In this document: positions 1 through 64,000 of the stretch, one piece after another
How the letters are laid out: each line of letters starts with the position of its first letter
Numbering within the stretch: position 1 is the first letter of the stretch
Assembly: GCA_003290165.1 (NCBI GenBank)
Contig: QNQO01000557.1
Span: 603,720-667,719, forward strand
DNA: 64,000 nt
Direction of reading: 5' to 3'
Source: Berberis thunbergii
Lineage: Eukaryota; Streptophyta; Magnoliopsida; Ranunculales; Berberidaceae
Notes under the pieces: generated by a model
What the model saw: only the letters and a program-made list of their open reading frames with translations
Database searches by the model: none
Told to the model about the DNA's origin: nothing
Program-made: the position numbers and the translations under genes

Positions 1-725
1 TGATGTTTGGAATTTCTATAGCATTGACCTAGCTGTAACTTCTTTCATTACGGAATGATTTCTTGTGAGGGGGGATTTGTCGGGGTTCACTTGACAATCC
101 ACGAGGGTCCAATTATCTTATATATTTTTATTTTTCTGCAATCCAGATGTGATTATTAATCAATTAATTTCTCTCATTTGATATACTAGGACTACATGTT
201 TCCTCAAAGACTATCCATACATCTTTCTTTTCACTTTAAACGTGTTTTTGAGAGTTGCTCAAACATGTACATATTTCATTTCTGGCAATAAGATTGGAGC
301 GTGTGTATGCCGGTTGATCTGGGCAGTCCGGTGTAACTTGATTTGTCGCATAAACGCGCGTGTGCTGCGTGTTCTACGGTTGAGAGACTGACTGTGAGTT
401 GATTTAAGTTGATTGCTTTAAGTTTTGTATTTTCATTGTTTTTAGTTTTTGCCTTGGCTTTCAAAAAAAAAAAGGACATGCCCTGGATTTTGATGTCCAA
501 CCAGGAAATGATTTTTTTTGCTGATTTAATTTTTATATGTTTCATGCTAGATATTATTGGTTGGATTAGATTTTAATCTTCATCTGACAACAGGATGATG
601 ATCACTTGCGTAGTTATTTTCAAAATGGTTTCTAATTGCATGTTTTGTCGACAAGTTATTAGTTTTCAAAATGGTTTTCAAACTTTTTGTCGACAAGTTC
701 TCAATTTTAAATTTATAAATGCCAG
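1..725. other. Unrecognised AT-rich stretch, probably intron
   Basis: I see no exon of a known family here. The stretch runs into the polypyrimidine-rich acceptor of the transportin fragment, so it is most simply read as intron or flanking DNA carried with it. Short open frames in it show no recognisable domain. Confidence 0.3.
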
Positions 726-1408
726 GAAGCTGCTGAGGAGTTGGCTCCACGGTTGGAAGTCATTTTGCAGCATCTCTTGTGTGCTTTTGGGCAATATCAG
801 GTTTGTTTTATATAAGTGCTCTTTCACTTTACATTTTGGCTATTATGTCAAATATCTGACACTTGCTAATCCCTTTTTGTCTAAACTCTTTTAGAAACGA
901 AACCTTCGGATTGTATATAAATGATGCTAACGAAACCTTCAGGTATCATGTAATGTCTTTCATCTTGTTGACTGCCAGTATTGAACAAAAATAGTAAGTT
1001 AACTTGTTCTCTATGATGATGAATTACAGCCAAGATATCTTGAGATTTTAATGCCTCCAGTGATTGCAAAGTGGCAGCAGCTTTCGAATGCCAACAGAGA
1101 TCTTTTTCCCTTGCTCGAGTGTTTACATCTATAGGACAGGTATTTTTTCCCTTGCCTGAGTCATTTAAAAAATTTCTATTTGATTAAACAGCTGTCAGGC
1201 TCATGTCGAACTAATACTTTTAACTTATAGTTATATACGACTTATTTTTTTTTAAACTTTTGGAAGTCTCTTCTAGACCGAATGAAACAATAGAGTTTTT
1301 ATACTCTTGTTCTATCTGTTTCAGGCATTAGGTTCTGGGTTTGCTCAGTTTGCAGAACCTGTGTTTCAGATGTGCATAAATATCATCCAGACTCAGCAAT
1401 TGGCAAAG
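726..1408 (+). pseudogene. TRN1: Transportin-1 (karyopherin beta 2) exon fragments
   Basis: Transportin carries PY-NLS cargo such as RNA-binding proteins into the nucleus. Four exon pieces are visible. 726-800 reads [20 protein letters not shown] and onward to FGQYQ. 895 to about 920 reads KRNLRIVY and then decays. 1030-1138 reads [18 protein letters not shown] through RDLFPLLEC. 1325-1408 reads [20 protein letters not shown] through QTQQLAK. They are HEAT-repeat segments in the same order as in plant and animal transportins, separated by introns with proper AG and GT sites. Near 1122-1127 one base of a T run is missing, which shifts the frame and puts a TAG after LLEC. The second exon is broken after VY. 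The rest of the protein (about 890 residues) is absent downstream, where a CACTA terminal region follows, so this is a captured or truncated fragment. Family assignment is confident; expression is unknown. Confidence 0.8.
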
Positions 1409-1736
1409 GTTTCTACATACTTTTGTTGTGTATATCACTCCTTCAGCTTCTGCAGATCTGCATTGTGTTTTAGTTCTTATCCATTTATTGGCCTAACATG
1501 GAGGTGTTTTGAAAGGGACATCACCCAGTTGTATTAGGAATAATTATGTATTTGATTAAGTGATCATGTTGGAGAGGTTTGGAGCAATCACGATAACCAA
1601 TTGCTTGTAATATGTTGAATTATTATTGATAATTAATTTGTTTAATTCAGGCTGAATTAGTTCATCCAATTTATGATTCTTTTGTCTTATTTGTGTGGAC
1701 TATGTGTAAGGATTGATTTTGCAGGTGACACAGTTG

Positions 1737-2417
1737 TGATTTTGCTGCAGCAGCAAAAAAAAATATAAATTTTTTTTTTCGATTATATTAATTTGCAACG
1801 GTTTCAAAGCGTTGCAACAAACCAGATTTTTTTTTAATTTTGTTTTACCTACCCACGGTTTAAAACCGTCGCTAGCACCTTTGCCACGGTTTAATTCACA
1901 CTATTTAGCCACGGTTTATAACCGTTGCCACAGTTAGCCACGGCTATAAACCGTTGCTAAATGTAGACACGGTTTAAAACCGTTGCAAATATATACACTT
2001 AGCCACGGTTCAAAACCGTTGCCATGGTTAGCCACGGCTATAAACCGTTGCTACTTTTAGACACGGTTTACAACCGTTGCCAATATATACACTTAGCCAC
2101 GGTTCATAACCGTTGCCATGGTTTGCCACGGCTTTAAACCGTTGCTATCTAGTTAGCCACGGTTTATAACCGTTGCGAATAGTTACACTTTGTAACGGCT
2201 TAGAACCGTTGCTAATGTTGCCACGGCTTAAAATCGTTGCTAGTTTTATTGCAACGGTGTAGAACCGTTGCTAATGTCTGCAAATAACGCCCCCCACCCA
2301 ACCATAAAACCGTTGCTACAATGTTTAGCAATGGTTTTTAGCCGTAACAAAAAATTTTGCGACGCCCCTGTAGTCCACGGCTCTTAGCCGTGGCTAATGG
2401 GGGTTTTTGGTGTAGTG
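1737..2417 (+). mobile_element. Right end of a CACTA (En/Spm-type) element, copy 1
   Basis: The segment ends in TTTTTGGTGTAGTG at 2404-2417, the complement of a typical plant CACTA terminus (CACTACACCAAAAA). Just inside lies a dense array of short subterminal repeats. Its inner border, from TGTGATTTTGCTGCA through a T run to GATTATATTAATTTGCAACG, is nearly the same as the inner border of the element ending at 33669, so the two belong to one family. The left end is not in the window, and the transportin exons upstream probably lie inside the element. The three bases outside are ACA. Confidence 0.75.
1795..2400. repeat. CACTA subterminal repeat array (ACGGTT...AACCGT units)
   Basis: About 18-20 degenerate units of the form CCACGGTTTAAAACCGTTGC are spaced roughly 25-40 bp apart, often joined by TTAGC or TATACACTTAG. 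Each unit is a short palindrome (CGGTT...AACCG). In CACTA elements such repeats bind the element's transposase (family knowledge). The array density here is high. Confidence 0.8.
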
Positions 2418-2879
2418 ACATATACATTACAAGTGTAAAAGTTACATACATTACATATGTCAAAAACGGTTGTAGAATGCAATTTCAATTTCTCCCAATA
2501 TACTCAAATCACATGTTTTTCAACCTACATGACTTGAGTTATGGAATTAAAGAAGTAAAAGTCTTTTCATTTTCCTCAAACTTTAACTAAATCCATTGTG
2601 TTATTTCAAAAACAGTGGATTTCGATTATGTTTTTTATAGGAAAAATCCTAAAAGAAATGGAAATAATTTATTCTTTTGAATCAAAATCATTATCTATTA
2701 CATTTTACAAATTAAGCATTCTTTTGAAGCACTTCGTACAATTCATTGTTCTACTTTACTTCCTTAATGAAACAGAATCTAACTATTATTAATCTTCATG
2801 GGGATTGAGTGAAAAAGGAAACATAGTTGAGTGAAATAAGGAAACATGGTTGAATGAAACAACGAATGGTGTTGGAGTT
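2418..2879. other. No gene seen
   Basis: AT-rich spacer with no recognisable coding or repeat signature, outside the CACTA end. Confidence 0.4.
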
Positions 2880-3190
2880 GAATAAGGAAACATGTCTTGT
2901 AGATATTTTTTATGGTAAAGTTGGCCATGTGGATGTCCAAATCTTCATGTTGATTTTCTCGAGATTCGTTGTTGTTGATGCCTTGTGGGTTTGACTTCAT
3001 GCGTCTGGGGATTGAAATTCTTTAATTCTTATGAATGCAATTGAACTCCCATTGGGCCTTCTAGTCGTTGAATTTAGCCTTATTGTGCCGCTTTATGCAT
3101 AATTTGAGATTTGTGCTTGAATTCCTAGATAATACACCTAATGAGATATTTTTATTAGATAATTGGACTTAACAATTATATATTAAGGGG
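2880..3190. repeat. Dispersed direct repeat, copy A
   Basis: The segment from GGAAACATG to the TTGGACTTAAC region recurs with about 85-90% similarity at 4886-5180, sharing blocks such as GTGGATGTCCAAATCTTCAT and GATTTGTGCT. The two copies are in the same orientation and bracket Gypsy-like spacer sequence. They may be decayed parts of one retroelement family. Confidence 0.6.
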
Positions 3191-4885
3191 TGTAAAAATT
3201 GATGTTTTGGTGCTTATCACACCACCCCCAAACAACCTTTTGCTAGTCCTCTAGCAAAGAACAACGAAAAGAAAGATAACACGAAACAAAATGTGTATTC
3301 GTCCTAAACTTCTCAATTAAGGAAATCACTGCCACTTTCGCGGGTATGACTCGATTGCATTTACAATATGCAATAACGCCTTGAACCTCTAGTATGACAA
3401 TAAAAGAGAAGTTTTAGCCTCCTGAGGGTTATCCAGGATGACACCCACAAACATTTTTTTTATTTGAAACAAAATTGATGTGTACCCTATTTTTCTCAGA
3501 GATTATTCTTGTTCATCAACCACATAGAAGACAAAAGACATATGTAACTAGTTACTAAAATGCACATTACAAGTGAACAACTTTGGAACAAGGTGTGTGT
3601 GAGTGAATAACCAACAAAAGCAACTTTTCGTGTCAAAGTAATGTATATCTTAATCCACCTTTGGAATAGCAGTTTTGACTTCAAAACTCACTAGTTAATC
3701 TCTCTGAAATGATCACTCTAAGTTTGGGTAAAACATTTTCTCTTTTGCATGTGAGGAAAAGTGTAAATACGAAAATTCAAACTTCTCACATGCTCATAAG
3801 AATAAACAGAAATGAAAGAGAATAATAGTCTCATGGAAGGAATATTGATCACTTGCAAGAATGTCGAGTTACCCACCATAACGCCTTTTCATGTACTCTC
3901 CACTTCTTACCATACCTTACCATAGGGTTAATTATAACTTCTCTAAATAGAATGAATCTGCCTTGATTTTATTTATTTATTTTATGATGAAGAGTGGAGT
4001 AGATGGTAAGTAAAGAGGTGTTTCTAAAAAGGTAGGGTCTTCAAATAGCTTAATAGAGAACGTATCAATCACTTCCTTTTATTTTCCTTTCTTCAAGACC
4101 CCCTTTTTTATAAAAAAAATTTCACATCTTTTTTTTTCTCTGAAATACCTTGGACTTTGGATTTTCACTTTGCACTCCCATTTTTCTTCATAAAACTTCC
4201 TAACATTTTTCAGAAACATAAATGGAAAATGGGTTTTTTTTATATATCTAATAACCCAAGACAAAGGCTCACATTGGTATTGGATGGAATGTTTAGCAAG
4301 ATGGTTTTGGGAAGGTTAAGATGGACAAGAGATGCCTAATTTACCTTCTAAGGTTTGGTAATGGTTATATGTCTCAAATAGACTACAAGACCTATGTTTC
4401 TCTTAACTCGAAAAAGATGTCATCTTAAGTGATCAACCAAAATGAAGAATAAGTAGACTTCACAAAAAGTTAATGTCCGATAAAATTTGAAGTCATCATA
4501 CGACTTGGAGTTGTGTAAAACTCTCTGAATAAAATGAAAGGTCTGATAGCTTACAAGGTTAACGTCTCCACTATTATTCTTATATATTCTCAGAAGTTTA
4601 CTTATTTATATATTCCAAATTAAATCTGTGGTCATTGTTTAAAAATTTATTTATTCCTGAATGCTCAAATACAATGTTTACTCTAGTAATAAACATCTCT
4701 TTGCCTAAATGTAATGAATCAAGTAATCCAATTTCATCATAGGTAGGATACCACACTTTTTTATTATTATTATTTTTTTATAAAAATATTTTTAAATAGG
4801 TATGAATTTTGATAAATCTCGCCTCCCCGAAACAAATAGAACAGTGTACCCAGTGTTAAATAAATGAAATAAAACGTGAGAAAAT
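3191..4885. mobile_element. Probable Gypsy-type noncoding remnant
   Basis: The motif GGTGCTTATCACACCACCCC, followed by AACAACCTTTTGCTAGTCCTC, resembles the untranslated spacer commonly found in plant Gypsy (Tat/Athila-like) elements. No gag or pol frame survives. The part from 4356 to 4885 recurs at 19602-20136. The call rests on the motif and on the repetition only. Confidence 0.4.
4356..4885. repeat. Dispersed 0.5-kb direct repeat, copy A
   Basis: Starts at AATGGTTATATGTCTCAAAT and contains GACCTATGTTTCTCTTAACT. The same block with scattered substitutions and small indels lies at 19602-20136 in the same orientation. Not coding. Confidence 0.75.
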
Positions 4886-5180
4886 AAGGAAACATGAATT
4901 GCAGAGATTTTTTTATGATAAAGGTTGTCATGTGGATGTCCAAATCTTCATGTTGATTTTCTCAAGATCCATAGTTGTTGATGCTTTATGGGCTTGACTT
5001 CATGGATCTTGGGATTAAAATTCATTAATCGTTATGAAAGCATTTAAATTCCCATTGGACTTTCTAGTTGTTGAATTTAGCTTTATTGTGCCACTTTCTG
5101 CATGATTTGAGATTTGTGCTAGAATTTCTACAAAATGCACGTAATGAGATATTTTTATTGGATAATTAGACTTAACATAC
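4886..5180. repeat. Dispersed direct repeat, copy B
   Basis: Partner of 2880-3190 in the same orientation, sharing the GTGGATGTCCAAATCTTCAT block and the following TTGATTTTCTC region. Confidence 0.6.
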
Positions 5181-5394
5181 TACTCCACAATTGCCCATTA
5201 ATAGAACTTAAATATAGCCTTTTTTTTTACACTTCTATGAAAATTCATGTTTTAATAACATTACAATAGTAAAACATTGTAGAAGCAAAAGCGGGAAATA
5301 AAAAGTATCACACCTCTTGAATTTCACTTGAAAATTCAGAAAAGCCCTCCACTCTCCCTAACCAAAAAGGCACCCCATAACATATTTTTTCAAT

Positions 5395-5592
5395 AAGGAA
5401 TACAGGGAGAGAGTAGAAAGAGCGAGGGAGGGAGATCGATCCAAGAGGAGAGTGGGCAAGAGAGAGAGAGCCAAATTCACGTAGAGAGATCGATCCAAGA
5501 GATAGCGAACGAGGGAGAGAGACAGATTCAGGGATAGGGATCGATCAAGAAAGAGAAAGTGAGATCCATGGAGAGAGAGATCGAGAGACATT
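5395..5592. repeat. GA-rich simple repeat
   Basis: Purine-rich imperfect repeat of GAGAGA with recurring GATCGATCCAAGAG units, about 200 bp. It keeps an open frame on the minus strand (Leu/Ser-rich) that is an artefact of the composition. The following 5593-5850 holds nothing I recognise. Confidence 0.6.
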
Positions 5593-5850
5593 TTCTTTTG
5601 GAACAACATCAAATCCATGTTGACACTCCACTAAGACTACTCCGATGATGCTACTACTGTGGCGGTGCTCGGCGAAGGCTCCGAAAATTTGATTGTGGCG
5701 ATTCGAGGGATCGAAGTTGATGAATTGCTCACTTCACAATTTTCGTCTGACAGATTTTGAGGGTTCAAAGACGAAGAAGAGCGGGCATCTTCAACTCTTG
5801 GATGTTATCTTCAAATGCTCCTTTTGTATGCAGTTGTCTGATAGACTGGT

Positions 5851-6231
5851 TTTGTGACGACCCCCCTCCCGCACTGTGCCGATACTCCAGCTTTAGGCTA
5901 CCATCTAGCCCTCACGGCTTTAAAATGCGTCGATACAATGGGGAGCTGACCTCGCACATATAAGGATCATCTTTCTCCCCTATCTAGGCGATATGGGACT
6001 ATGATTCCCCTTGTAGCTCGTCCAACCCCTCTCGATCTATTGGGCATCTTGGGCCTGTTGGGCTCCAACCCTCACTCTCACCCTCACCTCAGGTTCGCCC
6101 ACTCAGGGTTTCACAATCCACCCCCTTAAGGCCCAACGTCCTCGTTGGCCACACATGCACAACGTCCACGTCGCCCGAGGGTCCACCTCCACGTGGCATA
6201 CTTCGGGCTGGGTCAGGCTTTGATACCAAAC
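5851..6231 (+). repeat. TGTGACRACCCCCC repeat family, unit 1
   Basis: The unit runs from GTGACGACCCCCCTCCCGC to GGCTTTGATACCAAAC. It contains a TATA-like CATATAAGGATC and the segment CCCAACGTCCTCGTTGGCCA. It is followed immediately by a second unit beginning with almost the same bases, so the two form a tandem pair. A more diverged relative lies at 52600-53175. I know this type of sequence as a dispersed plant repeat, possibly a short nonautonomous element or solo LTR, but cannot name the family. Confidence 0.65.
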
Positions 6232-6490
6232 TGTGACAACCCCCCTCTCGCACTGTACAGATATTGTCCGCTTTGGGCTACCATCCGGCCCTCACGGCTT
6301 TAAAATGAGTCGATACAATGGGGAGCTGACCCCGCACATATAAGGATCATCCTCCTCCCCTACCCAGGCGATATGGGACTATGATTCCCTTTGTAGCTCG
6401 TCCAACCCCTCTCGGCCTGTTGGGCATCTTGGGCCTATTGTGTTCCAACCCTCACCCTCACCTCAAGTCCGCCCACTCAAGGTCTCACAA
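6232..6490 (+). repeat. TGTGACRACCCCCC repeat family, unit 2 (shorter)
   Basis: The unit starts TGTGACAACCCCCCTCTCGC directly after unit 1 and repeats about 250 bp of it with roughly 90% identity up to CCGCCCACTCAAGGTCTCAC. It lacks the last 120 bp or so of unit 1. Confidence 0.65.
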
Positions 6491-8014
6491 GTTTGTTATT
6501 TTTTCTTCATTTTGTTTTGGCTTTGATTTTGGGGTTTTTTTTAAAATGTGTTTAAAGGCTCTAATTTGATCATTGAAGGTTGTGGTGTTTCAATCTATGT
6601 AAGATTTTGAGGTTCTAAGACAACCTCTACTAGCACATCAACGCCCCCGAATGGATCAATTTCTCCACTCCCGAAGAAGACTTTTGATGACGGAGCCTGG
6701 TTTTGCAAGCCTGATATGGTTTCCCAACAACCCATTGAATAAATTTTTACTTTTATGTTGATTGTTAGATAAATTTATTTGTTTTTCTTGTTAAAAACTG
6801 TCGGAATCCCAAGACTGTGGAGGATTTCATCAGATCTACACCCCCATCGAAGGTTTTACTTCGAATCTCAATCGATTAGGGACAAAGTATGAATTGTTTT
6901 TTTTATTGTAAAAAATTGGATTGTTATTGTCTGGTTTTGTCTCAGTGAAGTTTGCAGCATTGTCTATAAGTTATTTAAATGCTAAAATTGATAAGGAATG
7001 ATCTATGTTTGTATTTCAGGTTAGGTTTTCTCTTCACATACAGAACTTTCCATATGAATCGTCATTCAAAGTGTGCTTCAACACGTGACATGACTTGAAT
7101 ATTTTTCTACCAATCAAGTACTCACTTTTTAGTGTTGTAACCTTCTTTTTTAGTGCTTACATCCTTGGGATCTATTTAGAAAACAATGACTACCAAGCAT
7201 CAATCTGGAAGTGCACTTGTACTCTAGCACTTTTGCGCGTCATATTTGGATACTAGATTTATTTCTTTGAGTTTCTACTATACCCATAATTGCAATTGTT
7301 TATATGCTTTAAATGTGTTTAACATCGCACTTTTCTTGTGCCTCATGTTGATCTTACGTTTCTATGCTTTAAACTGTGTTTGACATCTCAATTTTGAATC
7401 AATGTGGAACCATAGGAACATGGGAGTATGGAAAAGTATTTATATGTACAATTGAATACCTTGCCCTTTTACCAGTGGATGGGACAAAGGAGAAGTTTTT
7501 GTATGCAAGTATTTGGGCAGCAATTGCGCGAACATGGCTTGTTTCCACTTAACAATTAGAATCACTCATCAGTTTAAGGCTTTAAGGAAATGCATGCATT
7601 AGACAATCATGCCATATTCTTAAAGTCATCAACCACTCCTTCATTTATTATTTGGGAAATTTTTTTGATTTATCTATATATTTATGTTATATGTTGTTCA
7701 CTTGGATAAAGTTTGCTTCTTTAACTCTATTGATTTTTTTGGGTACTTCGCAACATGTTTGATTCACTAAAAATCTCAACTTTACTCTTTGATTTCCCTG
7801 CAAAAGGTTTGATTTAATGGGTGTTCGATTGATAAGCTCGAATGACACCAAATCCGATCATAAGAATATACAAAACTTAAGTACCTTGGTTGCTATAAAA
7901 TCCAAATTTCTTTGATTTCTATGGTTTAATGAGATTGTAGCAATTATGGTTCTTATGTAGCTTTTTGTTACTTGAATTTGATCCAAAGATACTAGTAGAG
8001 AGATCACATTCCAG
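6491..8014. other. No gene recognised; probable intron or flank of the kinase gene
   Basis: AT-rich sequence with many stops in all frames. It precedes the acceptor of the receptor-kinase exon at 8015 and may include intron sequence of that gene. No domain is seen. Confidence 0.35.
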
Positions 8015-8082
8015 CCAATTTTGAGTAAGTTGAATGTCGTGAGGGTGATTAATATGATGGGATCTGTAGCTATGATTGATTA

Positions 8083-8087
8083 CCCAT
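8083..8087. repeat. Target-site duplication of the Copia element (left)
   Basis: CCCAT immediately left of the first LTR. The same five bases follow the second LTR at 14180-14184. Confidence 0.9.
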
Positions 8088-9321
8088 TGTTATCACTGAT
8101 TATATGGAGCAGCAACTAAAATGTCACAATAAGACATTCCCAAGTATTTTGAAAAAACTCATATACTGACCATGTTTGCTAGTATAATGCATTAGATGTT
8201 TTACTCAAGCAAATTCCAATATGCAAACATAAAGCATAAATTCCACCCAAACATTAAGCATACGAACAATAGCAAATGCAAATAAGCATACTAATGTAAG
8301 CAAACATTCTTTGAAAAACAAAGAAAATGTATGAAGTGAATTCCTCCTTAACATACCTGTTTGTTGTAACTTCTGTATAAGACTCAACTGCTGTAGACAA
8401 TTCAAATAAATAGTTAGGAACGAATGTACCAATTTGTTTTTGGGTTGAGTCACGGACTAGGTCGCTCTCTTTAAGACGTTTCGCGACTCTGCCCAAGATT
8501 GTGCAAGCAGTATACTAGCCCCGCCGTCCCCAGGATAAAACAACCCAGAATCTTCTCTGTCTCGTTCAATCAATTGCACATTTGATGAACGAAATACTAT
8601 CACCCTTAAACACTTGTTTTTGCTCAAAATCATCAATACATTGTAAATAAATAAACAACACAAAAATTTCTTTTTTGATAGAAACGCTAAACAAAAACAA
8701 AACTAATTACAAAAAACGAAATCTCTCTTATTGCAAAAAGGAAGAGCTATTGTTTTGTTTTTCTTTTCTTCTTCTTTTTCTTTCTTCATTTTTTCTAAAC
8801 TCTAAGATGTGCTATATTTATAGGGGAAATAAAGTTCGTCCAAAACACAAAAATCGGCTAAATTCATTTGCATAACAAAACGTGGAATTAAATTGCATTT
8901 AAGAAGAAAACGTTAGGTATGCATTTAAAAAACGTAGAGCAATAAATCTGGAAAGGAAGCCGTCTAGATACATAGACATAATCCTGTCTAGATTCATTCC
9001 TTCTTCATAAATCAAAATTTATTTGTAGCAAAAAGAATGGGTTGCTCTCTTAATGACCCGACCCGACCTGACTCGGACGGACGACGGTGGCGGCGGGCGC
9101 GAGAGCTTATCTCTTCCCTCCTCATAAAAGAGTGGTAACCCCAAGGGTTCCAAGCCCAAGTCCTAACTATCTCCTTATAAACTCTACCACAAAGAGTTGT
9201 ATAATAGATATGAGACTAAATTTTAGAGAGTGATCCATAGATCAAAATAGGAGAGAGGTCCAGGGTTCAAAACCTGTTAAACACCCATTTTCTTTTATTT
9301 TAAAAAGCCATATTTCCAACA
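8088..9321 (-). repeat. Copia LTR (3' LTR in element orientation)
   Basis: 1234 bp, starting TGTTATCACTG and ending TTTCCAACA on the plus strand. It is paired with 12945-14179. It contains a GC-rich island near 9055-9105 and a GAAGAAG-rich segment. Small open frames inside it recur in the other LTR and are not genes. Confidence 0.93.
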
Positions 9322-9334
9322 ATCCCCCACTTGG
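9322..9334 (-). promoter_or_regulatory. Copia polypurine tract
   Basis: The minus strand reads CCAAGTGGGGGAT directly before the LTR start TGTTGG. This is the position and form of the plus-strand primer in plant Copia elements. Confidence 0.8.
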
Positions 9335-9860
9335 ATTTAAAAACAATTTTCATCGAGCAATCTAAAAAATATAAAATTGTGCATAAACAAAAGTGTCTTT
9401 CGACGTGAACTCTTGCGTAGTGTTCATGCTTTAGATTATACTAGAGTAACTCGTAGTTTTGAACTCTATCTCTAACAGACATTACACGCACAACCTTACC
9501 AGGGTGAAGTCTAAAAAGCCAGTGCGTTATGGCCATGCACGTATATCCCAGTGTAGTGAAGGCTCGAGGAATTTTGCCCACAAATTCCATAGGAAGCGGA
9601 CAAACTTCCACAATCACTTAGGTGAGTCTATCAAGAGTACTCCTGTAGCTAGGTACTCCACTCCACATAGAGTATAGATCTCATTAAGAGTTATTAACTC
9701 ATCCTACTATCGCTTCAGGAATTCATGCTTTAATCTAGGAATGAGATTGCTATTTTGTCAGCATGATTTTCATCATATCATTCACGACTTGTTATTACCC
9801 ATTGAACCTATTTCTTGGGATTTCCAGTCTATAGGTTGGGTTACCGTCATGAATAACTCA
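9335..9860. other. Copia interior, 3' noncoding part
   Basis: Lies between the end of pol and the polypurine tract. No coding signal is seen. Confidence 0.5.
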
Positions 9861-10482
9861 TCAATCTAATGGCATTAGTCCCATTCCTTTCGAGGTTTTG
9901 AAAACCTTCTCTCTAGCTAATCCTTTCGTCAAAGGATTAGCCAAGTTTGCATCAGTTCGTACATGATCCAATCTCACAACACCAGTAGATAGAATTCTCT
10001 AACCATACTGTGCTTACGACGTATTTGTCATTTCTTGCCATTATACTAATGGTTCTGTATTTTTCGCAATAGCCGCGGTACTATCGCACTGGATCAAGAC
10101 AGCTGGAATCAGTCTTTCCCATAAAGGAATTTCTGCTAGCAGGTTTCTTTAGCCAACCTGCTTCTTCACTAGCCGTGGCTAGTGCTATCATTTCTGACTC
10201 CATCGTGGCCGGTGCCAGAATGGTTTGTTTCTTTGATTTCCAAGAAACAGCTCCACCAACTATATTGAAAATATAACCACTGGTGACTATGGAGTCATCT
10301 GAAAGGTTGGTATAATCAGCAACGCTATATCCTTCAAGGACAGCGGGAAACTTCTGATTATTTAATCCGAGGTTCTTAGCCCTCTTAAGGTACGTCATGA
10401 CCTTTTCAATTGCATTTATAAAGGATAAGACTTCTTGAAAGCTAATCCTCCTCGACTGAAAAGACATAGTAATCGGAGCCAA
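9861..10482 (-). pseudogene. Copia polyprotein C-terminus (RNase H)
   Basis: The clean frame from 10482 down to 10081 contains AVLEGYSVADYTNLSDDS, TSGYIFNIVGGAVSWKSK and ATMESEMIALATASEEAGWL. These match the Copia RNase H domain with its DA(D)W, SGY, SWKS and ESE motifs; the usual EGYSDADW reads EGYSVADY, so a catalytic Asp is changed. After a frameshift the terminal part continues with VRTDANLA, LTKGLAREKVFKTSKGMGL and a stop at 9861-9863, the usual Copia ending. Everything upstream in the polyprotein is missing. Confidence 0.85.
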
Positions 10483-12944
10483 AGTTTTTTTCGAAATTCG
10501 TTTCCGTTTACTTCTCCAAGGCTCAGATTTTGTGGCTTAATCAGTTTCATTCATCCTTTTCATAGGCACGTTATTTGAGGATGTACCCCCACTATTCCTC
10601 GAAATAACCCCCACTATGCCTCAAAAATAAATGCAATGCATCTTTACATAAATTAATTCTTTGAGAAACAAAAAATCTTCTCACAAAAAATCAAAATCCA
10701 CATAATTATTTTTAGCATGTATAATGTTAAAAATATGCGTGTGCTTTCCATTAAGGAACTTTTGAACTTTGGTTCCTCTAACTATTATCAAAAAATAGGT
10801 TTAGCACCCTTTTGAATGCATATTAAGTGACGGTTCTTTTTGCTAGTTGTAGCAGACCGTGCATTCAACTGTTAAGGACCCACACAATGAGAATATTGAA
10901 TAAAATACCCATTCTATTCACCTCGCTATTCTCATTTTCTTTTAAGTTCAAGAATCAACACAAAATATCATTAGAAAACGTACCTTAAATTCAGCTTCTG
11001 AATTTTTCAAACTTTGATGTAATCACCAAGCTAGATTTGTGCATCCTCTGGGAATTTAGTTGCAGACTTAGATAATAAAGTTCTGCAACAAAATCAAGCA
11101 ATAGCTTGAATTGTTCTAGATTGCCATCAACATCATCATCATGAGAACATATCCTTTCCATAAGAATTCATGTCCTCATGTGGAAGTCCGACCAACTTAT
11201 GGTCTGAGCAAAATCATTTATGCATTGACATTTAGAATAAAATTCACAGGTCAATCTATATACAAATGATTCCTTATATTCTCCTTATGTCAGCTTAACA
11301 TCAAACATCAACTGTAACATTAATCACAAAGTTTTCTTTCCATCAATAGTATTGAGAAATAGAAGCATTCTAATTTGCACAATAGATCAATTATTGTTCT
11401 CACCAAAATAGACTGAATCATCCAAAATGCATAACATAATTATCATAGAACTGCATACTCATTATCTAAAGAGTAACATGCATAGATGATATTATTCACT
11501 TCTCACGAAATGTTCAAATGGAATTTATTGATTCAGATTTCATGATATTCCAACTCAAAAAGCCTAAAAGAGTAGCACCTTTATGAAATTTAATTTTAAA
11601 GCATGGTGTTCTATTCATACACAATCTCCTCTAGTTAGTCCTCCATGGTTTTAGAGTTTAGACCACATTTTACATTGTCAACATGTGTATGTGTATGTCA
11701 ATCTCTAACTACGTTAATCATAATGCAAATTAATATGATTTCACAATATGGTTGTAAAGTCACCATAAAAATATCTTTAAAAATACACAACATGGAAAAC
11801 CACCATTATAGATAAAGATATCTGAAATTGTAAACGTAGTTGTAAAACTCTAAATCATGTGGATCTTTAAATATAACCCTCTTTCCAAACTTTTCAAATG
11901 TTGCCACGGGGTTGTATCCTTGCATAGAAAACTGCTCCCAACCCAATTTGACAACAAGAACTACCACCCAAGATAACAAAGGTACATAAAGCAAACAAAA
12001 CTAAACTCCAATGCTTGGAACAAAGTTTGTTTAGGCTAATGGGTTCCAAAAATAATTAAATTGACACACACATAAAAACTGTGTTTGTGTTTGAAACGGA
12101 AGGACTTTACCCTTCCATATTTTGCAGATTTTTTTTTATGAACAGATGTTCCCAGATTGCCAAATTGTCAATCTAAATAAACTCCAAAACGACTTATAGC
12201 TCACCATTGCCATCAATCAACTCTGGCCCATTGAACTCACAATATGATTTTAGTTTATTTACAGGACAATTTCGTATAAATAAACTAAGAGATTGAAGAA
12301 GTCTGACAAAGCAAAAAAAGGGACTACCATTCAACATTATTTATAATTAGAAGTCAATTTCATGGAAACAGATGACATTGATGTGCAATCAAACAATGCC
12401 TCCACAATAGTTTTTCAATAAAGATCACTCGAACTTTTATCATTTAATATATATTTTCATTGATAAAAGCTTATTCAAAACAATATTTTTGAGCCAAGCA
12501 ATTGCAGATGCTTATAGTTTCATGAATCAACATATATATGTATTCAATCTATGTCAGATTGATCTAGCATGTTCAACCCAATTTGAGACAAGAAACAAAG
12601 CAATCAATCTAATCTGCGTTTATTTTGGAGGATAAAATATCATTTTTGAATATATAAGAAAAACACTCTTGGGTAGAATATCTCATGCAATATATAAAAT
12701 CAGGACTAATTCGCATACATACAACCTAGTTAAAAAGGTTATCCTTACAAACCCAACATTATTGAATAATCACATACTTATAAGTAATGAAACCAAAATT
12801 TCCCTAGAAACACAGGGTATTATTTCAACCTAGTCAATTTCATTACTTGTTCCATCTTCATTATATTTTCCGTAATTTATATTATGGAATATAAAGGGAT
12901 CATTCTTTTAATCTTAGTCATAGCAGAAAGAAACGTCTTAAAAT
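10483..12944. other. Copia interior without recognisable coding sequence
   Basis: About 2.5 kb of AT-rich sequence where gag-pol should lie. No zinc knuckle, protease, integrase or RT motif could be read on either strand. The bases next to the 5' LTR (minus strand ATTTTAAGACG) do not look like the usual initiator-Met primer site, so the priming region also appears lost or replaced. Confidence 0.5.
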
Positions 12945-14179
12945 TGTTATCACTGATTATATGGAGCAGCAACTAAAATGTCACAATAAGACATTCCCAA
13001 GTATTTTGAAAAAACTCATATACTGACCATGTTTGCTAGTATAATGTATTAGATGTTTTACTCAAGCAAATTCCAATATGCAAACATAAAGCATAAATTC
13101 CACCCAAACATTAAGCATACGAACAATAACAAATGCAAATAAGCATACTAATGTAAGCAAACATTCTTTGAAAAACAAAGGAAATGTATGAAGTGAATTC
13201 ATCCTTAACATACCTGTTTGTTGTAACTTCTGTATAAGACTCAACTGCTGTAAACAATTCAAATAAATAGTTAGGAATGAATGTACCAATTTGTTCTTGG
13301 GTTGAGTCGCGGACTAGGATGCTCTCTTTAAGACGTTTCGCGGCTCTGCCCAAGATTGTGCAAGCAGTATACTAGCCCCGTCGTCCCCAGGATAAAACAG
13401 CTCAGAATCTTCTCTGTCTCGTTCAATCAATTGCACATTTGATGAACGGAATACTATCACTCTTAAACACTTGTTTTTGCTCAGAATCATCAATACATTG
13501 TAAATAAATAAACAACACAAAATTTTCTTCTTTGATAGAAATGCTAAACAAAAACAAAACTAATCACAAAAAACGAAATCTCTCTTATTGCAAAAAGGAA
13601 GAGCTCTTGTTTTGTTTTTCTTTTTTTCTTCTTTTTCTTTCTTCATTTTTTCTAAACTCTAAGATGTGCTATATTTATAGGGGAAATAAAGTTCATCCAA
13701 AACACAAAAATCAGCTAAATTCATTTGCATAACAAAACGTGGAATTAAATTGCATTTAAGAAGAAAACGTTAGGTATGCATTTAAAAAACGTGGAGCAAT
13801 AAATCCGGAAAGGAAGTCGTCTAGATACATAGACATAATCCTGTCTAGATTCATTCCTTCTTCATAAATTCAAAATTTATTTGTAGCAAAAAGAATGGGT
13901 TGCTCTCTTAATGACCCGACCTGACCCGACTCGGACGGACGGCGGTGGCGGCGGGCGTGAGAGCCTATCTCTCCCCTCCTCATAAAAGAGTGGTAACCCC
14001 AAGGGGTCCAAGCCCAAGTCCTAACTATCTCCTTATAAACTCTACCACAAAGAGTTGTATAATAGATATGGGACTAAATTTTAGAGAGTGATCCATAGAT
14101 CAAAATAGGAGAGAGGTCCAGGGTTCAAAACCTGTTAAACACCCATTTTCTTTTATTTTAAAAAGCCATATTTCCAACA
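12945..14179 (-). repeat. Copia LTR (5' LTR in element orientation)
   Basis: 1235 bp, about 97% identical to 8088-9321 by hand alignment. It is followed by the target duplication CCCAT at 14180-14184. Confidence 0.93.
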
Positions 14180-14336
14180 CCCATTGTTAGAAGCTGCAAC
14201 AAACAAGTTTCGAAATACTAATATCAGTCGATAAGGTGGGTTTGGGTGTGTTTACCGGGCTCGTTTCGACAACAACTTCCTTGTTGTTGTTAAAAGACTT
14301 GAAATTGGAGGTCAAGATGCAGAACGCAAATTTGAG

Positions 14337-17159
14337 GTAATGTTACTCCAGAAAATTGAAGTAATGTTATTTCCTTATTTTTTATGTTTTATTTTTTTTC
14401 CTATGAAAATGCTTGATTAGTTAGTTCATAAATGTAGGTTTGATTAGGGAACCTAAATATGGCCATACATGCTGCCATAAAGCTTAATTAGTACATCTTA
14501 TTATGTGTTACATCTGAGGTGAATATATTTTATGTTTAGGTTTTTCATAGGGATGGTATTAAAGATGCCCCAAGAGAAACTTATACAAAAAGTGCCCTCA
14601 AAGTAAAATAGCTAAATAGCTGACCGTTTTACATAACAGGGATTATACTCTGTTTTATATAATTGAATCACATGCATACTCTAACAATAAGAAAACCATT
14701 CCAATGCATTTGAATACTTTCCTTCCTAGCAAAAAATCATCAAAGCATACCCAAATCAAAAAATATGAATTCATCTCCGAGCAAGCTTCGTCTTACCTCC
14801 TCTTATGCATGTAGTATGCGATTTATCCAGTCTTACCAATGCCAATACTCTGCCAGGCAAGCCACCGGCATCAAATATCATTGTACTTGCCACCTTTGTT
14901 ATTTATGAATCAAATATCATTGCTTTTATTGATCTATGAAGTTCAAGAGATGCAATATCTCTTGTTTTTTTTTGGAAAGGGAGATGCAATATCTTTTACT
15001 ACTGGCTTATTATTAACGTTGTTCAGTAACCATTTTTTTCTTCTGATGAGCTTACTATAACAGTACATAATGGAGAAGTAATCACTATAAGTTTCACTCT
15101 ATGTTCTCTACTCTAGGTAAGTTCCCAGACTAATATATTTTGATAAACACCAACAGATGAGTGAAAATATCCTTTTTAAGCTGGCAATTTATATGCAATG
15201 TGGTTGAAATCGAACCATAGTATCATACTGCATTCCAATTGAGATTTTCTCATAGTTGGTGTTGGTTTTAAAGTTTCTCTCATTTGGGTTATAACAATAG
15301 TATCTTGTTGTTCAAACTTTGTTTATTAATCTCAGGAAATTTAAAGATCTATGTCTATAGATTATTTACTAACACTATATACTTGAAGTTTAGTCATTGC
15401 TACCACCTTCGTTAATATTCTTCAAGTATCTTATTGTACTATTCTATGCCTATGTTTTCTCTTCATTCTTTACTATATGTCCAGAACAACTTATTTGAAA
15501 GTGGTAGGTAATTCTACATATTTCTTTTATTCTAAGTGAGACTTCATTTTTCTATATTACCGGGCAACCATATTAGCTTTCGTGTTTTACATTTTGTCAA
15601 GGGTGTTAAAGTGAAACGAAATTACTATTGTTATTTTTTGAAAACTTTGTTGATGTCCTCATCCTGTTTATTCATACTAATCAACAACTTGAATAGCTCA
15701 TTGATGGTGCTTCTGCTTTCCTAGGTCTTCTGGAAGATTAACATTGGGAAACATTTCTGGGGCACTTAGAAGATGCTAAAGAAGCTTTAGCAATAGCTCC
15801 TCAGGATCCTCACGTAAAGACAATTTCTTTGTTGTAATACTTATAAGAACGATTAAGATTAAGCATTTGATGTGGTGGTTCAAATGGTTTTGCGTGAGCT
15901 GTGTGTTCTAACATACTCTGAAGAGTAATTAGTGTGCATGACATAGGCACTACAAATTTTCAGGATTAATGCAGTTGGAAATTACCCAAAAGGTCACATA
16001 TTGTTGTAGTTTTCTAGATATTTGACCCCTTTTCCTTATTCATGCTTGGCTTTTTCCATCAAGAGATGTATGTGTCCATGAGTGTGTAGGTTTGGCTTGT
16101 TATGTGTACATGAGATGTATTATCAGGAGATGTATGTGTGCATGAGATGCTTGGCTTGTTATGTTACAGGATTTTTATAGCTCAAGTTCAAATCCATATG
16201 TGTTTTTATCTTTGTCAATTGGGGTTGAAGGTGATGTTTTGGACCTGATATTGTTTTGCCATTGTCCATACAATATAGTTTAACTAGTAAAGGTTTCACG
16301 ACATCATTACTACCCTAGCATGTATGTTGTTCCTTTGTCTTTAATGTGTTTACCCGAATCTTAAATCACAAATTGTGCTTCCATACATATGGATGACATA
16401 GCATATATCCATTGGACTTTACTCGGGGTTTATCAAATTTTGAACAAGTTTGGTTCATTCAAGTATAAACTGTCTAGCTTACATTATTATTAAGAGCAAT
16501 TAAAGGCTCCTTGAGTTGCTTCTACTAAAAAAATGGCTTACATTTTCTGCTAAAAAGGAATGACTTACATTTTTTTCTAAATGAATAGCTTAAAGGGTCC
16601 TTGAGCTGCCGCTGCTAAAGGAATAGGTTACATTTTCTATGTATTCACTTATCAGTTAGGTGTATGAATGGTTGCTTCTGAAACTCCATGATGGCATGAA
16701 TCGCTTCTTAGTTGTCATATGTATACATATACTTTGTTTTCTATTTTGAGTTGGTGTTATCCCACTTAGTATATAACACTTATATATATATATATATATT
16801 TTTTTTATATTTTTTATATTTTATTTACTTCTGTGTATCAGAGTCTCACAATCTCTGGATATATCTTTATGTTTATTTGGCAGGATGAAGAAGATGAAGA
16901 AGGATGATCAAGAATGATGAAAAAGAAGAAAATGACTGGAAAAAATGAGTTTATGTACTTTGAAGAAATGACTTCATGCTATAAATGTTTTGTAATAAGT
17001 AATGAGATTTATTTAGTTTACCATGTATTGAACTAGTATGATTATGCTATAAATGAAGATTTTCTTACATTATTGGATTCTATTTAATGTTGCACTTTCA
17101 ATAGTAGGTACAATATTGCAAATGATATCAGCTAAAAACAAATGGATAAAAAAAATGTC
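14337..17159. other. No gene recognised; possible exon scraps
   Basis: AT-rich intron-like sequence. One weak exon-like segment near 15764-15823 reads GHLEDAKEALAIAPQDPHVK, resembling a TPR-type helix, but it is too short to assign. A TA microsatellite lies at about 16781-16800. An acidic stretch DEEDEEG follows an AG acceptor at about 16883. These could be further exon fragments carried in the CACTA element ending at 17553. Confidence 0.25.
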
Positions 17160-17553
17160 ATACACTTTTAATAGCACTTTTAAAGTGTCGGGGTTACTAA
17201 TTTTACAACACATTAAAAACGCTTTATAAAACTATGTAACAACATTTAATAAACGCTATAAAACATGCTACAACAACATTCTAAAAGCATTGTATAAACC
17301 TATATAACAACATTTAATAAACGCTATGAAAAATGCGACAACAACATTTAACATTATACATGTTATAAGCGCTATTGAAAGTGTTACAACGTCTAAAAAC
17401 ACTATTAAAAGTGTTCTTCTAATAGCGCTCCAAAAACACTATTATAGAGGCCAGACTTTTAATAACGTGGTTTGTCACAGCATGTCATTTAACGCTATCA
17501 TATCCAATTATAACATTTTTGGCATGCTATAAATGAGGATTTTTGTTGTAGTG
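17160..17553 (+). mobile_element. Right end of a second CACTA-family element
   Basis: Ends in GATTTTTGTTGTAGTG at 17538-17553, the complement of CACTACAACAAAAATC, a classic plant CACTA terminus. Inside it are subterminal repeats of a different kind from the other elements: AACGCTATAAAA, AACAACATT and AAAAGTGTT units on both strands. The bases outside are ACA. I could not find the left end, so the element's length and cargo are uncertain. The receptor-kinase exon may be part of it. Confidence 0.65.
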
Positions 17554-19094
17554 ACAATTGTATATTTAGCGGTGTAAAAAAGCGCAACACACAATACCTC
17601 AAAACAGAGTCTCTGAGATCGAAAGAGTAAAAAAGTTGTACTCCACAGGCAAGAGATCTATATAGAAAGTTGAGCTCCCGCCTTTCCCGCTTTTAAGTTG
17701 TCGCACGCCTAATTAATGCAATTCACCGCTCAAGGAAATCTCTCAGACTCAATCATCATGACTGTACAGCTGCTTCATGTAATGACTTAGTGGACCGATA
17801 AGACGACCCACTAACTCGAGGGAAGTAGTTGATGATACATAACACCATCCTCTGATCAGCACGATACAATGATAATCTCTTCAACAAAATGAGGCAGGCC
17901 TGATTGCATGTTCAATCTAGCGAAGCCAAAGCAGCAAGAAGCCCATCATTGGCAAAATCCAGACAGTTGGGTCCGAGTTGCAATGAGGCACCACTAAGCC
18001 CACATGTCACGTGGTCAAGCCGAATACTCGTAAGACCTATACGGCAAGTATCTGAGAGATCTACCCAAGACAGGCAGACCAGCAACACATTGGATCCTAC
18101 TAGAAAACATATATTGAAGTATAAGTCGGACAATGAAACTTATTTGCATGGAAAACACCCAGAAAGGAAAACCTCTCCTCCAGATACAGGAGCACGAGTC
18201 GTGTAGAAAAAGTATCCCACATGGATAGCTCTCAATCAAGAAATGATCTCCACAACAAGATCATTTTCCCTAATCTATGCCACCAAAGGCCTAGCCGAAC
18301 GAGGACTCCTTCAATATAAAAATGGAGATGAGGCCGATGAACTAGAGGTATGCAATATAACACACTTTACAGTTTTCAGTAGCCAAAGACAATAATTAAA
18401 AGGATTTTTATCATTTGGTAGTACAGAAATATTGCAGGAACTTTTCACGCTTAATCATTTTCAACAACTTTTTTTCTCCTTCCTTTTTCTCCTCATTGTT
18501 TATGACCTGCCTGCAGAGCCTTCCACCTCCGAAAACAAAAACGTGCTATCACAGACTGTTAGGATCAGCCCCAACAACAAACATTTTGAACTCCCAAAAC
18601 AGAGTATAACTACAACAAAAACAGGGAGTAACGAACCTGATTTTGCAATGTCCTCCTGCCTGTACAAAATTCCAGCACCTACACAAAGTTTTATATGCAC
18701 TTGCACCGTACAGCCATGCAGCACCTGCACCATACAGCACCTGCACTTGCACCATACAGCCATTTCAGCACCGAGCAAGAACATTCCTCTGCCATTGCAG
18801 CAATAAATCAGCTGCCAAACAACATAAACCTGGCCAAAAAGGCTGCTCTAAAAGTGTGGTTTTCCACCGTCCTAGTCTTCCAAATATGTTCTAGATACCA
18901 CGCAACTCAACATCTTGATAGCTTTAGGATCTCCTAATATAACCCATGTGCCTCTTTTCTAGCATAAAAAGAGACTTAGGCTTATTTGGAAATGAAACCC
19001 AATCATAATTCCTTGTTCTCTTCCCTTCTTATGCAAGGCTTGCCAAGGAATTCACCAGCGCATTAGCTTCTCGAAAAATGTGCATACAATGACA
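17554..19094. other. Unassigned, LTR-like stretch
   Basis: No protein domain is seen. 18080-18440 has an LTR-like look with a TATA motif (TATAAAAAT at 18315-18323). 18690-18775 is a small tandem repeat of CACCTGCACCATACAGC-type units. These may be the remains of an LTR element, but no paired repeat was found. Confidence 0.25.
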
Positions 19095-19445
19095 CTAAAA
19101 TATTAATCTCCCAAATCTCTTCCCACCAATTATTAAGTAACAATGGAATCTTGATTTATCTAAAGAACCGTTTTTTACCAACATCGAATCTGTTTGTATC
19201 ATGCAATTTCGGAAGCCACTCCGTTTATACATATTCAAGCCCTCCAACAAAGCTCTTGTTTCCGCCACATTGTTTGACCCATGCCTAAAATAAATCTGTC
19301 TTGCAGTAACAAACTCTCCCAAGTCATTCCTACTAACAACACCCCCTGACGCCTCATTCTCCTCCGTTATTTCATTTTCCACCGATTAGCCATCTACATT
19401 TATCACATACCAACCCCGAGGAGGAGGTATCCAATAGACCACCTG
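19095..19445 (-). pseudogene. Non-LTR retrotransposon RNase H domain fragment
   Basis: The minus strand reads WIPPPRGWYVINVDG, then after a stop ENEITEENEASGGVVSRN, ARQIYFRHGSNNVAETRALL and EGLNMYKRSGFRNCMIQTDS. This is the RVT_3-type RNase H found at the C-terminus of plant LINE polyproteins: NVDG supplies the first Asp, AE(TR)ALL the Glu and QTDS the next Asp. It is truncated and interrupted. Confidence 0.75.
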
Positions 19446-19601
19446 AAGTGTTTGTCTTCTCACCCCCTTTGCTTTGCATACCCAACCTACGTAATAACAC
19501 ATCGTTCCCATCCACCTTTTTCAGGATAAACAGCTTGGCAGCGCATATCAACAAATGGTATGTTTTCACAATCACATAATTAACCGACACATTTATTTCT
19601 A

Positions 19602-20136
19602 GTAATGGTTATAAATCTCAAATAGACTACAAGACCTATGTTTCTCTTAACTCGAAAAAGATGTCATCTTCAATGATCAACCAAAAGAAGAATAACATGA
19701 CTTCACAACAAGTAAATGTCCATTAAAATTTAAGTCATCATATGACTCGAAGTTGTGTAAAAACTCTCTGAATAAAATGAAAGGTCTGATAGCTCACAAG
19801 GTTAACGTCTCCACTATTATTCCTCTGGATTCTCAGGAATTTACTTACTTCTCTATTCCAAACTACATCTGTGGTCATTGTGCAAAAATTTATTTGTTCC
19901 TAAATGCTCAATAACAATGTTTACTCTAGTAATAAACTCCCAACATCCCTTTGTTTAAATGTAATGAATCAAGTAATCCAATCTCATCATAGCTAGGATA
20001 CCCCGCCTTTTTTTATTAATTTTTTAGAAAATGGTTTTCAAAAGCGGTACGAATTTTTATAAATCTCCCCACCCCCAAACAAATAGAACACTGTCTGCAG
20101 TGTTAAACAAATAAAATGAAAAGTGAGAAATAAAAA
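19602..20136. repeat. Dispersed 0.5-kb direct repeat, copy B
   Basis: Partner of 4356-4885, sharing the block GACCTATGTTTCTCTTAACT and the segment ending in AAAATGAAAAGTGAGAAA. Noncoding. Confidence 0.75.
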
Positions 20137-20430
20137 TTAGAACTTATTACCTCAGGTGATTTGTTGAACATTTGTACCGTCTTTGCAATGAAAACGAGTT
20201 GGTGGGGTGAAAATACATCACCCCCTAAACAGACATTGGAGATATTATTAATTTTTTATTTTTTATTTTTATATTTTTATGAATGATTGAATGAATAAAT
20301 GGATTGGACTGCCTCCCAATAGCGCTAAGTTTAAAGTTGTTGGCCGAGCGTAATGGGGGTGGTGGATACCACCCCCAAATAGGCTTAGTGGAAAAGGATT
20401 TTATGGGCATGACTAATCCTCATAGTTAGG
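20137..20430. mobile_element. Probable Gypsy spacer remnant
   Basis: Contains GACTGCCTCCCAATAGCGCT followed by TTAAAGTTGTTGGCCGAGCG. This resembles the GTTGCCTCCCAA-AGCGCTT spacer motif of plant Tat/Athila Gypsy elements. It adjoins the repeat copy at 19602-20136, so both probably derive from the same element. Confidence 0.4.
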
Positions 20431-21749
20431 ATCAATCAACTGAATGGTTTCCATTTACCTTGTAGGAAGTTCATGGTAAAGCTTTAGTCGTTGTCCATTT
20501 ACTTGAAAGAGACTACCATTTGTAGGGTTTTATAAGAAGATATAGACAAACAACAATTACTTCTTAACCACACAAATGTCAAATCTAAGCAAACAATGTT
20601 TTAACGAGGTTTTATCTTGTTAATCTATGAGGGACAAAATTGATTGAAACCAGCGGGCGTAACGTTGTTATCTATTATTGCCTGATTAGATAGGGTGCTA
20701 ACGGATGATCCTAAAAGCTTATATCTAATAGAACAAAGTCCAAAATCAAGAGGTCAGAGTTACGCTAACAAGAAGCCCAATTATTGCACAAGTGACAGGA
20801 GATCACGTGATATAATTAAGAATTGTACCTGTGCTACAGCTCTATAAACTGATTGATATGAGAACAATGCATGTCAAATACGTACTTAGGGTGTGTGTTC
20901 CTAGAAAAAATTGTTAGTTACACCACGTCCTTCTGCGGTCAGCAGCTTACTAGTAACTCGCCGTACCGAGTGAGTTACCCATGTGGCAGTGGCCTCCCAG
21001 AGTTCATTGAATGATTAAACCCAACGTCATTTTTAACTTTAGTCAACACAAATATCAGTAGAATAACCTTGGTCTTAGTTGTCCTATGAACACCGTTCTA
21101 GTTGGCTCTTTAATCTTAGTTGATTTTAGTATGTGACTTGGTTTCACACAGCTAGAATGATGAGATGGGTGATGAAATCCCACCTGTTTCAAATACAGGG
21201 CTAGGTCTACCATATCTATTTATGGTAGTTTTATTAACGTAAGCAACCACGCAGTTCATTAAAATACAAAAACATAAACAAACACCAAACAATGTCCAAT
21301 CAATTTTCACTCATAACCCAAGCCACCAAAACAATGTGTCTGAAAGAGATACTTACTAACTTGTGAGCTCGAACACAATGTCTCCACCGTGGGAGTAGAG
21401 AACAGTTTTATTTGAGAGTTACTCCTCCTAGGTTCAAGCAATTGCTTTCTCCCCCACAACACCACTGGTTGTCCACTACAAAATAAGGTTAGCCCTTTTT
21501 CAAAAATCAATTTTTCTTTTAAATTTGTGACTTTGATTTCTACCTAAATAAATAAACACACAATCAAGCAATTACAGATGCAAAGATGTTTAATTGTCTT
21601 TGTTAAAAAGTCAAAATTTTTGTTTGTTTGTTTTTTTTTTAAGTGAATTAATTTTAACCTAAAATTAACAATCAACCTAATGCTAAAAATAACGCCTAAC
21701 TATTAAAAATCAACCTAAATCTACCATTCGAGGCATATTAAACTCACTC
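20431..21749. other. No gene recognised
   Basis: AT-rich sequence. A CACTACAAAATAAGG motif at about 21474 resembles a CACTA terminus, but no subterminal repeats accompany it. Confidence 0.35.
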
Positions 21750-22020
21750 TCTAAGTCGTCATCATCCGATATTGGCAAACTAGTCGTTATAGCGGATCAA
21801 AAGCTATTGTCATTGGTCGAAACCGACTAAGCTTTGGTTAGGTTCAGCGACCATTATCTGCAGTTGGACAATGGTCCCTGGCAAGCCATCGTGGTCAGAC
21901 GTTAGAGCACTGATTAAGCTACCACTTTCTAAGTTATCGTCATCCGCTTTTGGTGAATTATGGTTATAGCAGATCAGAAGTCATCGCCATTAGTCAAAAC
22001 TGACTAAACTTTGTTCGGGT
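21750..22020. repeat. Pair of about 95-bp direct repeats
   Basis: The segment CTCTAAGTCGTCATCATCCG through ACCGACTAAGCTTTG (21751-21836) recurs as TTCTAAGTTATCGTCATCCG through ACTGACTAAACTTTG (21926-22012). The copies are about 80% alike and separated by about 90 bp. Noncoding. Confidence 0.6.
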
Positions 22021-23646
22021 TTGGCATCCGCTTGGGCTCGGGCGTGTAAATCTGATTTGCTTAATTCGCCCAGTAGTCTAATAGGAAGGTTGGACCAATA
22101 AATTTGATTCTGGAATTGGATCGCCATAAAAATTGATTTGACCGAGTATGTCCGGGTTCAATGAACGATAGATAATAGAGTGGATACCTTGAATTAATTG
22201 ATAATATCGTTGTAGGCATGTTCTGTATTACATGGGCGCTTAAGGCCTTGATACTGTAGTGGGTCGGATCTGGCAGGGTACTCGCTTGGGCCTATTAGCT
22301 GGCAGGTCGTGTTGTAAAGATCAGTGTGCTAGATGAACGGCGTAAATTGCAAGACGGTTAAGTGCCGATTACTCCCCTCAGTTAATGGGGTTGCATGCAA
22401 TGCCATTAATTCGATGAATATTGACTCGTGTAGTTGCAATTGGAACCGATGCCTCCCTATTTTTCGTACGACATTTAATGTTGTCATAACTGTTGATTGA
22501 TTTCATTTCATAAATCGTTGTGCTTATATATAGGTTGGAGTTCACCATTTCAAGCATTGCCATGCATACTCTAGATAATGTTCCTGAAATGCATCTCCTT
22601 AGAAAATATGCTTTGGGTTCTCTAAATGCTAAAGGAAGATCTTCATTGTTGAAGTCTTCAAATGTTCTAACATTTGCAGCGATGAGTCTTGACAAAACCT
22701 ATGTTTATACCCCCCCGTTTGGGTGAGTATCCAATTAGTTCCATGTGACCTTGATATTTCTTCTTACATTGCAAAAAAAAGTTACGTACTTCCCCCTAGG
22801 GGTCAAGTTTGTTTTTCATCTTCTGGTGCTCCAATGGTGTCTTGCACCTTCCGATCCCAGGCATAACACTCGTAGCCAACCTTGGGCGGCTTGTTCCTGC
22901 TGTATCTGTTGGGCTTCACGCATGACGCCACAACTGGAAGACAGATAGGCGAAGCGGAGCTCCGATGGGCGTGACCTAGGGCGTTGACTTTTTGTCACCC
23001 CAATCATCCCCATTCGGGAGACATTCTCATCTGCCTTCTTCTGTTTTCTTTTGTTCATCTTCATGACGTAAATTGGTGGAGCAAAGAATTAAGCATGTAC
23101 TTGCAGCCTTCTGCAAGTGTTTTACTTTCACTTCCGAATCCTTTCCAGATATAGATTGGCGGAGCGAAGTTTTGACGTGCATTTAAGCAGAGACATACTT
23201 GTGTCAGACTTAGATACTTGTAGTGTATAAGCTATTGTACTAGTCAGTCGGGCAAGCTTTGTAATAACTTTCATTGTAATAAATAAATTCTGTTTTATTC
23301 CTTGAATGTCTCGTGTGAACAATTTTTTTAACTTGAAAAACCAAAAAACAAACAAAAGAGATCAAAGCAATAAGATAGTTTGATTTTAAATAGAAACTAA
23401 ACTAATATGGCCTTGAGAGAGACGCGCGTGGTCCTGACTCAAACTGTGTAGCTCTTTTGGCTGAGCGTCACGTGTCACCAATGTTGGCAAAGTTACTGAA
23501 GAGTGAACTTCACGCTGGTAGGCCATTCCCCGCTAGCTATCAGTGTTCAGAGGAGGCGGCTGATTGTTGAAGTGTTATTACTTAGCTTTGTGCTGAACTG
23601 GATGGTGTTTCTAGTACTAGTTTTCGGTTTGTCGGATAGCTGAGCC
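22021..23646. other. Mixed unassigned sequence left of the Pack-CACTA
   Basis: 22200-22720 has a promoter-like or LTR-like look, with TTATATATAGG at about 22523 followed by a short open frame. 22816-23064 on the minus strand encodes a Gln-rich segment (REAQQIQQEQAAQGW) that could be decayed retroelement gag, but I cannot confirm it. The bases next to the element show no RT frame, although a Gypsy protease frame lies on the other side of it. Confidence 0.3.
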
Positions 23647-23649
23647 CTA
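23647..23649. repeat. 3-bp target duplication of the Pack-CACTA (left)
   Basis: CTA directly before the left terminus. CTA also follows the right terminus at 33670-33672. CACTA elements make 3-bp duplications. Confidence 0.7.
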
Positions 23650-23689
23650 TACTATACCAAAAGGCTTGATTAGCTATATGGAGATGGCC

Positions 23690-23845
23690 ACGGCTCAAAA
23701 CCGTTACTTTATTTGCTACGGCCTATAAAACTATGGCTAGATTAACTACACGGATATGACCACGGCTTGAATCCGTTGATTTATTTGTCACGACTTAAAA
23801 CCGTTAGATTTATTTGCCACGGCCCAAAACCGTGGCTATGGCCTA
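23690..23845. repeat. Left subterminal repeats of the Pack-CACTA
   Basis: Units such as GGCCACGGCTCAAAACCGTT, GCTACGGCCTATAAAAC, GCCACGGCCCAAAACCGTGG. They are the same palindromic CGG...CCG type as at the right ends at 2417 and 33669. Confidence 0.8.
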
Positions 23846-24262
23846 CGCGAGAACACAACTCACATCCCGCCATTGCGAAAACCATAACTCACATCTCGCC
23901 ATTGCGAAACAGTTTCGCGGTATTGAGTGAAAAAAATTAGCAAGGAGCTCCATTTTCGTTCAAATCAGAGGAGGGAGGAGTTCCAGTTTTGGCCTTGTTG
24001 TCGCTCTCGTTGTCGTTCTCAAATCAGAAGAAGAAGGAGAGAGGAGCCTTTAATGCTGAGTTTGGTGTGAAGAAGAAGAAAAAGAACACACTGATCTTTC
24101 CGTCCCTCCTTCAGTTCAGATCTCCTTTTAGGTAAGATCCTTCTTCTTCTTTAGATCTCCTCTTCTTCTTTTTCTTCTTCAGATCTGTTTCAGATTTAAT
24201 TTTTTCTTTCTTTCAGCTACTAGTGTTCCTTCGCCTCTGTTGGGATCTTCTACTCGAGAGAG

Positions 24263-25045
24263 ATGTTGAGGTTGAAGCGTTTGACATCTCTTCACCAGCA
24301 GAACCTCGGACCTGCTTTCGCGAATCTCCTCGATACAACAAGTGCAAGAAGAAGAGGAAGATATGAACAAGATGAGACCTTACTTCAGACTCTCCCTTCA
24401 CAGAGAACAACCTCTCGCTTCCTCGACATCCACCAGGTTCTTCTTCTTCTCCAGATCTCATTGTACTCCACTTCGTTTTTCTCTCTGTTTAATCGAAAGA
24501 TTCAATCTTTTCGTTTTGTAGATGGGTAACAAAGCGACCATCGAGAAAGAACGAGCTAGACTGTATGGTTCTCCCCGAATTCCCTAAAATTTTACTATAA
24601 GTGATTTTTTTGGTTTAATGGTTTTTTTTGCTCGGAATTTATTCAAACAATTGATGGGCGTTTTTTTTGTTTTATGGGTGTAGGGCAGTAAAGATGAATT
24701 GGACAGAGGGTATTTTGCGGACATTTCAGAGCTCAAGAAACATGGTGGCAAGGTAAGGTATGACGCCTGCTAAACAAGGCATACTACTGATAGTATAAGC
24801 TGGGGTTTTAGAACCATTGGTTTTGAGTTGCTCATTCAATTTGTGTTTTTATGTAGATTTATGTGGCCAATAAGATTATCATTCCAGCCATGGCAGCTGT
24901 TAAGTTTCCAGAAATGGAAGTGAGTCTGTCTGACGGTACTAGTCTGAAGCTGCCCATTATTTCTCAACATAAAGAGGTTAAAGAAGGAAAAATTGATGTC
25001 CCCCCAGCATCGCTAATATGTCTATCGTTCCGAGCAAACTCTCAG
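24263..25045 (+). pseudogene. ATP10: ATP10-type mitochondrial ATP synthase assembly factor, 5' half (captured)
   Basis: Four exons splice in frame: 24263-24436, 24522-24562, 24689-24752 and 24857-25045, totalling 156 codons. The protein begins MLRLKRLTSLHQQNLGPAFA, which looks like a mitochondrial targeting peptide. It continues with NKATIEKERARL, KDELDRGYFADISELKKHG, AVKFPEMEVSLSDGTSLKLP and SLICLSFRANSQ. This matches the N-terminal half of plant ATP10-like proteins, which help assemble the F1Fo ATP synthase. All splice sites are intact and there is no frameshift. A pyrimidine-rich leader lies at 23930-24262, so the 5' UTR and perhaps the promoter came with it. The C-terminal half (thioredoxin-like fold) is missing: after 25045 the sequence passes through about 1.2 kb of noncoding DNA into an invertase exon. 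It could supply a promoter for a chimeric transcript. Confidence 0.75.
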
Positions 25046-26215
25046 GTTTGTGAATTTTTGTTTTTACTAATTGGTTACGAAGTATGAATCGTTTGCACTT
25101 TTTTCCTTTTGCAAAGTTAGTAATGCAAATGATAATTTATGCTTTAATATCTATACAAACTCGAAGGGGCAGGGAGCCTTTCAAAAAACAACTTCAGTTT
25201 CTGTTGATTTAAGTGAATAATAGTTGAAAAGAATGGTTATTGACTAAACCCTTAAGCCACAATGTTCAGTTTCTTGATTTTTTTTGTTGTATTTAATGTT
25301 GAATAATGTTGTTTAATATTTGATACTCTGATGCTTGTTTGTTCTTTCGTTGGTAAAGTTCATAAATGCTTGTTTGTTCTTTCGTTGGTAAAGTTCATAA
25401 TTTGAAGTTATCGTGATTGTATATGTGATGTGATATGTTGTTGCAAGACACTAGTTGTTTGAATATATTCTCTGGTTCAAACATGAAATGGATCACAAAC
25501 ATAGATAAATCAGAAATATGTTATGTAGGATCTATTTATAGTCTTAAGCATTTGTAGCTGCCAATGCTCCCATTGCTTATTTCCTTTTACAAGTCTTACA
25601 ATGATGCATAAATCTGCAAAATAAACACAAATAATAAGCATTTAAATCTTGTTTTGTCTGATTGAGCTATGTATGACTCAATGGAAAACAAAACACAGTA
25701 CACTGTTGCTGTATATAATTTGTACAATTTTGGTAGGTGCTGTGGTGGATTAAATTAGCTAAAGAAATTGAAAATATTGATGGTTTTAAGGACATTTTGT
25801 GTTTCTTTTTTAGATAAATATATATGTTTTAACAATCTCTCATTATTGGACAGCAATCTGACATGTAATGAGTAGTTAATATTTGGTGTCCCATTTTGGG
25901 TTTTGATGTTTTCTTATGGAACTGTAACTGATTACAAGGTTTCCCTATTCTTGAAACCCATTCTCGTGTGAAGTGCAAAAGGTGTTTTAGATTTGATAAA
26001 TAGTAACGTACTTACGGTACAACACTTGGGGTCAGTTTGAGATACTGGCTGGGAGCTATGCACACAACATAGAAAGTTTGGTCCACAGTGGCCTCTAGCT
26101 AGGAGACCGGGCGCTCCCTGCAACACTGCTCTTTTTAGTTTGAAGAATATTGTGCTTGCAAGGATGTGAATTTCGTATCATTTATTGCAAATTGATCAGC
26201 TCCTGTTCTTGACAG
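25046..26215. other. Noncoding filler between ATP10 and invertase fragments
   Basis: Intron-like sequence; the junction between donor genes must lie here. A 34-bp tandem duplication (unit beginning ATGCTTGTTTGTTCTTTCG) lies at about 25331-25400. Confidence 0.45.
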
Positions 26216-26668
26216 AGCTGGGAGAAAACAATGGACTGCCATAGTCTTGGTCAAGGGCTCATGCCAGCTAGTTTTAAGGTGCGCACAATTCCACTTGATG
26301 GTGATGACTTTGCAACCGAAGAGGTTTTGGATCCTGACTTTGGGGAGGCAGCGATTGGGCGTGTTGCACCAGTTGATTCTGGTAAATAAATTGTCAACTA
26401 AATGTCTTTTGGAAAATTTATTTGGTAGTGATTAACATGAATTTATGACGATTCAGGATTGTGGTGGATTATACTGCTACGAGCATATGGAAAATGTTCT
26501 GGAGATCTTTCTGTTCAGGAAAGGATCGATGTCCAAACTGGGATTAAAATGATTCTAAAGTTATGTCTTGCAGATGGCTTTGACATGTTCCCAACATTAC
26601 TGGTGACAGATGGTTCTTGCATGATCAATTGTCGCATGGGAATTCATGGCCATCCTCTGGAAATTCAG
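26216..26668 (+). pseudogene. Alkaline/neutral invertase (GH100), two captured exons
   Basis: Alkaline/neutral invertases hydrolyse sucrose in the cytosol, mitochondria or plastids. Exon 26216-26381 reads [20 protein letters not shown] through [18 protein letters not shown]. Exon 26457-26668 reads [60 protein letters not shown] and [11 protein letters not shown]. These are the most conserved central exons of the family, joined by a proper intron, with no frameshift. The invariant IDRRMG motif reads INCRMG here. Both changes are transitions, and the lost Asp is, as I recall, the likely catalytic acid. The N-terminal third and the C-terminal half are absent. Confidence 0.9.
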
Positions 26669-27417
26669 GTATTCAGTTCGTCTGTTTAATTGCTTATCTA
26701 TATCTAGTTAAGTAGATTTTTTCCATTGCTACCAGTCTGGGACTCTTGGGTTATGCATCCAAGTTGAGTTTATGATGCGGTATACAAAATTTGGTTATAT
26801 TATCACAAATGTGGTTATGTAGCCAAGTTGAGTTTGTGATGCAGCGTACCTAAGTTGGTTCTTTATGACAATTGCGGCAAGTAGGAATACTACTTTTTTC
26901 ATTTTATCAGGGTTTTAAGACTTAATATTGTGACAGACAGTGAATACAGTTGAGAATAGTATTACACAATCTCTACACTTAGTATTACAATTTGTTGTTG
27001 TGTGTACACTTAGTATTCACGTGCAGTGTTAAGTGTTGGTTGGATACTCTCTCTGTTTTCTCGTTATCTATCAATCAAGCGTTCATTATGTTATGTGGTA
27101 TAGAAAAAGTAAACATGAATTTTGTTTTGTTTTAACCCAATTTTGGGGCTTTCTGAAAATGGGTTTTGGTTCTGGTTGTCATCTGTACCTACCCTTGTGA
27201 TTTCATACTATTTGAGGCTTTGCTGAAAATAGGGTTTGGGAATAACTGGCAGGCTTTCTGAAATTTGGGGTTGGAAGGCATTTTTGGTTTTTGGCAAATA
27301 GATAAGTTTCAATGTGTTTTATAAATGTGTTTGAGTTTTCTAGGATTTAGACAAATTATCTGAAATGGGTTTTGAATTATGAACAACATAGTTGTTAATG
27401 GATTGACTTTGAAACAG
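26669..27417. other. Noncoding filler between invertase and EEP fragments
   Basis: Intron-like sequence with no exon seen. The next invertase exon (ALFY...) does not follow, so the capture boundary lies in this stretch. Confidence 0.45.
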
Positions 27418-28945
27418 GCTGTAGAGTCGAATTTTGTTAAGACTAATACCCCTGGACAAGAGAGTAGACGCAAAGGAAGGGTTTCGAGACTTGTGAGCCA
27501 TGTGAAAATGGCAGATCCTTGCATTTCCTGCACTACATTCAATATCCTTGCATAACTACTGTCTTTATGAGTGGCTTAGACCTCAATCATCTTCATGTGT
27601 GGTTGTCTACGCTCAAACCATGATACCATGTGGAATCGTTAGTGTACACGCTTGAAAATCCAATAGTTTACCTTTAGAGATATTAAAATTTCTTGCATGA
27701 TTCATATTTCCCACTAAGGTCTCTATCTCCAATTTTTACACAAAATTTAGCACTACTAGATTCTCTTTTGCTTTCACTACACAAAAAGTCCTCTTGGGGT
27801 CCAGCTGCACATGAAAAAAATTGGCTCAGACAACATAGAGCTTGAGATGTATGCATGTTGAATAATTTTTGACAGCACATAATGCATGAATGAGTCCCAC
27901 ACACAGTACATCGTGATTTATTTTTTTTTGAGGATTTTTCTTTCTTTTGACACATTAGAAGCACACTGATACTTTCTACTTTTGTCATTGGAAATCATTT
28001 TAGTACCCTTATTGTGAAGTTTGGTAGTTGTCATTTAACTCTCTTTTTTCCGCACTTGATGGTTCTGTTGAAAAAGCAAGTATCCTAAAGTCTGGCTTGA
28101 GGGTTTCCCACTGATCAGCTATGCAGCAGGCTTAGCAAATACAAAAATTTTGTGAAAGAATAATCAAGTTGAGATGGTTTAGTGCAAAATCCCATTCTTA
28201 GTTTATGAGGTGTTCTTTCTCTCACACACTTAGGCCTCAGTAAACTTGATTCCCATTTTGTTCAGGCCACAAGTTATACTGAAACATGGTGTTCTAATTC
28301 TAAAACCTATTCAGATCTGCTTTGTTGTTGTTGTGTGGGATTGTTTATCACTATTATTACTTATTTATTTATAAAAATGTTATGTTGGTAACAGGTAGTA
28401 TTGTTCTTCGGATTGAACTTTCAAGTTGTCTGAATGAACTAGCTAGGTTGTTACTGATCTCTTACCCATGAGCTTTAAAATAATGTCTGACTTGTTTTAA
28501 TAAATTGTATCAGTCTGCTACAGGTTTGCTGACTGCTGTTCACAAGGACTACTTCAAGATTGTAGACTATCAAGAGTTGTTTTTCAATGACTTTGGAGAT
28601 CGTGTTGCTCAGCTTTTACATGTTGAATCAGTTATACCATTTTGGAAAGGCAAGAATCGAAATGTGCAGCAAGAAATTCTTATTGTGAATACGCACCTCC
28701 TATTCCCTCATAATTCTAGTTTGTCTATTGTACGGTTACATCAGGTAGATTTGCCTTGTTTCTTATGCTGTAATTACATCTTATTGGTGTAGTTTCAATT
28801 TTCTTTGCTTCATCAGAGCATTATCATGTTGTTGCTTCCTGTAACTGTGTTATTATCTAACTGGTGATGCAGGTCTATAAAATCCTGCAGTATGTCGAAT
28901 CATATCAGAAAGAGAACAAGCTTAGCAATATGCCCATCATAATTT
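27418..28945 (+). pseudogene. Calcium-binding EEP-family protein (At1g02270/At5g54130-like), captured exons
   Basis: Three segments match plant proteins that pair an endonuclease/exonuclease/phosphatase (CCR4-like) domain with EF hands. 27418-27552 reads TPGQESRRKGRVSRLVSHVK then ADPCISCTTFNILA. 28514-28744 reads GLLTAVHKDYFKIVDYQELF, FNDFGDRVAQLLHVES and NTHLLFPHNSSLSIVRLHQ. 28873-28945 reads VYKILQYVESYQKENKLSNM, PIII. Frames are intact within each piece. The exon holding the QE active-site region is missing between the first two. The last piece stops just before the expected CGDWN catalytic motif, where the sequence switches to the duplicated segment at 28946-29225. The EF hands are absent. 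I have not assigned function beyond the family. Confidence 0.85.
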
Positions 28946-29225
28946 GTTTGTACTTCTAGGAATAAAAGTGGGGTAACTTTCTTTCAACCTTTCATTTCTT
29001 TGTAGTCTTTCAAAATTCATTTTATTTTAAATCTTTTGGATGACTTATTATGATTGCTTAATATGTGAAGGCAATTACATGACAAGTAATGTTTTTCAAT
29101 TGTTTAGGCATTTCACATATTTCATACTTCCTGCCTTGTACACTGGATTCTTCTCTGTGAGTCTGAAATTTGGAAGAATCAGCCACTCTCAATAAACATG
29201 GATGGGGAGATTATGAAACCAAAAC
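28946..29225 (+). repeat. Internal duplication in the Pack-CACTA, copy A
   Basis: About 280 bp, from TTGTTTGTACTTCTAGGAAT to ATGGGGAGATTATGAAACC, recurs at 32384-32660 with about 95% identity. It contains an exon-like segment with a PLSI-type open frame in copy B, which is broken here. The origin gene is not recognised. Confidence 0.85.
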
Positions 29226-29335
29226 TGTCAGTGAAATTTGTCAGTTATCAGGTTCTGATTTCAACTTTAGGGTCTTGAAATTTGTTCCACTGTATGTTAC
29301 TTAAAAACTGTCAGTTATCAGGTTCTGATTTCAAC
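29223..29335. repeat. Short tandem duplication
   Basis: The block AAACTGTCAGTTATCAGGTT plus CTGATTTCAACTTT occurs twice: once ending near 29269, with an intervening GTGAAATTT, and again at about 29306-29339. It lies directly before the polyamine oxidase fragment. Confidence 0.6.
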
Positions 29336-29375
29336 TTTCATATTGCAGGAGAAAGTGTCACTTTCAAAAGACATT

Positions 29376-29462
29376 TACCGGTGGTCATGGGCTTATGGTG
29401 CAAGGGTATTATCCTGTAATAAAGGCTCTTGCAAAAGACATTGACATACGACTCAATCATAG
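29376..29462 (+). pseudogene. Polyamine oxidase (PAO2-4 type) captured exon fragment
   Basis: Reads GGHGLMVQGYYPVIKALAKD then IDIRLNH. This matches the conserved segment before the substrate-domain strand in plant peroxisomal FAD-dependent polyamine oxidases, which oxidise spermine and spermidine back to smaller polyamines. One G seems to be missing in the preceding Leu-Pro-Gly codons. The piece is only about 85 bp and fuses without an intron to a SnRK2 segment. The FAD-binding Rossmann motif and the rest are absent. Confidence 0.75.
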
Positions 29463-29466
29463 TGTG

Positions 29467-29547
29467 TACATCACTGTAGCAAGGCTCGTTAGAGATAAGA
29501 TGACTAAAGAGCTTTTTGCTGTCAAATTCATTGAGAGGGGGGAAAAG
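29467..29547 (+). pseudogene. SnRK2: SnRK2 protein kinase, captured N-lobe exon
   Basis: Reads ITVARLVRDKMTKELFAVKF then IERGEK, with a GT donor directly after. This is the end of the Gly-rich loop and the ATP-binding VAVK-type lysine segment of SnRK2 kinases, which act in osmotic-stress and abscisic-acid signalling. It joins the polyamine oxidase fragment within the same exon-like stretch. A second SnRK2 exon lies about 3.3 kb downstream at 32801-32901, so the SnRK2 capture was split by later insertions or by separate captures. Confidence 0.8.
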
Positions 29548-29885
29548 GTAAACTAATGAATGCTCTTTATCCTTTTTTTTTTTTTTTTTTTTTTAAATTT
29601 CCATTGATTGATTAAATGGAATGAAATGGGGGGTGGGGGGTTTTTAATGTACTTCTGTTTGGTTCTTTCGGGGTTCATTGGAGTTTTGATTTGATTATTG
29701 ATTGAAAACTTTGGATATTTAGCTTATGTCGTTGTTTCTTTCTTTTTTTCTTCCAAAGTATTATTCAAAATAATGAAATATTCTTGACTCTGAATATTCT
29801 GTGTTTCAATGTTTTTTCATTGTCATCTATCGCGTTCTGCATATGCCAGTGTGTAAGCAATAATTTTTTTATTATTTTTTCTTAG
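29548..29885. other. Noncoding, with long T run
   Basis: Intron-like, with T tracts near 29572-29595 and a G-rich run near 29628-29640. No exon. Confidence 0.4.
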
Positions 29886-30828
29886 GATTAAGAATGATGA
29901 TAAGATGATTCAAGCAGAGGGCGTGGAGTCCCTTTCTGAAGGCGAACTTCGTCAAGCTTGTCGAGATAGAGGCTTACTTGGATTGCTTTTAGTCGGGGAA
30001 ATGCACAGGCAGATATTGTGCTTCTATAGTTTTTATTTATTTATTTTTTATTTTTATAATCATACAGTTGGAGTAAGAGCCATTTCAGTTATCTTAAATT
30101 ATGTATTATGAAATTTGAAGATTGATTGATGCTAAGTAACTGAAGATTCTCGTGAAGCTGATGAAAACCATTTTTCTTCTGCAAAATGTACCTGGTTTCA
30201 TATGTTGCTTGTGTCTGCCACTTCTTTGATTGGAGTTGGTTTCCCGCAAATATCGTGGACTTTTTTGCATCATAGTCTGATTCCTTCATGGGTGGTGAAG
30301 TGAAAAAAAAAAATAGAACTGGCAAATAATATTACTTGTGAAATTGAATGCTAAGAGCACGCATTAGTTTGTCTTTTCAACAGTCTGCACGATGCTTTTG
30401 TAGCTGAACAGTTTTCTTCCTTTACACCGTACAAACCACAAATTTCTAGAACAGGAAAATGTGTTATTTATAATATTGCTACTATTTGATCAAATGTTCT
30501 TGATGCAGCTTCATGATTGGTTGGATTTGTCCCTTAACCATTCAGTGCCATCTTCTCTTTTGATTCTATCAAGGTAATCCAAGTTTGACACATATTGTGT
30601 GGTTCAAAATTTTGGTCCACTATTAATCCTGTTTTTGCTCTTGATACCATCTGCAGAGCCTTTACTGTGTCTGGAAAGCTGAGGTTGGAGGAGGCTGTTA
30701 TGAGCACAATGTTCTCTCTGCCAGATGAGGTTGTGGGCAGTGTTGGTCTTTCAACCTTGACAGCCGGAGATTCCCTCTCAGACAAGAAGAGGAAAGTAGA
30801 ATACCTAGAAATGCAAGAACTTATCTGG
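29886..30828 (+). pseudogene. LETM1: LETM1-like mitochondrial inner-membrane protein, captured exons
   Basis: LETM1 proteins affect mitochondrial K+/H+ and Ca2+ handling and translation. Exon 29886-30012 reads IKNDDKMIQAEGVESLSEGE, LRQACRDRGLLGLLLV. Exon 30509-30573 reads LHDWLDLSLNHSVPSSLLIL. Exon 30657-30828 reads AFTVSGKLRLEEAVMSTMFS, LPDEVVGSVG and KKRKVEYLEMQEL. These cover the LETM1 ribosome-binding-like domain in order. The donor after 30012 reads AT instead of GT, so normal splicing there is unlikely. The later Glu-rich coiled coil and the N-terminal transmembrane part are missing. Confidence 0.9.
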
Positions 30829-30884
30829 GTACAGATGATATTTGGATTTTATGATTTAAATGTTAAGGGGTGTTCTTGTCATGG

Positions 30885-31181
30885 CAGTTTGCAGCTTCAG
30901 ATGAGCTATCAAGGCAGTTTCTGAATATGCCAGAAGAAGCAATATCTCAAGCAGCAGCAAGTGCAGAAGAAGGATTCCAATGGCTAGAAGGAGTAAGGTT
31001 GGAGGAGCCTATGCACAATTTGGAGGGATACTTGTCATCAACGTCTCAAGCAGCAGCAGTAGCACCATTCCCTTGCCTCAAAAGCCGAAGCGCGAAGAAA
31101 CTTGAAAGATGCCCAAAACTGAAAACAGGAGGAAGACTGGGATGTGATCGAGATGGCATGCTAGTACAGCGAACATGGTAA
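30885..31181 (+). CDS. Unrecognised exon-like open frame
   Basis: After a possible AG acceptor, an open frame reads FAASDELSRQFLNMPEEAIS, QAAASAEEGFQWLEGVRLEE and onward for about 95 residues to a stop at 31179-31181. It is Ala/Glu-rich, with a basic C-terminal part. It does not match the expected LETM1 continuation, and I do not recognise it. It may be an eighth captured gene or chance coding. It could be the 3' end of a chimeric transcript. Confidence 0.35.
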   Translation, partial: QFAASDELSRQFLNMPEEAISQAAASAEEGFQWLEGVRLEEPMHNLEGYLSSTSQAAAVAPFPCLKSRSAKKLERCPKLKTGGRLGCDRDGMLVQRTW

Positions 31182-31847
31182 TGGTTTTCTGCCATTGAAG
31201 AGGTAGCCATTTTCTTTAAATTTCTTCTCTTAGTTTTGATTTGAGTTGAAGTTTAAGATGGTTTCTATAGGCTCTTGGATCTATCTACTTATAGGACCCT
31301 AAGTAGTGATTAGTGACTACTGCAACCTAGGACCCTAGGCTACTCATCTAAGCTCCCTTTGGGCATGCAAGCACCTAAGTGCACTAAGGATACTTTTACA
31401 ATTTTGTCAAACACAGTGAGCAGCTCAATTTTGTTTCCCTTTTCAACTTTGTTCTAACTGTGATTCATCATCTTTTCCATTAAGTTGCTTAGTTGGTTCT
31501 TAACTGATATGTTATTTGCTTTGTGACCTGTTATGTAGCACAATTTGCAATTTTCTTCATGAAAATGTCACCAGGCTAGGCTAGTGAGTAGCAATCTAGA
31601 CTGATTCATTATGCGTAAATAGCTGAAGTCTGATACAGAGGCACTTTGAATATTGATTATACTAACCTGATCCACAGTTGAAAATAACTCGTCATTATGG
31701 AGGTGAAAATAGAAACATGTTTGGTGGGTTGCCTGTCTCCTTCACTGGAGATTGCAAATGATGTGAAATTGGGAATCATGCTATAATAATTATGAGGGGA
31801 ATTGTTATTTTTATACTTTCATAAGATATTTTGTCAATTGCTTGCAG
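31182..31847. other. Noncoding filler
   Basis: No exon seen between the open frame ending at 31181 and the ERMP1 fragment. Confidence 0.4.
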
Positions 31848-32330
31848 GTTATTTCGTCCAGGACGTTGTAGCAGTAGTTGGGGTTGTAACTGGATTTTGT
31901 GTTGGTCCATTGCTTCCTGTTCTGGGTCATTGGCTCGGCAGATCATCCATCATACAACTCTAAGTAAAATGGATGCATATAATTATCAGGGTCATTTAGC
32001 AGTAGATGTGTCATTTAATATCTAAGTAAAAAATGGACCACCATTATGGTATGTTATTTAGGGTTTCAGAAATAACCATCTGTAATACTCTTGTGAATAG
32101 ATGCATATAATTATCAGGGTAACTCTTTGCATGTGTTGTAGGCTGCATTTTTATTGCATTAAGTCTCCATTTGGTCATGTTCTGAAAGTTTATCTTTTGG
32201 AATTGCAGATGCATTTCAGATTAAGGAATCTAGCTATGATGTTTCTGTAGTTGATTCCAATTCCTTACATTTTATTTTCAAGCATGCTCCCGAAGCAGCT
32301 AGGGAATTGCAGATATGTCAACATAAACTT
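31848..32330 (+). pseudogene. ERMP1: Endoplasmic reticulum metallopeptidase 1-like (M28), captured exons
   Basis: ERMP1 is a multi-pass ER peptidase of family M28. Segment 31848-31960 reads DVVAVVGVVTGFCVGPLLPV then LGHWLGRSSIIQL, matching a membrane segment of plant ERMP1 proteins, and then meets a stop. Segment 32209 to about 32330, after an AG acceptor, reads IKESSYDVSVVDSNSLHFIF then KHAPEAARELQ, matching the lumenal region just downstream in the family. The zinc-binding peptidase domain is not present. The frame runs on to about 32407 with unfamiliar sequence (LLPGKDVAYLLNMKTRRLV), which may mark another junction. Confidence 0.75.
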
Positions 32331-32383
32331 CTCCCAGGCAAGGATGTGGCATACTTATTAAATATGAAGACTAGACGACTTGT

Positions 32384-32700
32384 TTGTACTTCTAGGAATA
32401 AAAGTGGGGTAACTTTCTTTCAACCTTTCATTTCTTTGTAGTCTTTCAAAATTCATTTTATTTTAAATCTTTTGGTGACTTATTATGATTGCTTAATATG
32501 TGAAGGCATTTACATGACAAGTAATGTTTTCAATTGTTTAGGCATTTCACATATTTCACACTTCCTACCTTGTACACTGGATTCTTCTCTGCGAGTCTGA
32601 AATTTGGAAGAATCAACCACTCTCAATAGACATGGATGGGGAGATTATGAAACCAAAACCAAAAGTATCAATTGGAGATGCCAAGATTCTTACCTCAGTC
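32384..32700 (+). repeat. Internal duplication in the Pack-CACTA, copy B
   Basis: Partner of 28946-29225. In this copy an exon-like frame from 32543 reads FHTSYLVHWILLCESEIWKN, QPLSIDMDGEIMKPK, ending at a TGA near 32701. The donor gene is not recognised. Confidence 0.8.
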
Positions 32701-32800
32701 TGAGGTTTGTACATTAAGGAGCCAAGTTCAAACACTTTTTTAATGGCATTAACACTATTTGAAAACAAGTAAAGTGATGAAGTATTTCTTATCCTTGCAG

Positions 32801-32901
32801 GTCTTGTTAACTCCTACTCATCTTGCTATGTCATGGAATATGTAGCTGGTGTTGAACTCTTTGAGAGAGTGTGCACTGCAGGCAAATTTAGTGAGGATGA
32901 G
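32801..32901 (+). pseudogene. SnRK2: SnRK2 protein kinase, second captured exon
   Basis: Begins after an AG acceptor with VLLTPTHLA, then after a one-base deletion continues VMEYVAGVELFERVCTAGKF, SEDE, and ends at a GT donor. This is the hinge and alpha-D region of SnRK2 kinases (usual form VMEYAAGGELFERI). The exon has 101 bases where 102 are expected. The intervening exon (IDENVQREI...) was not found. Confidence 0.85.
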
Positions 32902-33300
32902 GTATATACTATGGGCATTGAGGATTATAACTTTGAGATATTTGGTTAAGACCATTTTGAGGGCGACCAATTTTCTACGTCTGCAGAATTTCTCTTCACT
33001 TTTTTTTTTACGTAAATTCATATGAACAAATATGTAAGTATAAATTCTTATTTTTTTTCAAAGCAAAACATGGCATTGTATTACTTAATATTTACATTTC
33101 TAGTGAAAAAAGTAGTTCTGAAATTTTTTGAAATTAACATTTTTCATATTTTATGGGAGTAGCATTCACCACGTTCTCAACAAGAGTACCCTCCCTTTCA
33201 TTGTGGTTTCTATGTTGAATCAAATGTTTTCTTTTTTTCTTAGATAAGATAAAATTGTTAAGGTTCAAAGAGAATATAACCGTGATTTTGCAGGTGTGGG
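32902..33300. other. Noncoding, end of Pack-CACTA cargo
   Basis: AT-rich sequence with no exon. From TGTGATTTTGCTGCA at about 33302 onward it matches the right-terminal region of the element ending at 2417. Confidence 0.4.
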
Positions 33301-33669
33301 GCTGTGATTTTGCTGCATTTTTTTTTTTCGATTATATTAATTTGCAACGGTTTCAAACCCTCGTAACAAACCAAATTTTTTTTTTTTTTTGAATTTTGTT
33401 TTGACTGGCCATGGCTTAAAACCGTGATACTTCATGCTTGCCACGGTTTGCCACGACTTAAAACTGTCGCCATCATGTTTGCAACGGCTTAAAACCGTGG
33501 CTAAATGCAGAAAATCATCAAGAGTAAAGCTGTTGCTAATATGTGTTGCCATGGTTTATAGCCGTCAATGGTGATTTGGCGACGCCTCAAATGGCTAGGC
33601 CTCTAAGCCGTGGCAATATGTTACCCCAATGGTCCCAAATCGTTGCTGATGAGTATTTTTGGTGTAGTG
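33301..33669. repeat. Right subterminal repeats and terminus of the Pack-CACTA
   Basis: Contains TTGCAACGGTTTCAAA, GGCTTAAAACCGTG, CAACGGCTTAAAACCGTGGC and similar units, and ends TTTTTGGTGTAGTG. The first 100 bp are near-identical to 1737-1850. Confidence 0.8.
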
Positions 33670-33764
33670 CTAGTTGTCGGAGCTTTGTCACTGTTCGCAC
33701 GAGGAGCCCGAATTCGGGCACGGTGTTTGATATGTCTGTCCCACGGGACCGAGCTATAATTGCT

Positions 33765-34330
33765 AGCAATTTAGTTGCTTCAGTGCTACGTGGTGGCAGT
33801 CTCTCACTGAAGGTTGATCTCCACGAATAGTTTCTTGGGCCTGGTTGGTTGTGTACTTAATGCATCGATGCAAAGTAGAAACTATTGCTTCCATATGGTG
33901 AACAGGTCAAGCCAAGGCCTCCCTAGGATGATGTTATAGGCGGACAAAACATTGACCACCATGAACTGCTAGACAAGGTAATTTCGTAATTGTGGTTCTC
34001 TTGCCACTACCATTAAGCTAATCTTCCCAATAGAGAAACATCTCTCTCTATTGAACTCGACCATGGGATGGTTGGCGGGTGTAAAGTTCGCCTATTTGAG
34101 TTGCATGTTGCGGAAAACACAGAGAAACTGGATGTTTAAAGAGCTTCTTGTGTCCACCAATTCCCTTTTCACTTTCCACTTTGAAACGAGGATCGGGATG
34201 ACCAGGGTGTCATTGTGAGGAGAATGAACACCTTGAAGGTCCTGATCCATGAACATGAGGGGTGGGATGGAGCTCTGAATACGTGCATACTGCACTTGTC
34301 TGTCTTCGCAGGTGGGTTGCGTTTGCATTT
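33765..34330 (-). pseudogene. Gypsy aspartic protease region
   Basis: The minus strand reads FMDQDLQGVHSPHNDTLVIP, KRELVDTRSSLNIQFLCVF, then FMVVNVLSAYNIILGRPWL and EAIVSTLHRCIKYTTNQAQE, with frameshifts between blocks. This is the plant Gypsy protease: the usual VD-G-SS active-site motif reads VDTRSS, with a change at the Gly, and the flap region ILGRPWL is followed by the STLH linker. Confidence 0.8.
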
Positions 34331-34627
34331 AGAAAAGTGTCCTCTTGCGGGGCCCGTTTGATTGCTCGCCTTCGGAGCCGATTCCATGAAGCACATATAT
34401 GATGCTAGGAGTTTGTTTTTCTATTTCCTTAACGGAAATCTTCCTTTTCTTTTCCCAATCTTGCCTTTTGTTCGGGCTCAGAAACTCCTTGAGCTTCCTT
34501 TTCCGGATCCAATGCTCTATCTTTCCTTGAGACTCTTGCAGTTTTCATTGTCGTGACTTCCCTCTTTGTGAAAAGATCAATATTTGATATTATCGCGCTG
34601 GGGGGGGTCTCCTCACTGTTTTGCGGG

Positions 34628-34987
34628 CTACTTTAGCTCTTCCCAATTCTTGATAGAATTGAGGATGTCGGACAGACTGGAGTTGATGGGAGTGACGAAT
34701 TTAGCCAGAGTAAGGTTTTCTATCATTGCACTTCCTCTTTCTATCATTGTCATCCTATTTATTATCCTTTTTTTTGTCTCTGATGCAGATGGTTTCTTTT
34801 CGGACTCTGCCTCCTTCTTGGCAGCCAACATCTCATCAAAAGTGATGTATCTCTGGGCATTCTTCAATAAGTCTGCTATATCTTTTGGAGGGTTCAAAGT
34901 GAGGAAATCATAGAACTTGCCCCTCCTCAGACCTGAGGAGAAGGTTGTGACTGCTGTGTTGCTACTACAGCCGTTAATGAGAGTCAA
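34628..34987 (-). pseudogene. Gypsy gag, C-terminal part
   Basis: Reads FSSGLRRGKFYDFLTLNPPK then DIADLLKNAQRYITFDEMLA, AKKEAESEKK. This is the helical end of the retrotransposon gag domain before the zinc-knuckle region. It is separated by shifts from the gag N-terminal part upstream on the minus strand. Confidence 0.75.
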
Positions 34988-35225
34988 TTCATCATTAAAG
35001 AGTGTGACGTATTCCCGTAATGTCTGAGGGTGAGGAGAAAATGCGAACCCTTCTTGATTTGTAGGCTACCGACAAAGAGTGTAAGGAATGTTTTTGCCAG
35101 TGTTCAGAATGAGTTGATGGACCTCGGAAGGAGGCTGTGGAACTAGGCCAATGCTGACTTTTTCAGGCTGGTAGGGAATTACTGACACATTATTGGTTCA
35201 GATCCTTTTTTGAGTTCATTCCATG

Positions 35226-35759
35226 CTAGAAGTGGTGCAAATGTTCGGACGAGTCTGTTGTCACGTCATAGAACTCTAGTTTTGACGGAGTGAATTTCTT
35301 CGGCAAATGCTTGTTCATCATATGATTTATGAATGACAGGATAGTGAGGTTGAATAACACGTCAGGATTGGTGGTCCCTAGCCGGACGAGGTTCAGGGAG
35401 ACCTGTCCGTCAAACTTAGACATTGGGTCTCCGTCTCTGGTATACTGAGAGCCTGCAGGGGCAACACGACTCTCTTGAACACGTTCCCTTGTGTTTTCGG
35501 GGACGGGGCTCTTCACTGCTCCCAATTCTCTTTTTGCGGGTAGAGGATTTTGTTGGGTGAGCATTTCCAGCGCTCGAGCAATCTGCTGCATTTGGGTTGA
35601 CAGTAGATCCACCCTTGGATTTGTCGTGGCTGCCACCGGCGCAGGGGTCTGATTTTGTTCCTTTTGCGGTGCCAGATTCATCAAAACTGTCGGCACTCTC
35701 ATAGTACGAGCATTTGAGGAGTCAGGGATGTCTCCATTGTTGCGAGATCTCGTGGTCAC
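35226..35759 (-). pseudogene. Gypsy gag, N-terminal part
   Basis: Starts MTTRSRNNGDIPDSSNARTM and contains a Gln/Pro-rich linker, STQMQQIARALEMLTQQ and LPKKFTPSKLEFYDVTTDSS, EHLHHF. This is the start of the plant Gypsy gag core (normally LYDGTTDPEEHL). The frame of 177 codons ends at a stop inside the domain. Confidence 0.8.
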
Positions 35760-35837
35760 AATATCTCTTTACTATGAGGCGAGGTGATATCACTGTTTTT
35801 TCAAGGAACTTCGTCGTTCCCTAGGACGACGCCAAAC

Positions 35838-36510
35838 TGATGTAGTTGAATCCTGCTCTTTTTGACCTTGACCTGGACCTGCATAGGGAACACAGTGAGC
35901 CAAGGACTACCGTTGTGGTGGCCTATGACACACCGATGCTAAAGTCAGACAAGGCTTGAAAAAGACTTAAAGCTGTAAATTGGGTTCTGTAGCATACATT
36001 TTTTCATCAAACTTGTGTCTTATTTATAATACAAGAATCCTCGTTCGGTTAGCCCTTTGGTGGAGTAGTTTAGGGAAAGAGATCTTGATGAAGATCATTT
36101 CCTAGTAGGGAGTCATCCATGTATAAGAGTTTCGCTACACGACTTGTGCTTCTAAATCTGTGGGAGAGGTTTCCCTTTTGGAGTGTTGTCCATGCAAGGA
36201 AGTTTTCATGCATGACTTATACTCCGGTATATGTTTCTTAGTTGGAACGAATGTGTTGCTGGCCTGCCCGTCTTAGGTGATCCCCTAAATACTTGCCTGA
36301 TTGGGCCTTACAAGTATTATGCTTTACCAAGTGACGTGTAGGCTTAATAGGACGCTGCAACTTGGATCAAACCTTCTGAATTTTGCTGAATTGGGCTTAA
36401 TGTTGTTTGGGTCTTGCTAGATTTGGTGGGCAATCAAGCCCGCTTTGCTCTGCTGACAAGATCATCATGACACTCGTACGGTGTGGATTAAAGGACGGTT
36501 TGGTGTATCA
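35838..36510 (-). repeat. Gypsy LTR (5' LTR in element orientation)
   Basis: The 673-bp segment starts TGATGTAG and ends TGTATCA on the plus strand, so its ends form TGAT...ATCA. A minus-strand TATA box (TATAAATAAG) lies near 36028-36038. The gag start codon follows about 80 bp beyond the LTR. No partner LTR was found in the window. Confidence 0.6.
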
Positions 36511-37421
36511 TTAGTCATAAATCTCAATTTTCGGAGAAAAACTGTTTTTTTTTCCATGAAACACCAAAAAAATCAAACACATTGATGAGTGTCACTCTTA
36601 ATAAGTTGCGCAACTACAAACAATTTTGGTTTTTATTTTCTTTCTTTGCACAAACGAAAGACCAATTTGGATTCAGTTCCAATTAGAATCGGAGCACATA
36701 TACCAAAGGATAAATAATATGATTTCTCAAAAAATTCGAAATATTTCTTATTTTCGAGTTATCGAAATTTCTTTCGAAACCTGAAATATTCATCTTTTTT
36801 GTTATGCCAATATCAATTTTACTACATTTTAACCCATGTTAACCTTAGTTTAGTATTAAAATTTTGTTATATATGTGATTCTTATGCAATATATTGTTTG
36901 TATGATGATACTCTTTATGTTATATATAAGAGTTTGAAATACTAAAATTATATTGATAACTTCAAAATTATAACCGAAAATTTTATGGTCTTTTTATTCA
37001 CATAAAAATATTTCACGAAATATTTCTTAATATCAACTTACCGAAATTACATCAAAAACAAAATCACAATCCTTATCAAAGGATGCGTCCATACAAAATT
37101 GAGTCCTAAGATAAGAAGCACCACAATAAAACCATCAAAATTTAGGGGCTTAAAACCAAAAACCCGATTTTTCAAACCCTGCTCCAAGGGACAGATTAAA
37201 TCCAATTCAAAACTAGTTAGTCAAGTCAAACCCACTCTATATGATACAAACGAGTAAATCTAGGCAGCTAGATTTGATAACAACTTTTGGGCCAAGTTTT
37301 GATGTTTTTATATTTTTTACCCATTTTTTTCAAAACACAACCACAAACGCCATCTACAAAAGGGTAGAAGTGTAAAATACCAAAACTTGAAACCTAGCTG
37401 CCTAGAATTGTTGGACATAGA
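36511..37421. other. No gene recognised
   Basis: AT-rich sequence with many stops. It holds no repeat partner I could see. Confidence 0.45.
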
Positions 37422-38495
37422 TAGGGATGGCAGTGGGGCAGATATTCACGGATATCCACCCTGCCTGCCTGCCCCGTTTGGGGCATATTTGGTTAAGGTT
37501 AAATAGAGATTGGGGTGGATAAGGATATCCAAACAATATTCGTTTATTATTCGGGGCGGATACAGATTTGGCTATATTCGCCCCATGGATATCTGTTTAA
37601 CCACGAAAATTACATAAATACCCTATAAAAAGTAAAATATACCCTAACCCCCAGATCCCTCATCTCACTCTCAACCTTGCGGCTCTCATTCCTCTCTGCG
37701 AGTTTGCCTCCTTTCAATAGATTAGAAGAGAGATAGTGGAAAAGGAAGGGAAGGGAGATGCAGATGAGATGAGATGGTGGGAGGAAGAAAAGTGAGGAAC
37801 AGGTAAGGAGGTCGAGTCTTCGAAAAACCCACAATGGCGTGGAAAGCCTCCTCCCCCTCTCTCTATTTGGATGCAGATCGTGTTTGGAGGAGTCGGATCA
37901 GATGCTACGGTGAGCGAGTGGTTTCTCTTCCTAAGGTTGACACTGGATAAATTGGGTAAACAAATGTCCCGTTGATGGTTTGAAGACGGACAACAAGAAC
38001 TGCGCATTTTGGACTATGAGTGAAACCCTATTTCCATGTTCATTTATTGAATTAGTCTTCCTGTTCTTGTTGCATCTTGTTGTTTCAAGATTCAAATCCA
38101 ATTTGTTCGTCATGTATGCATTTTTCTTCTTTTTGCAATATGTTTGGGTTTCTTGGGAACAATGGATTTAGAATGGCCTATGTAACGATTTGGGGTTTCA
38201 TTTAACCTTAGTGAGTTCTCATTTTGAAGGTAAGTCTGATATTGGTTGTCCTCATGTTTACATTAGTTAATCTAGAAAATGTTTACATTAGCTTGGCGGG
38301 CGGATTCGGGCGGGGAACCAGTAAAACTACAAACCTGTAGATGGATTGGCGGGGCGGATATCGGCCAATCCGTATAGGGCAAAAGTGGTTTTTAAATAAA
38401 ATTATAAATGAATTGGCGGGGCGGATTTGCTATTCCTGACGAGCGTGGATGGATTTGCTCAAATCTGCCCCATTCCAACCCCGTTGCTATCTCTA
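37422..38495. mobile_element. Nonautonomous hAT-type element, about 1.07 kb
   Basis: Imperfect inverted ends: TAGGGATGGCAGTGGGGC at the left, and the complement of TAGAGATAGCAACGGGG at the right. GGGGCGGATA-type subterminal repeats lie near both ends. This is a common plant hAT MITE-like terminus. The flanking 8-mers GACATAGA and GACACAAT agree only partly, so the duplication is eroded. Small open frames inside have no domain. Confidence 0.65.
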
Positions 38496-39086
38496 GACAC
38501 AATTAGTTTATGCCGCGTTCCACTGGAAAAAGGCTACGAACTACAGACCCGTCTTCTTCTCTATACCTCACAACAGTAACATTCGTTCTCTCTTTGTGCG
38601 TAAAAAAGTAGTGTCTCACTAGGCGTGGGCAAACAGGTCAAGGAACCGCGGATTCAAACCGAATCGGATCGTTTCTCCAAAGGGTTCGGTTCTGATTTTT
38701 AAAAATGTGAAAAGATTCGGTTCGGTTTCGAAACCGTTCTTAAACGATTCGGTTCCGGTTCCTAATTTTTTTTTTCAAACGGTTCGGTTCCGATCCGTTT
38801 CGAACCGAATATATATACCCAAGTAACCCAATCCATTACTTTAGTTTCTAACCCTAACTAAGTTCTCATCTCCTCTCATTTCATTTTTGATTTCTCTCAT
38901 TTCTCCGCAACGAAGAGTCGAAGAGCTCTTCGCCTCTTCTCTCATTTCTCCACAAACCACGAGCAAACAACACAGCAGCGACTCGCGAGCAAAAAAACCA
39001 AAATCTTCCTGAGTTCCTGTGATTCCTGATGCAAAAAAGAAAGCTACTATCTCTGTCTCTGTCTCGAAAAGAAGCAGCAGTAGCAG

Positions 39087-39209
39087 ATGGCGGACACGAT
39101 GAAGATGAATGGTTCTTGGGCGGAGGTAGAGGTGGAGTCGGAGACGATGAATGGTTCTGATTCTTGGGCGGAGGCGGAGGCAGAGGTGGAGTCGGAGACG
39201 ATGAAGTGA
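39087..39209 (+). CDS. Short acidic open frame inside the hAT-like element
   Basis: 41 codons including the stop. It begins MADTMKMNGSWAEVEVESET and contains an internal repeat of NGS-SWAE and VESETM. It follows a leader that looks like a plant 5' UTR. It could be the surviving N-terminus of a hAT transposase or a piece of captured gene. No zinc-finger (BED) residues are seen. Confidence 0.3.
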   Translation: MADTMKMNGSWAEVEVESETMNGSDSWAEAEAEVESETMK

Positions 39210-39361
39210 CTGGTTTTGGTTCTGATTCTGATTCTTTTCCTATGGAGTGCGCCGATCCTTCCTCTTCAGATCAACTCCTTCCTCTTCAGATCTACTTCTT
39301 CCTTTTCAGATTGATGATGGAGTGCGCCTTCCTCTTTAGATCTACTCCTTCCTCTTCTGTT

Positions 39362-39662
39362 GATCCATGATGGATGATGATGGATCGATGATTTCTGTTG
39401 ATGGATGATGGATGATTATTTATGTTGATCGATGATGGATGATGATAGATCGATGATGAAGATGATGGATCGATGATTTCTGTTGATTGATGATGGATGA
39501 TGGATGATGGATGATGATTTCTATTGATTGATGACGGATGATGGATCGATGATGATTTATGTTGATCGATGATGGATCTGTGGCGAGATCTTATGGATCG
39601 ATGATGGATTGTTTGATCGATCAATGATGATCTCTTATGGATCAATGATGATTTCTGTTGTA
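39362..39662. repeat. GATGGATGAT/GATCGATGAT microsatellite
   Basis: About 300 bp of imperfect repeats built from GATGATGGATCGATGATTTC and TGTTGAT units. Long frames on both strands here are artefacts of the repeat. Confidence 0.85.
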
Positions 39663-41301
39663 TGCTTTTGTATGATATGTTTAATCCGTATTATGGATCT
39701 GTTCACCAAATTTTTTTTTTTTTTTTGGAAGGCAATTTTTTCGTGATTCAATTGGAATCGAACCATTTAGAACGGTTCGAGTTAGGCTCGGTTCTAATTA
39801 TCAAAATGAAGGGATTCGGACCGGACCGAATCCATTAAAATGTAAACGATTCGAGTTAGGTTCCTCCAAATTTGGAACCTATCCGGACCGTACCCACCCA
39901 GCCCCACCATTCATCACAGTTGATTCATCAATTGCTCAGCAGTTTCTATCAACCAAGATGATAAACCCTAAAAAAAACTCCTTCCTTCTGTCTTAACCCA
40001 ATCAGAAGAAACCCCAACATGGTAAAGTTTTCTACTAAATCATCCATGTCTCACCATACGCTCACCAACAAGAGTGACCACAGAGAAGAAGTACTTCTTG
40101 CCGCCAAAACATCCTTGTCTAATTGTCTCTCCGAAACCAACCTCCATCAAACCGTTCCCGGTATCAAAGACCAGAGGCAAGGTAGGTACATGAGCAAACC
40201 CTGTTAATTTTCTTACAATGCTACCCCCTTTTGTTTTCATTTTACTCTCAAAGAGGAAATGCATCAAACACCTGGTGGGCATTTTGCTCTCTTACGCAGA
40301 AATTTTTTTATTGAATTTCCAGGTGAGAGATGTTTATGATGCTGGCGACTATCTGGTTCTAGTCACCACGAATCGACAGAGTGCTTTTGATCGAGTTTTA
40401 GCTTCTACACCCTTTAAAGGCCAGGTATGCTGTTGTTGTTTAAATACACGATGCCTTTTGAAGAAAAGATTGAAACTTGAATGAAAGCTGGTACCTAACG
40501 GTTGCGAGTTTCAGGTTCTTAATGAGACGAGTTTGTGGTTGTTTGATAATACTCATCACATTACTCGGAATGCCGTTGTGTATGCGCCTGATAAAAATGT
40601 TACCATTGCAAAGAAATGTAGCTTTTTCCCGGTTGAGTTTGTAGGTGTGGCAGTTTGTGCTCAGAACATAAAGCTTTTGTAGGACGTCAATTAATAAGTA
40701 TAGAGTTGATAAACACAAAACTTGCTACCTTGATCATGTGAAATTTTGGATTTTCTGTGTTAAAGAAATAAAAGATAAAATGATGTTTTCTTTTATATTT
40801 GTTGCTATATGGCTGAACCTTTTCTTGCACAGTTCCTAGTGGCACTAATAAGGATAAGTGATGATACTTTATTAATGGATGACTCCATTTTTGTGACACA
40901 TGTATCATGTAACATCATCAAGAGATTCTTCTATCTGTTGTGAGTTGTGATAACATCTTCAGGGAATAGTCTCCGCATTAGCCAGGTGACCAAGTGACCA
41001 ATATGTGATACTTTATGTTTGTTTGTTATGTAGTTCGAGGTTTTGTGACTGGAAGTACCGATACCTCATTATGGACAGTATACAACATAGGTGTTCGAAA
41101 CTATTATGGCAATGCTCTCCCAGATGGTATGTTTTGTTTCATTCTGTTGCACATGATGTGGTCTTAAGGTCACAGCTGCTTTCATGTCTAATGATTTTTG
41201 TATACATGACAGGCTTGGTCAAAAGCCGAAAGCTACCTGCTAATATTCTCACACCCACAACGAAGGCTGCAGATCACGTCGTCCCTGTAACTCTAAATGA
41301 G

Positions 41302-43989
41302 GTTTGTGCTGTTTTCCTGCATTTTTTTGGTAAACTTTTTTTTTTCTTTTTTTTTAATTTTAAAATATATTGTTTTTTCAATTTTAATTCTGGAGGGAAG
41401 TAGCTGAATAAAAAATTATCCAGTTAGTTAACTACAGATGGTGGTATTTACTGTAAAGTGTAAACTATTAGTTCAATTCTCTAAGGTTTAGAGTGCACTG
41501 CTGTTAAAATTTGGGATCATGATTGCAACTAGAATTGATGTTGTGAACTTTCATTTATTTCTTAAGGAGGAACATAATGCAGAGGGAGGAGGATAATGGA
41601 TTATTGAAAGCATTGATATGAGGCATGTCTGCAAGGTGGGATCGTTGTTGAAGCACAGGTATTAAGAGATTATGATTTTGGATGTCGAAGAATAGAGATG
41701 GGGAAGCTTTTGAAAACTCCTAGGCAGGGGCACACCTTGGAAAAATTCAACATTTTAGGGTGCAACTAGTTGGTTAGCAAAGTATTGCAAATATCAAGTT
41801 ACCCTCTGTACACAATAAAAACAGACAAAATGATGTGAGGTCAGTAGAGAATGAGAGATCATTCTTAGGAATGGAAGGCATTTTGATGAGCTGAAAATGA
41901 GTTTCTTAAAGAAAAAAGGACATGAGAGAGAAGAGGAGGGACAAAAATATGAGCACTTTAGTTGTTGCATTGGTGTCAAAAGCTAGTCAAATAACTCATA
42001 AAACCTGTTTGGGACTAGTAAATGATTACTCGAGGTTGAGCACTATATATAATTTTTTTTTTTGAATTATTATAAAGTAAAAAAAAAGTGGAATACCTGC
42101 CTAGTTTATACAATTATGAAACTTGAAATCAATTTGCAATGACTAGTAGGAATGTTGCACGTCAAAGTTTGCTTTTGAGTAATAGTGGCAGTGAGATTTA
42201 AGACTTTTAGATAAAAAGTAAACTAGAGGAGAAAATGACGTTGAGTAATTGGATCCATTATTTTTCTAGGAGATATTCCATCATTATGACATTCATAACT
42301 TTGTCGTCGGGCGAACATGAGGGCTGATTTAAGACTCTAGCGCATTGGGGCTTATGTAACAGCAGAGTAGAGCATATCTCTTGAGAGGTTCCTTGTTGGT
42401 TGGGAAGCCTCATCCTAGACCAGTTATCTCTGTTTATTGTGCCCAGGAGGATTATGTGCTCATTATAAAGGCTGTTGATGTCTTTGCTATCCGCAGGCTG
42501 TTAATCTATTGTTGTTTATTTGATCACTTACATCTCTTTGCACTTAGTTTCTAAATTACTATAGTCATTACTAGCTTTTGTAATCAATTATAGGAAAAAA
42601 ATGAAATAGAAAACATGATGACACAATTTTTTTTTGAAAGAAAGGAACATTTTTGAATTTCAAACTGGGAAGATAACTGCAAAATGGAGAGAATTTCGGA
42701 GTATGGGAAAAGGTAAAGGATAATGAGAGTAATGTTAATTGCATGGGGGAAATATCGGGGACATATGGTGGCATGAGGAATAAGGAATCTCCCATATTGG
42801 TGTGTACGCAAGAAGGAAAATTGGTTCATCAAAATTAGTTGCCGATAAGTAGAAGATAAGCTATCATGGTGGAAGGGAGAATATCCTGGAGAGATATGAA
42901 AGGGATGGATATGAAAGGGTACGTGAAGGACAAGTATAACTGACGAGGAGCGAGGATGGGAAAAGTTGTGAAGTCTGATTCATATTGCTATATTTTGGGG
43001 CGTTTGGTTGGAAATTGGAGATTTTTTTAGGATTCAGTACTGTAGGGTTGTCTATACAAGTGACTGAAAGCAGTTAACATTATTTTTTAATCTTTCTGGC
43101 AACCACATTGAGATGCGCATGCTTGCAACTTCCGGGGGATTGTTCAAAGTCGATCCTATAGGAACTCTACACAACAAGAGTGTTTCTCATTGGAAAAGCC
43201 TCTTATGCAGAGTCAATAACGAGAAGATGGAGGGAAAGATAAAAAAAAAGAGAGTAAAGAATGAGGTAAAGTTCTTCCTCTATAACTTGTACTCCCCGAG
43301 GCAAAATTCTTCCTCTAACTCGTACTTTCGAGTAGAAGTTCTTCCTCTATAACATGTGCTCCCCTTTTATAGTCCAAATCTGTGGTCCCCTCCCTGGTTT
43401 GTGTTGTGTCATTAATGTTCCATATAATCACTTTACAAAGAGTGTCTCCATTACATGTGCTTGTGATCTGGCTTGTGCCTATTGACATTGGGATTCCGTC
43501 TCTCATGCTCTGTTGTTTGTACCAAGGGTTTGTCCTAACGGCATGCTTCCCACTACTTGTCCTTGATGATCTGGCAGGAGGATGTGAGTATCAGTAATTG
43601 TCTTGAACATGTTCTTCGTTGTTTATTCTTATTAATCTATGATAATTGGCACCTTTATCTCATCGACCACCTAACCCTTTATAGAATTGGGAAGTCATGG
43701 TTACGTGGTTTTTTCTACTATTTTCTATTGGGTCATTTCTGTATTGCTCATGTCTTAGACTTGACTATTCCGGTATAGCTGCAGTCCCTTGGCATTTGTG
43801 GTTAGATTGCTAACCGTTGCTTTCCCTTCACTGTTTTGACTGAATTCTTGAGACATGTCAGGATCTGATCCATTCAAATCTTACTTTTTTGCCAACACAA
43901 ACAAAATGAAGAATTCATTCTTAGAAAAGGGAGTACAAGATGGTGAGTGAGACAACTCATGAAAAGAAAAGGAAAGAAAATACATTAGC
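41302..43989. other. PUR7 intron 5, 5' part
   Basis: 2.7 kb of intron sequence with A/T tracts. No domain was found. It precedes the LINE remnant in the same intron. Confidence 0.45.
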
Positions 43990-44579
43990 ATAAAATAATC
44001 GAAGGTTATATCTTTAATTAGTTTCCAAGAGTTGCCCCATCTCCGAAAACAGTCCCTTATCCCCCCTGAAAAGTTGGTTGAGTGACCTCAATCTATCCTT
44101 ATTTCTTCCCTTCCAAATACACCAAATAATAGTGTGTGGGCCTCGAGCCATATCCAATCCACCAACATTGATAAATTATTGGATTTCTAGCGCATGAGCA
44201 AGTTTTTCAAGCTCCCCCCCTAATGGCACAAGGACCCTGGTGTCAGCCATAAACTTCGACGAAATCTCTTGGGTGAACTCGCAACGAACCAACAAGTGAT
44301 CGATCGACTCGTCAGAGATATTACACGGCTACGAGATAGCGGGCACACCTTTCTTCTAACTTGGATACCTCTTCGAGTGAGGTTGTCTGTTGTTAAAATA
44401 CGACCATGAAACACCGTCCACATGAAAAAATTCAGGCGAGGAGGAATGCGGTCCAACCACACTGATTTCTTATAGGCCAAAATACAGGAGTTGTAATACA
44501 ATTGATTAGACAAGCCACAAATGAATTCGAAAAACTCCACTGACTACCCGTTTGATTTATCTTTCCACACTAGCTCATT

Positions 44580-44991
44580 GTGCTATTAATGCGGCCGAAA
44601 ATCAGCCAAAAAACGGTATGCGGGGCTGGACCGAATCGCACAGGGTTGACTCGGTCGGCTTTAAACAGAACCAGTAAAATCGGTCAAAACCGGTCAAAAG
44701 TGGTAAAAAAGTGGGGAAAAACGATAAAAAACGGTCTAGGTAACTATAGGTGTTCCAACCTGCAAAATTAAATTCATTTGATTAATTAGTAAAATAATAT
44801 ATGACTATGATTACATATTTACACCCTTTTGATTAATTACTTATTTTGTAATCTATGACTATGATTAAATTTTAAAAATATATACTTTGAAAAAATTGTT
44901 CGCATAATTTCGCTTAGTCTCGCATAATTATGAAAAATCGTAATGCGGTCCTGATCGCTTTGCGACCGCTTTCCGCATTAACTGCATAGCG
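44580..44991. mobile_element. hAT-type MITE, 412 bp
   Basis: Flanked by the 8-bp duplication AGCTCATT (44572-44579 and 44992-44999). The ends are imperfect inverted repeats: GTGCTATTAATGCGGCCG at the left, and the complement of GCTATGCAGTTAATGCGG at the right. The GC-rich flanks enclose an AT-rich middle. No coding sequence. Confidence 0.8.
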
Positions 44992-45062
44992 AGCTCATTA
45001 ATACCCACAGCCAGCTGATGTTGCTCCAAAATGACTAGGAAACTTGCAACAGAATCCAACTC

Positions 45063-45538
45063 TAGGGCTGAAAACCGAACCGTCGGTTCGGTTTTTCACC
45101 TAAACCGTGAACCGAACCGATTTAGGTCGGTTTTAAAATTTTCAAATCGAAACCGAACCGATTTAGGTCGGTTTTAAAATTTTCAAATCGAAACCGAACC
45201 GACCATTAACAAAACCGATCCGAAACCGAACCGATTCTAATTTATGCAAACCGTAACCGAACCGAACCGACTAAAATCGAACCAAAACCGAAATAAAACC
45301 GAACCGAACCGAATATTTAAACATATTATATTATTTATATATAAAATATATTATTTATTATATATATTCGGTCGGTTCGGTTTGGTCGGTTAAAATCACA
45401 TAGAAACCGAAAATCGAACCGACCACTTCGGTTTTGCATTTTTTAAAACCAAAACCGATCCGAACCGAATTTAAACCGAACCATTCGGTTCGGTTTTGAT
45501 CGGTTCGGTCGGTTTGATCGGATTTTTGTTCAGCCCTA
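45063..45538. mobile_element. hAT-type MITE built from CCGAACCGA repeats, 476 bp
   Basis: The ends TAGGGCTGAA...TTCAGCCCTA are inverted. The 8-bp duplication TCCAACTC is perfect on both sides (45055-45062 and 45539-45546). The interior is almost wholly (AACCGAACCGA)-type repeats on the left half and their complement (TCGGTTCGGTT) on the right half around an AT-rich centre, so one strand can fold into a long hairpin. Confidence 0.9.
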
Positions 45539-45725
45539 TCCAACTCCCACTTCCTCAATCAATGTCTAAACCAAAAATCGTATGCTCAATATAGGCATCC
45601 TTATGTGGCTATCCTAGAAGTCACTCATGGACTATTCTTCTTTAAACAATGGGCAAAGAGATCCGCAAACAAAACTTTAATGGTTGGCTGTTGCACCACT
45701 TATCATCCCAAAAAAATACTTCTGA

Positions 45726-46125
45726 CCTAGAAACATGTTTGACATAATACTTGATTTTTTATTTTATTTTTTTATTATAAAATTTATTTATAAAATTTAT
45801 TGTTATTTTCTATTAATTTTTTTCTTCCGAAATTATTGTGTCAATTTGATATTACAAAAAAGCAAAAGTGCATTGCAAGGGAAATACTTTAGAAATATAA
45901 ACCTGCTATCATTGTTCTTCCCTTCTAAGAATATAAATTAAAACACTAATTCTTTAGTTAATCATTTTGAAATTCCAATGTTAGGGAACCAATGTTCAGT
46001 GACATAGTTTATAAAACATCATATCTTATTTTTGAGGAAATTCAACAAATTTAATATTGTATCTTCCTTCTGTCTTTCACAGCTATTGACTAGTAGTCTT
46101 GTATGATGCATTTTATCATGTACAG
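45726..46125. other. PUR7 intron 5, 3' part
   Basis: AT-rich sequence leading to the acceptor at 46124-46125. Nothing else recognised. Confidence 0.5.
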
Positions 46126-48449
46126 ATAGTTCAATGTGGCCTAATGACACAAGCTGAATATGACGAAACAAGTAAAAAAAGCATTGAGCTTATTTGAGTA
46201 TGGACAGGTAAATAATCTTATATTTCTTTCCTTAACAACAATCAATTTTATTTTAGTTGACAATTTGTACTGTATTTTACTGTTTCGTTCTGAAAATATT
46301 GATATGTACTTTTGCTTTCAACTACTAAAATTTAATCAAGCACTTGCTCTGCTTGAATCCCAAACTTTAATTTCAGCGTTGGCCATCATTTCTGTTTTTA
46401 ATGAGCTGATAGAAGTGCAATAAATCTTAAGTACCGGACAATGCAAATTGTGTCCTACAGTTTGGGTTTTGGGGATGTTGAATGAAACTCCTGATGGTTA
46501 TCAATGAAGTTGAACTAATTACATCTATTTTACCACATTTTGTTAGTTGATTTGTTTACTTGACTTTTGCATCAGTACATGCTTTTGCTTCACTGATTAC
46601 CATGTTCTATTTTCTGTAAGAGTAGCGTGTAGCACTTGAACACGGCCTGTTGCTAGTTGATACAAAGTATGAGTTCGAAAATGGGCCAGATGGGACAATT
46701 ATTTTGATTGATGAGGTTAGTTTTGATACTTTTAGCTGAGATTCAGAAAATTTATTATGGTGATTGTGACTTCAGTACTTTTATGATAATTTTTAGGTAC
46801 ATACCCCTGATTCTAGCAGATACTGGATTGCAAATTCTTATGAGGAGCGCTTTGAGGCTGGTCTGGAACCTGAAAATGTTGATAAGGTGTCGATGTTATC
46901 CATTCTAAGTTTTTGTTGTTGATTGAGTTACGCGTTTAAGGGCGAGTTTACTGAGTATGATATGGCTGATGAACTGATATGCTAGTGGCAGAATTTTGTT
47001 TACGACTGCATGATAGCATTCTTCACTTACATATTATCAGCATTCTCCTAAATCCTCAAAATTTTACATTGACGTGTTGATCCAGTGTTGCTTCTTTTCA
47101 AGAACAATATCGTGGATAATCCTGAATCAGGTTTAGGTTCTTCAACATATTCATATTTTGGTTTATTCATCTTGGAGTAACTTCCCCAACGTTCAGTTCC
47201 TGTTTGTAGTGTTTAGCAAGCACTTGTGAATTCAAGAAGCTTGTTATTCTTTTGGTCGAAATTGTTGAAAAAATCAGTGGGCTCTGTATCCATGTTCCAT
47301 TTTTTAAGGAAAGGAAGTCATATAAATGGGTTTGTAATATAGTTTTCATATTTGATATAGTTTTTATGTCATACCCTTAAGTCTTCTAAGGTTACTTTTC
47401 ATGTATGTTTTTCTCCTTTGCATGATGCATGATTTCTTTGTCAAAAGAGGTAAAAAATGATTTCTTGACATTTACTTTGATTGAACTATATTCAGGAGTT
47501 CCTGAGACTCTGGTTTAAAGATCATTGCAATCCATATGAAGATGAGGTATGTTGTACAAACGAAATTTCCATTTTTCTTTTATATTTTCTATAGTACATA
47601 CAAACCAAAAATCGTAACTTGGTTTATCAAAATATACAGGTCCTTCCTAATTCCTATAGCTCCTGAAGAACTTGTTTGCGAGCCTGCTTGGAGGTATATC
47701 TTGCTATGGATTGAGTTCTACTATTCTCTTTGAATTAAACGAAGAGAAATGAAACACAAAAGATGGTGACTGTAGCTCTATGCTTAGTTGTGCATTTGTC
47801 TTCTTATTGGAGGTTATCCTGCAGTATTAAAGTTCTCTGTGTTAACTAAGGCACTATGTTGGGAACTTTAGGAGTAAATGTTAAATATTCTGCTTAATTC
47901 AATTTTTGCTTCATTCAACTGGTTGGTGTTCATGTAGTTTTTAAACAATCACGCAAACTGCATGGACAATTTATACAACACATTCAACTCATACACCTTT
48001 CTCAATTCTCATTATAGTTAGTCGCCTTTTGGTATTTTATTGTTTATAGTTCTTCATTGTGCAATAAAAGTTAAAGAAGAATAGAAACAAAATCAAATAA
48101 AACGAAAGAAAAAAAAGATGGAAACAAAAGTATTTATGAAGGCAGGAAGTTAATTGAGAAAAGAAGCTTTTAGGAATGCTTATGCCTAACCCTTATCCCC
48201 CCACCTCCCTGTTTTTTGATTCCCTGTAACTTTCGCTGGAAAAACCTCCATTTTCAAAATGATCCGTATTTTGTGCGCGTGGAGCTTTATCTCTTGTAAA
48301 AAGAATGTACGCTTGTTTAGTTCTTTAATTGTTTGCTTAATATTTGACATATCGTTTTTGTATTTATAATAACCAGTGGGTTGCTTTTGGCAGATATATT
48401 CTTGTTTGAAGCAATTACAAGGTCAAAATTGGAGATGCAAGGGGCTGAG

Positions 48450-49691
48450 GTAATAAAAGTATTTTCATCATAAATACCCCATTATTTAGATTTGCGTTGT
48501 TTGTCGACTGTGGGAGAGAGGGAGAGTGGGAAAGACAGAGAGCTGAGCTTGGACTGAGCTCAGCTCAGCTCATGCCACTGAACTTCAACCATTGAAGTTG
48601 TTTAATTATCAAATTGAACCATAGCAATGGACATGCACAAATGCATGCATAACAATGGAAGCCCAAAACCAAAAACAAAAGTTAAAATGCATGAGTGACC
48701 TGATAACATAACTTTCAAATGAGAGCATCATTTGCTCATTTATTGCTCAACTTCTCATAGTGAGGCAATATTAAAGATAAAACAAGACAGTAAAACAATT
48801 AAATAAATCAATAAATATAGTGCGAAAATGCAAACAAGAAAATGAATGTTAAAATGCCAAGGCTCCACTGAAACCGTTTTTAGAACATGCCATGCCCCAC
48901 ACACGTGACACTGCTTGAAACCCTTATTTTCCATTCTGCCCCTCTTCAAATCCGACCGTCCTTGGCCAGTACTGTATCTAACAGTCGTTAGGACTGACCA
49001 TTACAAATCTTCCTCAACACACTATAAACATCGACCCCTCTATGCTCTCTTTGTAAATTCCTTTCCTCTTTTCTCCCTCTCTGTCACTATTACCACCAAA
49101 TACCACTTTCCCTATTATCACGAAAGTCCCGTTTCTTCTTTTCTGTCAATTCTTCTCCCTCTTTGTTACTGTTTCACTTCCAATGAACCCCATCAAGCTC
49201 TGTTTTGAGTAGCTTCATTGTAGTGGAAGTGATTCTGTAACGAGGGTGGAAGTGGTTCATTAAGCTTATTTTCGAAGGTAAAACACGAATTCCTATTTGA
49301 TTTTGGTTCATCAAACTTTGTATTGCAATCAAAATTTTGTATGCTTATTGACCACTCTTTTGTTGTACTGCGAGGTTGAACATGAATGCCAAGTATTGAT
49401 CAATTTGGCCACAGGGAGATGTTTGTCCTTGGTTTTATGTCTGTTGTAAGACGCCAGATGGTATTATGAGGTTATGGACTATTAAGATCAATGATAACAG
49501 TAGCTATCACTGTAGTATGCATTCAGAAGTTTTCCCAATAGTCATTGTTTGGAAATAACCCTCCACTTCCTTTATGATACACTAGAAGTAATTGTTCCTT
49601 GATAGGGTTTGAATTGAGTTACATGTTTTGTGATAATGTTGTTTCACGACATGTTTGGTTATGAGAAAAATTTTCCATGGGAAATTTTCAG
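48450..49691. other. Region after PUR7; possible promoter and leader
   Basis: The last PUR7 exon was sought here and not found. 48870-49262 has a promoter-like look: CACACACGTGACA (an ACGTG motif) at 48898, ACTATAAACA at 49021, a pyrimidine-rich leader, a nine-codon frame MNPIKLCFE, and a possible donor at about 49278. No protein-coding gene follows that I can identify. Confidence 0.25.
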
Positions 49692-50401
49692 TGTTCTAAA
49701 AATCGCTAGGCGTTGGGCGGGCGGCGAGCTGGTGCCTAGCGCCCAGGGGCCTAGGTGGGTGCCTAGGCGGGCGCCTAGGCGGCACCTAGGCGGTCTTAGG
49801 TTTTGTATTATTACTTTAATAATTTACAAAAGTTAAGCATAATACATTATCAATTACATCCAATTTAATGCCAGTATATATATGCAAAATTTAAAAACAT
49901 GAAAAATTATCAATAGTGAACAAAATTTATTAAAACTCAAATGACTGAAGTTGGTCATGATGGGTACTTTATATAAATTTGAATGTGTACTCTTTTATTT
50001 TTCTTCAAATTGCATAAATAACCTCAGTTATATTTGATAAATCTACATTAGTAAAATTGGTACCGATAGATCATTCGAGAATTCCATTAAGTAATCATCA
50101 TTTGCTACATTTAGACATATACTGAATAAAAAATAATTAAATAGTTTATTATTAAAAATAGGAAATAAAATAAAATAAGAACACAATTAGCCATATTAAA
50201 AATTTTAAAAAATTAAAAAAAATAAAAATCGCCCAGATCGCCTAGACCCCGCCTAGGCCGCCTAGACCCCGCCTAGGCCGCCCAGACCCGCCTAGACCCG
50301 CCCAGCCCTCCCAGCCGCCCAGACAGCCCGCCCAGCCATTAATCTGGGCGGTTTTCCACCTTCTAGCGCCCAGGCGGCCGCCTAGACCGATTTTTAGAAC
50401 A
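49692..50401. mobile_element. MITE with CCTAGGCGG-rich arms, 710 bp
   Basis: The ends TGTTCTAAAAATCG...CGATTTTTAGAACA are a perfect 14-bp inverted pair. The arms are packed with GCCTAGGCGG-type repeats (49700-49800 and 50228-50395) around an AT-rich middle. GGAAATTT lies just outside both ends and may be the 8-bp target duplication. No coding sequence. The family is typical of plant hAT/Mutator-like MITEs; which superfamily is uncertain. Confidence 0.75.
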
Positions 50402-51501
50402 TTGGAAATTTCCAAAGAAAAGAGATGGAAGAGAGAGTGGAAGGTTGAAGATGACCATGTATTTTGGAAAGTGTTTGCTTAACTCTCCCCAAAAAAACAT
50501 TTTCCTTAGTTTTATAAGAAGCCAAGAGGTTAAAGATGCTCATGAAATTCATGTTCTTCATTCTCTCTACCTCTTTCCCTCCTCTCCCTTCTCCTATGGA
50601 AAATCATAAAATTGAAGTTAAGAGACAGTGAAAAAAGTTTTCATCCCATGATGTTGAATTTCCATGGAAATCTAATTTTACCCTCTAGAAAGTTTTTTTT
50701 TCCATGATTTTAAGATGGCAATTTCCATTCTTACTTCCCCATCTCTGTCCGTTCTTCCACTATGTTTCCTGCACTATCTATGTTTTCCATGGAAAAAAAT
50801 CAAACACACCCTTAGTGATTTTTTTTTCAACCTAATCTGATGTTTTGTTGAATGAATTGTGCCAAACAAACAATCTTCTGAGATATCGGTTTTACCATTT
50901 CTGATGTATTTTTTGCTTTGCAAGTGTCATAGTCAGTTTTCACCGCATTTGGGGTGTACTAGTTTTAAAACTGGGCATCCCATGTTTGGCTTAGATTTTA
51001 CCTATCTACTCGCCCGAGTAGCCACCCCTTGTCATCTTCAACAATTCATAGACTCGGGGACTAGTAGAACCTATTTCGTGCTCCTTTTTCCTCACACATT
51101 GATCGCCGTTGCCACTTCCATGGAGTGCCTGACTCCTTCGTCACCATCACGACCACCCTTCATACCCCACAAATTCACCCATCAAAGAACCTTTATGGTA
51201 CAACTATGAGATTAGGGTTTCGAAAGCTTTCCATTGTACTTCCACCGCTCACACAAGCAGGGCAAAATTCTCAATTCTGCACCAGAAAGTGAACAACTCC
51301 CAATTGGTTTGCTTGGAAAAGCAGCCACTTAGCGAAAATCCGTTTTTGTTTTAGACGCCATTCATGTCTACTATGAATCCTATAACTTCAATGTTCATTG
51401 TGATATCTATACATTTGTTACACTGTTGTGCAGTTTAGTCTTCTATTTGGATTTCATAATGACTTATTGAATGTTTATGGATGTCAAAATTTGATTTTTA
51501 G
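50402..51501. other. No gene recognised
   Basis: Contains an open frame of 116 codons at 50859-51209 whose sequence looks like chance coding (no domain, poor start context). Confidence 0.35.
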
Positions 51502-51660
51502 TGCAAAGGCTACAAATGAGTATGAATTAACAAGACAAAGGTGGCTGATTTTGTGAATGCATCAGAGTCAAAGGAGATTGTGTTTATGTGAAATGCTATT
51601 GAGGCTATTAATCTAATAGCTTACTCTTGGGGTCTCACAAATTTAAAATTAGATGATGAG
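51502..51660 (+). pseudogene. NFS2: Plastid cysteine desulfurase (NFS2/SufS type), single orphan exon
   Basis: NFS2 releases sulfur from cysteine for plastid iron-sulfur cluster assembly. The exon starts after an AG acceptor with AKATNEYELTRQ. After a one-base deletion it continues VADFVNASESKEIVFM, stop, [23 protein letters not shown] and a GT donor. The expected FTRNATEAINL segment has Arg replaced by TGA. The next exon, which would carry the VAEHHSN pyridoxal-phosphate region, and all other exons are missing, so this is an isolated dead fragment. Confidence 0.85.
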
Positions 51661-52599
51661 GTACTTTGTCTCATTTCACTTGCATTTGGTCGAAGTTCAT
51701 ATTGATTATGATTGTATACATCAGGTTTTTATTATTTTTTATTAAATTTTTTATTATTATTATGTTTTTATTTTATTTTAAATATCAACATGATTATGTA
51801 TGGAAGTATAGTGAAGGAGTCACTTTTTGAATCGTGTTTGATGAGTCAAATTTAGTGATTCGCTACATGGTGTGGTGCTTTGAAAAACAATTTGCCACAT
51901 AGCAGTAATAGGGAAAGGGTTGCAACTTGGGCGGCGAACGTCGGAGAAAGGACAAGAAGAAAAAGTAGTTATAGAAGTAATACCAGTATAGTATAGTAGA
52001 ACGTCTTTCTAGTGAAATTGTTTGTAGCAATAACTTCCATGTAGTCTTAAGAAATTACGCTACCAACTATGGCCAGTTATTATTAGTAATGCCCCTACAT
52101 TGTAATAAGTTATAATTTTTTTAGGTTTTGTCTTGAGAAACTTGCCTCCACATTGTAATAATTGACCCTAGGTGACATAGTTGGTTTGCTGGAGGAAGAA
52201 GAAAGATGTTCATTTGAATTGCTTGTACTGTATGTAATTACATATTCAATTTACTTAGAGAGAGGCATTAATGCAATGCATAATGGTAGACTTTCACGAT
52301 GACTCTTTTACATTTTTTTCCTCAATGTATAATGCAATTTACTCTTTTACAACTACATATATGCACTAGCGATTTGGGACAAGGCGTCACTCTTTTCTCA
52401 ATGTCGGCATCTTGAAAATTGACACACTCCACTATTAAAATAATGTTTTTATCCATAGTTCCACATTTAGGATAACTAAATCAAATATATATATATATTT
52501 TGTAACTGTACATCTATTAAGTAATAATCTCCTTATAGTAATAAATTGGTTTGGTCCAATACTATTACTGTTATTACTATATAGAGGTGTGACAGTAGT
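51661..52599. other. No gene recognised
   Basis: AT-rich sequence with a (TA)n run near 52488-52498. No next NFS2 exon was found. Confidence 0.4.
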
Positions 52600-53175
52600 A
52601 GTAAAGTGAAGTTACCATGGGTTGTGTAACGAAGCGATCCACATGGTAGTTTGTTTATTTCTGAGCTCGCCCACATGGTAGTTTGCCAGCCTTTGAGCCT
52701 GTACACACATGGATTTGCCAGCCTCAGAGCCCGTCCACACATGGTAGTCTGTTAGCTTCAGAACCTGCTCACACAAAGCTGTTATAATCCACCCCTCTAA
52801 GGGCCCAACATCTTCGTTGACACACTTTCGGCTGGGTTCGACTCTGATACCACTCTGTAACAATCCGATCCACATGTCTCAATATTGTCCACTTAGGCCC
52901 AAGGTCCGCACGACTTTAAAGCGTGTTATACCAAGGGATCCAACCTCGCACATATATAGCACATCCCCTTCCCTCACCAAGGCGATGTTAGACTGTAATA
53001 CCAAGGCATCATGCCAGTCTCTGAGCTCGCCCACATATGGTAGCTTGCCAGCAACTGAGCATGCCCTCCAACTACCAGCCTCAGAGCATGCCTACACTCT
53101 GTAGCCCGTCAGCCTCAGAGTCCGCCCACACATTGTAACTCGTTAGCCTCAAAGACTGCCCACACAAAGTTGTTA
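52600..53175. repeat. Diverged copy of the TGTGACRACCCCCC repeat, with local tandem units
   Basis: The segment from CCACCCCTCTAAGGGCCCAA through GATACCACTCTGTAACAATC, CGCACGACTTTAAAGCGTG and CCTCGCACATATATAGC parallels the units at 5851-6490. It is flanked on both sides by short repeats of GCCAGCCTCAGAGCCCGTCC/ACACATGGTAG type, about 45-60 bp each. Confidence 0.6.
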
Positions 53176-54594
53176 CGGGTTGTAGCAAAATCAAGGATCT
53201 AGGGCATGGTATAAATCCTTCTTTATTCAATCATGTTTAGAATCCCAACTTGAATTTTAAGATTCATGATTCGAATTCAAAATTTCAAAAAGCCTTGATG
53301 TTTCGATGTTTTGATCGCATTGCTTTGCGCATTCGTTTGTAAATTATACTTATGGTTGCTGAACATCACAATGCCATAGTTCATTGGCAATTTAACTGAT
53401 GCTTAGAAGTTCCTGATATTAAAAAGTTGAAAAAAAATGCTATCAACAAAGATAAAACTTGTGGTTGTCATCACGTCTCAAACACTTTTGGTAGGTTTTC
53501 TGAAATGTTTATGCATTAAGTCGTATTGCTCTTTCGCTTATCTACTTTTGGTTGAAGCTTCCATTTCTCTTTGACAATTTAGATATTGCACGTAAATTAA
53601 AAAAAAACTTGCAAGTTCTGAAGAGCCTGACAATGGTGGTGTCAGGCCATTTTGAGTTGTGCTTAATTTTCCCCAGAACTGGGCACAAACCTTTTTTCAT
53701 GTGGAAAAAGCTCAAGACTAACTCAACTTATGAATAATGCGGTTGATAGGACATGACCTGTTTATGGATTAAATCTTATTAACCTGACACAATATGACCC
53801 ATCAAATACTTATTACTTTGGGAACCTGATTATCTATCAATCGGGTGCAACCTTACAAGTAAAAATTTAGTGATTGAAACCATACATGATCCAAAATCCC
53901 AAATAAATGGATAACAGGTTAAGTAGGGTGATGTGAAAATGACATGAAACCATTAAGGCTCGAGACATGGGGGATCCCCACACCAATTCACCAAAAGTGG
54001 TCTACCCAAACAATGCTTCAACATAGGACTTGTGTCGTTCAATATATGATATTTCGAGAAATAAATAACAAAATGTACATAAAAGAATCAATAATGAAAA
54101 TATCTTACTACACTGGTTTCTGGAAGAACCTTAGACATCGTCTAAATCAAGACAAGTATGTTGCTAATGAAGCATTTGAGAAAGTAATAGAATATCAACT
54201 CAAAAAAGTATTATGGGAATAATTTATAGTTTTTTTTGTTTAAGAAAGGGTGCTATGCTATGGTTGTCGACCAAGTGGTTCTTGTAGTTGCATCCATGGA
54301 TGCTACTGATTGGTGGGCAACACATGGATCAAAAACCCTGAATTGGCCGAGTTGGCTTAAAGGAATGGGCTCAACTAATATCTAGTCCATTAGCTAAACA
54401 AAATTTGAGCACATGCTCATTCATTCCCAGTGTGAGAAACAACTAATTTCTACAAGAGTAATAAATTGGTTTTCACCATCCAAATACCCGTTTCCGATTG
54501 TGTTGGTGTGAAACTATAGGAATGGGACTTTTAAGAAAATGATTTCAACATATTGGGAGACCCAGAGAGGTCACGGTTAGATGTTTAACATCAC
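53176..54594. other. No gene recognised
   Basis: Several short open frames without domains. 53944-54222 is open for 92 codons but matches nothing I know. It leads into the Gypsy integrase remnant and may be its decayed upstream pol region. Confidence 0.3.
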
Positions 54595-55045
54595 CGGGTT
54601 ATAATTCAGCTTTTGTGGCGGTTGACTGATTTTCCAAGATGGCTCGCATTATTCTTGCCGGAAAATTGATGATGCTCTACATGTGCTAATTTAAATTTTC
54701 GGAAGTGGTCATCTTAATGGTGTTCCTCGGAGCATTGTGCTTGATCGTGATACAAATTTTACAAGAGAGTTTTGGAAGACTTTCAGGCATGTTTGCATTG
54801 TTCTTTGAAGTTCTCCAATGCATTTGACTCACAGGCGATGGACGGACAAAAGTTGTTAATAGGAGGTTGGATGACCTTTTGCATTGTTTGGTGGCGGAAC
54901 ATGTGGTTCTTGACCTTTTGTTTTGCCTCATGCTGAGTTTGTGCATCATAATGCAGGGAACAAAAGTATGGGACATTCACCTTTTCAAATTGTGCAGGTT
55001 TTTCTCCATTGTTCCCGTTGATTTGGCACATGGACTAGTATGGGC
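54595..55045 (+). pseudogene. Ty3/Gypsy integrase core remnant
   Basis: With stops and frameshifts the plus strand reads AFVAVD, stop, FSKMARII, NGVPRSIVLDRDTNFTREFW, then DGRTKVVNRRLDDLLHCLVA, EFVHHNAGN and GHSPFQIV. This is the integrase catalytic core: the first Asp in AVD, the second in LDRD, and the usual Glu in T-E-VVNR changed to Lys (TKVVNR). No RT or LTR is recognised around it. The satellite-like array starts immediately after. Confidence 0.8.
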
Positions 55046-55064
55046 CCGGTAAATAGCGATGCAA

Positions 55065-58000
55065 ATGACAATATTAAATGACCCTGTTTCCCTCACATAG
55101 GTTCGGGGATAGACTCGACTCCAATTGTATTTAAAAGCACAGATAGACCCGTCTCTATATTTAATATTGTCCAACCTGAATTCTTAGTTGGCAAATATTA
55201 AAAGCAACCCTCTTTGCCTTTAACTGATTCTCGGCGATTAAATCGCGACTCCATGTATTAAAAGCGGGATAAACCCAACTCATTTTAATTATTTCGCTTT
55301 AAAATTCTTGGTTTGCAAATATAAAAGATTGTGTTGGCCTCACGGTAAGTGGTTTAATATTTGGCGCATAAGTTGGGTTCTGGCATAAAACCCGAACTAA
55401 GCATTGTTATTAAGAACATGGGATAAGCCCAGAAGTGGGCTTCGGATAGATCGACTCCATTTTTAAATTTTCAACCATAGAATTCTTAGTTGACAATATT
55501 TAAGGACCAGTTGCCTCACAGTTTGTCGAGATAGACCCGACTCCATTTGTATTGAAAGACGGGATAGAACCGTCTTCATTTTATTGTTGTGAACTTTAAA
55601 TTCTTGGTTGGCCATGTTAAAGATCGTATTGCTTCACATTGTCACTATATTTGGCTCAAAATGGTTCGGAGATAGACTCGACTCCATTGTATATAGAACA
55701 TGGGATAGACCCAGAAATGGGTTCAGGTTAACCTGATTCCATTATATTAAAAGATGGGATAAACCTGAAAATGGTTTCGGAATAGACCTGACTCCATTGT
55801 ATTGTAAGAAGGATAGATCCGACTCTAGTTTAATATTGTCAATCTGGAATTCTTAGTTTGGCAATATTTTTTTTGGAAGGCGAGCTGGGTTTTAAGATCC
55901 CATAACCTATCAACTGGGCGACCTATAGGTCAACACCCATTAGAAAGTAACCATGCCGCAGGTGAGATTTGAAGCTAGGACGTGGGGGACAACCCACACA
56001 GCTCTAACCATTAGACCATAACACCATTGGCAACTAAAAGACCCCGTTGCCTTATTAAAGACCTGTTGGCAATATTAAAAGACCCTGTTGCCTTATTAGT
56101 TCGGGATAAACACGACTCCAATGTATTAAAAGATGGGTGACCCGTCTCCATTTTAATATTTTAGACCTAGAATTCTATTTGGCAATATTAAAAACCATGT
56201 TGCCTCACTAGATTCGGGATTGTTGTGACTCCATTCGATTTAAAAGACGGGATAGACCCGTCTCCATTTTACTAATTGTTAGCTTTAAATTCTTGGTTGC
56301 ATTATTAACATCGTTTTGCCTTACGTAGTCGCAATATTTGGCTCAAAAGTGTATTCGGGATTGACCCGACTGCATGTATTAAAGACGAGATAGGCCCGTT
56401 ACCATTTTAATATTGTCAACTTGGAATCTTTAGTTGTCAATATTAAAGGACCCTGAAAGGCGGATAGACCCGTTTCCATTTTAATATTGTCAACCTGGAA
56501 TTCTTAGTTGGTAATATTAAAGGAACATGTTGCCTCACTAGATTCAGGATAGACTTGACTCCATTGTATTAAAATACGGGATATATCCGTTTTAATTTTA
56601 ATATTGTCAACCAAGAATTCTTAGTTGGTAATATTTAAGAACCCTATTGCCTCATTAGATTCAGGATAGTCCCGACTCCATTGTGTTAAAACGGGATAGA
56701 CCCATCGCCATTTATTATTGTCAGCTTTAAATTCTTTGTTTCCAATATTAAAGATCGCGTCGCCTCATGTAGTCTCTATATTTGACACAAATGTTGGTTC
56801 GGGATAGACTCGACTCCATTGTATTAGAACATGGGATAACCCTAGGAGTGGGTTCAGGATATACCCTACTCCATTTTAATATTGTCGATTGGGAATTCTT
56901 AGTTGGCTATCGTAAAGATCTTGTTGCCTCACTAGGTTCGGGATAGACCCGACCATTGTATTAAAGGACGGGATATAATCATCTCCATTTAATATTGTAA
57001 GCTTTAAATTCTTGGTTTGCAATGTTAAAGATCGTGTTGCCTCACGTAGTCGATATATTGGGCTCAAAAGTGGCTTCGGGATGACTCGACTCCATTGGAT
57101 TAGAACATGGGATAGACCCAGAAGTGGGTCTAGAAAGACCCGACTCAATTGTATTAAAAGATGGGATAGACCAGACTCCATTTAATATTTTCAACCTGAA
57201 ATTCTTAGTTGACAATACTAAATGTCCCTGTTGCCTTGTTAGTTCGGGATAGACTTAACTCCATTGTATTAAAAGACGAGATAGACCCGTCTTCATTTTA
57301 TTGTTGTCAACTTTTTAATTCTTGGTTGGTTATATTAAAGAGCGTATTGGCTCACGTAGTCACTATATTTTGATCAAATGGGTTCGGGATAGACTCGACT
57401 CCATGTATTAGAACATGGGATAGACCCAAATGTGGGTTCGGGATTGACCTAATTCCATTGTACTAAATAAGGGATAGACCGAAAATGGGTTCGAAATAGA
57501 CCTGACTCCAATTTACTAAAAGAGGGGATAGACACGACTCCATTTTAATATTATCAGCCTGAAATTCTTAGTTGGCAATATTAAAGGACTTGTTGCCTCA
57601 TCAGGTACAGGATAAACCCACCGACTCCAATTATTAAAAGATTAGATATACCCATTTCCTTTATAATATTGTCAACCTGGAATTCTTAGTTGGCAATATA
57701 AATAACCCTGTTGCCTCACTAGATTCGGGATAGACGCGACTCCATTGTATTAAAGATGGAATAGACCCGTCTCCATTTGTTATTATCAGCTTTAAATTCT
57801 TGGTTTGCAATATTAAAGATCATGTTGCTTCACGTAGTCGCTATATTTGGCTCAAAAGTGGTTTGGGATAGACCCGACTGCATTGTATTAAAAGACGGGA
57901 TAGACCCGTCTCCATTTTAATATTGTCAACTTGGAATCTTTAGTTGTCAATATTAGAGTACCCTGTTGCTTAACTAGATTCGGATAGATTCAAATCCGTT

Positions 58001-58085
58001 GTATTAAAAGCGGGATTAGATCCGTCTCCATTTTAATATTGTATTAAAAGTCGGGATAGACCCGTCTCATGTATATTATTGTAGT
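55065..58085. repeat. Satellite-like tandem array, about 3 kb
   Basis: Some 25 degenerate units of about 115-120 bp. Typical pieces, in order: TTCGGGATAGACCCGACTCC, ATTGTATTAAAAGACGGGAT, AGACCCGTCTCCATTTTAAT, ATTGTCAACCTGGAATTCTT, AGTTGGCAATATTAAAGGAC, CCTGTTGCCTCACTAGA. A variant half-unit (CACGTAGTCGCTATATTTGG then CTCAAAAGTGGGTTCG) alternates with the basic one, suggesting a longer higher-order period. GACGGGATAGACCCGTC within the unit is a near-palindrome. Copies are about 80-90% alike with many small deletions. No coding potential. Confidence 0.88.
55865..56026 (-). mobile_element. tRNA-derived SINE inside the array
   Basis: On the minus strand a tRNA-like head carries an A box (TGGTCTAATGGTTAGAGC) and a B-box-like GCTTCAAATC about 35 bp further. 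It is followed by a tRNA-unrelated body and an A-rich tail (TTCCAAAAAAAA). The array unit is interrupted exactly here, and TTGGCAA occurs on both sides (55858-55864 and 56027-56033), a likely target duplication. Length is about 162 bp, usual for plant SINEs. Confidence 0.75.
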
Positions 58086-60184
58086 ATGTATATTTAGTAA
58101 TAAGGGGGTGTCACTTAGCCCATAGTGAGCAGTATCTTAGAAAAAAATAGGGTTCATTAATAGTTAGTTCAAATTGTAACTTCAAGAAACTAGGATTCTT
58201 TGCATGAATAAACTAGGGTTTTGTTTTCTTTCATTCAGATCTTGATTAATCTATTTACATGATATCATCCGTTGCGCCTAATCTTGCAAAATCCGATCAA
58301 ATGATCCCTTTCCAAGAAAGTACTTCAAATCTTTCTAATTTGGTGAATGCTTTAGTAACAGGGATACCATACAACATGCAATAAAAAAGGAGTAGGCTAA
58401 GGCGTACTTCTCAAATACACATTAAAAAATTATCAATGGAAATATACATTTTTTCTAGAGAGTAAAATCTATATTATCCAAGAAAACAATCTATTACATG
58501 ACCAAGACACCAACCTATTACAAACGAAGACCATTCAAAGAGTTTTTCAAAGATATATAAAAATTTCCTTTGTTGATCAACAAATTCTTAAATTTCACTC
58601 TCTTCTAGTCTCTAGACTAGGACTTGTCATCCCCAAATGTTATACAAGGACCGTCACTTTTATAAGTTGCTTTTGACAAGCTGATTTTCTTTTTCATCCA
58701 TCGTACTCGACAACTAGTAAAATATGTAATAGTTCTATTCCTTACAACATGTTTCAATTTTTCCACTAGCGAATGGAGAACGCTAAAGAACTCCATTCAT
58801 ACTTCTTGAGATAAAATGCACTTCGTAAAGGTCACGCCACACTCTTAACATGTATTTGAATTCTCAGACCTCTTGTTTTGAACACTCTTTCAAAACATTT
58901 CATTTCAAAGAGGGTACTCGGAAAACAGATTGTGATGAACTAAGTTATAATCAAGTGTTTTCAAGGAAGCATATGCAAAGTTAATTATTAACTTATTGAG
59001 CAAATAAGCACATTATTTCTAAACCTCAATATTGACCAATTCATGTTGACAATGATATCTGCATTTCTAATGTAAAGTTAAATTTTACATTAGAAGCCTG
59101 CTGCAATTCCAGCGTAATTTTAATTTTCTTTAGTGTTTTATTTTTCATTTCCTTTAGTCTTTTCCTTCGTCGTCATTTTGTAGCTGCTGGTTGATGTAAG
59201 CCTTGTGTAAAATGTCCTATCTTTTGAAGGCAGATTAATAAAATTTTTTTTCATTGAATTGCTAGTGTATTTTGTTTGTTATCCATCTGTGCATAAAAAG
59301 ATAAAAGAAATAACAATATGAAATGGTGTAGGTAGCTTGAAAGGTTCTTATTTCCATGATAATAACATGAGTTTTGTGGTCCTATCTGTTTGGTATTGCT
59401 AGTTAAGGAAACTTTTTCTTGTAGAAGTGCAAGTAAAAATCACTTTCAGGTAGAGGTACTTTCTGAATGCAAATAAATATCGTTTGGATGATCACAAAAT
59501 ATCTGACGGGGTAAAGCCTTGATATGAGTGACTCTCTCCGTGAACAAGACAATATTTGGTGCTCATTACGGTAATTGGCACTGCTTGCAATTTTGTTCAA
59601 GTCCAATAAATTGCAGGCAGGTGAGTATGCATGTAGTAAAAAGCTAGTTAAAAATTGATTACAAGCTTGGATTTTTGAGAAATCAACCATGATGTGGTGG
59701 AAGTGAATGGTTGTTGTTAAGATGGGATGCGGACAAATCTAAAGTGGGTGGTAATATACGGAATATGAACATTCTATTACCTGAAGCACGTTAGTATCCG
59801 ACCTCTCAGCCAATCACATCTCTCTTGCTCGCTCTGCTCTGCTCTGCTCTTCAACATGAAAACGGAAATGCAGCAGCAGTAGGAGATGGACTTGATCTGT
59901 GAAAAGCCTAGATGTTTCAAGATGGAGAGAAAATCTGTAGTGGCTTTAAAGCTAAAAGGATAAATTGCGGATAAGCTTCTCCAATTCATCCCAACCTAAC
60001 TGACCACGTTCTCGCTGTAATCCTTTCTTCCATTTATTTATTATTCACTCTATTATCCATTTTTTTTACTCCCGAACACATTGCATTTCAGAAAGATAGA
60101 GAGTTGGAGGAAGAGAAGATTGATGTTGAATGTTGAAAGATGTAGGAAAGGTGGGTTTTCTTTCTACGAAACTCTCTCATATTC
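58086..60184. other. No gene recognised
   Basis: 2.1 kb of AT-rich sequence. It includes an inverted repeat at 59065-59095 and a CTCTG/CTGCTC run near 59835-59850. No domain on either strand. Confidence 0.4.
59065..59095. repeat. Short perfect inverted repeat
   Basis: TTCTAATGTAAA at 59065-59076 and TTTACATTAGAA at 59084-59095 with a 7-base loop. It could form a hairpin in RNA or DNA; there is no T run to suggest a terminator. Confidence 0.6.
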
Positions 60185-60479
60185 ATTCTGTTACGATCCT
60201 AGTCATGGACCGTCTCTTTCTGGACCGCTCGGGTTTTGAGAAAATTGGTTGTTTCATGACAATTAGTATTAGAGTCAAACTCGACATGGTTTGATTCCCG
60301 ACAGGAGCGACCTATACCTGCTAGGTGAAAAAAACTCATCGGGTCAGTGTGGATATAGTAGGCCAACAAGGACATCAACTTTGGAAGGGGCAATGTCAGT
60401 CATGAACCTTTTTCTCCTGAACAACTCAGGCTTTTAGGAGAATTGGTTAGTTCATGACACATTCATCATTTCTCAGCTC
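60185..60479. repeat. Unassigned repeat-like segment with paired blocks
   Basis: A block of about 45 bp (TCGGGTTTTGAGAAAATTGG then TTGTTTCATGACAATTAG) recurs as CAGGCTTTTAGGAGAATTGG then TTAGTTCATGACACATTC about 200 bp later. Possibly a short element, not identified. Confidence 0.35.
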
Positions 60480-60499
60480 AGGTAACAATCTATTCGTCT

Positions 60500-60850
60500 T
60501 CTTCTTTTTGTAGAGTTTCAATGGTTTTTTAGGGTTTAATAATGTTTTCTTTCCGTCGAGTTTCAATGTTTCTTTAGGGTTTAATCATGTTTTATTTCTG
60601 TTGAATTTCGATGCTACTTTAATAGAGTCTGAAAGACTTTAAATCATGGATTTTAATAGAGTCTGAAAGACTTTAAATCCCATGGATTTTAATAGAGTCT
60701 GAAAGACTTTACAGAATTCACTGGATTTTAATGGATTTTAAGTGACTGGATTTTGTGGAATTTACAGAATCCACTGGATTTTAATGGATTTTTACTATTG
60801 AAATTTCTGAGCTTTATAAAGGATTGTTATGGATTTCTATTGATTCTTAT
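60500..60850. repeat. Subterminal-type tandem repeats beside the Harbinger element
   Basis: Two copies of a GAGTTTCAATG...TTTAGGGTTTAAT unit are followed by three copies of TTTTAATAGAGTCTGAAAGA plus CTTTAAATC (period about 37-40 bp), then CACTGGATTTTAATGGATTT units. They lie downstream of the transposase gene and may be the terminal region of that element. I could not define the inverted ends. Confidence 0.5.
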
Positions 60851-61141
60851 AAATTTCTGTAAATTCTTATGAATATGTTATTAATCATAGGAAGTTATAA
60901 AATAATGTCACCTACATTGTCATCCATATCAACACAAATCATAAAATATTCCTCAAATATCAATAAAACAATCGTTTGTATGCTACGTGAATTTTTTTCA
61001 AATTAAAAAAAATTCACTGAACATTGAATATGGTCCAAAAGTAATACAAATAACTATTTTTCTTTTGAAAGGAAGAAATAATGCAAAAAATTCTCCAATA
61101 AAAAATAAATACATACATAAATAAAATACTCTCTTTATTGC
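60851..61141. other. AT-rich stretch between repeats and transposase
   Basis: Noncoding, presumably 3' flank of the transposase gene within the element. Confidence 0.4.
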
Positions 61142-62522
61142 TCATCGCTGACTCCCGACACTCACAGCATCTCCCCACATATCTGAAGCTATAGTTGCTC
61201 TCCATTCATTAGCATTCTCTCGTTGTTGATCTTGCGTTGAAAAATTCTCTTCTTCTTCTTCTTCTTCCAATGGTGATGAAGGTTCGTCGTCTTCTTCAAT
61301 TGGAAATTCATCAGAACGACACTCTTTACGAAGAAAGTTGTGCAATGCTACACGCTAGCACTAACTCCACTTGTGTTTTATATGGAAATGGAGGCGCAGA
61401 CTTAAAAATTGTAAATCGTGATTTAAATATACCAAATATCCTCTCAATTACGTTTCTCAATGACGCATGACGAAGATTGAACAACTCAGCTGGATTTTCA
61501 GGGTCGCGACCATGACCAGCAAAATCTCGGAGATGATATCGAACACCTCGAAATGGAGCTAAAAATTGGGACGATTTGCAAATCCACAGTCAACTAAGAA
61601 ATATTTTCCTGAAAATTCACCACACAAACAATTAGAGTATCAATAATAAACACACGATAATAGAATAAAAGAAATAAATATGTACCTTGTGGGACATGAA
61701 GTCTGTTACTACTCCTTGACAAAGCATCATTTAACACTTTAGAATCATGTGCTGAACCTTCCCATCCACTTAGAACGTATATGAATTCCAAATCAAAGTT
61801 ACAAGCAGCTAATACATTTGTGATTTATTTCCGTGACGATCACGATAACTAGCAACTTCACGCCCTGTTACCATTGCATGTATGTGTGTGCCATCAATAG
61901 CTCCGATGCAATCCTAAAATAAAATCACGATTTCACAAAATAACAAAAAAAATAACAATAACAGTAAAAAAAAAAAAAATTTAGTACATACCTTAAAGTA
62001 AGGGTAAAATCGTGTACTCTCCAATATTTTAACTGGCGTTGTGGATCTTGGTTTGGCCATCATCTCTGGTGCTATTGTGTTTAAGGTCATGAGAACTTTG
62101 TTGAAATTTTTGCTTGTTGCGAAATGTGATCTCTTAAATGTGTCTTCAGTTTGACAATATCGAGAATTTTGACCAACAGTAAGCAAAAATGTTGCAAGCA
62201 TTTCTTCAACACATATGAATCTTGTGTCTTTCAAATTTGTTTTCTCTCTAACAATATTGCATAGCTTCATAAAGACATCAGGATACATACGATATAACTG
62301 TCGAAAGTGTTGAGGATCCTCACCTAATACTTTATGTATATAATTGTATCCAGTTCTTGTAATTGGTCGTCGGATTGGACGTTCAACACGTTCAACATGG
62401 TCGTCATCTATTATACTCAATAATGCATTTAAAACTTTAGTGGTTGCTTCAATTGCCACCATTAACAACTTTATGGTTTCATAATACATTTCCTCCAATT
62501 CTTCGTCTTCCATTTGAGACAT
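61142..62522 (-). pseudogene. PIF/Harbinger DDE transposase (HARBI1/DDE_4 type), frameshifted
   Basis: Exon 1 (62522-61992, 177 codons) starts MSQMEDEELEEMYYETIKLL and contains CVEEMLATFLLTVGQNSRYC, the N-terminal helical domain, with a GT donor. Exon 2 (61913-61686) has DCIGAIDGTHIHAMVTGREV (first catalytic Asp in AIDGTH) and LSGWEGSAHDSKVLNDALSR (second Asp). Exon 3 (61608-61142) has KYFLVDCGFANRPNF, YHLRDFAGHGRDPENPAELF, NLRHASLRNVIERIFGIFK (catalytic Glu) and an acidic tail. About 405 residues in all, normal for the family. Frame breaks: one A missing after KSQ in exon 2, one T missing after RPNF, and two bases missing after VLAC. All three catalytic residues remain. The partner gene lies just upstream in the same orientation. 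Confidence 0.88.
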
Positions 62523-62811
62523 TATATAAAATCACCTAAATAAATGAATCGCATAATTAGAAATAAAAATCAACATACACCTTTTTATGTTTAGCCAATA
62601 CAAAATTGAGTGAGCTAACACTAAAAATTAATATATCACCTAATTGCACATAAATAAAAGTATAATATTAAAACAAACAAGTCATAACATTGACCAAATT
62701 CTTAAACACAATATCCAAAAAAAAATCTTAACCAAAATTCCAACATAAGATAAAAACATTAATAGTTTCAAGACACTCGAAAATGTTAAACATTATACCA
62801 AATACCCATAC
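62523..62811. other. Spacer between the two Harbinger genes
   Basis: AT-rich, 289 bp. Contains nothing recognised. It may serve as the transposase promoter. Confidence 0.4.
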
Positions 62812-63839
62812 TCATTCCATATTGTACTGTATCCACGCCAAACGCTCTTCAAGTGACATTTTCACAAATGCGTCTTTCATTCCCAACTTGTTAGCCAATT
62901 CAAGTGTTTTGAAACGAGCATGATTATCCATGTTTGGAATCTCTTTGATACAATTCCAAATGTTGTCTTTCTCTCTATCATGTTCTCTTTTTTCATTAGG
63001 CCGTGTATTCCTTGAATTTCACTGGCAATTGTACTAATTGAATCCATGCCAGCACAAACTTTTTCTAGAAGATCAGCTCGAGTGGTCTCAATTGGGGTAC
63101 CATATGTTTGACGCTCTGTTCTAGCTTTATTTCTTGGAAAAAGCTTTTCAGTAGGGGCCTCCAAATTTGTATCTAGGAAAGATGGTGAAGCATAATCGTT
63201 AAGTGACAGAGTTTGGTCTGAGTTTTCGTAAACCTCATTGTTATCATCGAACATGTTTTTCATTTTCTTCAAGTCCATATGTTCTAGCATCGGTACCATC
63301 ACCCAATCCAAGTGCATTTTTTCCCAACAGCTGTTCCATTGCCAAAAATAATTTGCAAATCCTCGTAATCTTCAAATGATCCATTGCGAAGATTTTTCAT
63401 GTTTGGTGGGACTGTTAAAAATAAGAACAAAAATATATTATTAATACTATGAAGGTGTAATTTTCAATATAAAATAAAATTAAACATAAATAAAATATCA
63501 CCTTAAAGTAATCTTCCCATATTTCATTATCAGCCGTGAACTTTTTGAAGACAGCATCCCATCCAAATCCAGAAACTATAGCGCAAAGGTCAGCAAAGTT
63601 TGATATTGGTTCTTAAACCATTTCATTCGGTTCTGACTAGTGTTTATAGTTTTTGGCACCCTAGCTTTTCATTGAGAATTGGAAGTATTCTTGGTTTTCT
63701 ACTGTCTGCTTGCTTATTGCACCATTAGCATCAGCCACACATGTTTGATGCCATCAACAAGTAAATCCTAACAACATCTATGCTCTCTTGCAAGGATCCA
63801 CTGGTTATATTGCCCCTTTCCTTGTTTTGAATCTCCCAT
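62812..63839 (-). pseudogene. PIF/Harbinger partner protein (Myb/SANT-like), frameshifted
   Basis: The likely start at 63839 reads MGDSKQGKGQYNQW, then LLVDGIK. MKWFKNQYQT and SGFGWDAVFKKFTADNEIWE, DYFK form the Myb/SANT-like trihelix. After an intron come NLRNGSFEDYEDLQIIFGNG, then a linker (TLSLNDYASPSFLDTN), and the C-terminal IKEIPNMDNHARFKTLELAN, KLGMKDAFVKMSLEERLAWI, QYNME with a stop at 62812. In this superfamily the partner binds the element's ends and helps the transposase. At least three frame breaks are seen, including an extra A after GTAVGKK. Confidence 0.8.
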
Positions 63840-64000
63840 TTATGATGCTACTAGATAACAAGTTTCAAAATTTAAAATAAATCACAAAGTAGATAATACT
63901 AATCTATATAAAATAATGACAACTACCAATTTATAAACATTAAATTGTTAATAAATATCAAAATATATAAATAAACAATATCAACATATATAAACATTAA
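63840..64000. other. Window edge, upstream of the Harbinger partner gene
   Basis: AT-rich sequence. No terminal inverted repeat could be seen before the window ends. Confidence 0.35.

Follow-up and report, generated by a model that had tools for sequence, protein, structure and literature searches.

The stretch of Berberis thunbergii DNA analyzed here (the window; 64,000 nucleotides) holds at 23650–33669 a single element of about 10 kb, which is of the plant CACTA type and has no transposase of its own among the pieces that could be assigned between its ends. The cargo comes from nine identified sources, ATP10, neutral invertase, a Ca-binding EEP protein, a LOC122041475-like protein, polyamine oxidase 4 (PAO), SnRK2, LETM1, BPS1, and ERMP1. 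It is very probable that we are dealing with a non-autonomous Pack-CACTA that moved as a unit and was built as a mosaic.

Ends and subterminal repeats

The 13-bp terminal inverted repeats, TACTATACCAAAA on the left (23650–23662, plus strand) and CACTACACCAAAA on the right (33657–33669, read on the minus strand), are identical at 11 of 13 bases. The right terminus begins CACTA; two bases are altered in the left one, the first base among them, and 11 of 18 related loci read CACTACACCAAAA at this position. The element is flanked by an identical target site duplication, CTA, at 23647–23649 and 33670–33672, and the CACTA-like ends with a matching CTA of the original prediction are thus borne out. 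By themselves the termini are weak evidence, because the 13-mer has 10 matches with up to two mismatches in the window where 2.6 are expected. A scan for near matches to the subterminal palindrome CACGGCTTAAAACCGT, allowing up to four mismatches and counting shifted matches, gave 53 hits in the window, compared with a mean of 3.9 and a maximum of 8 in 20 mononucleotide shuffles. Three clusters account for 42 of these: 27 at 1797–2377, five at 23689–23818, and 10 at 33346–33597, with the remaining 11 scattered over the window. The last two clusters lie in the transposon 5´ region (23663–24215, plus strand, with palindromes over 23689–23835), which is common to the family and unmatched in the ATP10 donor locus, and in the transposon 3´ region (33283–33656, plus strand), as expected from the palindromic arrays predicted at both ends. 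The element accordingly combines the CACTA-type inverted repeats, 3-bp duplication, and subterminal repeat arrays of CACTA (En/Spm) transposons with the hallmarks of Pack-CACTAs, namely host gene DNA between the ends, donor genes at separate loci of the same genome, and joint transposition with the cargo. No Rfam family reached its gathering score anywhere in the window.

Captured gene pieces

The first piece is an ATP10 fragment with introns (24216–25572, plus strand; PF05176), with exons at 24263–24436, about 24699–24752, and 24857–25046. Similarity to ATP10 starts at 24216, 47 bp upstream of the ATG at 24263, and 23650–24215 is transposon family sequence. The following 25573–26042 (plus strand) is common to other ATP10-carrying elements (92–95%) and unmatched in 4.5 kb of the donor locus. 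Two exons of alkaline/neutral invertase with introns (26090–26962, plus strand; PF12899, E 3e-52) precede a fragment of a Ca-binding EEP gene (At1g02270-like; 27027–28947, plus strand), in which a 940-bp segment of donor sequence, comprising two complete exons and the end of another, is missing at 27551/27552. The EEP fragment has no Pfam match and was assigned through homologous plant proteins; a weak PDB match to beta-glucosidase (E 0.072) was rejected.

The fragment resembling LOC122041475, an uncharacterized plant protein, had escaped earlier notice and occurs twice. Copy 1 (28944–29368, plus strand) is internally rearranged, consisting of 28944–29225 and 29281–29368, and copy 2 (32311–32744, plus strand) is fused to ERMP1 inside the open frame 32163–32438. 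Copies of this piece show star-like differences, a pattern that, as read from the sequences, does not date its duplication. A zinc-finger name, suggested by the cysteines of the piece, was dropped because the zf-met match of the reference protein is sub-threshold and lies outside the captured part. A PAO exon fragment (29375–29466, plus strand), 82–87% identical to two plant polyamine oxidases and assigned through such homologues, with no Pfam or PDB match, abuts a SnRK2 kinase fragment (29467–29707, plus strand) comprising exon 1 (29467–29548) and its downstream intron; the two pieces also abut in the relative L043. SnRK2 is split, with exon 2 (near 32800–32902) and an intron at 32741–33280 (plus strand), a segment common to relatives. 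On the present reading, exon 2 appears to carry a frameshift.

Between the two SnRK2 pieces, LETM1 contributes three exons with introns (29727–30866, plus strand; PF07766). The adjoining 30867–31135 (plus strand) has an open frame and, among the fetched loci, is found only in the composite copies. None of 65 candidates proved homologous to it (E up to 10), a PDB match is likewise lacking, and a PF12338 (RbcS) hit with E 0.011, below the cut-off, was not accepted. At 31136–31294 (minus strand) lies the start of a BPS1-like gene, consisting of the leader and the first 25 codons (31210 down to 31136). It is 98–99% identical to loci C4825 and C1079, and at C4825 the frame, interrupted once, continues as PF03087 (E 1e-40). 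Because this start is antisense at 31136–31210, the notion that all pieces share one orientation does not hold. The ERMP1 fragment (31305–32314, plus strand, left limit uncertain) has exons at about 31847–31960 and 32205–32314 and was assigned from plant homologues, its ERMP1_C Pfam score being below the cut-off. All seven genes originally named are thereby confirmed, and the count of identified sources is raised from seven to nine, in addition to one unassigned stretch.

Copies, relatives, and donor loci

Alignment to the host genome yielded candidate parental loci for four genes: ATP10 (C57/L047, 90.7%), invertase (C11361/L045, 96.6%), EEP (C1428/L046, 97.7% and 95.7%), and LETM1 (C766/C931, 96%). 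Compared with these loci the four pieces keep their introns, as had been proposed, and therefore DNA was captured. The three donor loci that were fetched (4–4.5 kb each) contain no CACTA end and no subterminal motif. L040–L042 were rejected as LETM1 donors, as tblastn recovers only the exons of the fragment there.

Copies of the composite, each 5´-truncated and about 95% identical to the one in the window, are also present at C162 and C6891. The C162 copy, 95.9% identical over 9,722 aligned bases, is without the left terminus. In the C6891 copy everything before 24791 is gone, and identity is 95% over 26043–33282 and 90% over 24791–26061. Because the 5´ parts are lost, both ends and a checkable duplication are visible in neither. 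Each of the three places is represented by a pair of contigs (C557/C8350, C162/C6394, and C6891/C233), the left terminus being absent from the last two pairs; C8350 carries the same insertion with its flanks (15,003 bp at 99.83%). From the presence of the composite at two further sites it follows that it travelled as a unit.

A search for other copies with the same ends revealed a family. Our sample comprised 18 other loci sharing the left end, allele pairs included, with 9.8 kb fetched from each. Sixteen extend past 24500 into the ATP10 piece, eight have a correctly oriented 3´ end within the 9.8 kb, and none matches 26043–33282 (at least 60 bp, E up to 1e-6). The 3-bp duplications of relatives match at three sites (AAT, TGC, and CAG) and have one mismatch each in L014 and L022. 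Elsewhere, L043 carries in series ERMP1, the LOC122041475-like piece, PAO, SnRK2 exon 1, exon 2, and the 3´ end, and C1079 and C4825 carry BPS1, ERMP1, the LOC122041475-like piece, and the 3´ end.

Assembly of the element

The chain could in principle be a chance pile-up of independent insertions, with accidental ends enclosing unrelated pseudogene fragments. The left end is degenerate and CACTA-like 13-mers arise by chance at the rate given above, yet such a reading is barely credible in the face of a family that shares these ends and has 3-bp duplications, the clustered subterminal arrays, and the large copies of the chain at C162 and C6891, which exclude the separate insertions that the original prediction had named as its refutation. 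Another mobile element, e.g. a Helitron or MULE, may instead have built part of the chain before CACTA ends took it up secondarily. In line with this, besides the composite copies and the donors, the LETM1 piece is found at 12 places and an EEP intron and exon piece at 28, and flanks common to three LETM1-carrying loci resemble another repeat unit. We regard this origin as improbable, since the PAO, SnRK2, and LOC122041475-like modules elsewhere accompany the 3´ end of this CACTA family, and no foreign element boundaries were noticed on general inspection inside 24216–33282.

The serial capture originally envisaged stands in so far as one Pack-CACTA-type element holds many gene pieces. Strictly one-by-one addition to the same element is, in contrast, unlikely, as modules recur reordered in other copies. 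It would account for relatives with ATP10 and no other piece, and ATP10 differs most from its donor (EEP, invertase, and LETM1 are at about 96–98%), such that captures may differ in time. However, the LOC122041475-like piece is present twice; LETM1, BPS1, and ERMP1 separate the SnRK2 exons here, yet ERMP1, the LOC122041475-like piece, PAO, and SnRK2 form one series in L043; and the ATP10 part of C6891 is 96% like L018–L020 as opposed to 90% like the copy in the window. The occurrence of ATP10, of ERMP1/LOC122041475-like/PAO/SnRK2, and of LETM1 as partly reordered modules in other copies points to the joining of amplified elements. We therefore favor, as the interpretation suggested by the sequences, a merging of already amplified modules with deletions, because relatives hold subsets in other order and three joints have 4-bp microhomology: TTGT (EEP/LOC122041475-like), AGAT (ERMP1/LOC122041475-like), and TAAT (LOC122041475-like/SnRK2 exon 2). 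No clear overlap was seen at the other joints inspected. Merging might leave relics of transposon ends at internal joints, where none were found except one weak motif at 26909.

In the merging model, the 5´ part would come from an older lineage carrying ATP10 and the 3´ part from a lineage with ERMP1, the LOC122041475-like gene, PAO, and SnRK2. Genomic pieces of LETM1, invertase, and EEP would have been added, and exons would have been fused by deletions joined at short microhomologies. The merging probably took place when adjacent or recombining elements were mobilized or repaired as one, and a CACTA transposase supplied from elsewhere would have moved the product. One tentative generalization, to which we give slightly less than even chances, is that the gene-collecting CACTA elements of this genome form a modular exchange system, in which separately amplified lineages with their own captured exons recombine 5´ and 3´ parts. 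Exon chains would then grow combinatorially and not by capturing new pieces again and again; in-frame fusions like ERMP1/LOC122041475-like would be by-products of microhomology-joined deletions.

Coding potential and transcription

The composite might be a functional chimeric gene under selection. Its ERMP1/LOC122041475-like joint falls within one open frame, introns are retained, and pN/pS is 0.70 between the copies in the window and at C162 (frames set per exon, unassigned stretch left out). This value is, however, indistinguishable from neutrality (Fisher p 0.19), exons and other sequence differ alike (81/2,610 and 229/6,381 sites, p 0.28), and SnRK2 exon 2 reads as frameshifted, making selection for such a gene highly improbable. 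The divergence between the two copies is compatible with neutrality, and we propose that the captured pieces are disrupted sequences carried along as passengers, with no selection detected on them. Should the host be affected at all, this would be via chimeric or small RNA. Because only 47 bp of the ATP10 leader are present, a putative chimeric transcript would more probably start in the 5´ region of the transposon.

Comparison with known elements

The element is a rich example of a kind already known, the gene-collecting CACTA. Tgm-Express1 of soybean (Zabala and Vodkin; PMC1947982) is a CACTA of 5.7 kb that contains exon and intron segments from five unrelated genes of its host. It sits inside a known gene, in one of the introns, and shows that segments of this sort can enter chimeric transcripts by splicing. 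The present element likewise holds exon and intron pieces of several unrelated host genes. Tgm-Express1 differs in being smaller, with five fragments, an intron site, and RNA evidence, whereas the present element is described at the DNA level, has nine identified sources, and shares its genome with donor loci and large copies. The Tpn1 family of morning glory includes 339 CACTA copies that are non-autonomous and conserved at their ends, and in this family captured host sequence is known to have taken the place of the interiors (PMC5105172), a design shared by the present element; the sections of that account cited here carry no gene chain of equal length.

Pack-CACTAs of Arabidopsis and maize contain captured coding DNA, which within one maize element can stem from several loci, and hybrid formation from neighboring elements has been proposed for them (PMC8903248, PMC13317346). 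CACTA ends, captured coding DNA, multi-locus cargo, and a proposed hybrid origin are common to both cases, and the difference is that the present mosaic can be traced in part within a single genome, by way of named modules, its relatives, and donor loci. How gene fragments are captured, and in which order, is treated as a still open question in a review (PMC13317346). Because donors, simpler relatives, and large copies can all be read in one genome, the capture history could be rebuilt stepwise. The element also carries a warning for annotation, in that gene models in genomes of this sort may in fact describe the cargo of transposons.

The chain of gene pieces is a single mobile unit

The window, positions 603720-667719 of contig C557, has plant-like genes. 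The element at 23650-33669 is flanked by CTA on each side, and its left end, TACTATACCAAAA (plus strand), and right end, CACTACACCAAAA (opposite strand), are identical at 11 of 13 positions. The 13-mer end by itself is weak evidence, with 10 matches in the window against 2.6 expected. Clusters of a palindromic motif near CACGGCTTAAAACCGT lie just inside both ends, 5 at 23689-23818 and 10 at 33346-33597. With up to 4 mismatches allowed, this motif has 53 matches in the window, compared to a mean of 3.9 and a maximum of 8 in 20 simple shuffles of the window; the remaining matches comprise 27 in a separate array at 1797-2377 and 11 scattered through the window. A second CACTA right end of a related type, TTTTGGTGTAGTG, is found at 2405-2417 and, together with the long array of the same palindrome, takes up 1797-2417; no partnering left end was found within the window.

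The composite is present at three sites in the assembly, each represented by two contigs. Contig C8350 shares the window's insertion and its flanks (99.83% over 15,003 bp) and is most simply the other haplotype of this site. The copy on C162 spans approximately 23690 to 33669 (95.9% over 9,722 aligned bases), has lost the extreme left end, and has its counterpart on C6394, where the flank is 97.5% identical over 560 bp. The copy on C6891, paired with C233 (99.4% over 1,171 bp), spans 24791-33669 and lacks 23650-24790; its identity to the window is ~90% over 24791-26061, 95% over 26043-33282, and 88% at the 3´ end. As copies of the chain reside at other sites (C162/C6394 and C6891/C233), it has moved as a unit, and independent insertion of the gene pieces is excluded. 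This bears out the single element of the original prediction.

Relatives with the same left end

In the search for other copies with the same ends, proposed at the outset, the first 421 bp of the element gave at least 41 matches in the 2.24 Gb assembly, a lower bound because 40 of 1,792 candidates were scored. Eighteen other loci from this search were fetched (9.8 kb each; some are allele pairs). The left end reads CACTACACCAAAA in 11 of them, 16 extend beyond 24500 into the ATP10 piece, and 8 have the 3´ end (33283-33669, partial) in the correct orientation within the fetched 9.8 kb, while matches of at least 60 bp to 26043-33282 occur in none of the 18. Identical 3-bp duplications are seen at three sites (AAT, TGC, and CAG). 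The pair has one mismatch at L022 and at L014, the latter resembling an allele of the TGC site. L011 and L022 hold other gene pieces: of 10 open frames tested, 4 gave domain matches (DUF4005, Elf4, ABC2_membrane, and Ferritin_2). In the sequence fetched for L017 and L021, the family 3´ end is inverted relative to the left end, which suggests that members of this family have inserted into or beside one another.

Origin of the captured pieces

Candidate parental loci for four of the pieces (ATP10, invertase, EEP, and LETM1) could be located by matching the pieces to the genome, as originally envisaged. The ATP10 piece (24216-25572; PF05176) is 90.7% identical to a locus on C57, where four ATP10 exon pieces occur in the same order and the C-terminal part of the ATP10 family adjoins. 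Similarity starts only 47 bp upstream of the ATG (24263), and the promoter was therefore probably left out of the capture. The invertase piece (26090-26962; PF12899, E 3e-52) is 96.6% identical to C11361; its exons cover profile positions 68-187, and the preceding exon of the donor covers 1-67. The EEP piece (At1g02270-like, 27027-28947) matches C1428 at 97.7 and 95.7%, with EEP exons on either side of the captured part and 940 bp of the donor absent from the element. Part of it (27846-28614, an intron and exon start) recurs at 92-95% in at least 28 further places, not counting the donor or copies of the composite, and is perhaps a separate mobile or captured unit. The LETM1 piece (29727-30866; PF07766) is 96% identical to C766/C931, where residues 1-273, 304-360, and 475-601 of a 759-residue LETM1 are matched in order. 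LETM1 fragments also occur outside the composite at L040-L042, in a repeat unit with common flanks; at L040 (1469-2223), a CACTA 3´ end lies directly at its border, which may illustrate the beginning of capture.

The captured pieces keep their introns, as had been proposed, so DNA rather than cDNA was captured. The piece that occurs in two copies corresponds to a Zingiber protein, LOC122041475 (P0131), which is uncharacterised. More of this gene is carried by C1240; as the piece is common to seven contigs at 98%, C1240 is not singled out as donor. The open-frame stretch at 30867-31135 gave no PDB match and no homologue at E up to 10 among 65 candidates.

Assembly of the chain

The original prediction had all pieces in one orientation. 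This does not hold, because the minus strand at 31210-31136 encodes the first 25 codons of a BPS1-like gene; on C4825, the same frame runs on, interrupted once, until it reaches a PF03087 domain (E 1e-40).

The order of pieces also varies between loci. In the relative L043 (on C2015), ERMP1 is followed after 1,047 bp by LOC122041475-like, polyamine oxidase, SnRK2 exon 1, SnRK2 exon 2, and 3´ end, and C1079 and C4825 have BPS1, ERMP1, LOC122041475-like, and 3´ end with other pieces in between. In the window, the LOC122041475-like piece is in two copies, and SnRK2 exons 1 and 2 are set apart by LETM1, the 30867-31135 stretch, BPS1, and ERMP1. Microhomologies of 4 bp are seen at three joints: TTGT (EEP/LOC122041475-like), AGAT (ERMP1/LOC122041475-like), and TAAT (LOC122041475-like/SnRK2 exon 2); the other joints examined show no clear overlap in the available copies. 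The ATP10 part of C6891 is 96% identical to L018-L020 versus 90% to the window. We infer that the chain arose by joining or conversion between blocks of elements that had been amplified earlier, accompanied by deletions at microhomologies and by capture of invertase, EEP, and LETM1. By identity to its donor, ATP10 looks like the oldest capture. In a hybrid model outlined in PMC13317346, citing a 2019 paper, neighbouring Pack-CACTAs lose their facing ends and fuse into one element. Apart from one weak motif at 26909, no transposon-end relics were seen at internal joints, so the route of assembly proposed here is tentative.

Selection and transcription

A comparison of the window with C162 gives differences at 81 of 2,610 exonic sites and at 229 of 6,381 sites elsewhere in the element (p 0.28). 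Computed without two codons at which one of the copies has a stop, pN/pS is 0.70 (20 changes at 521 synonymous versus 49 at 1,810 nonsynonymous sites, p 0.19). The cargo is compatible with neutral passenger DNA, and weak constraint is possible. SnRK2 exon 2 is readable only by using two frames and is presumably frameshifted, judged against the expected kinase motif. Chimeric transcripts are described for Tgm-Express1 in PMC1947982; by analogy, the composite might give rise to one. Our comparison with the literature was not aimed at a record number, and no record is claimed for the composite.

Other features of the window

Several open frames on the minus strand have what we take to be resemblance to transposon proteins: gypsy gag (35226-35768), copia RNase H (10081-10536), and plant Harbinger-type proteins (two frames, 61914-63371). 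At E up to 0.01, none of these matched Pfam. Imperfect tandem repeats whose units range from 20 to 277 bp fill 55658-58083.
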